Shown piece after piece: positions 1 to 44,348 of a stretch of 44,348 bases of DNA; the stretch's first letter is position 1, and each line of letters begins with the position of its first letter. This DNA is from Oxalobacteraceae bacterium (GTDB taxonomy: Bacteria > Pseudomonadota > Gammaproteobacteria > Burkholderiales > Burkholderiaceae_D). A program made the position numbers and the translations under genes. The DNA lies in NCBI GenBank assembly GCA_027485795.1, contig JAIXQK010000156.1, positions 1 through 44,348 of the forward strand, read 5' to 3'. The notes under the pieces were generated by a model, which saw only the letters and a list, made by a program, of their open reading frames with translations, did not search any database and was not told the DNA's origin.

Positions 1-498
1 ATCAACGGTGAAATTACCGCCCCCGAGGTTCGCCTCTCCGGCGTTGAGAATGAAGCGATCGGCATCGTCAGCCTGGCCGAAGCGTTTCGAATGGCCGAAG
101 AGGCCGACGTAGATCTCGTCGAGATCGCGCCCACGGCGGTACCGCCCGTCTGTCGCCTGATGGACTACGGCAAGTTCAAATACCAGGAACAGAAGCGCCA
201 GCACGAGGCCAAGCTCAAGCAGAAAGTGATCTCGGTCAAAGAGGTCAAGTTTCGCCCTGGTACGGACGACGGCGACTATTCCATCAAGCTGCGTAACCTG
301 GTGAAGTTCCTCGACGAGGGCGACAAGACCAAGATCACGCTGCGTTTCCGTGGCCGCGAGATGGCTCACCAGGAAATCGGCGTCCGGATGCTGGAGCGGC
401 TGAAAGCCGACCTCGAGCCTTACGGTCAGGTTGAGCAGTTCCCCAAGATGGAAGGCCGGCAAATGGTCATGGTGCTGGCACCTAAGAAAAAGAAGTGA
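1..498 (+). CDS. infC: translation initiation factor IF-3 (5' partial)
   Basis: IF-3 binds the 30S subunit, prevents premature 50S joining and checks start-codon choice. The reading frame is open from the first base, beginning [12 protein letters not shown], which is the N-terminal IF-3 signature, so the true start (often a rare AUU or AUC codon) lies just outside the window. The GKFKYQEQK segment leads into the linker and the C-terminal domain ends in a lysine-rich tail (APKKKK). It is followed by rpmI and rplT, the classic infC-rpmI-rplT order. The first Met visible inside the frame, at position 91, is internal and not the start. Confidence 0.96.
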
Positions 499-510
499 GC
501 CTCTGCCGAC

Positions 511-540
511 TTGCTAAGGCGCTGATTTCCTTGATATAAT
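511..540 (+). promoter_or_regulatory. candidate sigma70 promoter in the infC-rpmI gap
   Basis: TTGCTA at 511-516 and a perfect TATAAT at 535-540 are separated by 18 bp. The site lies just after infC and would give rpmI-rplT a transcript of their own with a leader of about 140 nt. In E. coli the corresponding leader is the target of L20 autoregulation; whether that holds here is inference. Confidence 0.5.
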
Positions 541-690
541 TTCGGGCTCCGCAGTTTTCAGGCGGGGTCATGTGATTGATGGCTCGATCCGTCAATCAAC
601 AATAAGCGAGAACAGGCATCCAAGAGCAGTGAAATTGCTGCCACCTGTCATCGTCCAATAATGGAGCCGTCCGAAAAGGGCGGAGTTGTC

Positions 691-888
691 ATGCCAAAGA
701 TGAAAACCAAAAGCAGCGCGAAGAAGCGTTTTCGCGTTCGCCCAGGCGGTACCGTCAAACGTGGCCAAGCATTTAAGCGCCACATCCTGACCAAGAAAAC
801 CACCAAGAACAAGCGCCAGTTGCGTGGAGCGGTCGACGTTCATGACACAAACGTCAACGCTGTTCGCGCAATGATGCCGTTTGCCTAA
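691..888 (+). CDS. rpmI: 50S ribosomal protein bL35
   Basis: This 65-residue, strongly basic protein is a structural component of the large ribosomal subunit. It begins [14 protein letters not shown], the family signature, and its length is typical. An in-frame ATG at 661 would add ten unrelated residues; the start at 691 is preferred because it restores the signature and has GGAG a few bases upstream. rplT begins 26 bp downstream, so the two are co-transcribed. Confidence 0.96.
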
Positions 889-914
889 GCTAACGACCGC
901 CACAGGAGCACACA

Positions 915-1274
915 ATGCCAAGAGTAAAGCGTGGGGTCACAGCACGGGCCCGTCACAAGAAAGTTCTAGACGCCGCCAAGGGTTACCGCGGTCGTCGTAG
1001 CCGTGTTTATCGCGTTGCCAAGCAGGCGGTCATGCGCGCTGGGCAATATGCCTACCGCGATCGTCGCAACAAGAAGCGCGTGTTCCGCGCACTCTGGATC
1101 ACCCGTATCAACGCGGCGACCCGTGAGCATGGCCTGACCTACAGCAAGTTCATCAACGGTCTGAAAAAAGCAGAGATCGCGCTCGACCGTAAGGTGCTGG
1201 CTGATATGGCGGTGACCGACAAGTCGGCATTTGCCGCCATCGTGAACCAAGTCAAAGCCACTATCGCAGCCTAA
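915..1274 (+). CDS. rplT: 50S ribosomal protein bL20
   Basis: The protein binds 23S rRNA early in 50S assembly and in enterobacteria represses its own operon. It has 119 residues, the family length, starting [16 protein letters not shown] with the AKGYRGRRS basic extension, followed by the globular domain ([16 protein letters not shown]). AGGAG sits ahead of the ATG. It is the last ribosomal gene before pheS. Confidence 0.97.
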
Positions 1275-1292
1275 TCGGCCGACTTGCGTTGG

Positions 1293-1348
1293 CGTCGCCG
1301 AATGCGGCGACGTTCATGCGGGGCATGAGGTGACAAGCCCGTGCCCCG
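1293..1348 (+). promoter_or_regulatory. two hairpins in the rplT-pheS spacer
   Basis: A perfect 7-bp stem (1293-1299 with 1306-1312) is followed by a second one (CGGGGCA at 1319-1325 with TGCCCCG at 1342-1348), then a short T-rich stretch. pheST operons in enterobacteria are attenuated in this spacer. I see no obvious phenylalanine-rich leader peptide, so an attenuator is only a possibility; partial termination or RNA processing would fit equally well. Confidence 0.35.
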
Positions 1349-1369
1349 TTGCCATTTTTAAGCATACGC

Positions 1370-2386
1370 ATGAGCTCACTGGAACAAATCGTCGTTGATG
1401 CAGGCGCTGATTTTGCCGCTGCGCAGGATTCTGCTGCACTGGAGAATGCCAAGGCCAAGTATCTGGGCAAGAGCGGCCTGATCACCGAGCAGATGAAAGG
1501 CTTGGGCAAGCTCGACCCCGACGCGCGTCGCGCCCAGGGCGCGCTGATCAACGCCGCCAAGGATCAGATCGAAGCACTGCTGACTGCCCGTCGCAATGCA
1601 CTCTCTGATGCGCAGATGCAGGAGCGTCTCAATGCAGAGGCGATCGATGTCAGCTTGCCCGGTCGTGGTCGTGGTGTGGGTGGCATTCACCCGGTGATGC
1701 GATCATGGGAACGCGTAGAACAAATCTTCGCTTCGATCGGTTTCGATGTCGCCGATGGTCCCGAGGTCGAGACTGACTGGACTAATTTCTCTGCGCTGAA
1801 CAGCCCGGAAAACCATCCTGCGCGTTCGATGCAGGACACCTTCTACACCGACGGCAAAGACAGTACCGGCAAGCCACTGCTGCTGCGTACGCATACCAGC
1901 CCAATGCAGGTGCGCTACGCCAAGATGCATCAGCCACCAATTAAGGTGATTGCCCCCGGTCGAACCTACCGCGTCGATAGCGATGCGACGCACTCGCCGA
2001 TGTTCCATCAGGTTGAGGGCTTGTGGATCGATACCGACATCAGTTTCGCGGATCTGAAAGGTGTTTATCTCGGGTTCGTCAAAGCATTTTTTGAAACCGA
2101 CGATTTGCAAGTGCGGTTTCGTCCCTCTTATTTTCCATTCACCGAGCCCTCGGCTGAGATTGATATTGCCTTTGGTTCGGGGCCACTGAAAGGTCGCTGG
2201 TTGGAAGTGTCGGGCGCCGGTCAAGTGCATCCGACCGTGTTACGCAATATGGGTCTCGACCCGGATCAGTTCATCGGGTTTGCCTTTGGTTCTGGACTTG
2301 AGCGGCTGACGATGCTGCGCTATGGCATCAACGACCTTCGCCTGTTCTATGAAGGTGACCTTCGCTTCCTCAAGCAATTCAATTGA
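1370..2386 (+). CDS. pheS: phenylalanine--tRNA ligase alpha subunit
   Basis: This is the catalytic alpha subunit of the alpha2beta2 class II enzyme that charges tRNA-Phe in the cytoplasm. The N-terminal coiled-coil region (about residues 1-85) leads into the class II core: motif 1 with [14 protein letters not shown], motif 2 around [19 protein letters not shown], and motif 3 with [15 protein letters not shown] near the end. I chose the ATG at 1370 (338 residues, MSSLEQIVV); a TTG at 1349 in the same frame would add seven residues and cannot be excluded, since neither has a strong ribosome site. pheT follows after 18 bp. Confidence 0.95.
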
Positions 2387-2404
2387 TTTCGAACGACGCA
2401 AGCA

Positions 2405-4831
2405 ATGCAATTCTCTGAAAACTGGCTACGTACCATGGTCGACCCGAAGCTCAACTCGGATGAGTTGTCGCATCTGCTCACCATGGCCGGGCTTGAAGTG
2501 GAAGAGGTCGAGCCCGTCGTGCCGCCATTCACACATGTGGTAGTGGCGCAGGTGATGCAGGTAGAGCCGCATCCCAACGCCGACCGGCTGCGTGTCTGCC
2601 AAGTGGATGCCGGCACCGGCACTATGCTCAACATCGTCTGCGGCGCACCCAATGTTCGACCAGGACTCAAGGTGCCATGCGCCATGATCGGCGCAACATT
2701 ACCCCCGGGCGAAGATGGCAAACCATTTGAAATTAAGCTGGGCAAATTGCGCGGTGTAGAGTCGCAAGGCATGCTGTGCTCGGCGCGCGAGCTGAAACTG
2801 TCTGAAGAAAATGCCGGTCTGCTCGAGCTGCCGGACGATGCACCGGTAGGCAAAAACTTCCGCGACTACTATCAGCTCAATGATCTGAAGTTCACCATCA
2901 AGCTGACGCCGAATCGTGCAGACTGTTTGTCGGTACTCGGCGTTGCAAGAGAAGTGTCTGCCTTGACTGGTGCACCATTGTCGATGCCAGCCTTTAAGCA
3001 AGTCGCCGTCAATCATGATGAGAGGTTGCCAGTAAAAATTTCTGCGCCCGATTTATGCGGACGTTTTTCTGGTCGTGTCATCCGCGGTCTGAATGCGAAG
3101 GCAGAGACACCGCAGTGGATGCGTCAGCGTCTGGAACGCAGCGGCCAACGATCCATTTCTGCTCTGGTGGATATCTCGAACTACGTAATGTTGGAGTTGG
3201 GTCGACCTACGCATGTGTTCGACCTCGATAAGGTTCGTAGTGGCCTCGAGGTGCGCTGGGCTCGCGCTGGCGAGTCGCTGAAGCTATTGAACGGCAACAC
3301 GGTCAGCTTGGATGATTGGATCGGTGTCATCGCTGACCATACGGCGCCAGAAGCTATGGCCGGCATTATGGGCGGCGACGCTACCGCGGTGTCGCTCGAC
3401 ACCACCAACATTTATCTCGAAGCGGCGTTCTGGTGGCCGAGTGCGATTCAGGGCAGAGCACGTCGCTTCAATTTTTCTACCGATGCGGCGCATCGTTTTG
3501 AGCGCGGTGTGGACTTTGCGACGACGGTCGAGCATATCGAGCGCATCACTGCGCTGATCGTAGAGATTTGCGGTGTACCCGGACAGACTAAGGTCGGGCA
3601 GGTGGATGATCAAATCACCGCACTGCCAAAACGCGAGCCGGTGACACTGCGTGTCGCACGTGCTGCAAAAATTATTGGTATCCCACTATCGGCACAGCAG
3701 GTGGCTAATATCTTCTCGCGCTTGGGTTTGCCGTTTACCCAAGAAGGCGAGCTGTTCTCGGTCACTGCACCCAGCTACCGCTTTGATATTGAGATTGAAG
3801 AAGACCTGATCGAAGAGATCGCGCGGGTCTACGGTTTCGACAATATTCCGGCGTTACCGCCAGTATCGGCGAATGAAATTCGTATTGCGCCGGAACACCT
3901 GCGGTCCTTGTTTACGGTGCGTCGACAGATGGCGGACCTCGACTATCAAGAAGTGGTCAACTACAGCTTCATTGATGAGGCTACTGAACATAGTTTTGGG
4001 CTTGCTGATCCCATCAAGCTGCTGAACCCAATCGCGAGCCAAATGAATGTGATGCGCTCGCAGTTGCTCAGTGGTCTGGTGGCGAATGTTCGCTACAACC
4101 TCAACCGCAAAGCGTCGCGTGTGCGGGTGTTCGAGATTGGCGCGGTGTTCTCGCGTGATGCGCATATGACCGATGGACCGCTCTCGGTAGCGGGGGTGGC
4201 ACAGCCTAAGCGATTGTCGGCACTGGCCTATGGCGCAGTGGTTGACGAGCAGTGGGGGCAGGCCGCACGCACTGTCGACTTTTTCGATCTGAAAGCGGAT
4301 CTGGAAGCCTTGTTCGCGCCGCAGCCGCTGCGCTTTGAGGCTGCATCTCACCCAGCGCTGCACCCCGGTCGATCCGCTGCTGTGTTGCTCCATGGCGAGC
4401 GAGTGGGTGTCATCGGCGAGTTGCACCCGGCCTTGGTGCAATCCCTTGAACTGCCGCTTGCACCGGTGATGTTTGAAGTCGATGCCGTGGCGCTGCAGCA
4501 ACGCAGCGTGCCCACGTATCACGAGATATCGAAGTTCCCCGCCGTCTTGCGTGACCTGGCCTTGCTGGTCGAGCAAACCGTGTCGGTGCAGGCGCTGCTC
4601 GACACCATGCACCAGACTGTGGCATCGAACCCGGCATGTCGAATCATGCAACACATTGTTTTATTTGATGAATATCGCGGCAAAGGGCTGCCCGAGGGGC
4701 AAAAAAGTCTTGCCTTCCGAGTGACCATGCAAGATACTCGAAGCACCCTGCAGGACGAATCGGTTGATGCTGCAATGGCAGCTTTGGCCGAGGCTGTTCA
4801 CCAGAAGCATGGCGCAACCATAAGAAAATAA
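2405..4831 (+). CDS. pheT: phenylalanine--tRNA ligase beta subunit
   Basis: The 808-residue beta subunit has the expected architecture: a start ([14 protein letters not shown]) typical of the family, an N-terminal tRNA-binding OB fold (about residues 40-150, with [15 protein letters not shown]), the B3/B4 editing domain ([10 protein letters not shown]), the B5 domain, a catalytically inactive class II-like core, and a C-terminal anticodon-binding FDX domain ending near [15 protein letters not shown]. It pairs with PheS, 18 bp upstream, and editing of mischarged Tyr-tRNA-Phe is a known function of this subunit. No frameshift or odd residue was noticed. Confidence 0.96.
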
Positions 4832-4856
4832 GCAGCCATTTCGGTCCTCGTCGAAC

Positions 4857-5273
4857 ATGATGAATCACACGAATCCCGCAGAAGTCGAGTCCCTGGTGGC
4901 GGCTGACCTTGACCGCGCTATCGAAGCCAACCAGGCGCGCATGGGGGCGGAGAAAGATCTGCCCACGCTGACCAAAGCCGAATTGGCCGAGTTGCTGTTC
5001 GAGCAGGTCGGCTTGAACAAGCGGGAAGCCAAGGACATGGTCGATACATTTTTCGGCGAAATCCGAGATGCGCTGGAGCGTGGCGAGTCGGTGAAGCTGT
5101 CCGGGTTTGGCAACTTCCAACTGCGTGACAAGCCGCAACGACCCGGGCGCAATCCCAAGACGGGCGAGGAAATCCCGATCAGTGCTCGTCGGGTGGTCAC
5201 CTTCCATGCCAGCCAAAAGCTGAAAGCGCAGGTCGATTCGGCGAGCAGCCGTGCGCCGACGCATCCGGCCTGA
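4857..5273 (+). CDS. ihfA: integration host factor subunit alpha
   Basis: IHF alpha pairs with IHF beta to bend DNA sharply at promoters, att sites and origins. The core from about residue 36 matches the family ([31 protein letters not shown], and the minor-groove arm [14 protein letters not shown]). The ORF is 138 residues against roughly 100 in E. coli; the extra 35 N-terminal residues are acidic. An in-frame ATG at 4941 would give a conventional 110-residue protein and may be the real start, as the ATG at 4857 has no clear ribosome site. ihfA after pheT and before a MerR gene is the conserved proteobacterial order. Confidence 0.92.
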
Positions 5274-5284
5274 TCTAAGCCGCC

Positions 5285-5650
5285 ATGAACGAGCGCGCAG
5301 CCAAGCCTGCATTGGCGCCTCTGCCACCGATTCCGCCGAAGCGATACTTCACGATCGGCGAGGTCAGCGAGCTGTGCGGCGTGAAGCCCCATGTACTTCG
5401 CTACTGGGAGCAGGAATTTACTCAACTGAAGCCTGTCAAACGACGGGGCAACCGACGCTACTACCAGCACCATGAGGTGATGCTGATCCGCCGCATCCGA
5501 GAGCTGCTGTATGAGCAAGGCTTCACCATTAGCGGCGCGCGCAACAAGCTCGACTCAAGTGGCGCTGGCCAGCCAGCCAAAGCTGAAGCGTTGGACTTGT
5601 TGGCTGTACGTGCTGAGCTGTCGGCCATCCTCGGATTACTGCGCGCCTGA
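5285..5650 (+). CDS. MerR-family small DNA-binding regulator
   Basis: This 121-residue protein has an N-terminal winged helix-turn-helix of MerR type (YFTIGEVSELCGVKPHVLRY, then RRGNRRYYQHHEV) and a short helical C-terminus without metal-binding cysteines or an effector domain. A MerR-like gene of this size directly behind ihfA is a standing feature of many beta- and gammaproteobacteria; its targets are generally unknown. It starts 11 bp after ihfA and is the last gene of the housekeeping operon, so it marks the left edge of the conserved block. Confidence 0.9.
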   Translation: MNERAAKPALAPLPPIPPKRYFTIGEVSELCGVKPHVLRYWEQEFTQLKPVKRRGNRRYYQHHEVMLIRRIRELLYEQGFTISGARNKLDSSGAGQPAKAEALDLLAVRAELSAILGLLRA

Positions 5651-5700
5651 GCGCTGGCCCGATCGGGCATAACCCAGGCAGCATGGGGGCAAAATCGGGC

Positions 5701-5727
5701 AAAAAAAAGCCCGCTCAGGGAGCGGGC
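5701..5727 (-). terminator. intrinsic terminator reading leftwards
   Basis: An 8-bp GC-rich stem (5709-5716 with 5720-5727, 3-nt loop) is flanked by eight A residues at 5701-5708, which read as a U tract only on the minus strand. No minus-strand gene ends here now, so it protects the operon from leftward transcription or is a relic of a lost gene. On the plus strand the hairpin lacks a T run and would terminate the merR operon only weakly. Confidence 0.7.
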
Positions 5728-6091
5728 AAGATCTATATCTGAGGAGAAGACATAGAGGAGACAGGTGCATTATGCTGCTATGCGGAATATAAGGCAAATG
5801 CTTTGTTTCTATCTACTCCATAGAATTTTCATATGACTGTAAGGCAAGGGGCTGACTGCTTCGGTCTTTGCTGAATCCCATGCAGTGCTTCAAGCGAGCG
5901 TGCCATATTGGCAATTTCGTGAGATTCCGATCAATAGATTCATTGCGGAAATAAAATTTTGCGAATTTCTGAACATTTGACCGTATAATTTCTTTTAGGA
6001 ATCAAACCGGTTTGCCAGCGTCCCGCATCCGTCGCTTTGGATGGGATGATGGCAAGCCCCAAGTGTTTGATCTTTTTCTCTCACCAGATTC
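5728..6091 (+). promoter_or_regulatory. gene-free leader ahead of the bactofilin pair, with candidate promoter
   Basis: There is no credible ORF in this stretch. TATAAT at 5984-5989 with TTGCGA at 5959-5964 (19-bp spacer, slightly long) is the best promoter candidate for the bactofilin genes. The DNA is AT-richer than the operon to the left. Confidence 0.4.
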
Positions 6092-6460
6092 ATGGAGGCG
6101 GTGTTGGCGGACTCTAATCAAAGCGGCTGTCTGACGGTTGGCGAAGGCGTCGTGCTGAACGGGACATTCGTTGTTCCAGATATTGCGTCGGTGTCCGGTA
6201 GTATCGAGGGGGATATCACGGCACGAGAATTGATTGTGGCCAGTTCTGGCGTGATCAAGGGTAAGGTCACTGCAGAGATCATCGACCTCCGCGGCGAGAT
6301 TCACGACACCCTCACAGCCAAGAAGTCGTTGTTCATCAGATCGACAGGCAAGGCGCTCGGCTCAGTTCAGTACGCTGAGATCGAGATTGAAAAGGGCGGT
6401 GACCTCCAGGGCTCACTACAAAAGATTGATGGTGACGGTCCGGCATCGGGCACCTACTGA
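6092..6460 (+). CDS. bactofilin family protein (first of three)
   Basis: Bactofilins are beta-helical cytoskeletal proteins that polymerise without nucleotide, usually at the inner membrane, and position cell-wall enzymes. This 122-residue protein shows the repeated short beta-strand pattern with glycines at turns (SGSIEGDITARELIVASSGVI, split by regular IxGxV units) across residues 25-110, with short disordered ends. It lies 17 bp before a second bactofilin on the same strand and near a third and an M23 peptidase. The ATG at 6092 is the first start in frame. Confidence 0.85.
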   Translation: MEAVLADSNQSGCLTVGEGVVLNGTFVVPDIASVSGSIEGDITARELIVASSGVIKGKVTAEIIDLRGEIHDTLTAKKSLFIRSTGKALGSVQYAEIEIEKGGDLQGSLQKIDGDGPASGTY

Positions 6461-6477
6461 CTTCGGGGCTTTGACTC

Positions 6478-6966
6478 GTGTTCATCAATAAAAAACGAAA
6501 CGACGAACGGGAAAAAATGGCGACTCCCATCGAAAATAGCCAGCCACCGGTCATCGAGCCAGAACCGGTTGCACCAGAAATGCCAATGGCAGAAATCGAT
6601 TCTGGCTACCCAGCGGGCGGTAACGGCAACGGCGGCATAAAACCGTCTGTCAATAATCTCAAACCTTCGATTATCAGTGAGGGCTTTGAATTTATCGGCG
6701 AGATCCGTTCAAACGGCTACCTGACAATCGACGGCACCGTTCGCGGCACGCTCTCGCTACACTCGATTCAGATCGGTGTGACTGGTGTGTTGGACGGCAA
6801 TGTCACTTGCGACACCATGAACGTGAAGGGTAACTTCGCGGGCTCCTTGGATTGCCGCGATTTGACCATTGGTAGCCGCGCTGTCGTTGATGGCAAAGTG
6901 AGCTTCAAGAGCATCACCATCCAGCGTGGTGGTGTGGTCAAAGGCGAGCTCAAGAAAAAGCCGTAA
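6478..6966 (+). CDS. bactofilin family protein (second of three)
   Basis: This 162-residue protein has a basic N-terminal tip (MFINKKRNDERE, typical of membrane-touching bactofilins), a proline-rich linker to about residue 55, then the beta-helix repeats (FIGEIRSNGYLTIDGTVRG onward) and a basic tail (ELKKKP). The GTG at 6478 is chosen because it keeps the MFxxKK tip; an ATG at 6517 is the alternative. The gene follows the first bactofilin by 17 bp and ends ahead of a strong bidirectional terminator, so the two form one transcript. Confidence 0.85.
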   Translation: MFINKKRNDEREKMATPIENSQPPVIEPEPVAPEMPMAEIDSGYPAGGNGNGGIKPSVNNLKPSIISEGFEFIGEIRSNGYLTIDGTVRGTLSLHSIQIGVTGVLDGNVTCDTMNVKGNFAGSLDCRDLTIGSRAVVDGKVSFKSITIQRGGVVKGELKKKP

Positions 6967-7004
6967 CAGCACAAACTCAGGCGTCGCAAGGCGCCTGAAA
7001 AAAC

Positions 7005-7034
7005 AAAAAAGCCTGACGTTTGTCAGGCTTTTTT
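7005..7034. terminator. bidirectional intrinsic terminator
   Basis: A perfect 7-bp stem (GCCTGAC at 7011-7017, GTCAGGC at 7022-7028) is flanked by six A on the left and six T on the right, so it can end transcription in both directions. It separates the convergent second and third bactofilin genes. A weaker CAGGCG/CGCCTG hairpin lies just left of it (6978-6996). Confidence 0.9.
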
Positions 7035-7065
7035 GTTTGACTGTGCGCGGTCAGAGATTCAATGC

Positions 7066-7494
7066 TTACTTCTTTTCTTGCGCCATCTTGATCACAGTCT
7101 GAGCATCAGTCGTGCTGGTGTTGTTTTGTGCCTGGATCACCAGGCCAAGCAACTTGGCACCGTGCTCGACACCGATGGTGCCGTAGGTAATATCGCCGCG
7201 CACTTCGGAGTCTTTGTGGAACTCGGCGCGCTCATTAGCGTAGATGTTGCCTTCAACTTTGCCGGCCACCATCACGCGGTGCGCACTGATGTCGCCTGAT
7301 ACCTCACCCGAGCGACCAATCGCTACCGTGACTTTTTTTTCTTTCGCTGTCTCAATGTTACCGACAACTTTGCCATCGATACGTACACTATCCAAAAGCA
7401 CCAGACGACCATAAATCTCGGTGGTTGCGCCGATGAGTGTATCGAATTTTTCTTGAGTGGGTAGCAGCTTGCTTTGCTTCATTTTGCGGAACAT
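7066..7494 (-). CDS. bactofilin family protein (third of three)
   Basis: The 142-residue protein begins MFRKMKQSKLLPTQEKFDTL, a basic tip followed by beta-helix repeats (YGRLVLLDSVRIDGKVVGNI and similar) to about residue 115. The ATG at 7494 is favoured over an upstream start at 7539 because AGGAGGG lies a few bases before it. The gene is convergent with the other two bactofilins and downstream of the M23 peptidase on the same strand, an arrangement seen where a bactofilin positions a peptidoglycan hydrolase (for example CcmA with Csd1 in Helicobacter). Confidence 0.85.
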   Translation of the reverse strand: MFRKMKQSKLLPTQEKFDTLIGATTEIYGRLVLLDSVRIDGKVVGNIETAKEKKVTVAIGRSGEVSGDISAHRVMVAGKVEGNIYANERAEFHKDSEVRGDITYGTIGVEHGAKLLGLVIQAQNNTSTTDAQTVIKMAQEKK

Positions 7495-7696
7495 ATGGCC
7501 CTCCTGTTCCAATTTTCGAACTCGCAATATACCGGACACTGAGTCGGTGCGGGATTGATTTTTTCGTGATTACACTAATCGTTACACCTGCTAGATCATC
7601 AAAATACGTTGATGAAAACTACGCAGTCGAAAAATCAATTACTTGTATTTATTTCGGAGAAACTGCTTGAGCTTGCCAGTTTTCGATCTGATAAGC

Positions 7697-8632
7697 TCAG
7701 CCGCCGCCTGTCGGAAGTACTTGGACGGGGTTCAGTACATGACCATGCCGAAACACTTCATAGTGGAGGTGTGGCCCGGTCGAGCGGCCAGTGCTTCCCA
7801 CGTCGGCAATATGCTGCCCGCGCTTAACGCGCTGGCCTTCAGTTACATGGCGCTTGCTGATGTGCGCGTAGCGCGTCATGAAGCCTTCCGAATGCGTTAC
7901 TTCTACAATATTGCCGTATGTGTCTTCCCAACCTGAGCGCGTCACCAAGCCGTCTGCGGTTGCGAGAATCGGCGTGCCTTGCATGGCGGTGAAGTCGAGG
8001 CCCTCATGACGAGCCAGGGTGTGCGTGAACGGGTCAACGCGTAAGCCGAAACCACTGGTCATGCGGAAATTACCGCCAATCGGCACGCCGGTCGGCAGCG
8101 TATGCAGCCACTGCAGTTGCTTGTCCCAATCGGTTCGCATGCTGCTAATGGTTTTATTGAACTGGCCGAATTCACCCATCGCGTTATCCAGCGTTTCGCT
8201 GAGGGGCTGAGTGGCGTCGAGTGCAGAGCGGCGGTTTGGCATCAACAGCAGCGGTCCGCCACGGCCATCCTCTTTAGAGGCATTACGCTCACGCAGTGAT
8301 GCGGGCGTTGCGATTTCCATGAAGCGGTTTTTCAGCTGCTGTAGCTGACGAATATCTTGTGCAGTGGCGTCCAGCATCGATTGCATCTTTGCGAGGCGCT
8401 CACGATAAATCGCCTCCATGCGCTGCTGCTCAGCTTCCGTCGTCACGCCACCCAAAGTACGTGCGAGATCAGGACTGGTTTCGACCGCGATCTTGAAGCC
8501 AACCAGGTAAAGCAGAAACCCAGTGACGACGAGCGAGAGGGAAGCCACCAACGCCGCAACCACCACCTTCTTGAAGGTGATCGAGATAGTGCGTACACGC
8601 CCTGTTGGGCCAGAAACCCACATCAACTGCAT
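7697..8632 (-). CDS. M23 (LytM-like) peptidoglycan peptidase, membrane anchored
   Basis: This 311-residue protein has one N-terminal transmembrane segment (about 22-48), a periplasmic coiled coil (about 60-110, EQQRMEAIYRERLAKMQ), and a C-terminal M23 domain. The zinc site is intact: HEGLDF supplies the first His and Asp and HLHYE the third ligand, with YAHISK carrying the catalytic His. Such enzymes cut peptide cross-links in the wall or activate amidases. RBS AGAGGA precedes the ATG at 8632. It lies upstream of the third bactofilin on the same strand (203-bp gap), so a shared role in cell shape is likely. Confidence 0.9.
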   Translation of the reverse strand: MQLMWVSGPTGRVRTISITFKKVVVAALVASLSLVVTGFLLYLVGFKIAVETSPDLARTLGGVTTEAEQQRMEAIYRERLAKMQSMLDATAQDIRQLQQLKNRFMEIATPASLRERNASKEDGRGGPLLLMPNRRSALDATQPLSETLDNAMGEFGQFNKTISSMRTDWDKQLQWLHTLPTGVPIGGNFRMTSGFGLRVDPFTHTLARHEGLDFTAMQGTPILATADGLVTRSGWEDTYGNIVEVTHSEGFMTRYAHISKRHVTEGQRVKRGQHIADVGSTGRSTGPHLHYEVFRHGHVLNPVQVLPTGGG

Positions 8633-8911
8633 CGCTACGTCCTCTGCCGGGATTCGTTGGAATCAAGTGCCACGGGTCGGACATTATATTGTTTTCTAGC
8701 AACCTTTTGCCTAAAAAAGTGCGGAATATGAATAGTCTGATAACAAAACCTCACAAATTCTCAGCCTTTCTGCGGGCTGGGGTGGGCGGTCTATCCTGCG
8801 TGAAATAAGTTTGGAAATGGGGTTGCAAGCGAGCTGCTTGATCTGGCCTAGGCTGGGGGTAGCAAATGACTTTACGAAGGGGTGGTTACCTATGATTTGC
8901 TCAAATTTAAT

Positions 8912-8975
8912 TTCCCGATCGGGAAGTATTTAGCCAGGACTTCGCTTGGGCCGCAGTTATCTTCCCGAACGGGAA
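8912..8975. promoter_or_regulatory. twin palindromic operators, exactly 50 bp apart
   Basis: Two near-identical 14-bp palindromes, TTCCCGATCGGGAA at 8912-8925 and TTCCCGAACGGGAA at 8962-8975, have centres 50 bp apart. Both outer flanks are AT-rich and roughly mirror-symmetric (TTTAAT against ATTTAA), so the whole block has dyad symmetry. They lie in the 361-bp gene-poor stretch between the M23 peptidase gene and the YbjN-like gene. Paired sites of this kind normally bind a dimeric HTH repressor, but no repressor gene is next to them. Confidence 0.6.
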
Positions 8976-8993
8976 ATTTAATATCGAACCCTA

Positions 8994-9500
8994 TTATTCT
9001 TTTGGAAACAATCCTTCATCGGCCTTGTGCGCATCGTAGTACGATCTAAGAGTATCCACGAATTTCCGAATACTAAAGATCAGGTTAGGCATGTTTAGTC
9101 CGAAAGGGTAATGCAGCACATAGTTTCCGATGAGACCAACGTCGCCATCGTTCCAGCGGTGCGTGACATAGCGAACCATAAACGATCTGAAATTCGCCTC
9201 CTCAGAGATCCTTTGTAGATCCTCATCCTTCAACTCGCGATTTAGGATTAGGTGACCCCGAATCATTAGAGAGGCATGATCTGGGTAGACGATGATTCGC
9301 AGATTCACCCATGTACCGAGCAGGTACAGATCACCATCTTCCTCAAGTACTACTTCATAGCCAGCTTCTTCAAATCTTGCTTTGAGCAATTCAGTGCTGA
9401 CATTTTCTCGGGCAATCTCACGGGCCATCTCAAGCTCCAATGGAATGTTCTTCTGTAAAGGGTGCGTTGGGAGTTGTAATACTTTGAATCGATCAGCCAT
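8994..9500 (-). CDS. YbjN-like domain protein
   Basis: The 168-residue protein has no signal peptide or membrane segment. It resembles the YbjN / type III secretion chaperone-like fold: alternating strands and helices, with VSTELLKARFEEAGYEVVLE near the start and LLGTWVNLRIIVYPD in the middle. YbjN proteins have been linked to stress and motility regulation but have no established biochemical activity. A GGGAG site precedes the ATG. The 15-bp gap to the repeat-protein gene upstream on the same strand suggests co-transcription. Confidence 0.55.
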   Translation of the reverse strand: MADRFKVLQLPTHPLQKNIPLELEMAREIARENVSTELLKARFEEAGYEVVLEEDGDLYLLGTWVNLRIIVYPDHASLMIRGHLILNRELKDEDLQRISEEANFRSFMVRYVTHRWNDGDVGLIGNYVLHYPFGLNMPNLIFSIRKFVDTLRSYYDAHKADEGLFPKE

Positions 9501-9515
9501 GGCAAGACTCCCAAT

Positions 9516-9887
9516 TTAGGGGCGATACAAGCGCTCAGCCGGTGGGAATGGACGCATGGTTCGAGTATCCAGGCCGCGTGAGCGGTCGCGGTCAATCGCT
9601 AGTCCGCCGCCAGGGCCCATAGATAATCCGCCGCCGGGGCCCATAGATTGCCCCCCGCCTGGGCCCATCGAGAGTCCGCCACCCGGCCCCATTGACTGGC
9701 CACCCCCGGGTCCCATCGAGAGTCCACTACCGGGCCCCATGGATTCGCAGCCACCTGGACCCATGGAGTTGGGCACGCAGTCACGCCAAGCCTGCGCCTG
9801 TCCAATGCCGTGAACAAACGCCAACAGGCACAGGCTCATTTTGGTACCCGCGACAACAGTTTTTAGGTAAGTCCGTGGGGTATGCAT
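9516..9887 (-). CDS. small secreted glycine-proline repeat protein
   Basis: The 123-residue protein starts with a signal peptide (basic MHTPRTYLK, hydrophobic core, cleavage likely after GQAQA) followed by a WRDC segment, then seven 8-residue repeats of the form SMGPGGGx and a basic proline-rich tail. The mature part is low-complexity and probably periplasmic or surface-associated. The ATG at 9887 is chosen since it has GAGG upstream and gives a clean signal peptide; a TTG at 9914 is the alternative. No family is recognised. Confidence 0.6.
   Translation of the reverse strand: MHTPRTYLKTVVAGTKMSLCLLAFVHGIGQAQAWRDCVPNSMGPGGCESMGPGSGLSMGPGGGQSMGPGGGLSMGPGGGQSMGPGGGLSMGPGGGLAIDRDRSRGLDTRTMRPFPPAERLYRP
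9600..9767 (-). repeat. seven tandem 24-bp coding repeats
   Basis: Seven consecutive in-frame 24-bp units encode SMGPGGCE, SMGPGSGL, then five SMGPGGGQ or SMGPGGGL units in near-perfect alternation. Because each unit is a multiple of three, slippage or recombination would change protein length without breaking the frame. Confidence 0.9.
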
Positions 9888-10024
9888 TTGGGCCTCGCTC
9901 TCAAAAAAATCCAATTAGCTATGGATTATCTTTCCCGACAGGCTCAATTACTGAGCTAGCTCTTTGCCAAAATGGCGGAAATCACTCACCGCAAGCAAGT
10001 TAATCTACCGAATAATGTAATGTT

Positions 10025-10684
10025 ATGAAAATCATATTCCGCGTCCATGTGCATACCGAAGCTGAAATCCAAGTAGGTCATAAGCTTGGGTTTTCCGGAC
10101 TTCAGGGAGTTGATGCCGTTTCTGCTACTGCAAACGCCGAGGGCTTCACGCCGCTCACGGCGGCCGCGCGCATCTATGGGTGGGACCGCGATTTGATTAC
10201 GAGGGCATCACAACAATGTAATGAGCGTAAAGAGGTAGCAATCGTGCATCAGGTGACCCCGACACTCTTATTGGTACCGAAGGTGACCGGTAGAACCTCT
10301 TATAAGTACACAGTGGAAGGATGCGCGATTGATCTGCTGATGGCAGCTAAGCATTTAAAGATCAAGGCGCTGCACTTTACTCACTTTGGATTTATGCAAA
10401 GTCACAAAGTGGCAGATGATTTTAGAAAGATTTTGGAGATCATCTTGAACCCGCTTAGCGATCTACCGCTGGAGGAACTGATCTGGGAGATTGACTACCG
10501 AGGGTTACGAGCGCTACAGAGCGCCTATCACTCCGTGAGGTTGCGATTTCACCTACCAGATGATGATCCTGCAATCATTCTTGCGCCTCAGTTTGAGTGG
10601 GTAGATACGATGCCATTGGAGGGCGGCTACACCTGGCGAGAACTCGTTCCAAGCCCGCATCAACATCCGCCAACCCGACATTAA
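10025..10684 (+). CDS. uncharacterised protein at the head of a WYL-nuclease operon
   Basis: The 219-residue protein is not recognised. It looks globular, with an alpha/beta pattern: a strand TLLLVPKV (about 79-86), a helix VEGCAIDLLMAAKHLKIKAL, a strand ALHFTHFGF and a helix KVADDFRKILEIIL. That order faintly recalls the second half of macro domains (small-residue helix, then a glycine-containing loop), but the diagnostic GDIT and GxGxxG-type motifs are absent, so this is only a guess. It has no membrane segment or signal peptide. The WYL gene starts 7 bp after its stop, so the two are surely co-transcribed. Confidence 0.6.
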   Translation: MKIIFRVHVHTEAEIQVGHKLGFSGLQGVDAVSATANAEGFTPLTAAARIYGWDRDLITRASQQCNERKEVAIVHQVTPTLLLVPKVTGRTSYKYTVEGCAIDLLMAAKHLKIKALHFTHFGFMQSHKVADDFRKILEIILNPLSDLPLEELIWEIDYRGLRALQSAYHSVRLRFHLPDDDPAIILAPQFEWVDTMPLEGGYTWRELVPSPHQHPPTRH

Positions 10685-10691
10685 GACAGTT

Positions 10692-11663
10692 ATGGGCCGA
10701 ACCGAAAGACTGTATACCATCCAGCGCCTGCTCAATAGCCAGCAGGCGGTTCCGCTCAGTCGATTTTTGGAAATTCTTGAGGTTTCCAAAGCCACCTTCA
10801 AGCGGGATCTAGAATATTTACGTGATCGCTTAGGAGCGCCCATCGTTTGGGACGCAGAATTGAATGGGTATCGGCTCGAGATTAAGGCCGATCAACAAGC
10901 GCATCCCTTACCTGGGCTTTGGCTCAATGAAGCTGAAGTCTTTGCACTACTCACAGGTATCGAGTTACTTGGCGCGATTGAACCGGCGCCATTAATCGGC
11001 AAGCAGGTGAAACCGATTCGCGAGCGCTTGGAGCAAATTCTCGAGTTGGGCCAGTTTTCAAAAGAAGATATTCGACGCCACATTCGTCTCATACCCATGG
11101 GCGCACGCCAATCCAGCAGTGAACATTTTCAGGCAATCGCTCATACGCTACTCGCTAAAAAGCGTTTGAAACTACGCCACTTCGGCCGACTCGACGCCAG
11201 TATTACCGAGCGCGAGGTGTCGCCTCAGCGGCTGGTTTACTACCGCGACAACTGGTATCTGGATGCATTTTGTCATCTGCGTGACGATATACGCTCGTTC
11301 TCAGTGGATGCTATCGAAGAAGCCAACCCCGTTGATAAAAATTCCGTCTCGGTAGATGCAGCTATTTTGCAAGCGGAGCTAGATGCAGGCTACGGCATAT
11401 TCTCGGGTGGTCAAACCAAGATCGCCAGATTAAAGTTTTCTCCATTCAAAGCTCGGTGGGTCGCGCGCGAGACCTGGCATAAAGACCAAAAAGGCGAGAT
11501 GCTGGATGATGGAAGCTATCTACTCGAGGTGCCGTATTTCGATGACCGTGAGTTGATCAACGATATCTTGCGGCACGGTAGCCAAGTCGAAGTGCTCGCC
11601 CCCGATGAGCTTAAAATCAGACTTAAGCAGGAGGTGAATTTAATTTTAGCTAAGCTCGATTAA
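10692..11663 (+). CDS. WYL-domain transcriptional regulator (YafY type)
   Basis: The 323-residue protein has an N-terminal winged HTH (RTERLYTIQRLLNSQQAVPL; SKATFKRDLEYLRDRL as recognition region), a central WYL domain (YYRDNWYLDAFCHLRDDIRSF, about 178-210) and a C-terminal WCX extension. WYL proteins bind nucleic-acid or nucleotide ligands and often control defence operons. It sits 33 bp before the nuclease-helicase gene and 7 bp after the unknown gene, so it is likely a local regulator. It is clearly paralogous to the regulator at 23907-24884. Confidence 0.85.
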   Translation: MGRTERLYTIQRLLNSQQAVPLSRFLEILEVSKATFKRDLEYLRDRLGAPIVWDAELNGYRLEIKADQQAHPLPGLWLNEAEVFALLTGIELLGAIEPAPLIGKQVKPIRERLEQILELGQFSKEDIRRHIRLIPMGARQSSSEHFQAIAHTLLAKKRLKLRHFGRLDASITEREVSPQRLVYYRDNWYLDAFCHLRDDIRSFSVDAIEEANPVDKNSVSVDAAILQAELDAGYGIFSGGQTKIARLKFSPFKARWVARETWHKDQKGEMLDDGSYLLEVPYFDDRELINDILRHGSQVEVLAPDELKIRLKQEVNLILAKLD

Positions 11664-11696
11664 TTACATCCTATCGCCGCGACCAGAATAAGAAAA

Positions 11697-14600
11697 ATGC
11701 AAAAAATTGACGATCACTTGGTCTTCTCCGCCTCTGATCTGGTGCACTTCATGGAGTGTCAGCATCTCAGCGCGCTAGATCGCTTGCATCTAGAAGTGCC
11801 GATGGAGCGCGCATCGGATAGCGAAGAGGCCGAGATCATTCAAAACCGAGGCCACGCCCACGAAAAAGCCTACCTGCAACACGCCATTGAACAAGCCGGC
11901 AGCTATATTGATATCAATAGCGTGGCCAAAACCCGCGATGAAAAAGTCGCTGCAACCATACAGGCGATGAAAGAGGGCGTGCCACTGATTTATCAGGCAA
12001 GCTTTTATCAACCGCCGATGATTGGTTATGCCGATTTCCTGCGGCGAGTAGAAAAGCCCTCCGCACTTGGTAACTACAGTTACGAAGTCATCGACACCAA
12101 GCTCTCAAAAAAATCTCGCGCTAAGTTCATCATCCAACTCGCGTTTTACGCAGATCTGCTCGCGCAGATACAAGGCATCGCGCCGGAATATGTGTACATC
12201 GTCTTGGGTGATGGCCAACAACAGCAATTTTTTTTATCAGACTACCGCTACTACTACCTCACTCTAAAGCAGCGCTTTCTCGCGTTTATAGCGAATGCCG
12301 ATAAGCAGGGAGTGCAGGAGGTAGCTGACGCATCCACGCCATTCCCATGTGACAAGTGCGACCTCTGCCACTGGCGGGATCGCTGCGGTAACTGGTGGGA
12401 GCAAACGGATCACCTAAGCCGGGTGGCCAATATTCTCAAGACCCAGATTCATAAGCTAAACGCTGCCGGTATCACCACGGTCGCGCAGCTGGCCCAGCTA
12501 CCAGACGGCACTCGGATTCCAAAAATCGCCGAGCCAGTCCAGCGGCGCCTAAGGCATCAAGCCCAACTACAGTATCAGGCTGCGCAGACAGGCGAGCGCG
12601 TACACGCACTCATACCGGACAACACAGCGCAAACCGAAGACCCCCAAGCCGCCGGCCCTCGCGGCTTTGCGCGCATGCCCAAGCCTTCGCCGCACGACCT
12701 ATTCTTCGATATGGAGGGCTACCCGCATGTCGAAGATGGGCTTGAATACCTGTTTGGGCTCTACTACCACCAGGGTAGTGAAGCGGTATTCAAGCCGTTC
12801 TGGGGGCACACCCGAGCGCAAGAGCGAATCGCCTTCGAGCAATGGGTCGATTTTGTGATGCAGCACTTGGAGCGTTATCCAGATGCGCACATCTACCATT
12901 ACGCCGCCTATGAAAAAACCGCCATCCGCAAACTCATGCGTTTACATGGCACACGAGAAGACGAGGTTGACCACCTACTACGTGAAAAAAAACTCATCGA
13001 CCTCTACCAAGTAGTCCGAGAAGCCATACGCATCTCGGAGCCTTCGTATTCTATTAAGTATGTCGAGAAGTTTTACCTACAGGCGCGTGCTGCCGATGTG
13101 AAATCAGCCGGTGCCAGTATCGTGGCCTACCAACGCTATCGCGATGGCGATCCGCCGGACGAGACCATCTTGGAGGAGATTGAGCGCTACAACGAAGAAG
13201 ACGTTCGCTCTACCTACGAACTACAACAATGGCTATGTAAGTTACGACCTAAAGAAGTGCCTTGGCTTGTGCCCAAGTCAGACCCTGAAGCTCCCGTCGG
13301 TGCCGGTGAGCCTCGCAGAACAAACGTACAGACCCTGGTCGATCATATGCAGCAGTTATATGCAGGTATCGACCCACTAGTGCCAAATGAGAGTGCAGAG
13401 GATGATGACAACCATCAAGCACTGCTCACCACAGATCAGCGGCATGCGCGCATCGTGCGAGATTTACTCGATTTCCATCGGCGGGCCAACAAGCCCCAAT
13501 GGTGGGCCGTCTTTGATCGGCAAGCAAAAAGCTTTGAGGAGCGAATTGAAGATATCGATTGCATCGCCGGTGCCAGGCTCGATCCAGCATTTCCGCCAAC
13601 ACCCGTGCAGCGTTCCTTACGCTACACCTACCAATACCCCGCGCAAGAAGTCAAACTCAAGAATGGTGACAAGCCAGTACTGGTCGATACCATCACTTCG
13701 CTGTCAGATTTCACCATCGATCACGAGGCACAACGCTTTAGCTTCAAACTCGGCAAGCAACGTTCGTTGTCGGGCGCAGCCATTGATATTGGTGCGGGCA
13801 CACCGGTGGACACAACTGCATTACAAACCGCGCTGTACCGCTACGCGGGCGCGTTTTTAGCAGCTGCTCTAGGTGAGGGGGAAATCCGCTACCCGGCGAT
13901 CGATGCCTTGCTGCGCCGAGATCTGCCCGCCATTAAGGGTATACGTAAAGGGCAGGCGTTACTACCTGAACAGCCAACGACAGACGATGTAATCTCGGTG
14001 GTGAGTCGCTTGCAGCAAAGCGTCGTATTTATCCAAGGCCCACCTGGTGCGGGTAAAACCTATACGGCGTCTAAAGTCATCGTCGCGCTACTGAAAGATA
14101 AAAAACGCATCGGCGTCTCTTCCAATAGCCACAAAGCTATCGTCAACTTGTTACAGGCTGTCGAGAAAGTCGCAAAAGCTGAGGGAGTTAGCTTCAAAGG
14201 GGTTAAAAAATCAGACCCCATCGATCCCGGGCAGTTGGTCAATGGCGAAATGATCCAGGACATTAAAGATAAAGATCAGGTGCTCGCTGCTCAAGCGGAT
14301 CTGATTGGTGGCACCGCATGGTTATTCGCCGAGGCAAGCCTTGATCAGCAGCTCGATTATTTGTTCGTTGATGAGGCAGGGCAGGTTGCGCTGGGCATGT
14401 TGGTGCCGATGGCTACCTCAGCAAAAAATATTGTCCTACTCGGTGATCAGATGCAGCTGGCCCAGCCGGTAGAGGGTGTTCACCCGGGTGACTCGGGTGA
14501 TTCCGTGCTCGATTACCTTTTACAGGACCAAGCCACCATACCGCCTGAGCGGGGCATTTTTCTGGAAAACACTTGGCGTATGCATCCGGCGGTCTGCAAG

Positions 14601-15185
14601 TTCATCTCCGAGGCCATCTACAACGGCCGATTAAGGTCCCACCCCAATACCGAGCGACGCTACCTGGTGTTGAATGAGTCAGCCGATCCAGTGCTCAAGC
14701 CCGCGGGGATTTGTTTTGAAGAGATACAGCATGAAGGCTGCGTACAGGAAAGCGATGAAGAGGCCGAGCGGGTTGGGCAAATCTACCAAAGCCTACTCAA
14801 ACAGCATTACATAGATGATGATGGTCGGCATCAACCCATCACCGAGCAAAACATCTTGGTTGTCTCACCGTACAACATGCAAGTGAATCTGCTCAAGCAA
14901 CAGCTGGGGCCAGAGGCGAGGGTGGGTACGGTGGATAAGTTTCAGGGCCAAGAAGCCGAAGTCGTCATCATCTCGATGGCCACTTCCAGCGGTGAAGATA
15001 TGCCACGGAACATTGATTTCCTATTCAGCAAAAACCGGCTGAACGTTGCCATCTCGCGCGCAAAATGTCTGGCAATTCTGGTAGCCAATCCAGAGTTACT
15101 CTCAACGCCTTGCAAAACCCCGGAGCAAATCGCGCTAGTCAATACCCTGTGCTGGGCATGGAGTGAGTTTGCCGCTTCGGTCTAG
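11697..15185 (+). CDS. TM0106-type RecB-like nuclease / DEDD exonuclease / SF1 helicase fusion
   Basis: This 1162-residue protein joins three enzymatic parts. Residues 1-235 form a PD-(D/E)XK RecB-like nuclease: D113, D133-x-K135 and Q147 match the active site, and C218, C221, C224 and C230 (possibly with C21) form an Fe-S type cluster as in Cas4 and AddB. Residues 330-515 resemble a DEDD/RNase H-like exonuclease (D338 and E340 in FFDMEG; D502 in YNEEDVRSTYEL). Residues 750-1160 are an Upf1/Dna2-like SF1B helicase: GPPGAGKT near 781, DEAGQ near 890, TVDKFQGQEAE and ISRAK late. All key residues look intact. The architecture suggests DNA or RNA end processing; a defence or repair role is inferred from the WYL neighbour. 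higBA follows directly. Confidence 0.88.
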   Translation: MQKIDDHLVFSASDLVHFMECQHLSALDRLHLEVPMERASDSEEAEIIQNRGHAHEKAYLQHAIEQAGSYIDINSVAKTRDEKVAATIQAMKEGVPLIYQASFYQPPMIGYADFLRRVEKPSALGNYSYEVIDTKLSKKSRAKFIIQLAFYADLLAQIQGIAPEYVYIVLGDGQQQQFFLSDYRYYYLTLKQRFLAFIANADKQGVQEVADASTPFPCDKCDLCHWRDRCGNWWEQTDHLSRVANILKTQIHKLNAAGITTVAQLAQLPDGTRIPKIAEPVQRRLRHQAQLQYQAAQTGERVHALIPDNTAQTEDPQAAGPRGFARMPKPSPHDLFFDMEGYPHVEDGLEYLFGLYYHQGSEAVFKPFWGHTRAQERIAFEQWVDFVMQHLERYPDAHIYHYAAYEKTAIRKLMRLHGTREDEVDHLLREKKLIDLYQVVREAIRISEPSYSIKYVEKFYLQARAADVKSAGASIVAYQRYRDGDPPDETILEEIERYNEEDVRSTYELQQWLCKLRPKEVPWLVPKSDPEAPVGAGEPRRTNVQTLVDHMQQLYAGIDPLVPNESAEDDDNHQALLTTDQRHARIVRDLLDFHRRANKPQWWAVFDRQAKSFEERIEDIDCIAGARLDPAFPPTPVQRSLRYTYQYPAQEVKLKNGDKPVLVDTITSLSDFTIDHEAQRFSFKLGKQRSLSGAAIDIGAGTPVDTTALQTALYRYAGAFLAAALGEGEIRYPAIDALLRRDLPAIKGIRKGQALLPEQPTTDDVISVVSRLQQSVVFIQGPPGAGKTYTASKVIVALLKDKKRIGVSSNSHKAIVNLLQAVEKVAKAEGVSFKGVKKSDPIDPGQLVNGEMIQDIKDKDQVLAAQADLIGGTAWLFAEASLDQQLDYLFVDEAGQVALGMLVPMATSAKNIVLLGDQMQLAQPVEGVHPGDSGDSVLDYLLQDQATIPPERGIFLENTWRMHPAVCKFISEAIYNGRLRSHPNTERRYLVLNESADPVLKPAGICFEEIQHEGCVQESDEEAERVGQIYQSLLKQHYIDDDGRHQPITEQNILVVSPYNMQVNLLKQQLGPEARVGTVDKFQGQEAEVVIISMATSSGEDMPRNIDFLFSKNRLNVAISRAKCLAILVANPELLSTPCKTPEQIALVNTLCWAWSEFAASV

Positions 15186-15237
15186 GTGAGCGTAAAGTCC
15201 TATACCAAAGCGTTACGCTTTTCCAACAAGGACCGGG

Positions 15238-15266
15238 TTGCGGCTTGTGGCGCTACGCGCTACAAT
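15238..15266 (+). promoter_or_regulatory. higBA promoter, predicted leaderless, with upstream palindrome
   Basis: TTGCGG (15238-15243) and TACAAT (15261-15266) are spaced 17 bp. The higB ATG begins 7 bp after the -10 box, where transcription should start, so higB mRNA is probably leaderless. AGCGTTACGCT at 15209-15219 is a near-palindrome just upstream, with a half-match at 15189-15195, and could be the HigA operator. Confidence 0.6.
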
Positions 15267-15272
15267 CGATGC

Positions 15273-15551
15273 ATGATTCGAAGCTTCAGGCACAAAGGCA
15301 TTGAGCGGTTCTTTAAAACGGGCGTCCGGGCCGGTATTCAAGCATCTCATGCCCCGCGTCTTGCGCGCCAACTGCTAGCTTTGAATTCGGCATCCCGACC
15401 GGAGGATATGAATCGTCCCGGTTGGGGCTGGCATCCTTTAAAAGGTGATTTGTCAGGCCACTGGTCAGTTAGCGTCAATGGTAATTGGCGACTCACGTTC
15501 ACTTTTGAGAATGGTGATGCAATCTTGGTCGATTATCAGGACTACCATTGA
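15273..15551 (+). CDS. higB: HigB-type toxin (RelE/ParE superfamily mRNA interferase)
   Basis: The 92-residue protein starts MIRSFRHKGIERFFKTG, the family opening, and contains the RPGWGWHPLKGDLSGHWSV...NWRLTF pattern characteristic of HigB toxins, ending DYQDYH. HigB cleaves ribosome-bound mRNA. The longer open frame from 15186 has no family similarity before residue 30, and the promoter lies inside it, so ATG 15273 is the start. higA follows after 9 bp in the toxin-first order typical of higBA. Confidence 0.9.
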   Translation: MIRSFRHKGIERFFKTGVRAGIQASHAPRLARQLLALNSASRPEDMNRPGWGWHPLKGDLSGHWSVSVNGNWRLTFTFENGDAILVDYQDYH

Positions 15552-15560
15552 GAGGTTCTT

Positions 15561-15881
15561 ATGAGTTCTATGTTTAATCCGCCCCATCCGGGCTTAACAC
15601 TGCGTGATGACATCTTGCCTGCGCTGAATTTGCAGGTCGGCGAAGCTGCAGCGCAGTTAGGCGTTGATCGAACGACTCTTTCTAAGGTACTCAATGGGCG
15701 GGCAGCAATTAGTCCCGCCATGGCATTACGCATCGAGCGATGGCTCGGGCGCGATCATGGTGGGGCGGCAGAGGTCTGGTTGGCTGAGCAGGCGGCTTAT
15801 GACCTATGGCAGGCAAGACAAGCCGTCAAGGCGACCAAAGCATTATCTTCCGTGAAGACACTTAGGCTTCAGCATGCTTGA
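15561..15881 (+). CDS. higA: HigA-type antitoxin (XRE family)
   Basis: The 106-residue protein has the HigA signature (NPPHPGLTLRDDILPALNL) and an XRE helix-turn-helix (EAAAQLGVDRTTLSKVLNGR) with the conserved MALRIERWLG helix. It neutralises HigB and represses the operon. GAGAGG precedes the ATG at 15561. The C-terminal tail beyond residue 95 is basic and short. Confidence 0.92.
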   Translation: MSSMFNPPHPGLTLRDDILPALNLQVGEAAAQLGVDRTTLSKVLNGRAAISPAMALRIERWLGRDHGGAAEVWLAEQAAYDLWQARQAVKATKALSSVKTLRLQHA

Positions 15882-15945
15882 ACGGATCTAGTCCCGTCGT
15901 ATCAGGTCACGATATCGTAAGCACTTCACCTCTACGGACGCCCAG

Positions 15946-16056
15946 ACGGTGGTCGACCAAGTTTGGCGCGTCACCAACTAGCCGGCGATACTCTTCCGCG
16001 CCGCGAAATCTCCGGCGATTCTGGTAGCTGATCCTGAACTGCTCTCAAACCCACAG
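15946..16056 (+). pseudogene. remnant of a second Upf1-like helicase C-terminus
   Basis: The stretch from 15994 translates as FRAAKSPAILVADPELLSNP, which mirrors ISRAKCLAILVANPELLSTP near the end of the intact helicase at 11697-15185. The DNA just before it (ACGGTGG...CCAAGTTT at 15946-15963) resembles the TVDKF coding region of that gene, with the intervening part lost. The frame is interrupted and has no start. It shows that the DNA right of higBA once encoded a related helicase. The match was seen by eye. Confidence 0.55.
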
Positions 16057-16063
16057 AAAAGAA

Positions 16064-16133
16064 AAGACCGACATGTTTGCTCTGACTCGTCGGATAGTGT
16101 CGAGTGTTGGGATGTCAGAGAACCGTCGGTCTT
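16064..16133 (-). terminator. nested long hairpin with U-rich tail after the 16170 gene
   Basis: AAGACCGAC (16064-16072) pairs with GTCGGTCTT (16125-16133), and CTCTGAC (16080-16086) pairs with GTCAGAG (16114-16120) inside it. Reading on the minus strand the hairpin is followed by a TTTTCTTTTC stretch. It lies 36 bp past the stop of the minus-strand gene at 16170 and probably ends its transcript; the size is unusual for a simple terminator. Confidence 0.5.
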
Positions 16134-16169
16134 GATCCATCTAAGGCATTAAGCGTGCCAGCTAGATCG

Positions 16170-16922
16170 TCAGGTCCCTCTACGTCGTCTGAGGCTTGCC
16201 TTGGCAGCAGCTTCGGCCGGGTCAAATGGTAGGTTCATGAGGTCGAGGGTACGGGGGTTGTTCAGCGCATCCTCATCAATGCCTTCTTCGTCTAGCGGCT
16301 TCGGTGGGTCATTCGCATGTTTCTCATCCAGCCACGCGTCGACCCGGGCGGTAATCGCTTCACCAAACTGGCCATAGAAGCTACTGCTGGCATCCACAAT
16401 GAAGTCGTGGACTTCCTCTCGCGGATATTGGTAATCCGAAAAATTGAAATCCAGGCACCCGAGTAAATCCCATCCGTTCAGGAAAAAATCAAGCAGGGCA
16501 GCAAGCGTGAGGGGCGTGGTACTCGTTCGCGAGGCAACGCCTGTGACGGTATCCCCGTTATATTCATCCACAATTCGGTAGGTGATTCGTTTCCCGACCT
16601 GTCTTGCATAGACGCAGGTTACGTCGCGAGTGGTCGAGGCGATCGTAATACGAGCGATTTCTACCTCCTCGTTCCCCGTGTTTGGTAGATACTCCCCACC
16701 CAAGAAAGAGGGGTGCATGCGGCCAAGTAAACGCCGATCTTCCTCGCTGAGTGCATGACGAGCGAATGCGGGGCTAAGATCGCCCGCCTCATCATCATTA
16801 AGTGTGTGCTCATAGATTCGACGCCGATTGGCGCCTTTAATGTCGCTGATTAGCGAGATGCCTCGCTCTCTTGCCCAGAAGTAGGACTGGGGACGAAACT
16901 TCAAATCAATGCTGTCGCTCAT
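16170..16922 (-). CDS. conserved protein of unknown function
   Basis: The 250-residue protein begins MSDSIDLKFRPQSYFW and contains the segment GGEYLPNTGNEEVEIARI followed by STTRDVTCVYARQVG and RIVDEYNGDTVTG, which I believe is shared by a family of uncharacterised proteobacterial proteins. There is no signal peptide or membrane segment; the tail is basic (LRRRRGT). AGGAG before the ATG at 16922 sets the start; the longer frame to 16952 is not needed. A 95-bp gap separates it from the small gene upstream, and both may share the structured leader. Confidence 0.7.
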   Translation of the reverse strand: MSDSIDLKFRPQSYFWARERGISLISDIKGANRRRIYEHTLNDDEAGDLSPAFARHALSEEDRRLLGRMHPSFLGGEYLPNTGNEEVEIARITIASTTRDVTCVYARQVGKRITYRIVDEYNGDTVTGVASRTSTTPLTLAALLDFFLNGWDLLGCLDFNFSDYQYPREEVHDFIVDASSSFYGQFGEAITARVDAWLDEKHANDPPKPLDEEGIDEDALNNPRTLDLMNLPFDPAEAAAKASLRRRRGT

Positions 16923-17017
16923 TGCGATTCTCCTGTTTAGCCAATTTTGCAAAATGCCCGGGCTGGCAATTTAGATATAAATCCCCCGGCAGGAAGCGTT
17001 GCACTTCCCAATCGACA

Positions 17018-17290
17018 CTACGATTTTATTGACGCTAAAAATCCATCAACTTTGGCGGCCAACTTCGCCTCAAATGACTGCTTGGTCAACTCATTGCTAG
17101 CAAGTGCAGCGAGATCAGCGCGCAGGACTTCAGCATCCTCGTCCGAAAAGACGATTGCGATGCCTCCCCGCTGGTTACAGAACACCTCGTACTCGGGTTT
17201 TTCCCGGTCGAACCGCCAGATATTGAACTGCTCACCAACGTGCTCAACTGCGACAGACGTAAAGCGCCCGTTCTCAACGACTTTTGCCAT
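17018..17290 (-). CDS. small protein behind an attenuator-like leader
   Basis: The 90-residue protein (MAKVVENGRFTSVAVEHVGEQ) has a beta-rich first half (FNIWRFDREKPEYEVF; GGIAIVFSDED) and a helical second half (LRADLAALASNELTKQSF). No family is recognised. GGAGGT lies 6 bases before the ATG at 17290, an excellent ribosome site, so the longer frame reaching 17398 is rejected. Between promoter and start codon lies a folded RNA plus a strong terminator, so expression probably depends on read-through. Confidence 0.7.
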   Translation of the reverse strand: MAKVVENGRFTSVAVEHVGEQFNIWRFDREKPEYEVFCNQRGGIAIVFSDEDAEVLRADLAALASNELTKQSFEAKLAAKVDGFLASIKS

Positions 17291-17337
17291 GAATACCTCC
17301 TTCGTTAGGTTGTAGAAGAACGAAGAGGGCCGGAAAC

Positions 17338-17365
17338 AAAAAAGCCCTCTGCAAATGAGAGGGCT
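17338..17365 (-). terminator. intrinsic terminator or attenuator inside the 17290 leader
   Basis: On the minus strand AGCCCTCT (17365-17358) and AGAGGGCT (17350-17343) form a perfect 8-bp stem with a 7-nt loop, followed by six U. It ends 48 bp before the ATG of the small gene. A second copy of the element, GGCCCTCT, lies just downstream (around 17323-17330) and could pair with the same AGAGGGC arm, giving two mutually exclusive hairpins. Confidence 0.85.
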
Positions 17366-17470
17366 GACGCTTCCCGCTTGGTTACCGTAATCGGTCACAT
17401 CGCCTTTCGGCTAACCACCTTGCCCGGGAGGGGCAGGTTGGCGTGGGCGTCAACCCAAACTCTTAATGCA
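17366..17470 (-). ncRNA. candidate structured leader RNA (riboswitch-like or sRNA)
   Basis: Between a good promoter and a strong terminator the minus-strand RNA can fold by eye into a multi-stem structure: an outer stem GACGCCC with GGGaaGCGTC, a GC-rich hairpin (CCTGCCC with GGGCaAGG), and a three-way junction closed by GGTTA/TAACC holding two small hairpins (GCC-gaaa-GGC and ACCG-atta-CGGT). The design resembles a regulated leader or a standalone sRNA. It does not match any riboswitch class I can recall. Confidence 0.5.
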
Positions 17471-17476
17471 GCCGAT

Positions 17477-17505
17477 ATTCTCTAAAATTAATCATGGTGC
17501 GTCAA
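17477..17505 (-). promoter_or_regulatory. candidate sigma70 promoter for the structured leader
   Basis: On the minus strand TTGACG (17505-17500) and GAGAAT (17482-17477) are 17 bp apart. Transcription would begin near 17470, right before the folded RNA. Confidence 0.5.
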
Positions 17506-17563
17506 CACATAAACATGACATTTTGTCGATTCATGAAAATCCGCATTGGCATCTACGTATGCC

Positions 17564-19432
17564 TCACCTCACCCGAAACACCACCGCGCTCTTGAAATCT
17601 GCGCGGATTACTCTTGACGCCTCGACTACCTCAGCCTGATATTCCGGCGGGCATTTACGGCTGGGATAGTGGAATTCCAGCTTCCGCTCAACCTTTAAGG
17701 TATCGTCCACCTGCTGGTAACGCGCGGTGTAATTCACATGCGCGCTCTGGTAGCTCACATCGGCTGGAATAGATTCGATCGTGATCGTGTCAGGTAGCTT
17801 CAGCGTCACATAATCTTCAGCGCTGACGGAATCACAGACAAAAGGAAACTCTCGTTTATCCAGCGGCTTGTTAAGAGTTTTTTCAGCGATGTACCCAGGG
17901 GTGGCGCCCACCGGAATCATGAACGCTCCAGAGCGCTTTAAATCGGCGATGGGTTCCAACGAAAACTTAGAATCCCAAAAGTAGGGTAAGTCAGTCTTAC
18001 TAGAGATCGTTAATTCAAGATGGCCACGACCAATTTCATTAAACCGAAGCAGCAGATCATTAATGGTTTTTTCCATCTGGTTGGTCAAGCCAGCGAAATG
18101 CTCGAACCGTCGGTTGATTTCAAGCGTGCCAGACATCATGGCCTCAGTTGTGCCCTCAATTTCACCATTGGCATTCAGTACGAGCTCGGTATGAGAAACC
18201 TCCGTATTGTCCGCCGGATGCATCTTCGGCGTACGACCATAGCGATTTAAAGCAACCAATACCGTGGGCTTGTCTAAGATGTCTTCATCCAGTTTGCCGA
18301 AGGGTACGAGCTGCGCAGTAGAGTCTAAGTACAAATGCAGCGAGGGGATGTAGGTAATCACATGATTAATCGGGCTATTTGCAGCAGGGCCCGATGTCAA
18401 TTCAAACGCCTCGCCTAGATTGATCAGCGCCGCAGTACTCTCAATACCCACCGCACGCAGCATCGCCTCAAGCAGTACCACATGGTCTTTGCAGTCCCCA
18501 AAGCGGCGACTAAAAATATACGCCGAGTCGCGCGGTATAAAACCACCATCACCCACCGTGGTCGATATATACCGAATATGCTTTGAGACCCAGTCATACA
18601 GTACCTTCGCCTTCCGCACTTCGGATTTGGTACCAGCGGTCAGTTGCAAAGCGAGTTGGCGAATCTCTGGGGTAATACGCACCTTAGGCGCTGACGCTCG
18701 CCAGTATTGGCGGCCGATCTCTAAATGATCCGGTGCCTGGGTAAATATCAGGTAGGGAGCAAAGTCCTCATAGTCGACGGCACCTTCTTCTGGCTTGTGG
18801 GCGACCAGTTGCTTAATCTTGAACTGGTAAGTGACATGACGCGCCGTCTCATGAATAACGCCACCCTCGTAGCCGCGGTGGTTAACCATCAACTTCAGCG
18901 ATTTAGGGGCGCGCAGCGTAGTTTGTGAATCTTCAAACACCATATGCGGCGACAAACTCAGCTTAATAGCAAACTCACCCGGCTTTTCGGCCTTAAAGCG
19001 CCGAAGCACATGCTTGCTATAAAGCCGACTACCTACCATCACATGGGGAAACACCACAACGGTGGATTGATCATCATCGAAACTTCGGGTGTCAGCATCG
19101 CCAGATCGGGTGTGCTTAACCCAGTCTTTTGCCAAGTGCAGCACCTTGCCATCAGGCTGAATGACCTTGGCGTCGATGACTTTGAGCGTTTCTTTTGAAG
19201 TCTTGTGGCTGAACGTATGCCGACCAATCCGGTCGGCGCCATATTCATTCATTACGCGCGAGACCCGCTCAATAGTCTCGGTATAGCGGCCTCGGGCATC
19301 TACTTCAATATGCCGGCGCAGTTTTTCCGAGACTATGGGCGGATCAAGAGCCTCGGCATAAGTTAAATTGAGCGTACCAACCCATCCTAAAAAGCAGGCA
19401 AGTAGACGAAAAAATATCTTCTTCAAGATCAA
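17564..19432 (-). CDS. secreted DUF3857-transglutaminase-like protein
   Basis: The 622-residue protein has a signal peptide (residues 1-26, cut near TYAEA), a DUF3857 domain (about 50-215) and a transglutaminase-like cysteine-protease fold (about 250-375). The catalytic triad appears intact: C314 in FGDCKDH, H357 in NHVITY and D370 in YLDSTAQ. The remaining 240 residues are beta-rich. Members are periplasmic and their substrates are mostly unknown. It lies 44 bp after the zinc-ribbon-like gene on the same strand and is the last gene of the four-gene unit. Confidence 0.85.
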   Translation of the reverse strand: MILKKIFFRLLACFLGWVGTLNLTYAEALDPPIVSEKLRRHIEVDARGRYTETIERVSRVMNEYGADRIGRHTFSHKTSKETLKVIDAKVIQPDGKVLHLAKDWVKHTRSGDADTRSFDDDQSTVVVFPHVMVGSRLYSKHVLRRFKAEKPGEFAIKLSLSPHMVFEDSQTTLRAPKSLKLMVNHRGYEGGVIHETARHVTYQFKIKQLVAHKPEEGAVDYEDFAPYLIFTQAPDHLEIGRQYWRASAPKVRITPEIRQLALQLTAGTKSEVRKAKVLYDWVSKHIRYISTTVGDGGFIPRDSAYIFSRRFGDCKDHVVLLEAMLRAVGIESTAALINLGEAFELTSGPAANSPINHVITYIPSLHLYLDSTAQLVPFGKLDEDILDKPTVLVALNRYGRTPKMHPADNTEVSHTELVLNANGEIEGTTEAMMSGTLEINRRFEHFAGLTNQMEKTINDLLLRFNEIGRGHLELTISSKTDLPYFWDSKFSLEPIADLKRSGAFMIPVGATPGYIAEKTLNKPLDKREFPFVCDSVSAEDYVTLKLPDTITIESIPADVSYQSAHVNYTARYQQVDDTLKVERKLEFHYPSRKCPPEYQAEVVEASRVIRADFKSAVVFRVR

Positions 19433-19476
19433 TCCCGGTTATGTACAAGGCTTATAAGGCTGATGAATCGATACCC

Positions 19477-20367
19477 TCAAGGGGTCCGAGGGCAGTCTAC
19501 CTGAGAGCGGTTCGGTGTCTGCCAGGCATAAACGACAGGCAAGGGTGCTGCAACCCGACTCACCGCTGCGTCTCGAATCGTATTTGCCTCTTCATTGTCA
19601 GCCTCACACTGCTTGAGCAAACGAACAGCAATATCGAACTCGCCAAGCTCGCGGTGCAGCTCGGCTAAAGTGACCACATCTTCAGGTTGATAGTGGTAGG
19701 TCAGCTGCAACAGCGCGCGCATGTTTTGCGTTTGAAGCTCGGTAGGAAAGAACCCCACCGTAGCGTCCATACCATGCGCTTTGAATCGTCTTGCTTTATC
19801 GCGATACGGGTCATTCAAATAGCGCCAGTACAGCTTGCGAAGTGCCAGCATCAGTGGGTCACTCTGATGGGTAGGGTTTTCAATAATGCTGGCGAGTGCG
19901 CTATCCGGCACGTACAGAAACTCAGGGTAATCTAGCTTTGGGCTTTCACCCGCGCCCACAGCCGAGCCAGCGGCCTCCGAGGACTGCGCGGGGCCCGCTG
20001 CCGCCGATGGTAATCCGCCGCGCAGCACCCACTGGCCGAGCTTTATCAGACGCTCGCGCAGGCCTTGCCAAGACCAATTCGTTTCATAGGCTGGCCGAAG
20101 CAAAAAGTCTGGAATCTGGTAAGGCACTTCATCATCACGCTGGCACCGCCGCGTGTGGCCGACGAACTTAGCCTCACGCTCCAGAAACATCGCTTCGCAC
20201 TGAGCGCACTGACGAACCCCCTCGCGCGAGCCCATCAGTGCATGACGCTTTTGCCCATCCGTCCAGCTTTCAAACGACATCAGGTTAAACGAGACCTGAT
20301 TCGCCACCGCGTGCACAGTCTGGCAGCTCGGGCAGGCCAGCAAACGGTAACCGGCGAATCGGCTCAT
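19477..20367 (-). CDS. zinc-ribbon-like protein of unknown function
   Basis: The 296-residue protein has two CxxC pairs (CPSC at 12-15 and CAQC at about 53-56, plus C75) that could bind zinc, a variable alanine-glycine linker (about 118-142), and a helical C-terminal half with a repeat-like segment (VVTLAELHRELGEFDIAVRLLKQCE) of tetratricopeptide character. It starts 11 bp after the VIT-vWA gene, so the two are translationally linked and probably partners. No named family is recognised. Confidence 0.65.
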   Translation of the reverse strand: MSRFAGYRLLACPSCQTVHAVANQVSFNLMSFESWTDGQKRHALMGSREGVRQCAQCEAMFLEREAKFVGHTRRCQRDDEVPYQIPDFLLRPAYETNWSWQGLRERLIKLGQWVLRGGLPSAAAGPAQSSEAAGSAVGAGESPKLDYPEFLYVPDSALASIIENPTHQSDPLMLALRKLYWRYLNDPYRDKARRFKAHGMDATVGFFPTELQTQNMRALLQLTYHYQPEDVVTLAELHRELGEFDIAVRLLKQCEADNEEANTIRDAAVSRVAAPLPVVYAWQTPNRSQVDCPRTP

Positions 20368-20378
20368 GGTCAGCTTTC

Positions 20379-22667
20379 CTACTGGCGGTGCAGTAGCAGA
20401 CTTAGCTGGAAGTTATCGCTATCTTCCGACAGTGAGCCCCATGCATCCGAACGGACATCCGGCAGCGAGCGCTGAAGCGCCGCGTGTATGCCGAGCCGAA
20501 TATCATCATCCAAGCCATGAAGCGTCGTGCTCAGTAGCCGCTTAGCATGCCGAGAGGCACTGTGCCTTGCATTCAGTGCCGACAGCAGCCAATCCATAAA
20601 CACCGCCCATGCCAATGTATGGTCTTGCAGCTGATCGGCGATACGCTGAATCACCTGCATAATTTCGGTGGGCAAACCACAATTCATAAACCGAGTACTA
20701 GCGTCCTCCAGATCGGTGTACTGCATCGCCACATCATCCAGAATATCCAGCAGCGAGCTCGGTTCGGCACCCAGCATGTCGGAGATATCGAAACGGCGCA
20801 TGAAGCGCGGCGTTTCTGGTGCGGCGCTGATGAAACTACACGCACTAACATGCGACATCGAACTCTGTAGCGAGTACAGCACCCGTGAGCGAGACATCGA
20901 GGCAGTGCGCACCGGCTGGGTATTGTGCCAACCGGCCGCTAGCATCTGCGGCACCTGATGTGGCTGTGGTAGGCCTTCGGCTTTATCGTCGGCTGCGCGT
21001 TCGGCCACCAGCAGCAAGTTGGTGTGCTCAGTCACCAGTTGGTAGCGCAGCGCCAGCTGGGTTGCAGCTTCGGCGTTACCCGCATCGCGCAAACGCTTGG
21101 CACCGACCGTACGCGCGAGTGCAGGTGCCTCTGCAAGAGACCAGGCTAGATCGCTAACCTCACCGGCCGCAGCGCCCGCATCATTTGAATAATCCAGGCG
21201 GGTACCAATCTGCTGCAAAGCAGGTTGGCTACTCAACACAGCAGCCACATGCACCGTCTCACCCGGGTACAGCACCTTCGGCACAGGTGATTGCCACACC
21301 ACTGGCGCGTGCCAGTCCACCTCTAGCTTGGCCACGATACCTTGGCGCATCCGCATCACCATGCGCTGTATAGCGCCCGCCATATCTTCCTTAGGCGAGA
21401 CAAGCTCACACGCACCATCACTGAAGGCGGCGATATCACGCAGCAAACTCTCTGCTGGCGAGCTACCCACACCAATCGCAAATACGCGGTGGTTAGATTC
21501 GCGTGCCAATTGAATCGTGCTCTCGATATCCCAAATTTCGCCATCGGTAATCACCAGCACATTCACCGGCCGATCATCCCGGTGCGCCTGAATGTTGAAC
21601 GTATCCTCCAACGCGCGATTCATCTCGGTACCACCCATGTCGGAGTCGGTACTCTCAATCGCCGGGATCAATGAAGCGTCCTTGAACTCAGGGCTAGCTC
21701 CCGTCATGCGAGCAATCACCCGCTTGCAATGGCTTCCAAACCGGCTAAATGACACCCGATCCGCTGAGCTCAACAACGGCATCAATGCCATCAAACCGGC
21801 TTTAGCCAGTTCCATACTCTCGCCACTCATCGAGCCCGAGCAATCAACCAGCACCTTGAGCTGAACCTCGCAAGAACTGCTCGACGACTCGAGGGGAATG
21901 GAAGGCGTGACGCTTAGCAGCGCATGAAACTCATCCCCATCCTGCGCAACCGTCACCACCTGCTGCTGCGGTACTTCGTTAATCAGCAGCACCACATCGC
22001 GGTCTAAAAACGCCTGTCCAAACAGCGAAAGGGTAGTGGAGTTATCCAACGCCTGTACCTGCATATCGTGGCTAGGGCAATGGATGGGCAGCTTACTAAG
22101 CGTACCCGCCACTTCTATTTGCAGCGAGAGCGGGTACGCGGCATCAGCCGCCACATCCACCGACGCCGGCTGCTTGAGCTTGCCCACCTTGGCTGCATCG
22201 CCATAGCGCGGCGCCACTGTTGTGGGTATCGACAACCGAACCTGGCCTTGCTCTACACGCAATAGCTGAGCGTAGGTAATCTCGATGACAGCATCCTCAC
22301 CTGGCTTCAAATTACCCAGCTGGGCGGTATACAAACCATCGCCAGATTTCTCTACCATGATGGGCGTATCACCTGCCGCAATCGCGCGCTCGTAATCTTG
22401 CTCGGCTTGTTCCTTCGGCAGCACTGCGCCTTGCCAAGTCTTACCAGCGACCGTGGCGCTGAGTGTTAGCAAGGTGCAGCCCCACGCCAACGGAAATGTA
22501 TATAGCGTCTCAATATTCTTTTTGGTGATGTTGCGGTAGTGCTGACGCGCAGTGACGGTGAATAACAAGTCATCAACGCGCGCAGTCACTTCCACACGCT
22601 GCAGCGGTATTGCTTTACCGCGGGTGCTGGTGAGGATGGCGTTTTGAGTTTCGGAAGGGGTGTTCAT
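20379..22667 (-). CDS. VIT and von Willebrand factor A domain protein
   Basis: The 762-residue protein has an N-terminal VIT domain (about 15-140, with VEVTARVDDLLFTVTARQHY) and a vWA domain (about 268-430) with a complete metal site: DCSGSMS at 275-281, T347 in GGTEMN and D375 in TDGE. The C-terminal 300 residues are mixed and helical. It lacks a signal peptide, so it should act in the cytoplasm, unlike animal inter-alpha-inhibitor chains. AGGAGG before ATG 22667 fixes the start; the longer frame to 22916 is rejected. vWA proteins often act with an AAA+ partner; none is adjacent here. Confidence 0.85.
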   Translation of the reverse strand: MNTPSETQNAILTSTRGKAIPLQRVEVTARVDDLLFTVTARQHYRNITKKNIETLYTFPLAWGCTLLTLSATVAGKTWQGAVLPKEQAEQDYERAIAAGDTPIMVEKSGDGLYTAQLGNLKPGEDAVIEITYAQLLRVEQGQVRLSIPTTVAPRYGDAAKVGKLKQPASVDVAADAAYPLSLQIEVAGTLSKLPIHCPSHDMQVQALDNSTTLSLFGQAFLDRDVVLLINEVPQQQVVTVAQDGDEFHALLSVTPSIPLESSSSSCEVQLKVLVDCSGSMSGESMELAKAGLMALMPLLSSADRVSFSRFGSHCKRVIARMTGASPEFKDASLIPAIESTDSDMGGTEMNRALEDTFNIQAHRDDRPVNVLVITDGEIWDIESTIQLARESNHRVFAIGVGSSPAESLLRDIAAFSDGACELVSPKEDMAGAIQRMVMRMRQGIVAKLEVDWHAPVVWQSPVPKVLYPGETVHVAAVLSSQPALQQIGTRLDYSNDAGAAAGEVSDLAWSLAEAPALARTVGAKRLRDAGNAEAATQLALRYQLVTEHTNLLLVAERAADDKAEGLPQPHQVPQMLAAGWHNTQPVRTASMSRSRVLYSLQSSMSHVSACSFISAAPETPRFMRRFDISDMLGAEPSSLLDILDDVAMQYTDLEDASTRFMNCGLPTEIMQVIQRIADQLQDHTLAWAVFMDWLLSALNARHSASRHAKRLLSTTLHGLDDDIRLGIHAALQRSLPDVRSDAWGSLSEDSDNFQLSLLLHRQ

Positions 22668-22714
22668 GGTGCCTCCTAAAAAAGGAACAGCGAAATCGAT
22701 ACGTTGGGAATTAT

Positions 22715-23104
22715 TTAAGAATTGAGTAGCGAGGAATCGCGCCCCACCTCCGGAGAGCCGGGGTCGTCCACATGCGCGACTGACCATTTGCCATGCGGGA
22801 TGAGCCAGTCGCAGGGCAGGGTGGTACCGCCGAACATCCGCTCGTGTACACAAAAGTCCACCCAGCAGTCTTGTCCACCCACCTGCGCCCGACCGATCAG
22901 CCCTAAGCTCGACCATTGATCTACCAGCCGGCCAATGTCGTGCGGGTTCATCGCGCCATCACGAAACAGATAGTCGTCGTACCAGACCCGCCCACCGATC
23001 AGATTGGCGTGATCTTCCAGGCACTGCTGCCATCCGCCGGGGTATTTGGCACGGATAGCGCTGATGTTGACGATGAAGTCGATGAATTCAGTCTGAATCG
23101 CCAT
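22715..23104 (-). CDS. small conserved protein heading the VIT-vWA unit
   Basis: The 129-residue protein starts MAIQTEFIDFIVNISAIRAK and is rich in tryptophan and aspartate (CLEDHANLIGGRVWYDDYLF; DWLIPHGKWSVAHVDDPGSP). It has no signal peptide or membrane segment. The ATG at 23104 has AGGGG upstream and is preferred to the longer frame at 23224. It lies 47 bp before the VIT-vWA gene on the same strand. Function unknown. Confidence 0.65.
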   Translation of the reverse strand: MAIQTEFIDFIVNISAIRAKYPGGWQQCLEDHANLIGGRVWYDDYLFRDGAMNPHDIGRLVDQWSSLGLIGRAQVGGQDCWVDFCVHERMFGGTTLPCDWLIPHGKWSVAHVDDPGSPEVGRDSSLLNS

Positions 23105-23323
23105 GGCATACCCCTGATGGTTATAGTTTTGAAAACAAGCGCTCATCGATCGAGAAGACCGACGCGCTGTAATCGTTATACGGGGCGCCTGGCTCAAAGA
23201 GTGAGCTAGCGAATTTGGGAGCAAAAGATTTTGCAGGCTCAGTCAATGAGCCTATGAATCCCTAAACTTTAAAACTATAAGCGTCAAGATTTGATTACTA
23301 ATCTATTAAGGCATTTTTAAACG

Positions 23324-23905
23324 ATGAAGCACTCAACGCGAGAATCTTGGCTAGAAGCCGGCGTAAAAGCGCTGACACCACTTTTCAGTAAGGCGGGGTA
23401 TGCGGTACCTTTATGCAAAGTGTCATGCGGGTTTGCTAGTACGGGCACTAGAAGTGGTCATATCGGCCAGTGCTGGAGTACGAAAGCTAGCGCTGACGGA
23501 CTTAATCAAGTATTTGTTTCGCCCGCCTTGGAAGATGCGGTTGAGGTATTGGATACCTTATTGCATGAGCTGGTGCATGCGGTAGATAACTGTGAGCACA
23601 AGCACGGCAAGGAGTTCAAGAAAATAGCAACCAAGTTGGGCATGGTCGGACCGATGCGCAGCGCAGGCGCCGGGCCAGCGCTGAAAGAGGTATTGAAAGA
23701 TATTGCAGCAAAACTTGGGGCTTACCCGCATGCGCGGTTATCTGTTCCAAAGAAGGCGGCAGCACGAGCGCCGCGGCCGAGGGCGAAATGTGTGCGATGT
23801 GGATTTACGGTTCCGATGCTGCGGGAATTCCTGCATTACGGGCCACCGATTTGCCCGAAAGACCGTATAGAGATGGAAGCGCTAGGAGACTGGGACGCGA
23901 TTTAA
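23324..23905 (+). CDS. SprT-like zinc metalloprotease
   Basis: The 193-residue protein carries the gluzincin motif HELVHAVDNCEHKHGKEF (HExxH, then a downstream His) at about residues 82-99 and a C-terminal CxxC zinc ribbon (CVRCGF, then CPKD). That is the SprT/Spartan layout; Spartan proteases in eukaryotes repair DNA-protein crosslinks and bacterial members are poorly known. It runs tail to tail with a WYL regulator, with one base between stop codons. An AT-rich stretch precedes the ATG and no clear ribosome site is visible. Confidence 0.8.
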   Translation: MKHSTRESWLEAGVKALTPLFSKAGYAVPLCKVSCGFASTGTRSGHIGQCWSTKASADGLNQVFVSPALEDAVEVLDTLLHELVHAVDNCEHKHGKEFKKIATKLGMVGPMRSAGAGPALKEVLKDIAAKLGAYPHARLSVPKKAAARAPRPRAKCVRCGFTVPMLREFLHYGPPICPKDRIEMEALGDWDAI

Positions 23906-23906
23906 G

Positions 23907-24884
23907 TTAGGAGGTGTACTGCTGGAAAGCCGCCTCATGCTCTTTGCGTATTTTGTCCCGAAGGGCTTTAGGAGCGAGGACCTCAACCGCGGCACCATGT
24001 TTGGCAATATCGAGCAGCAGCTCACGGTCATCGGCGTAGGGAAATTCAAGGATATACGCGCCAGACGCATCAAATGAGCCTTTCTGGTCAGGGTGCCAAA
24101 GCTCAGCAGCTACCCAGCGGGCGCGCTCCGGCGTGAATTTGAGCCTGGCAGTATGTTTGGATTCACCGGCGAAGATGCCGTAGCTGGCAGCAAGAAACTG
24201 ATCTAGCGATTTAATAGGCACCTCGATCGCTTTCTTGCCAACAGTTGTGATGGCGCGTATTCCGTCCAGAGAGAAGCCGCGTAGTCCATCACGCATGTGG
24301 CACCAGGCGTCTAGGTACCAGTTGTCGCGGTAGTGGATGAGACGTTGGGGAGAGATTTCTCGAAGGGTGATTTCGTTACTAGCGCGGGCATAGTACTGAA
24401 TTTCGATGCGCTGGCGCTTGAAGAGAGCAACACCCACTTCGGAGAAGAAGTGGCTGCCTTGGACGCGTCGGCCCATTTCCACGAGCTTGATGCGTTTGCG
24501 GATTTCTTTAGATGACGATTCGCCTTCGCCAATGACAGCATCGAGGCGGGAAAGGAAAGGCTGGATATGGGGACCGATGATGCTGCCCTGATCAAGATTC
24601 TCGAGTAGCTGCTGCATTGTGATGAGGGCAAAGATCTCTTGCTCAGTAAACCAAAGACCAGGGAGTGAGAATTTGCTTTTGCTTGAGGTAGTGCTCTCGT
24701 AGCGATATCCCCGAAGGTCAGCGTCGTAGATTACAGGAGCGTTAAACCGATCCCGCATGTACTCGAGATCGCGCTTGAAGGTGGCGAGGGAGACTTCAAG
24801 CAATGAGAGAAAATCGTCGCGACTAACGATTTTTCGATCTTGAAGAAGCTGATCAATTTTATAAAATCGTTCAAGGCGATTCAT
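23907..24884 (-). CDS. WYL-domain transcriptional regulator (YafY type), second copy
   Basis: The 325-residue protein has a winged HTH (LATFKRDLEYMRDRFNAPVI), a WYL core (HYRDNWYLDAWCHMRDGLRGF) and a WCX tail. It aligns along its whole length with the regulator at 10692-11663, sharing blocks such as TFKRDLEY, SPQRL and YRDNWYLDA, so the two are paralogues. It is divergent from the small AT-rich gene at 24900 with only 15 bp between start codons, and convergent with the SprT-like gene. Confidence 0.85.
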   Translation of the reverse strand: MNRLERFYKIDQLLQDRKIVSRDDFLSLLEVSLATFKRDLEYMRDRFNAPVIYDADLRGYRYESTTSSKSKFSLPGLWFTEQEIFALITMQQLLENLDQGSIIGPHIQPFLSRLDAVIGEGESSSKEIRKRIKLVEMGRRVQGSHFFSEVGVALFKRQRIEIQYYARASNEITLREISPQRLIHYRDNWYLDAWCHMRDGLRGFSLDGIRAITTVGKKAIEVPIKSLDQFLAASYGIFAGESKHTARLKFTPERARWVAAELWHPDQKGSFDASGAYILEFPYADDRELLLDIAKHGAAVEVLAPKALRDKIRKEHEAAFQQYTS

Positions 24885-24899
24885 ATTGAAAGGATTATC

Positions 24900-25370
24900 G
24901 TGGATAAAGAAAAAGCAATAAAACTTGGTGATGCAGCCATGAGCCGTGATCCTCGTTTTGCTAACTATGGGTTATTTTCGGGTGGCTCTTTTGTGCTGGA
25001 TTCCGAAAGGGTTTTTATGTGGTTTGAGACAATTCAAGACTTAGTTTTTTTCATAAAAAAGGCTGAGCCACAAATTTTTGAACTTGATGCTGCAGACATA
25101 GAAAATTACGAGAGTAAAATAACCCCTGTTTTAGACAATGTTCAAAGAGACGGATTAACAGACCAATTAAAAAATAAAATAAATGATATTTCAAAAGATT
25201 TTATGGTTATTGAATGGTGGGGAAATTTTTCAGAGTTAGTGGCTAACAAAAGTGAATTCTCAAAAAATCTTATTGAAGATTTTTTTGAGCAGTTTGAGGA
25301 AGAGCCAAAATCGTTAAGCGAAGAACATATGGATTCTTTTGTTGAATTTATACAATCGTATGGCTATTAA
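24900..25370 (+). CDS. small acidic AT-rich protein of unknown function
   Basis: The 156-residue protein (VDKEKAIKLGDAAMSRDPRF after a GTG start) is acidic, with SGGSFVLDSERVFMWFETIQ early and a C-terminal helical stretch (NLIEDFFEQFEEEPKSL). The GTG at 24900 has AAAGGA ahead of it; a longer frame from 24840 would overlap the WYL start codon and is less likely. Its base composition is markedly more AT-rich than its neighbours, a sign of separate origin. No family recognised. Confidence 0.6.
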   Translation: MDKEKAIKLGDAAMSRDPRFANYGLFSGGSFVLDSERVFMWFETIQDLVFFIKKAEPQIFELDAADIENYESKITPVLDNVQRDGLTDQLKNKINDISKDFMVIEWWGNFSELVANKSEFSKNLIEDFFEQFEEEPKSLSEEHMDSFVEFIQSYGY

Positions 25371-25376
25371 AATTTA

Positions 25377-25392
25377 GCAATACTGGTATTGC
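25377..25392. terminator. hairpin between convergent genes
   Basis: GCAATAC (25377-25383) and GTATTGC (25386-25392) pair perfectly around a 2-nt gap, with AAATT/AATTT flanks that extend the stem. It lies between the ends of the 24900 gene and the Hsp70-like gene and probably terminates one or both, although no long T run is present. Confidence 0.4.
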
Positions 25393-25438
25393 AATTTGAT
25401 AGGCGCCTTAGCTAAATTTGCAAAACGATCGACAAAAT

Positions 25439-26758
25439 TTAAAGTGGCGTTGAAAGTGACCGTATTTTAGGTTGCTGCATCTCAGTGCTGGGCCAGTCCG
25501 CAGCTGGCGTGGTGCCGCCTAATGCAACTGCCATACGAGCGCGCGATGCATCAACTTCAAAACCTCTTGGTGTAGTCACCTCGGTCTGTGATGAAGTTAA
25601 CTGTGTATCGCCCATTGCGACAACACTGCCGACAATTTTTCTTAAGAATTGAAGATTTGCGCCACCGCCTGCGAAAACCACATCGAGATGAGAAATTCCG
25701 TGATTTGAAGTCTGAAGTTGTGTTTTAAACTGGGAAGCCGCGTCCTCAAGCATTTCTTTGATTGCAGCTTTTAAACCCGCCGCCATTTTTTGGAGTTTGT
25801 CTGTGCGAACGAGTTCTTCTCGCGAAATTTGTACATTTCGGAAAACCAGACTGCCCGTCTCGAAAAGCGTTTCTTTGGATCGGCGAATATCATTTTTCAG
25901 TACTAAAAGATCAACGCTGCCATTTTGGCCGAGTCTTTTTGTGACTAATTTTATTAGAGCGTCGTCGATTTCATCGCCCGCACCGAACAAGCTACGTGCA
26001 GGTGTCATCGGGATAAGCTTTCGAGTCACCTTCGAATAGTCATCTGGCAAAACAGACACAAATAGACCGAGGTCGATAGTGCCCGCACCAACGTCCACCA
26101 CTAAAGTTGCGCTACGGTTGTTTGGGGAGGGATCCGGAAGTAACTCAAGCGCAGCAGCGACAGGTTCTTCAACGTCTACATCGAAAGTTAGTTTTCCAGA
26201 CGTTTGACTTACTTTTTTATACCAGTGCATAAACTGATCAGTACTCATCTCATGGGTTATCGCTGTCCCATTAGCGCTGAATGCAATATGGCTAAGTTGA
26301 TCGTAAATAGAGGCTATTCTTTGTCGATCCGAGGTGCTCCAGACGGGATGACTTATGCGAAATGAGAGAGTGTTGGTTTTTACCTTAAAAATATGTTTAG
26401 CTGCCACTACGGAATCTTGTACTGCTACCGCCAGTAAACCAGCGATTAGTTGAAATCGCGAGAAAGGTGCGCGACTCACTTCCGACTTATGTACCTGAGA
26501 GATGTTTGTTGGACTGAGCCAGGATTTCGGGCTTGATTCAAAAAGCAATCGTGGCTGGGCAGTGAGACCTGCCTCAAGTGCTTTGACACCAAAAAAAATC
26601 TTGTCGCCAGCAATTGGAATAAAGATAGCGCTAGGAATAGATGCATTATCAATTTGGCTTCCTGGCGCAATTGGAAGCGGATGCGACACCGAATCCTTTT
26701 GTCTACGTATTGCGGCTCTAATAGAACTGGTCCCGAAATCAATGCATAGAGCGTCCAC
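25439..26758 (-). CDS. Hsp70-like (ASKHA) ATPase without substrate domain
   Basis: The 439-residue protein has the actin/Hsp70 nucleotide fold: phosphate-1 loop IDFGTSSIR (6-14), the connect motif EEPVAAALEL (197-206), phosphate-2 loop VVDVGAGTIDLGLF (220-233) and the adenosine motif VVFAGGGANL (around 355). The length equals an ATPase domain plus a short tail, so the substrate-binding domain and lid of DnaK are missing. A GTG start at 26758 has AAAGGTGA upstream, 11 bp after the partner gene. It cannot be the housekeeping DnaK. Without a DnaJ or GrpE neighbour, the 449-residue protein upstream is the likely partner. Confidence 0.85.
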   Translation of the reverse strand: MDALCIDFGTSSIRAAIRRQKDSVSHPLPIAPGSQIDNASIPSAIFIPIAGDKIFFGVKALEAGLTAQPRLLFESSPKSWLSPTNISQVHKSEVSRAPFSRFQLIAGLLAVAVQDSVVAAKHIFKVKTNTLSFRISHPVWSTSDRQRIASIYDQLSHIAFSANGTAITHEMSTDQFMHWYKKVSQTSGKLTFDVDVEEPVAAALELLPDPSPNNRSATLVVDVGAGTIDLGLFVSVLPDDYSKVTRKLIPMTPARSLFGAGDEIDDALIKLVTKRLGQNGSVDLLVLKNDIRRSKETLFETGSLVFRNVQISREELVRTDKLQKMAAGLKAAIKEMLEDAASQFKTQLQTSNHGISHLDVVFAGGGANLQFLRKIVGSVVAMGDTQLTSSQTEVTTPRGFEVDASRARMAVALGGTTPAADWPSTEMQQPKIRSLSTPL

Positions 26759-26769
26759 AAAATCACCTT

Positions 26770-28119
26770 TCAGTTCACTGGGAAGACCAATGCACGAGTC
26801 AGAACTCTTTGGGAATTATCGCTTCTCGTTAAGGTAACGCCAGGTATTTCAATTCGGACGTTATTGGGTGGTTGGGAGCTGCTATCTCCAAGGAAATGTT
26901 GAAGCGGTTGATACGGAACTAAATCGCCTTTTGATCCATACATTTCTATTTTCGCTTTGCTGGCAACTAGATAAATTAAAGAGTTCACTTCATTTGCGAC
27001 AGACTGATCCGGGAGATCGGAGCAGTACCGATACCAAGAAATTAAAAGGGCTGCTATCTGTTCTTGAATTCCAGAATGAGCAGATAGTTCATCGCTACCT
27101 TCAATCGAAGGATCTTTTGTCGGAAAAAGGATGGCTTTAACTAGCTCTCGATCGGATATGAATTTTGCCGAAGCTTTTTCTATTGGTAAGCAATGAGAGG
27201 CGAATTCCAAAAGCTGTCTGACCTCGGCAGTATTGTTCATTCCATACATTTTTACGTGCTGTAGTAAGATACTGACTATTCGAGAGCTTAGAGGGTAAAG
27301 ATTTTTTTGAAGCAGTTTTGGTAAACCTCCAGGTTGCTTCGAGAGGATTGTTAGGCCCTGAAGAGTTTTTTCTCTAAGCAGTACTGTCGGCTCGCGAGAA
27401 CTTATCGTTTCTAAAATCCCGAACGTAGATTTTTGAATTTCGATAATGACTTTCGAAGAAGAGTGATTTTTTTGACTAAGGTCGACTACCGACGAAGCCA
27501 AATCACAAAACTCCTCCTCAAAATAACCACCTGATTCGATTTCGCGCGATGGCAATAACTTAGCTACTGATTTGAGTACTTGATTAACGTGATCAAGATC
27601 GGTTGTTTGCTCCGCCCGAATTATGCTCGACAGTTCCTTGACTAAATCAGCATATGTAGTGCTGGACGCGATGGCTAATTTTACGAGTTCGTTGGCAAGT
27701 GCTTTGCTTGTTTGTGTATTTATTGCTTCTCTCAGGGCATAAGAAATCTTCCAGCTTGCTTTTAATGGTCCAAAAAGTTTGATAGCACCAATCCGCTCGT
27801 CATCGTTAGCTAAGGTGTTCAAAGCGGGTGGAGCAGTATCAATCCACCGTAGCGGTCGGATTTTTTGCTTGGCTGCAGACTTGCTTCCTTTAACTATCGC
27901 CAAACCAATAAGCCCTAGACACTGATACGCAAGTACTTCATCGGTTTCTTTTTGAAGTTTTATTGCAAGCAGATTCACCTTCCGATCGATTTCCTCAGCG
28001 AACTTTTGGTCAATCTTTTTTTTGCTCAGTGGTAGCAGCGTTCTCAATATAGCAATAATTTCAGCGGTCTCGGCTTCATTGCTGGCTGGTGTATTCGAGG
28101 GTGGGACAAATGTAGTCAT
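26770..28119 (-). CDS. large helical protein paired with the Hsp70-like ATPase
   Basis: The 449-residue protein is not recognised. It is predicted by eye to be almost wholly alpha-helical (ALANELVKLAIASSTTYADL, LLREKTLQGLTILSKQPGGL and similar amphipathic runs), suggesting a HEAT-like scaffold, and ends with a beta-rich tail (VRIEIPGVTLTRSD) of about 50 residues. It has no catalytic motif, membrane segment or signal. It is the first gene of a two-gene minus-strand unit with the Hsp70-like ATPase 11 bp downstream, divergent from the PLD-helicase operon. Confidence 0.7.
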   Translation of the reverse strand: MTTFVPPSNTPASNEAETAEIIAILRTLLPLSKKKIDQKFAEEIDRKVNLLAIKLQKETDEVLAYQCLGLIGLAIVKGSKSAAKQKIRPLRWIDTAPPALNTLANDDERIGAIKLFGPLKASWKISYALREAINTQTSKALANELVKLAIASSTTYADLVKELSSIIRAEQTTDLDHVNQVLKSVAKLLPSREIESGGYFEEEFCDLASSVVDLSQKNHSSSKVIIEIQKSTFGILETISSREPTVLLREKTLQGLTILSKQPGGLPKLLQKNLYPLSSRIVSILLQHVKMYGMNNTAEVRQLLEFASHCLPIEKASAKFISDRELVKAILFPTKDPSIEGSDELSAHSGIQEQIAALLISWYRYCSDLPDQSVANEVNSLIYLVASKAKIEMYGSKGDLVPYQPLQHFLGDSSSQPPNNVRIEIPGVTLTRSDNSQRVLTRALVFPVN

Positions 28120-28265
28120 TTTGGTATCGATTTGTGCGCCATAACCCCATCATTATCGCTATAAATCTCAGACTTAGCGAACGGCGGTGTTTTCATAAAG
28201 ACAATACTTTGAGGCTGCGTAAAAATCTGATGATGCTTTGAACCTGGATCATTCTTGCATACCGA

Positions 28266-28284
28266 AGGCTCATCAAATGAGCCT
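28266..28284. promoter_or_regulatory. perfect inverted repeat in the divergent control region
   Basis: AGGCTCAT (28266-28273) and ATGAGCCT (28277-28284) are exact inverted copies with 3 bp between them. The repeat lies 30 bp before the -35 box of the rightward promoter and 147 bp before the leftward start codon. No T run follows, so an operator is more likely than a terminator. Confidence 0.5.
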
Positions 28285-28314
28285 CTGCGCTTCTATGCTC
28301 GGCTCTGGGTTAGA

Positions 28315-28343
28315 TTGGACAAATCTTTCCTGCCATCTAATAT
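28315..28343 (+). promoter_or_regulatory. strong candidate sigma70 promoter of the PLD-helicase operon
   Basis: TTGGAC (28315-28320) and TAATAT (28338-28343) are separated by exactly 17 bp. The transcript would first cross the dead HTH gene and then the helicase. Confidence 0.6.
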
Positions 28344-28371
28344 ACTGAAAGTGATATTTTTTGGGAAAGCG

Positions 28372-28548
28372 ATGGTGGCTAAGTTGCCGGCTACCGCCTA
28401 GACCTTTCGAGACGTTACCGAATTCCTCAAGTTAGAAGAGAAGACGATTTATCGACTCGCTCAAAAAGTAAATCTGCTCGGGTTAAAGGTCGCAGGTTCT
28501 TGGCGGTTGAAGTGACCAGACCTCGATGTTTGGATTGCTTATCCCTAA
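28372..28548 (+). pseudogene. dead excisionase-like HTH regulator
   Basis: Read in frame from ATG 28372, the product is a small MerR/excisionase-type HTH: DVTEFLKLEEKTIYRLAQKV, then GLKVAGSWRLK, then PDLDVWIAYP before the final stop. Two in-frame stops break it, TAG at 28399 near the N-terminus and TGA at 28513 where family members carry a basic residue. Genes of this type often precede restriction or defence operons as small regulators. Stop-codon readthrough is possible but less likely than decay. Confidence 0.75.
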
Positions 28549-28604
28549 ATTCAGGCATCGGGTGGCACGCGACCTGAAGTCCTAAGCTAAACCTCAAAAA
28601 AACT

Positions 28605-31600
28605 ATGCCAAGAATATTCGACAACATTGAAAAGCAACTCCTTCCCGCGCTAGAGGAGACAATGAAGGTTGCTGAACGCGCCGACTTCTGTGTGGGCTAC
28701 TTCAATTTGAGAGGTTGGAGGCATCTGTCGCCGCATGTTGAAAAATGGGACGGTGGCGATGGCAATTGCTGCAGATTGCTGGTTGGAATGCATGTATCCC
28801 AAAGCGATGAGCTAAGGCATTCGCTACGCCAACGTGAGGACGATGATGGCCTAGATAATCAGACGGCAGTTCGTGAAAAACGCCGTATTGCAGAAGAGTT
28901 CAAGCAGCAATTGACGTTCGGTGTGCCGACAAACGATGACGAAGCTTCACTTCAGCAACTGTCCAATCAAATCAGAAGCAAGAAGCTGGTTGTCAGGGTC
29001 TACCTGCGTCATCCCCTGCACGCAAAACTCTATTTACTTCACCGAAACGATGCAAACAATCCGGTCACAGGATTTTTAGGGAGCTCGAATTTGACCCTGG
29101 CTGGCTTGGCTAAGCAGGGCGAACTCAATGTCGACGTCTTAGAGCATGATGCATGCAACAAGCTAGTCGATTGGTTTGAAGATCGATGGAAAGATCGATG
29201 GTGCGTCGATATTTCAAAGGAGTTGGCCGACATCATTGACGAAAGTTGGGCTGGTGAGCGACTTATTCCTCCGTACCATGTCTATTTAAAGATCGCTTAT
29301 CACTTGGCGCAAGAGGCGCGCGCTGGACTCTCCGAATTCACGATTCCAAAAATATTCGGCAAAGAGCTTTTTGATTTCCAGGTTGCGGCGGTAAAGATTG
29401 CTGCCCACCATTTGAATAAAAGGGGCGGAGTGCTCATAGGCGACGTCGTCGGTCTGGGCAAGTCAATGATGGCAACTGCGCTTGCCAAGGTTTTTGAAGA
29501 AGACCATCAAACCGAGACGCTGATCCTTTGTCCTAAAAACCTGGTTCCAATGTGGGAAGACTACGTCTTTCGCTACAGACTTCAAGCCAAAGTTCTTTCG
29601 CTATCGAAAACAATGGCAGAGCTGCCAGAAAAGACACGTCGCTACCGGGTCGTGTTGGTTGATGAATCGCACAACTTGCGCAACAAAGAAGGCAAGCGCT
29701 ACAAGGCAATCCGGGAATACATAGAGCGGAACGACAGCCTATGCATTCTTCTGTCTGCCACTCCGTACAACAAAACATACATTGATCTCTCATCGCAACT
29801 CTCTTTGTTTCTCAGAGAAGATGCCGACATTGGTATTCGGCCAGAGAAGTTAATTAGCCACCTCGGCGGAGAGCATGAATTCATTCGACGGCATCAGTGT
29901 GCAGTACGATCGCTTGCAGCTTTTGAAAAGAGTGATGATGCAGACGATTGGCGCGACTTGATGCGCCTCTACATGGTACGCCGTACACGAGGCTTCATCA
30001 TGCAGCACTATGCAAAAAGCGATGAACGTGGGAAGTACCTGCTGTTCCCAGATGGAACTAAATCGTATTTTCCGAAGCGAATCCCTAAAAATTTGAAGTT
30101 CTCTATCAAAGGGGCAGACAGGTCAGATCCTTACGCGCGCTTTTACTCAACGACAGTGGTCGACGCTATCAACGCCTTGGCATTGCCCCGATATGGGCTG
30201 GGTAATTACGTCGCAAACAATCCAAAATCACCCCCAACACCAAATCAAGCGCATGTCATTGAGGGCCTTTCGCGTGCAGGCACACGATTGATGGGATTTT
30301 GCCGTACGAATTTATTCAAACGACTCGAAAGCGCAGGCCCCGCCTTTTTACTCTCAATTGAGAGACATGTCTTGCGAAACTTTATCGTAATGCATGCGAT
30401 TGAAAATGGTCTGGATATCCCATTGGGCACACAGGGGGCCGAACTCCTGGACACCCAAACACACGATGAGGATCCAGACGATATTTTGGCTGGAGCGGAC
30501 GATGAAGAAGAATCAGGCGATCAAGAGGTCGTAACCAACATAATAACGTCCCTGCGCACAGAGGATGCCTTCCGTGCCCGTGCCGCCAAAGCGTATCAGG
30601 CTTACTCGGGGCCTTTTAAGAAGCGCTTTAAATGGCTGCCTAGCTCTTTGTTCATGGACGATCTATTTAAGGACTTGCAGGCAGATGCACTAAGCCTCAT
30701 GGCTGTTTTGCAACATTGTGGCGACTGGGATCCAGCCAGAGATTCAAAACTCGCCGAGCTAGCAAAATTGGTTCGCACCACACATAGCAAGGAGAAAATT
30801 TTAGTCTTCACACAATTCGCCGATACCGCGCGCTATGTAAAGACTCAATTGGCTGCAATGGGCGTTAAGCAAATCGAAGACGCAACTGGAAACACAGGTG
30901 ACCCTACCAGCCTTGCCTGGCGATTCTCACCAGAATCAAATAAGAAGCTGGACACCATCAAATCAGGCGATAGGCTGCGCGTATTGATAGCCACCGACGT
31001 GCTCTCCGAAGGCCAGAACCTTCAAGATGCGCACATAGTCGTTAACTACGATTTACCTTGGGCCATCATCAGACTTATTCAACGCGCTGGTCGTGTAGAC
31101 CGAATTGGTCAAAAGGCGGATGAAATTTTCTGCTACTCATTTGTTCCGGCAGATGGCGTTGAGACCCTACTTCAATTGCGAGCCCGTGTTCGCAAACGCC
31201 TCAAAGAGCAAGGCGAAGTAGTTGGATCCGATGAGACCTTCTTTGATGACGAAACAAACGAGCAATCCATACGAGATCTGTATACCGAAAAGAGCGGAAT
31301 TCTTGATGACGATGGGGATAACGAAGTGGACTTGGCTTCTTATGCCTACCAAATCTGGAAAAACGCTATAGATGCAGATCCCGCTATTGCCTCGACCATC
31401 GAAGCCATGCCTGATGTCGCATACGCCACCAAGGCTCACGTCGAAACGCCAAAGGCCCCGAAGGGAGCCTTGGTCTACATGCGTACTGCGCAGGGCAATG
31501 ATGCGCTGGCTTGGATTAATGGAGCTGGCGAGTCAGTCACGCAGTCACAACTGACAATCTTGCGTGCAGCAGCATGTGCTCCCAATACCGAAGCACTGCC

Positions 31601-31997
31601 ACGCACTGAACATCACCATTCCCTTACACAAAAGGGCTTGGCGCACATTATTCAAGAAGAGAAATCATTTGGCGGTGCTTTGGGGCGTCCGTCTGGAGCT
31701 CGTTTCAAGACCTACGAACGAATCAAGCGTTACCGCGATAAATTAGGAAATGCTCGGGATCTTTTTATTACGGATGAGCATGTAAGGCGAATCGAACGAA
31801 CGCTGGAGGATATTTACAGATTCCCCCTGTACCAGACAGCGACTGACACACTGAATCGCCAAATTAAAACAGGCCTTGCAGACCAGGAGTTGGTTGATCT
31901 CGTACTTTCATTGCGAGAAGACGGTCGCCTGTGCTTGATAGATGAACAAGAAGCCAATCGAGAATCCAAGTTGATCTGCAGCATGGGCTTGGCTTGA
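28605..31997 (+). CDS. PLD-nuclease-like / SNF2-type helicase fusion
   Basis: The 1130-residue protein has an N-terminal phospholipase D-like domain (1-200) with one HxKxxxxD motif (H139, K141, D149) and GSSNLT (159-164), then an SF2/SNF2 helicase: Walker A GDVVGLGKS (K286), DESH (353-356), LLSATPYNK (382-390), and the RecA2 motifs FTQFADTARY, TDVLSEGQNLQ and QRAGRVDRIGQ. A single HKD motif implies the nuclease works as a dimer. The layout resembles translocases of DISARM (drmD) and related restriction systems. The MTase frame overlaps its stop codon or starts 26 bp later. No obvious ribosome site precedes the ATG. Confidence 0.88.
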   Translation: MPRIFDNIEKQLLPALEETMKVAERADFCVGYFNLRGWRHLSPHVEKWDGGDGNCCRLLVGMHVSQSDELRHSLRQREDDDGLDNQTAVREKRRIAEEFKQQLTFGVPTNDDEASLQQLSNQIRSKKLVVRVYLRHPLHAKLYLLHRNDANNPVTGFLGSSNLTLAGLAKQGELNVDVLEHDACNKLVDWFEDRWKDRWCVDISKELADIIDESWAGERLIPPYHVYLKIAYHLAQEARAGLSEFTIPKIFGKELFDFQVAAVKIAAHHLNKRGGVLIGDVVGLGKSMMATALAKVFEEDHQTETLILCPKNLVPMWEDYVFRYRLQAKVLSLSKTMAELPEKTRRYRVVLVDESHNLRNKEGKRYKAIREYIERNDSLCILLSATPYNKTYIDLSSQLSLFLREDADIGIRPEKLISHLGGEHEFIRRHQCAVRSLAAFEKSDDADDWRDLMRLYMVRRTRGFIMQHYAKSDERGKYLLFPDGTKSYFPKRIPKNLKFSIKGADRSDPYARFYSTTVVDAINALALPRYGLGNYVANNPKSPPTPNQAHVIEGLSRAGTRLMGFCRTNLFKRLESAGPAFLLSIERHVLRNFIVMHAIENGLDIPLGTQGAELLDTQTHDEDPDDILAGADDEEESGDQEVVTNIITSLRTEDAFRARAAKAYQAYSGPFKKRFKWLPSSLFMDDLFKDLQADALSLMAVLQHCGDWDPARDSKLAELAKLVRTTHSKEKILVFTQFADTARYVKTQLAAMGVKQIEDATGNTGDPTSLAWRFSPESNKKLDTIKSGDRLRVLIATDVLSEGQNLQDAHIVVNYDLPWAIIRLIQRAGRVDRIGQKADEIFCYSFVPADGVETLLQLRARVRKRLKEQGEVVGSDETFFDDETNEQSIRDLYTEKSGILDDDGDNEVDLASYAYQIWKNAIDADPAIASTIEAMPDVAYATKAHVETPKAPKGALVYMRTAQGNDALAWINGAGESVTQSQLTILRAAACAPNTEALPRTEHHHSLTQKGLAHIIQEEKSFGGALGRPSGARFKTYERIKRYRDKLGNARDLFITDEHVRRIERTLEDIYRFPLYQTATDTLNRQIKTGLADQELVDLVLSLREDGRLCLIDEQEANRESKLICSMGLA

Positions 31998-32023
31998 TCA
32001 CGTGCATAACAACAAAGATAAAA

Positions 32024-35000
32024 ATGACCATAGACGCCGCTCAATTTCAAAAACTCCTGAATGAGTTTCAACTTAGCCGCTTATTTGTCAATGAACTTGG
32101 CTGGGACAAACCCAACCTGCGGGAACAGCCTGTACCGGTCAATGGTCATACCTTCACGTTAACGCAAGTTGCACACAAACGCGGTGTCGCTGTGTTTATG
32201 TGCTCACCAGATGCCTTGGGGTCTGTTCCACCTAGAGCTACGCTCCTGAAAATAGAGAAAGAGGCTACGAAGCTGTCTTATGAGCATTTACTAATTTTCA
32301 CCGATACTTCTCAGAAAGTAATGACCTGGCTATGGGTAGCTCGCGTCCCTGGCCAACCAGCAGCCACCAGAACCCACACGTGGCATAAAGGTACCAGCGG
32401 CGAGGCATTACGCCAAAAGCTAAATCAAATCGTCTGGTCCCTTGAAGAGGAAGAGGCTATTACTCTGACCGACGTCATCAAGGGCTTGCGTAGCGCCTTT
32501 GATCGTGACCGTGTTTCGAAGCGCTTCTATGACCACTTCAAGACCGAGCACCAAGCTTTTTCAGATTTCATTGAAGGTATAGATTCCGAGACGGACCAGG
32601 CTTGGTACGCCTCGCTGATGCTTAACCGCCTAATGTTTGTGTATTTCATCCAGCAAAAAGGCTTTCTGGATGGCAACCCAAACTATCTTTCGGACCGAAT
32701 GGAAGCAGTGCGACAGCAGGCAGGTAAAGGCAAGTTTCATACCTTTTATCGCCAGTTCCTTCGTCGCCTTTTCCATGAAGGACTGGGGCAACACAAAAGG
32801 ACTCGTGTCACTGATCTGTCAAAGCTGATCGGTGACGTGCCCTACCTTAACGGCGGACTTTTCGACGTGCATGAACTCGAGGTTGCCAACCCCGACATCG
32901 AAATCCCAGACGAAGCCTTTCAGCGCCTTTTTAAGTTTTTTGATGCTTACGACTGGCACCTTGACGACCGGCCGCTGTCTTCGGGCAGCGAGATCAATCC
33001 AGATGTGCTGGGCTACATCTTTGAGAAGTACATCAACCAGAAGCAGATGGGGGCGTACTACACCAAAGAGGATATCACCGAGTACATCAGCAAAAACACC
33101 GTCATCCCTCACCTGCTTGATCAGGCACGGGAGCGCTGCAAAGTAGCCTTCGAGGGCGATTTATCCGTCTGGTCGCTACTTAAAACCGACCCAGACCGCT
33201 ACATATACCCCGCGATGAAAACCGGTGTAATAGACCCCAAAGGCCAACTGGTGCCAGTCGCTTTGTTGCCCGATTTCGTGCAAACGGGCATGAACGATCC
33301 AAAGGCGCGTATGTTCGAGCGCCGCTATAACTTGGGGGAGGCCGTCTTCCACATTACATCCTCGAATGGCCAAACACAGCGAGGCACGCTGCCCACAGAA
33401 ACTTGGCGCGAGTATGTGGATCGCCGCAGCCGCTGTATAGACGTTCGCGACAAGCTAACGAATGGAGAGGTAAAAAGCGCAGACGACCTCGTCACGCTTA
33501 ATCTCGACATCCGTCAGTTCATGCAGGACGTGATCGACAACTGCACTAGCCCTGATCTCTTACGCGCTATTTGGCAGGCCATTGTTGGGCGCGTGCCGGA
33601 GCGAGCCAACGAAAAATTCCGCCACGGCATCGCTATCCTTGACCCTACGTGCGGCTCGGGCGCCTTTCTGTTCGCCGCGCTCAACGTTCTCGAACCGCTC
33701 TACGAAGCTTGCCTAGACAGAATGGAGGGCTTTGTAGAGGATGCGAAAAAGCTCGGCAAACCGGGCGAATCCGATTTCATAAAAGTATTGGAGGAAGTCG
33801 GGCACCATCATTCGCGCAGCTACTTCATCTACAAAAACATCATCTTGCACAACCTATTCGGCGTGGACATCATGGCCGAAGCGGTTGAAATCTGTAAGTT
33901 GCGCCTATTCCTTAAGCTGGTGTCGCAAGTTGACGCCGGACGGGAACTGGAACCCCTGCCCGACATCGACTTCAATATTCGTGCTGGCAATACGTTGGTC
34001 GGCTATGCAACAGAGTCGCAGTTCGACTCAGCGAACACGCTTGCCAGTGACCAGACTCATCGGGCCGAAATTAAGGCCAGCACCGCTGACCTGGCTGATG
34101 CCTTTGATTTCTTCCGGCAGCAGCAGACCGTACATGGCGGCAAGGTCACACCTGATGATAAACGCAAGCTGCGCGACAAGCTGAATGGCCTGAGCCTAGA
34201 ACTGGATCGCTACCTTGCTCAGGACTATGGTATCAACCCGCAAAATATTGATCAGTTCACTGCCTGGCGCACCAGCCACCAGCCTCTTCATTGGTTCGCC
34301 GAGTTTTATGGTGTGATGCGTGATGGTGGCTTCGACGTAGTGATTGGAAATCCACCATATATAGAAATACACAAAATCGACGATTATCAAATTAGAGCAG
34401 ATTTTAAGACTTTAGACTGCGGCAACCTCTACGCACCTGTTAGCGAGCGCGCAATGCAAATAGGCAATGCTAAAAAAGGGTACTTAGGATTGATTGTGCC
34501 GTTAAGTGTATTTGCTACTGAACGGATGCGTCCCATTCAAAGATTGCTCAATAACGGTAAGGAGTTCCTTGCTTTAAGTCACTTTGATGTTTATCCAAGC
34601 AGGTTGTTTGAAGGAGCAAAGCAACGTCTAACCATAGTCATACGGAGCAATCGCGAAACACCGAAATTCATCACAAGCACATATCAAAGATGGTTTGGAA
34701 CATTTCGAGATCAACTTTTCCAGTCGTTATCCTACGGGCCTGCAAATTACTCACCTAGCGGCGGAAGTTTGGAAAAGATTTCATGTCAGATCCATTCATC
34801 GGTTTTAAATAAACTTCGATCATATTCTGCTGGGTCGATTAAGGAATCACGAGTATCTCCCGGTTTCTATATTCACCGCATTCCATATAACTACGTCAAA
34901 GCGCTAAATTTCGTGCCATTTTTCTGGAATGAGACTGATGGCGAAAAGAAGTCAGAGGACTACAAACCTTATGCGGCAGTTGAATCAGAACTGAATGATT

Positions 35001-35380
35001 CGATAATTTCAGTGCTCAACTCAAACCTCTTTTTTATGTGGTGGCACTCATCTTTCGAAGGATATCATTGCGGAAAGCACGAAATTACTTCGTTTCCATT
35101 AGGAGCAAATAAATTAAGTTCAGCGATCGCCAGTGAACTTAAGACGCTAGCAAAAACCTTAATGTCAGATTTGGAGCTTAACAAGAATCGCAAAGAAGCT
35201 AATTATAAGAAGACGGGTAAAGTTATTTATGATGAATTTTTTCCTAGAAAGTCAAAAACCGTAATAGATAAGATTGATCTGGCGCTGCAGAAGCATTTTT
35301 CGCTGAGTGATGACGAAACAGACTTCATCATCAACTACGACATCAAGTACCGCATGGGCGCAGTTGACGAAGAAGAATGA
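32024..35380 (+). CDS. Eco57I/PglX-like adenine-specific DNA methyltransferase
   Basis: The 1118-residue protein carries the AdoMet site DPTCGSGAF (about 538-546) and the N6-adenine catalytic motif NPPY (about 775-778, VVIGNPPYIEI), preceded by ALGYIFEKYINQKQMGAYYT-type sequence shared with PglX and DrmMI methylases. The N-terminal 300 residues are a conserved non-catalytic domain, and the AT-richer C-terminal 300 residues should recognise the target. The AT rise after about 34340 fits exchange of the specificity region. The start at 32024 (MTIDAAQF) is preferred; TTG 31994 overlapping the helicase stop is the alternative. Confidence 0.88.
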   Translation: MTIDAAQFQKLLNEFQLSRLFVNELGWDKPNLREQPVPVNGHTFTLTQVAHKRGVAVFMCSPDALGSVPPRATLLKIEKEATKLSYEHLLIFTDTSQKVMTWLWVARVPGQPAATRTHTWHKGTSGEALRQKLNQIVWSLEEEEAITLTDVIKGLRSAFDRDRVSKRFYDHFKTEHQAFSDFIEGIDSETDQAWYASLMLNRLMFVYFIQQKGFLDGNPNYLSDRMEAVRQQAGKGKFHTFYRQFLRRLFHEGLGQHKRTRVTDLSKLIGDVPYLNGGLFDVHELEVANPDIEIPDEAFQRLFKFFDAYDWHLDDRPLSSGSEINPDVLGYIFEKYINQKQMGAYYTKEDITEYISKNTVIPHLLDQARERCKVAFEGDLSVWSLLKTDPDRYIYPAMKTGVIDPKGQLVPVALLPDFVQTGMNDPKARMFERRYNLGEAVFHITSSNGQTQRGTLPTETWREYVDRRSRCIDVRDKLTNGEVKSADDLVTLNLDIRQFMQDVIDNCTSPDLLRAIWQAIVGRVPERANEKFRHGIAILDPTCGSGAFLFAALNVLEPLYEACLDRMEGFVEDAKKLGKPGESDFIKVLEEVGHHHSRSYFIYKNIILHNLFGVDIMAEAVEICKLRLFLKLVSQVDAGRELEPLPDIDFNIRAGNTLVGYATESQFDSANTLASDQTHRAEIKASTADLADAFDFFRQQQTVHGGKVTPDDKRKLRDKLNGLSLELDRYLAQDYGINPQNIDQFTAWRTSHQPLHWFAEFYGVMRDGGFDVVIGNPPYIEIHKIDDYQIRADFKTLDCGNLYAPVSERAMQIGNAKKGYLGLIVPLSVFATERMRPIQRLLNNGKEFLALSHFDVYPSRLFEGAKQRLTIVIRSNRETPKFITSTYQRWFGTFRDQLFQSLSYGPANYSPSGGSLEKISCQIHSSVLNKLRSYSAGSIKESRVSPGFYIHRIPYNYVKALNFVPFFWNETDGEKKSEDYKPYAAVESELNDSIISVLNSNLFFMWWHSSFEGYHCGKHEITSFPLGANKLSSAIASELKTLAKTLMSDLELNKNRKEANYKKTGKVIYDEFFPRKSKTVIDKIDLALQKHFSLSDDETDFIINYDIKYRMGAVDEEE

Positions 35381-35892
35381 AGACTGCAATCATCACCTCG
35401 CATGATCTCTGTACCCTGCGTGTCGGGCCTGAAAATGACGCGCGAATAGTGGGCGCTGGCGGTGCGGCGCTTCTAGGTGAGCCGCTGCTTGGCCTCGTCG
35501 CCTCCCGAGAATGCCCCGGCAATGTCTTGCTTGCAACCCTCGAGCGCGTCCCGCAGTGGGTCAAGGCCGGTCGCGTAATCGTCAGTGGCTTCCACTCACC
35601 GCTCGAACAGCAAGTGCTCCGCTCACTGCTTCGCCGCAATGGTCACGCAGTAAAGGTGCTGGCTCGCTGTTTTTCTGCTAGCGGCTATCGCTTAGCCAAA
35701 GAAGAACAAGATGCGTTCGCGAATGGGCGCTTACTCATCATCAGCGCGTTTGGTGCTGATACACCACGAGTTACCCGTGTGTCTGCAATCAAACGAAATG
35801 AATTGGTCATCGCTCTTTCTACGGAAGTTGTGACTCCATTTATTTCTAAAGGCAGTCCCTTGGATGAGTTACTTGCCAAGCACAAAGCTTAA
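35377..35892 (+). CDS. DprA-like SLOG-fold protein
   Basis: The 171-residue protein looks like a pared-down DprA/SMF core: GLVASRECPG (like GxVGSR), then AGRVIVSGFHSPLEQQVL (like VVSGLARGID), a central strand RLLIISAF, and SAIKRNELVIALSTEVV, which mirrors the FPRRNRIIAGLS motif. DprA family proteins bind nucleotides or single-stranded DNA, and SLOG relatives serve as nucleotide sensors in defence systems. Its ATG overlaps the methyltransferase stop (ATGA), indicating translational coupling and a role in the same complex or pathway. The winged-helix domain of true DprA is missing. Confidence 0.7.
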   Translation: MKTAIITSHDLCTLRVGPENDARIVGAGGAALLGEPLLGLVASRECPGNVLLATLERVPQWVKAGRVIVSGFHSPLEQQVLRSLLRRNGHAVKVLARCFSASGYRLAKEEQDAFANGRLLIISAFGADTPRVTRVSAIKRNELVIALSTEVVTPFISKGSPLDELLAKHKA

Positions 35893-35945
35893 ATCTCGAA
35901 TAGGCTTGACGTGCTTGTACCAAAATGTTTCATAGAAGGGTTTTT

Positions 35946-36236
35946 ATGAGTAATTACAGAAAAATCGTAATAGAAACCTACAGCGGTGCCAGGGAAGGTT
36001 CAACTGGCGCACCGCCTGCCCGACCACTACCAGGACAGGGCTTGGATACAAACTTGAAAGTGGAATGCTCTGGCTCAATGCGACGAAACCATCCCATTGG
36101 GACAAAGTTTTTGATTGAGGCCAAACTCACGGAGGCATATGGCACCTCATTTTTATACTCATCCTATCGATGGAGCTGGAAAATACTGACAAATGCAGAG
36201 GCGGCGAAGCATATTCTGAGCTCAAGTCATACCTAA
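35946..36236 (+). CDS. small hypothetical protein between SLOG and DUF262 genes
   Basis: The 96-residue protein (MSNYRKIVIETYSGAREGST) contains a proline-rich loop (GAPPARPLPGQGL) and a beta-rich remainder (YRWSWKILTNAEAAKHILS). AAGGG precedes ATG 35946; a start at 35925 is also open. It lies 53 bp after the DprA-like gene and 123 bp before the DUF262 gene. No family recognised. Confidence 0.55.
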   Translation: MSNYRKIVIETYSGAREGSTGAPPARPLPGQGLDTNLKVECSGSMRRNHPIGTKFLIEAKLTEAYGTSFLYSSYRWSWKILTNAEAAKHILSSSHT

Positions 36237-36359
36237 TTTGGAATATTTAATCTTGAAACTGTTCAAACACATTTACTTCAAGAGTAGACACTTTGCGCCG
36301 ATTGGGTGATTCAAGTCAACTAGTAGTTTCATTGATTTACGAAATTTTAAGAAATTTAT

Positions 36360-38051
36360 ATGGCCAAAGCAGAAGCATCAGTTGAAGAACTTGTCGGAAT
36401 GATTGAACGAGGCGAGCTGCGTTTGCCTGAGATGCAGCGACAGTACGTTTGGCGCTCCACCAGAGTTCGTGATTTGCTTGACTCCCTCTATCGTGGCTAC
36501 CCCTCTGGGGCGATCTTGCTTTGGGAAACAGATGAAGACGTGCCATTGCAGGTGATGGCAGTTGGCCAACAAAGCAACCCCTACAAAACAACACGATTGC
36601 TTTTGGATGGGCAGCAGCGGCTCACATCACTTTCGGCTGTGATTCGGGGTGAGCCTGTGAATGTTCGCGGCAGAAAGCGCCCGATTGAAATTCTTTTCAA
36701 CCTTGAACACCCCAACGAGCTTCAGGGCTTCATGGAAATCAATGAGGAAAGTGACGTTGATGACACCGAGCCCGATCAGGAGGACGCTTCTGAGGATGAA
36801 CTCCAGCAGCGTTTTAACCAAATGACCTTCGTTGTGTCGACCCGCAAGTTGGAAAGTAGTCCGTGCTGGGTCAAAGTATCAGAAGTTTTCAAGAGCACCA
36901 GCAACACCGAATTCCTCAAACGGGCTGGAGTGCCCTCTTTTGATGACCCTCGTGCAGACCTTTATGGGCAGCGGCTTGATCGTCTTAGGGCCGTAAAAAA
37001 ATATGTTTACCGCATGGACGTTCTCGAGCGGACGCTTTCGTATGACGAGGTTACTGAGATCTTTGTGCGCGTCAACTCACTTGGCGCAAAGCTTCGAAGC
37101 TCGGATCTTGCGCTGGCCCAAATAACGGCAAATTGGAAAAACTCACTTCATACCTTTCAAGCCTTCCAAGGCAAATGCAAAGAAGTCGGATTTGACCTTG
37201 AATTGGGTATCCACTTGAAGAATATGGTGGCAATGGCCACTGGACAATCTCGCTTCAAGACGGTGAGCTCGCTTGACATCACCCGGCTTCAAAAAGCGTG
37301 GAGTGAAGCATGCGAAGGCATGAACTTCGCCATGAATTTTCTCAAGAACAACGTCGGTATTGACAGCCCAGCCTTGCTGTCTTCGCCGTTCATGGTGGTG
37401 GCCATTTCGTATTTCGGTCACAAGCGCAACTACCAAATTTCAGCGGATGAGTCCAAGTTACTGCGGTATTGGGTGCTGGCAGCAAATGCCAAAGGCAGGT
37501 TCTCGCGCGGTTCTAGTGAGACGTTGCTCGACCAGGACATTGCTTCGATTCGAGATGGGGGCACCATCCAGGACCTGATAGACCGCCTGCGCTCACAGGT
37601 TGGCAGGCTCGAAATTTCCCCTGAGGAGCTATCTGGTAGAAACCAGCGTAGTGCATTGTTCAAAACCATGTTCTTGGCCTTCCGGTCGGCTGGCGCAAAA
37701 GACTGGCATTCCAATCTGACGATTGCACTTGACCACAATGGCGTTCAACATCTCCTTCAGTTCCACCATATTTTCCCAAAGGCTGTGCTCACCAAGGCGG
37801 GCGTGATTTCGCGAGAGGCCGACGATATAGCCAACTTGGCCTTCATTGGTGGCAAGACCAACCGAGTCATCAGCGACAAGCCACCAAAAGAGTACCTTGC
37901 CTTTTTTGCAGCAAAGAGCGGCGAAGAGGGGTTCAGCGTCCAAGAGATACCGCTTGATCCAGAGCTGCTCGACACCCCCGCCTACAAGAAGTTCCTTGAA
38001 GTGCGTCGTGAACGAATCGCAACCAGGCTCAACGTGTTCATCACCGGCTGA
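36360..38051 (+). CDS. DUF262 / HNH protein, GmrSD-like
   Basis: The 563-residue protein has an N-terminal DUF262 domain (about 5-230) with LRLPEMQRQYVWR, YPSGAILLWET and LLDGQQRLTSL, the ParB/sulfiredoxin-like NTP-binding site of GmrS, and a C-terminal HNH-like region (about 460-520) with FHHIFPKAVL and NLAFIGGKTNR. GmrSD enzymes cut glucosylated-hydroxymethylcytosine phage DNA, and BrxU is a similar single-chain member. The same-strand position after the helicase, methylase and SLOG genes suggests an added nuclease arm, but the 123-bp gap allows separate transcription. Confidence 0.85.
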   Translation: MAKAEASVEELVGMIERGELRLPEMQRQYVWRSTRVRDLLDSLYRGYPSGAILLWETDEDVPLQVMAVGQQSNPYKTTRLLLDGQQRLTSLSAVIRGEPVNVRGRKRPIEILFNLEHPNELQGFMEINEESDVDDTEPDQEDASEDELQQRFNQMTFVVSTRKLESSPCWVKVSEVFKSTSNTEFLKRAGVPSFDDPRADLYGQRLDRLRAVKKYVYRMDVLERTLSYDEVTEIFVRVNSLGAKLRSSDLALAQITANWKNSLHTFQAFQGKCKEVGFDLELGIHLKNMVAMATGQSRFKTVSSLDITRLQKAWSEACEGMNFAMNFLKNNVGIDSPALLSSPFMVVAISYFGHKRNYQISADESKLLRYWVLAANAKGRFSRGSSETLLDQDIASIRDGGTIQDLIDRLRSQVGRLEISPEELSGRNQRSALFKTMFLAFRSAGAKDWHSNLTIALDHNGVQHLLQFHHIFPKAVLTKAGVISREADDIANLAFIGGKTNRVISDKPPKEYLAFFAAKSGEEGFSVQEIPLDPELLDTPAYKKFLEVRRERIATRLNVFITG

Positions 38052-38266
38052 AGGCCATAGCACTCTGAACAACGAAATTTCATTCAGCTTGGTTCAAAGC
38101 CTGTTTTGCAGAAACCAGCGATTTCACGGCTCGGAACCAAGTCCGAAAAAGTCATGAGGTTTTGAGATAAACGGGGTTTGAGACGGCTTTCCGTGGTCAA
38201 TGCCGGTTGTCCATTGCCAAAATAGAACAAATACTAATTTCCAGAATAGCAACTTGGAGATTAGGT

Positions 38267-38377
38267 ATGGAACACAACCGTAACAGCGAATTACTCGCAG
38301 AGTTAGCGCAATTCACAGGCACACAGGGCTACAGTCGTATCACCCGCAAGCACCTGCTCACAGATGGCGCAAGTTGA
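38267..38377 (+). pseudogene. N-terminal fragment of a DUF6876-type protein
   Basis: From ATG 38267 the frame reads MEHNRNSELLAELAQFTGTQ then GYSRITRKHLLTDGAS before a stop. The LxQFTGTxxYxR...LLTDG pattern is, to my recollection, the opening of the small DUF6876 family found on plasmids and islands. The rest of that gene is missing and the DNA passes directly into a HigB tail in another frame. Confidence 0.6.
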
Positions 38378-38451
38378 CTGGCAATTGGCGAATCACATTT
38401 GAGTTCGACGGTCTGGATGCTATCAATGTAAATTTGGAGGAGTATCACTGA
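38374..38451 (+). pseudogene. higB: C-terminal tail of a HigB-type toxin
   Basis: The frame from 38374 reads LTGNWRITFEFDGLDAINVN then LEEYH and a stop, matching the end of HigB toxins (compare NGNWRLTFTFENGDAILVDY in the intact copy at 15273-15551). The first two thirds of the toxin are gone. The stop overlaps the start of higA (TGATG), as in an intact operon. Confidence 0.8.
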
Positions 38452-38759
38452 TGGGTGCTTCAATGAGAAGTCCCAGCCGCAGACCAACTCATCCAGGTGC
38501 AGTGTTGAGAGAGGATGTCATGCCCGAGCTAGGGGTTACGCAGGCAGTGCTTGCTAGCCACTTGGGTGTCAGCCGTTTGACGGCGTCTGAGCTTCTTCAC
38601 GAAAAGCGGGGATTGACTGCAGAAATGGCGGTAAGAGTGTCAAAGGTGGTGGGTGGTTCACCTGAAAGCTCGCTGCGAATGCAGGAGGCTTTGGAAGGCT
38701 GGCAAGGTGAGATGAAATTCAAAGAGAACCCATCGTTGGTGCCGACTGCTTTAGTTTGA
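38451..38759 (+). CDS. higA: orphan HigA-type antitoxin
   Basis: The 102-residue XRE-family protein has the PTHPGAVLREDVMPELGVTQ opening and an intact HTH (VLASHLGVSRLTASELLHEK), with the MAVRVSKVVGG helix. Its toxin has been reduced to a tail, so the antitoxin no longer has a local partner; it could still repress or cross-neutralise. The start may be ATG 38451 or the ATG four codons later. Confidence 0.85.
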   Translation: MGASMRSPSRRPTHPGAVLREDVMPELGVTQAVLASHLGVSRLTASELLHEKRGLTAEMAVRVSKVVGGSPESSLRMQEALEGWQGEMKFKENPSLVPTALV

Positions 38760-38783
38760 ATTATCAAGACACTGAAACGCGAA

Positions 38784-38813
38784 GAAGCCCGCAAACTTTC
38801 GTCTGCGGGCTTC
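38784..38813. terminator. GC-rich hairpin after higA, probably an old tRNA terminator
   Basis: GAAGCCCGCA (38784-38793) pairs with TGCGGGCTTC (38804-38813), a 10-bp stem without a long T tract on either side. It directly follows the tRNA-Asn 3' fragment on the minus strand, so it is probably the former tRNA terminator and now also ends higA. Confidence 0.6.
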
Positions 38814-38814
38814 T

Positions 38815-38878
38815 GAATTCTGGCTCCCCGACCTGGACTCGAACCAGGGACCTGCGGATTAATAGAAAGCCAGGCGCG
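38815..38878 (-). repeat. tRNA-Asn 3'-end fragment, attachment-site scar (copy 1)
   Basis: Minus-strand 38862-38821 reads as the last 42 bases of tRNA-Asn(GUU): the anticodon end, variable loop, TΨC arm (GGTTCGAGTCC) and acceptor with CCA. The 5' half is missing. Integrases of the tyrosine family commonly recombine within tRNA 3' halves. The block repeats at 42965-43030 (about 45 of 58 aligned bases identical, by hand). Confidence 0.75.
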
Positions 38879-39100
38879 TGAAAACTTATTTGATATCAAT
38901 GTATTGCAGCAGAAAAATCAATTTGTGTAATAAACCGCATAATAAAATTGATAACTTTCGGGCATGATGTCCGATTTTCGATGCTGTTAGAACCCGCTTT
39001 TTCTGCAGGTAGCAAAATCAAGTTTGGAACGTACCGGCTTCAAACGGCAGTCATGTCAAACATAACTTGCGCCGGGCACTCAGCAGATGCTGAACGGACT

Positions 39101-39688
39101 CTACGCCGGCAGAACGAATTGAAAATAGTATTCATGCCCACGCGCCTCAATGAGTAATCGCGGATCAAACAAGAAATCATTGGAGTTACCCGGATGACCA
39201 GGCAAATAAAGTTGGGTTGTCAAGACCGGGCCGCCTTTGCGCTGAACCCTGACATGCAAGTGTGGCGTCCGTCCAGGGTAGGCTCCCGGTACCAATGTAT
39301 CGAGCACGAACTGCCCATTCTGATTGGCGAATTGATGTCCTCGTAGTCGGTATCCCTGATTATCGTACTCACCTTTATCATCACACTGCCAGAAATCGAT
39401 GAGCACCCCGGGTACAGGTCGGCAGTTTGCATCAACCACTTGGCCTCGCAGCCGCATTCGACTTGCTGTCATCCCGGGTTCAATGAGGCTGCTACGCTCC
39501 GGTGATTGCGGCATAAAAAATGGCCCAGCAATCTGTGGCAGCGTTGGTCTACTACAGGCTGGCGTGGCGGATCGTTGTGCCCATGATTTTTGGGTGGTGA
39601 GAACGGTGGGTGCTAACAAGCCCAGCTGCAAAAACACGCCGCCGGAAACGTATAGTAAGCGCCTGCGCGTCGTTCGATGGTTATCCAT
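39101..39688 (-). CDS. secreted intradiol ring-cleavage dioxygenase-like protein
   Basis: The 195-residue protein starts with a Tat-type signal (TTRRRLLYVSGGVF, cut near SWAQR) and a short intradiol-dioxygenase fold: IAGPFFMP, RLRGQVVDANCRPVPGVLID, WQCDDKGEYDNQG, GAYPGRTPHLHVRV. The Fe(III) ligands (two Tyr and HxH) seem present. True enzymes open catechol or protocatechuate rings; exported short versions have unproven substrates. The start overlaps the truncated methyltransferase end by 8 bp. Confidence 0.85.
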   Translation of the reverse strand: MDNHRTTRRRLLYVSGGVFLQLGLLAPTVLTTQKSWAQRSATPACSRPTLPQIAGPFFMPQSPERSSLIEPGMTASRMRLRGQVVDANCRPVPGVLIDFWQCDDKGEYDNQGYRLRGHQFANQNGQFVLDTLVPGAYPGRTPHLHVRVQRKGGPVLTTQLYLPGHPGNSNDFLFDPRLLIEARGHEYYFQFVLPA

Positions 39689-39965
39689 GACAGTTTAATT
39701 CTTTCTCAGGAGGGCAATCACTATTTTGAGGAAGCATCAGGCGTTCGAAAAAAATCATATGCTGCCAAGGCAAACTGGAATCCGTGCGGTCGAATCGTAA
39801 CCCGATGTCTTCTGCCTCTTTTCGTACTTGATCAACTGTCATCGTGTGCGGTGGTTTGATGGGTACTTTTCTGTCATTGGCTCTGTATTCGACAAAAATG
39901 ATCTGGCCGCCCGGTCTGACCGACTTAATGAGATTTTGTACAAACTTGTCGGTATCCTGCGTCAT
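39681..39965 (-). pseudogene. C-terminal remnant of a class I methyltransferase
   Basis: The frame starts at 39965 with FVQNLIKSVRPGGQIIFVEY, then VPIKPPHTMTVDQVRKEAED and WQHMIFFERL, the last third of a SAM-dependent methyltransferase. The AdoMet-binding part (GxGxG) is absent and an in-frame TAG lies three codons ahead of the Met, so the gene is 5'-truncated. Its end overlaps the dioxygenase start, so both came in as one operon and lost the left half. The break lies near the 266-bp non-coding stretch at 39966-40231, where I see no other feature. Confidence 0.75.
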
Positions 39966-40231
39966 ATATTGCTATCGTTATAACTTCCTTTGCTTTCAAG
40001 AAAGATATAATTCTAACGTCGATAGACACCTTCAAACGCTCTGTATTCTCTGCCACTGTTTAGATTAAGTGATTTGTTCAAAAAGCATTTGTCGGCGAAT
40101 TTATTCGCACTAGTTCGAGATGTTCAATTCAGAATTCGGACACATAACACGACCCTAAGAACCAAAGCGAAAAATTTGGCAAATACACATTCTTGGTTTG
40201 GCTGACAAATAATCAAATAGGACTGCGATAA

Positions 40232-42823
40232 ATGAAATTCATGCAAGGGGATGAGTTCCCTTTATCACTTAGGGATCTCTACCAGAAAGGCGGAAGATTC
40301 CAAAAGGCTGCTCAGAATGTTCAGGCTATCTGGGGCCGAGCCAATATGGATGGTGCGGATTTAGAAAACACATTTATCGGCGTTCCTTTGACGAATCATG
40401 GCGAGAATCGAATAGCTCACTGTATCAAGTATGACCTTACTGGTTTCGCGAGGCTTGTTACTGTCGTCAACAATGGACTCTGTATCTTCCTTTATGCGGG
40501 CGACCACGATGCAGTCGATCGGTGGCTGGATCGGAATAGAGGGCTGGATTTCTTGGCAGCTTGGGAAGGTCAAACTGTGGTTTTGGAGAAAGTAAGAGCT
40601 ACGTCTGGACGTGCGGTAGGAAGAATGGCGATTCACAGCGAAAGCGACTGGAGTACAGGACCGCTAATCAATCAGCTTCATCCACGCTATGTTCGCCCCC
40701 TTCTTGATGGACTACAGAAAGACGTTGTAGAAGATATTCAGCGTATTGAATCAGTCGCCACTGATGACGAAATTATGTCTGTTTCGATGCTGTGTGGCGA
40801 ATTCGAACATCAAAATGCCGTTCTAGGCGTCCTGCTCTCATTGCGCTCGGGAGATACAGTTAATGCCCAGAAGCACGTTGACTTATTCGTTCATCGCTCG
40901 CAGCGGATTGAAGACTTACCACCAGAGGCTTTGCAGACTGTACAGTCCAGCGATGCAGCAATTCTGTTAAGCGACGTTGATCCCCAGCTTTTCCAGCACT
41001 TTGTTGAAACTGCTTCATTTGAGAAGTGGATGCTTTACTTGCATCCAGCGCAGCGGGAGTACGTTGAACGTGACTTCAGCGGATCGGCGAGGCTGACAGG
41101 CGTTAGCGGATCGGGTAAGACCTGTGTGGTTGTTCACCGCGCGCTTCGTCTTGCCGACTTGTATTCAACGGAGTCAGTGCTTGTGGTGACGCTTAGTGCG
41201 GCGCTTGCTTCACTTATCGATAAGTTGATCGACGCTCAGCGCGGACCGACTCGTCCTAAAAATATTAAGGTTACCTCGATATTTGATCTTTGCTTCGACC
41301 TACTAACCGAGTTGGAACCAGGTAACCGAGACTACTATACGAAGAGTAGTATTGCTAAAAACCGTTACGCGATTCCGGAACACGTTGATGAGGTGTGGCA
41401 TGAATTTTTCAACTGCGAAAACAATAATTATGACGCAGACGTCATGTTCGAAGTCCTTCAGACACTGAATGCACGCAGAGTTTATGCCAACGACTACCTT
41501 CGACAAGAGTTCGATTACATACGGAGTGGCTTCACACCGGAGGAACGAGATGAGTATCTTCGTATGGAGCGCATCGGTCGTATTGTGCCCTTGGATGATC
41601 GATTTCGACGCAATGTACTGAAAGGGCTCGAGGGATGGGAGAAGAAGATGAGCGCCGTTGGTGTCATTGACGATATGGGAATTGTCGCTACTCTTCATCA
41701 ACACATCAAAAGATTGAAGCCCCGCTACAGAGCGGCACTTATAGATGAGGTTCAGGATCTGGGCACCATGGAATTGGGGATTATCCGTGCACTAGTTCAG
41801 TCCGGTGAAAATGATCTGTTACTTTGTGGCGACTCAGCGCAGACAATCTACACAAAGTCGAGTGACCTTAAGCTGGCGGGAATCGATATCGTCGGGCGAT
41901 CTGTTCGGCTGAAGCAAAATTATAGAAATTCTAAACAGATTCTCGCCGCGGCCCATGCAGTGTTGATGCGTGCTCTTGAGGCAATGCCGAAAGGTGCGAG
42001 TGATATCGAAGTTCTAGAGCCAGAATTCGCTAACTTTTCCTCACCGAAACCTTTACTTCTGGAAGCGGGATCTCTATTAGAAGAGATTCAGTATGCGCTA
42101 TGGTTTCTGGATGATCATGCAAAGAACCGCCCAGCGACCCAAAAGCAATGCCTAGTCTTTTGCGGGTATGGCCAATCAGCGATTGAGAGCATTGGTAGAC
42201 AACTTGGGTTACCAGTTCTGGCTTCTAGTCCTGACATGGGAAACTCGAGACTATTCTTGTCCGACTTGGAGCAAACCAAAGGCTTCGAATTTGATGCTGT
42301 GATCGTGGTTAATTGTTCTGAGGCGATTTTGCCGCATCCTGATCTCCCTCCGGAAGAGTCGTTTAGAGACCTGTGCAGGTTGTATGTGGCAATGACAAGA
42401 GCCAAGACACAGCTTGTGCTCTCGTACTCTGGCATACCTTCAGCTTTTGTCGCAGCGGCTCGAGACATGTTTTTAGAGTCTTTGTTTGCTGAGTACGCTG
42501 AGAAATCGGAGTTGGCAGGGTTGCGACTCCCCCCAGCCTCGATTCCAAAACTCGGTGATACCGAGGCATGGACAAAAAACGGGCGTGGTTTCCTTCGATC
42601 ACGGGACGCTGTAGGTCTTGATCGTACACTCCAGGATGAAATCGTAAAGCACGTAACGGGAACTATACGTACCATTGGAAGAGAACGTAAGCAGACCGAG
42701 TGGAAAACCTTTGCGGATTTTGCAAAAGCGATGGAGCAGCCAAGAGTGCGGCATCAGGTGATCAGCGAAGAAGCTTGGAGTAACTTTTCCAAGAGGCTTG
42801 GAGTAATCAGGGGTGCTCAATGA
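40232..42823 (+). CDS. UvrD-like SF1 helicase with N-terminal RelE-like domain
   Basis: The 863-residue protein has an N-terminal region (about 20-120) resembling the RelE/ParE-like fold seen on some UvrD-family helicases (HCIKYDLTGFARLVTVVNNG, then LYAGDHDAVDRWLDR). The SF1A motor follows: Walker A GVSGSGKT (about 289-296), DEVQD (about 505-509), GDSAQTIY, LKQNYRNSKQIL, TKGFEFDAVIVVN and YVAMTRAKTQL. It lacks a RecB-type nuclease domain. Such helicases occur as stand-alone defence or repair proteins. It is flanked by the two tRNA-Asn scars and is the main cargo between them. Confidence 0.85.
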   Translation: MKFMQGDEFPLSLRDLYQKGGRFQKAAQNVQAIWGRANMDGADLENTFIGVPLTNHGENRIAHCIKYDLTGFARLVTVVNNGLCIFLYAGDHDAVDRWLDRNRGLDFLAAWEGQTVVLEKVRATSGRAVGRMAIHSESDWSTGPLINQLHPRYVRPLLDGLQKDVVEDIQRIESVATDDEIMSVSMLCGEFEHQNAVLGVLLSLRSGDTVNAQKHVDLFVHRSQRIEDLPPEALQTVQSSDAAILLSDVDPQLFQHFVETASFEKWMLYLHPAQREYVERDFSGSARLTGVSGSGKTCVVVHRALRLADLYSTESVLVVTLSAALASLIDKLIDAQRGPTRPKNIKVTSIFDLCFDLLTELEPGNRDYYTKSSIAKNRYAIPEHVDEVWHEFFNCENNNYDADVMFEVLQTLNARRVYANDYLRQEFDYIRSGFTPEERDEYLRMERIGRIVPLDDRFRRNVLKGLEGWEKKMSAVGVIDDMGIVATLHQHIKRLKPRYRAALIDEVQDLGTMELGIIRALVQSGENDLLLCGDSAQTIYTKSSDLKLAGIDIVGRSVRLKQNYRNSKQILAAAHAVLMRALEAMPKGASDIEVLEPEFANFSSPKPLLLEAGSLLEEIQYALWFLDDHAKNRPATQKQCLVFCGYGQSAIESIGRQLGLPVLASSPDMGNSRLFLSDLEQTKGFEFDAVIVVNCSEAILPHPDLPPEESFRDLCRLYVAMTRAKTQLVLSYSGIPSAFVAAARDMFLESLFAEYAEKSELAGLRLPPASIPKLGDTEAWTKNGRGFLRSRDAVGLDRTLQDEIVKHVTGTIRTIGRERKQTEWKTFADFAKAMEQPRVRHQVISEEAWSNFSKRLGVIRGAQ

Positions 42824-42964
42824 GCTAAAACCTTGTCCAACGAATATTCGCTGAGTTAGAACTGTTGACTTTGGTTGATGTTAATTAATTGGAAAAGCCC
42901 ATATGCTGTCTACATGGAAGTTTGAAAACGAAAAGAGGCTAGACGAGAAATTGTTGGACCCCTT

Positions 42965-43030
42965 GAATTCTTTGGCTCCCAAGCATGGACTAGAACTAGG
43001 GACCTGTAGGCTGATAGAAAGTGAGGCGCG
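42965..43030 (-). repeat. degenerate tRNA-Asn 3'-end fragment (copy 2)
   Basis: This block aligns with 38815-38878, including the GAATTC before it and TAGAAAG..AGGCGCG after it, which lie outside the tRNA. Mutations in the TΨC arm (CTAGTTCTAGTCC on the minus strand) show that it has decayed further than copy 1. It sits in the 404-bp gene-free stretch 42824-43227, in which I see nothing else besides an OrfA-like trace at its right end. Confidence 0.65.
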
Positions 43031-43227
43031 ATAATCAAAAACTAAATCCAGCAACTTAGCCACGTGTCGCCAGATAGGTGGCTCGTAGTGGTTCGTGTCG
43101 GCAATCATTGATTTGGAGTCAATAGGGACGATCAGCTGAGGCACGCCGCTGATAAAACTGAACGCTTCACCAAACGTAGTGAGAGCTAGATTTCGGAATC
43201 CCGACTGAGGATGGTGCGGGAATTTGA

Positions 43228-43926
43228 GTGGTTGAAGTCTGTCGCAAGCACGGCACCAGCCCGCAGACGTATTACCAGTGGATGAGTAAGTACGCCAGAA
43301 TATCGCTATTGGTGTTCAAGCAGCTCTGTCAGATTGGTGTTTCTAGGCGGAACGAATTTGGGATGCCCCTGGCATTCGACTACGCTACTGCCTGTTTTCG
43401 CTATAAGTTGCATAATCCAAGCAGCGATTCGGCTTACATTATCACCGATTGCGTTCCGATCAATACTCTGTGCGAATTTCTTATGATGCCACCCAAAATT
43501 TTGTTATCACGTGAAAATTCATCCATGGCTTCGACATGGACAGAGCTACTTTGCGTTGAACGAGAGCAGGACGAATGGAAAATTGGCGAATACGCCTACC
43601 AATGGGCTGGCAGTATCTATGACTTGATTCCAGAAGATAAGCGTTATGATGAAGATGATGAGTTGGTAATCCCGGAATTCTGGGAGGGCGTCCGAGTTCG
43701 TGGTGTCGCAGATGGCGAATACATTGAAACAGAAGAAATAGTGGTTCGTGGAGAGTTGTTTTCGTTTTCAAAAGATCAGATTGAAGATGCAATTGCTTTT
43801 GTAAAGGCCTATGGTTGGGATCGACTTCCGGATTTCGAGCAAGCGATGGGTAAGCTCGTTACTATAGTCTCTGGGACGTCAACCGAGGCGAGTACTGGAG
43901 CCGCTGCGCCGGAGGCTTCCGCTTGA
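43228..43926 (+). CDS. IS3 OrfA-like scrap fused in frame to an acidic hypothetical protein
   Basis: The first 25 residues (VVEVCRKHGTSPQTYYQWMS after a GTG) match the HTH of IS3-family OrfA transposase proteins, but the continuation does not: a 200-residue acidic protein follows (IITDCVPINTLCEFLMMPPK; EWKIGEYAYQWAGSIYDLIP) ending in an alanine- and threonine-rich tail. The chimera probably arose when an insertion sequence remnant was joined to another gene. The real start of the second part may be internal, for instance ATG 43363. No family is recognised. Confidence 0.5.
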   Translation: MVEVCRKHGTSPQTYYQWMSKYARISLLVFKQLCQIGVSRRNEFGMPLAFDYATACFRYKLHNPSSDSAYIITDCVPINTLCEFLMMPPKILLSRENSSMASTWTELLCVEREQDEWKIGEYAYQWAGSIYDLIPEDKRYDEDDELVIPEFWEGVRVRGVADGEYIETEEIVVRGELFSFSKDQIEDAIAFVKAYGWDRLPDFEQAMGKLVTIVSGTSTEASTGAAAPEASA

Positions 43927-43973
43927 GTCGTTGGCTTCATTGTTAGAGGCTTTGCCAATACCCCCCCAAAGCA

Positions 43974-44001
43974 AAAAGACCAACCTCGCGGTTGGTCTTT
44001 T
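43974..44001. terminator. bidirectional terminator between the hypothetical gene and tRNA-Pro
   Basis: AAAAGACCAACC (43974-43985) pairs with GGTTGGTCTTTT (43990-44001) around TCGC; the A and T runs let it act in both directions. It ends the tRNA-Pro transcript (minus strand) and the convergent gene. Confidence 0.85.
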
Positions 44002-44013
44002 ACTTAATTCGAT

Positions 44014-44091
<78 letters not shown>

Positions 44092-44128
44092 CAAGCCCGC
44101 AAGTATATCAGAGGGCAGGGTGCTCGCC

Positions 44129-44348
44129 TTAATGCAGGTGGCCGGAATTTTGCCCGGCGTCTTCCGGCATCTCTGCATGGACCATCTCTTCTTCCACATC
44201 GCAAAACAAGGGTGCGCCGCAGTCGTCGCAATACTCGGGCGGGAAAACACTATCCGCTTGCTGTATGCGGGTGATACCACTCTCGCGCAGCACCGAGATG
44301 ATTTGTTGAAGCGGTGATGAAGACGCACTGGCAACGGTGCGTTGATGC
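44129..44348 (-). CDS. DUF2863-like protein, C-terminal end (5' partial)
   Basis: The open frame enters from the window edge and ends at 44129. It reads [20 protein letters not shown], then [20 protein letters not shown] and [11 protein letters not shown]. The CxxCGAPL zinc-like motif followed by HAEMPE is, to my recollection, the C-terminal signature of DUF2863, a betaproteobacterial family of unknown function. Only the last 72 residues are in the window. It lies 38 bp upstream of tRNA-Pro on the same strand. Confidence 0.65.

Follow-up and report, generated by a model that had tools for sequence, protein, structure and literature searches.

The window analysed here is the whole 44,348-nucleotide stretch from an Oxalobacteraceae bacterium. 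All seven open reading frames described in the earlier note were confirmed (Table 1), and the 485-bp gap between the divergent genes is real. Two genes, encoding an Hsp70-type ATPase and a 449-residue partner, face a run of genes encoding a PLD-SNF2 nuclease-helicase, a methylase, a DprA-like SLOG protein, a small protein and a DUF262/GmrSD-type protein. The analysis supported the view that these genes look like phage defence.

Table 1. Positions of genes and candidate regulatory features in the window
Feature	Position	Strand	Match or remark
Two palindrome copies upstream of the SprT-like gene	23190..23253		23190-23208 (3 mismatches), 23235-23253 (exact)
SprT-like metalloprotease gene, part of the hot spot's conserved frame	23324..23905	+	Pfam SprT 5.2e-5, 23.5 bits
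wHTH-WYL-WCX regulator (BrxR/CapW type), proposed island repressor	23907..24884	-	Pfam WYL 1.8e-17, WCX 6.9e-16
Hsp70-type ATPase domain without substrate-binding domain (PDC-M61B)	25439..26758	-	439 aa; PADLOC PDLC04731 1.8e-35
449-aa partner (PDC-M61A)	26770..28119	-	PADLOC PDLC04730 6.4e-11
Exact palindrome AGGCTCA-N5-TGAGCCT between both arms, proposed WYL operator	28266..28284		
Decayed HTH_17 regulator gene, in-frame stop, start estimated	~28369..28536	+	~85 bp from palindrome
PLD-SNF2 nuclease-helicase	28605..31997	+	PADLOC C3a139 'HKD+Snf2' 8e-50
Eco57I/PglX-type N6-adenine methylase	31994..35380	+	Pfam Eco57I 2e-24; PADLOC REase_MTase_IIG PDLC03628 4.5e-284
DprA-like SLOG protein	35377..35892	+	PF02481 1.4e-8; start overlaps methylase stop
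103-aa protein, no family	35925..36236	+	no match
DUF262/GmrSD-type protein (HEC-05)	36360..38051	+	GmrSD_N 8.6e-29; HEC-05 9.4e-50

The ATPase and its partner match PDC-M61, a two-gene candidate system of PADLOC. The ATPase matched PDLC04731 over its length (residues 4-416 of 439, model positions 125-556 of 588, 120.7 bits), and a three-sequence profile compared with solved structures gave a DnaK ATPase domain as the best match (E 5.8e-5), in agreement with its earlier description as Hsp70-like. In contrast to the family model, it lacks about 120 N-terminal residues of the 588 positions. The match of the partner to PDLC04730 was weak (39.7 bits, residues 46-236); the A-family match is supported by an alignment with a strong PDC-M61A member, L046. 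This locus, in genome G449, carries the full distant pair (7.6e-233 and 2.4e-173); through its own strong matches to the family (772 and 575 bits) it links window A and B to PDC-M61, with identities of 19% for A and 28% for B. The partner gene adjoins the ATPase gene, 11 bp upstream of it, and the order is A then B, as in PDC-M61. A literature search outside the preprint servers found no paper on PDC-M61 by name.

Weak C-terminal matches to MamK, MreB and Alp7A raise the alternative that the pair has no part in defence, in which case the ATPase would be a cytoskeletal or partition protein of the actin-like ParM/MreB/Alp7A type, with the partner as adaptor. This appears highly improbable, since DnaK ATPase domains were the best solved-structure matches with MreB far behind, the PDC-M61B match spans nearly the whole protein, and the L046 pair lies beside recBCD-like genes on a 69.8-kb contig. 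A likeness of the last 50 residues of the partner to the C-terminal domain of GrpE, a nucleotide exchange factor, was seen by eye and rejected, as profiles gave no support: the hhalign probability was 0.2-0.4%, three C-terminal pieces of the partner had no Pfam match, and no GrpE protein was among the 40 matches listed in a permissive hmmsearch. The reverse search, with no A protein among the 25 weakest matches listed, says little.

On the opposite arm, the PLD-SNF2 helicase and the methylase form a self-contained putative restriction-modification module. The former resembles the HKD+Snf2 or PLD-helicase restriction enzymes (PADLOC C3a139) in that a PLD nuclease is fused to an SNF2-type motor, with the active-site motifs conserved in an alignment of 10 sequences; the window differs from these enzymes in having an Eco57I/PglX-type methylase next door. 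The methylase matched PDLC03628 (REase_MTase_IIG) over its full length (residues 12-1123), its motifs are kept in 11 aligned sequences, and the alignment suggests that translation probably starts at ATG 32024 rather than TTG 31994. Because inspection by eye of the N-terminal domain in this alignment showed no conserved PD-(D/E)xK nuclease site, as sought for a type IIG enzyme, the protein was classified as a methylase partnered with the PLD-SNF2 nuclease and not as a type IIG enzyme. The 103-residue protein had no match in Pfam, PADLOC or one further search.

SauUSI and CglI/NgoAVII are mechanistic relatives of the PLD-SNF2 protein. SauUSI is described as a nuclease-motor enzyme that recognises a methylated target, and in CglI the nuclease and the motor are described as two proteins (PMC7913695 / PMC5737866). 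Type-2 BREX-related systems, as described in PMC12839542, share an HKD nuclease-SNF2 helicase effector and an N6-adenine methylase with the window, but their core has DUF499 and a standalone DUF3780, neither of which was reported for the window proteins in profile searches. For DISARM, no DrmB or DrmC was among the PADLOC matches listed (the best 25 of 46 for the helicase, the best 25 of 44 for the methylase and all for the other proteins); the sole Drm matches among them were DrmD, DrmA and DrmMI, local to the helicase core or the methylase. For BREX, sought as brxC and pglZ beside pglX, no BrxC or PglZ was among the PADLOC matches listed. The earlier statement that the combination matches no named system may thus hold literally, in that no single model was seen to cover the whole set, but it applies to the juxtaposition only, as separate PADLOC models cover the parts (PDC-M61, HKD+Snf2 C3a139, REase_MTase_IIG and HEC-05).

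The two arms were separable in the loci examined. Besides the window, 13 loci contained a whole helicase gene, and the methylase gene follows it in 12 of them and as a fragment in the other. Downstream of the methylase, 4 of the 13 have a SLOG relative (directly in L035, L037 and L083, after two further genes in L036), and DUF262 genes occur in two, downstream in L087 and upstream in L041. The Hsp70-like pair was present in none of the 13, where the sequence upstream spans only 467 bp in L040, about 3.1 kb in L035 and about 4.5 kb in L087, so that a remoter pair would be missed. L084, cut inside the helicase (421 of 1130 residues), was left out of the count, the partial L085 and L086 (29% and 25%) were dropped, and L051 and L094, whose helicases (25-31% by pieces) belong to a different subfamily, are not part of it. 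Among plasmids, 101 records had a helicase match; the match spanned 80% or more of the query in 21 of these, and 6 were inspected.

One close relative of the pair (L044, 86-87% identity) was found by scanning for six patterns of 8 residues each, a method that detects close relatives only. There, the pair with its WYL and SprT genes faces a BREX system, whose brxA, brxB and brxC genes (PADLOC 8.5e-104, 1.7e-80 and 0) occupy the position of the helicase operon, while SprT, WYL, both pair genes and the palindrome region are kept at 74-88% DNA identity. This partner swap was seen once only, and the MAG concerned may carry a wrong order label. The plus-strand module proteins had no match at 1e-3 in L046 (15 kb fetched, one side cut by the contig end), L057 or L058. 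In L057, an A gene stands beside Abi_2 with no recognisable B, which counts against a strict pair. At 1e-3, relatives of the ATPase were absent from 72,556 plasmid and 50,697 phage records and relatives of the partner from the 72,556 plasmid records; viral contigs contained no relatives of the pair. The PDC-M61B model matched 33 of 398 genomes. Outside the window's own genome the matches were partial, spanning about 190 of the 588 positions at the most with E values of 2.6e-8 or weaker; as ordinary Hsp70-like genes give such matches, they were not counted. With the own genome included, B was found in 2 of 294 genomes of the family and A in 3 of 399 genomes of the order. The 398-genome draws of the phylum gave the helicase in 4 and the pair in 1, with the window's own genome in both.

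These distributions bear on the earlier proposal of one undescribed system, in which the helicase, methylase, SLOG and DUF262 proteins would act together with the Hsp70-like pair as their sensor or assembly arm. Despite the divergent arrangement over one palindrome-bearing control region and the position of the pair opposite a DNA-modification system (BREX) in L044 as well, we consider this integration very unlikely: the helicase-methylase module occurs without the pair in 13/13 other loci examined, the pair occurs without the module in L044 and L046, and the two differ in distribution in the phylum draws. On the few pair loci available, the pair is thus found beside unrelated genes, which the earlier note itself had set against its proposal. 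The pair may alternatively be a general accessory that assists whichever DNA-modification system docks opposite, for example by ATP-driven holding or releasing of complexes. Both copies of the subfamily with known surroundings (window and L044) face a methylase-based system or BREX, and in L051 the WYL gene and the HTH_17-like gene have another, different member of the Hsp70 family between them. The two copies are, however, of one lineage only, and the L046 pair has no module proteins within the fetched sequence. Such a role is therefore unlikely in our judgement.

The WYL regulator gene, which the earlier note left unmentioned, is a conserved neighbour of the divergent genes. Its product is 87-92% identical in L044, L051 and L052, in which the SLATFKRDLEYMRDR stretch is identical. 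The adjacent SprT-like gene, whose Pfam match falls just under the cut-off, was found in 4 of the 21 genomes of the genus, own genome included. The cargo beside SprT-WYL varies: genome G583 has dynamin/PLD, Hsp70, an HTH_17-like gene, HKD-Snf2 and a type III methylase, and G441 has a different cargo again. The wHTH-WYL-WCX architecture is that of the BrxR/CapW repressors described from BREX, CBASS and defence islands, which are likewise located among diverse defence systems (PMC9122601, PMC9122589, PMC9122588).

The perfect inverted repeat reported in the divergent gap is real and beyond chance. The window contains 10 matches at up to 2 mismatches, both strands counted, versus 0.55 expected, and 0 of 100 shuffles reached that number. 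Some of the sites counted in the window and in related loci fall within the coding sequence of WYL (position 24063 of the window and its counterparts). In the 3.24-Mb assembly, the exact palindrome is confined to two places, both at this locus. When spacers of 3-7 were allowed, exact matches across the assembly were still limited to two places (2 forward and 2 reverse matches), and the pattern read backwards gave 1 forward and 2 reverse.

The palindrome recurs at matching places in hot-spot relatives. Pairs spaced 44-45 bp precede SprT also in L044 (9983/10027) and L052 (18120/18164), and L053 has a pair (1691/1736) about 600 bp before the SprT frame; near SprT in L051 there is no better site than one with 3 mismatches, and the site of L094 likewise has 3. 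A copy lies about 85-90 bp ahead of the HTH_17 gene or its remnant in the window, L044 and L051. In G875, a genome of another family, the palindrome lies 168 bp before the A gene (longest frame). Sites with up to 2 mismatches were found in 4 of 4 loci with WYL homologues of G875 and G762, a number reached in 0 of 1000 simulations; three of the four are 92-96 bp ahead of the WYL gene, and the site in L097 is past its 3' end, not before it. No site at up to 2 mismatches was present in the 13 other helicase loci, L046 or L057. Outside the hot-spot and pair loci, 534,758 bases of other loci contained 0 exact, 1 one-mismatch, 0 two-mismatch and 10 three-mismatch copies.

We regard AGGCTCA-N5-TGAGCCT as a candidate operator of the neighbouring WYL regulator because its spacer is that of published BrxR sites, whose half-sites are 5 bp apart (PMC9122601, PMC9122589). 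In the window, a wHTH-WYL-WCX protein stands near defence genes and a palindrome of this spacing near the candidate regulated genes. The half-site is unlike the Acinetobacter site printed in PMC9122589, and the window also differs from BrxR/CapW in having its palindromes at SprT and at the junction with the cargo. In the upstream gap of the WYL gene (24885-25438), no copy of the palindrome was found even with 3 mismatches allowed; if the WYL gene of the window is autoregulated, this would have to go through the pair's promoter. One L044 copy extends into a longer stem, as might be expected if the repeat were an ordinary terminator or REP-type hairpin and the shared control accidental, but a sequence found at only two places in the assembly is not a dispersed repeat, and it precedes unrelated genes about 85-96 bp from HTH_17 or WYL starts and accompanies WYL genes in two other genomes. 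The hairpin explanation is accordingly unlikely, and it looks as if both divergent arms share one control region, as the earlier note had proposed, and one genetic switch.

The seven genes are probably at least two separate anti-phage modules side by side and not one new immune machine. We think it likely that the locus is a WYL-controlled defence hot spot with exchangeable cargo, in which at least two independent modules flank one control region. In the scheme that we infer from sequence, the hot spot would be anchored by SprT and the WYL-domain regulator, with the window as one occupant. The WYL protein would bind the palindrome near promoters, keep the cargo repressed and release it on infection. 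Module 1 (HEL449-ASKHA) would be the PDC-M61 pair, and our best guess is that the pair may act as an ATP-driven switch that senses infection via the partner. In module 2, the restriction-modification system, the methylase would mark host DNA, and the PLD-SNF2 protein, probably a dimer, would travel on unmodified DNA with ATP and cut it with the PLD nuclease, broadly like SauUSI and CglI. The SLOG and DUF262 proteins may be optional add-ons to module 2.

A more far-reaching reading, which we hold to be unlikely, is that the SprT-WYL-palindrome frame is a docking site that swaps modification-based defence systems, while the Hsp70-type ATPase pair stays in place and cooperates with whichever system arrives, all under a single WYL switch that senses phage. 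If true, the locus would be an immune cassette of exchangeable content whose ATP-driven helper is fixed. For the hot spot as we read it, the gene list becomes a testable regulatory claim, with a 19-bp candidate operator, a named regulator and defined target promoters. The uncharacterised PDC-M61 pair gains a natural swap experiment, as it faces BREX in one of two genomes and a PLD-SNF2 system in the other. The locus is also a reminder that genes of a defence island may be neatly arranged in divergent arms without forming one system.

The divergent gap holds further features. The single strong promoter that the earlier note had described there was not confirmed; the promoter scan showed two 9-of-12 sites, versus 0.9 +/- 0.9 in shuffles. 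The HTH_17 remnant in the gap and the palindrome repeat at 23235-23253 were not reported in that note. The remnant shares 47% identity over 45 aa (E 1.7e-9) with the intact copy before brxA in L044 (HTH_17 4.8e-17). It may be a BREX leftover, but HTH_17-like genes also precede the HKD-Snf2 operons in L051 and L094, the latter gene being a weak match.

The seven open reading frames described in the earlier note were all present as described (see table). That note had placed an Hsp70-like pair (A, the 449-aa partner protein, and B, the ATPase; PADLOC candidate PDC-M61) in a single system with the plus-strand helicase operon. Sequence comparison indicates instead that the pair and the helicase-methylase are probably two modules. 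The pair stands opposite BREX genes in L044 and was found in none of the 13 other loci examined that hold a whole helicase gene (tblastn, 1e-3). The DNA of L044 matches the window across SprT, WYL, B and A, and the match runs up to the outer edge of an inverted repeat (window 28284). Past that edge, an HTH_17 gene followed by brxA (8.5e-104), brxB (1.7e-80) and brxC (0) replaces the helicase operon. This swap counts as a single event, since the pair has a single known close relative.

Features of the window, with PADLOC matches
Feature	Position	Strand	Match or location
PLD-SNF2 helicase		+	C3a139 'HKD+Snf2', 8e-50
Eco57I-type methylase		+	REase_MTase_IIG, 4.5e-284
DprA-like SLOG protein		+	
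103-aa protein without family		+	
DUF262 protein		+	HEC-05, 9.4e-50
B, Hsp70-type ATPase domain	25439-26758	-	PDC-M61B, 1.8e-35
A	26770-28119	-	PDC-M61A, 6.4e-11
Palindrome	23235-23253		before SprT
Palindrome	28266-28284		between the two arms
Weaker palindrome copy	9940-9958		67 bp ahead of first gene, second WYL operon

The 13 helicase loci came from six plasmids, four viral-collection contigs and three genomes. The helicase was followed on the same strand by a methylase gene in 12 of them and by a methylase fragment in one (L043); in L040 and L042 the match to the window methylase was partial. A SLOG relative was located downstream in four loci and DUF262 nearby in two (tblastn, 1e-3). Small genes separated helicase and methylase in the cyanobacterial plasmids L038 and L041, where a VapC-type toxin gene is annotated in between (L038:15707-16120; L041:15693-16106). 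In draws of 398 genomes from the phylum, B was detected in one and the helicase (E <= 1e-100) in four, own genome counted in each; shared handles suggest that both draws comprised the same genomes.

Nine of ten aligned helicases retained the PLD motifs HxK and GSSN, L043 being the exception, and all ten retained the SNF2 motor motifs GDVVGLGK, DES[HQ] and QRAGR[VI]DR. Eleven aligned methylases retained DP[TA]CGSGAF and NPP[YW], and no PD-(D/E)xK motif was seen by eye in their N-terminal domain, suggesting that the PLD domain is most likely the nuclease and the methylase the self-marker. The mode of action may resemble, by analogy only, that of SauUSI, described as a nuclease-motor dimer able to shred DNA (PMC7913695), or CglI, whose nuclease and motor are described as separate cooperating proteins (PMC5737866).

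The DnaK ATPase domain match of B ran to profile position 377 of 440, leaving no space for a substrate domain, as the earlier note had claimed. Its top solved-structure matches were DnaK ATPase domains (E 5.8e-5, three-sequence profile). For A, the Pfam search gave no family above cut-off; a GrpE-like C-terminus received no support in profile tests. When the genome collection was scanned with six short patterns, an approach that reaches close relatives only, a single relative of B came up, in L044 (86% identity). A distant pair in L046 (PDC-M61 model scores of 772 and 575 bits) adjoins genes whose translations, on inspection, look recB-, recC- and recD-like. L058 carries a third A gene (41% identity), with the initial residues of a B gene before the contig end. 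A fourth A gene, without a recognisable B, adjoins Abi_2 in L057 (L057:6644-8942; PDC-M61A 1.9e-118, Abi_2 3.4e-55).

The inverted repeat, AGGCTCA-N5-TGAGCCT, is the most informative feature of the locus. The copy noted earlier between the arms is one of two places that match AGGCTCA-N(3-7)-TGAGC[CT]T in the assembly (3,239,000 bases, 183 contigs, 95% complete), both within the window; the pattern read backwards, as a control, gave one forward and two reverse matches. The positions are retained in relatives. Palindromes lie between A and HTH_17 in L044 (5236 and 5287), ahead of an HTH_17-like gene in L051 (6939), in pairs ahead of SprT in L044 and L052, and farther upstream in L053. In L058, from another family, a site lies 168 bp ahead of the longest-frame start of the A gene. 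Markov simulations at <=2 mismatches reached the observed count, which takes in one copy within WYL coding sequence, in 0/200 runs for the window, 0/400 each for L044, L051, L052 and L053, and 4/400 for L058 (0/400 at one mismatch).

The control region holds what reads as a decayed HTH_17 gene: window 28402-28536 contains an in-frame stop and encodes a stretch 47% identical to the intact 77-aa protein of L044, whose gene is directly ahead of brxA. HTH_17 relatives also precede the HKD-Snf2 operons of L051 (63% identity) and, as a weak match (45% over 33 aa), of L094; the helicases of L051 and L094 belong to a different subfamily from that of the window. In the window, in L044 and in L051, about 85-90 bp separate the palindrome from the HTH_17 start. 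All three loci thus share the frame SprT-WYL, cargo, palindrome-HTH_17, cargo, but differ in the cargo itself.

SprT was present in 4 of 21 genus genomes, own included. Functions of the locus genes are predicted from homology. Past WYL, G583 (source of L051) has dynamin/PLD, two genes without family, Hsp70 and another without family, then the HTH_17-like gene, HKD-Snf2, DUF4391 and a type III methylase. The genes at L051:3341-15879, between WYL and the type III-like HKD-Snf2 operon (a dynamin-PLD-like MIT_C fusion, Hsp70 and three without family), are possibly another undescribed defence module. The G441 cargo comprises a 1499-aa helicase-like protein, a partial second WYL copy and a 2066-aa protein, with an HKD-Snf2 helicase and methylase-like neighbours farther along. 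At L052:8936-15543, a 1499-aa helicase-like gene is flanked by two WYL copies, the partial one 80% DNA-identical to the window WYL gene, a pattern that would fit insertion or duplication of cargo by recombination at WYL. In G516 the contig ends inside WYL.

The SLATFKRDLEYMRDR stretch was identical across four hot-spot WYL proteins and was replaced by SKATFKRDLEYLRDR in the second WYL protein of the window; we take this stretch to be the DNA-recognition helix. At 1e-10, four of six genomes searched, including G449 (source of L046), had no WYL homologue, and G875 and G762 (sources of L058 and L057) had two each (42-51% identity). All four of these WYL loci carried a site at <=2 mismatches, about 92-96 bp ahead of the WYL start in three and directly past the 3' end in L097. 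Such a site was reached in 10-13 of 1000 simulations for single loci and in 0/1000 for all four jointly. At <=2 mismatches the palindrome was absent from the 13 other helicase loci, L046 and L057. We infer that the palindrome is a putative operator of the WYL protein, because sites accompany WYL loci, the 13 other helicase loci have none, and the 5-bp spacer is that of published BrxR sites: BrxR proteins are described as binding 10-11-bp half-sites 5 bp apart (PMC9122601, PMC9122589), and CapW as binding promoter palindromes (PMC9122588).

The second WYL-led operon (window 9940-15881) has a palindrome-like site at 9940, a 219-aa gene without assignment, WYL (10692-11663) and a 1162-aa protein matching AAA_12 helicase, RNase_H_2 and, weakly, PDDEXK (PADLOC MkoA, 3.1e-49). 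At window 38332-38759, an apparent HigB toxin gene end followed by HigA was read by eye; G000:C2:108504-108886 holds a copy with 89% identity, and L051 a similar stretch near SprT. An 863-aa UvrD-type helicase is encoded at 40232-42823 (best PADLOC match C3a187 'NERD+UvrD', 8e-27) and a transposase-like HTH gene at 43228; the defence island may extend rightward. The L044 contig belongs to a MAG labelled Actinomycetales, yet several kb are syntenic with our own genome, which we guess to be proteobacterial from its appearance, and the bin label may be wrong.
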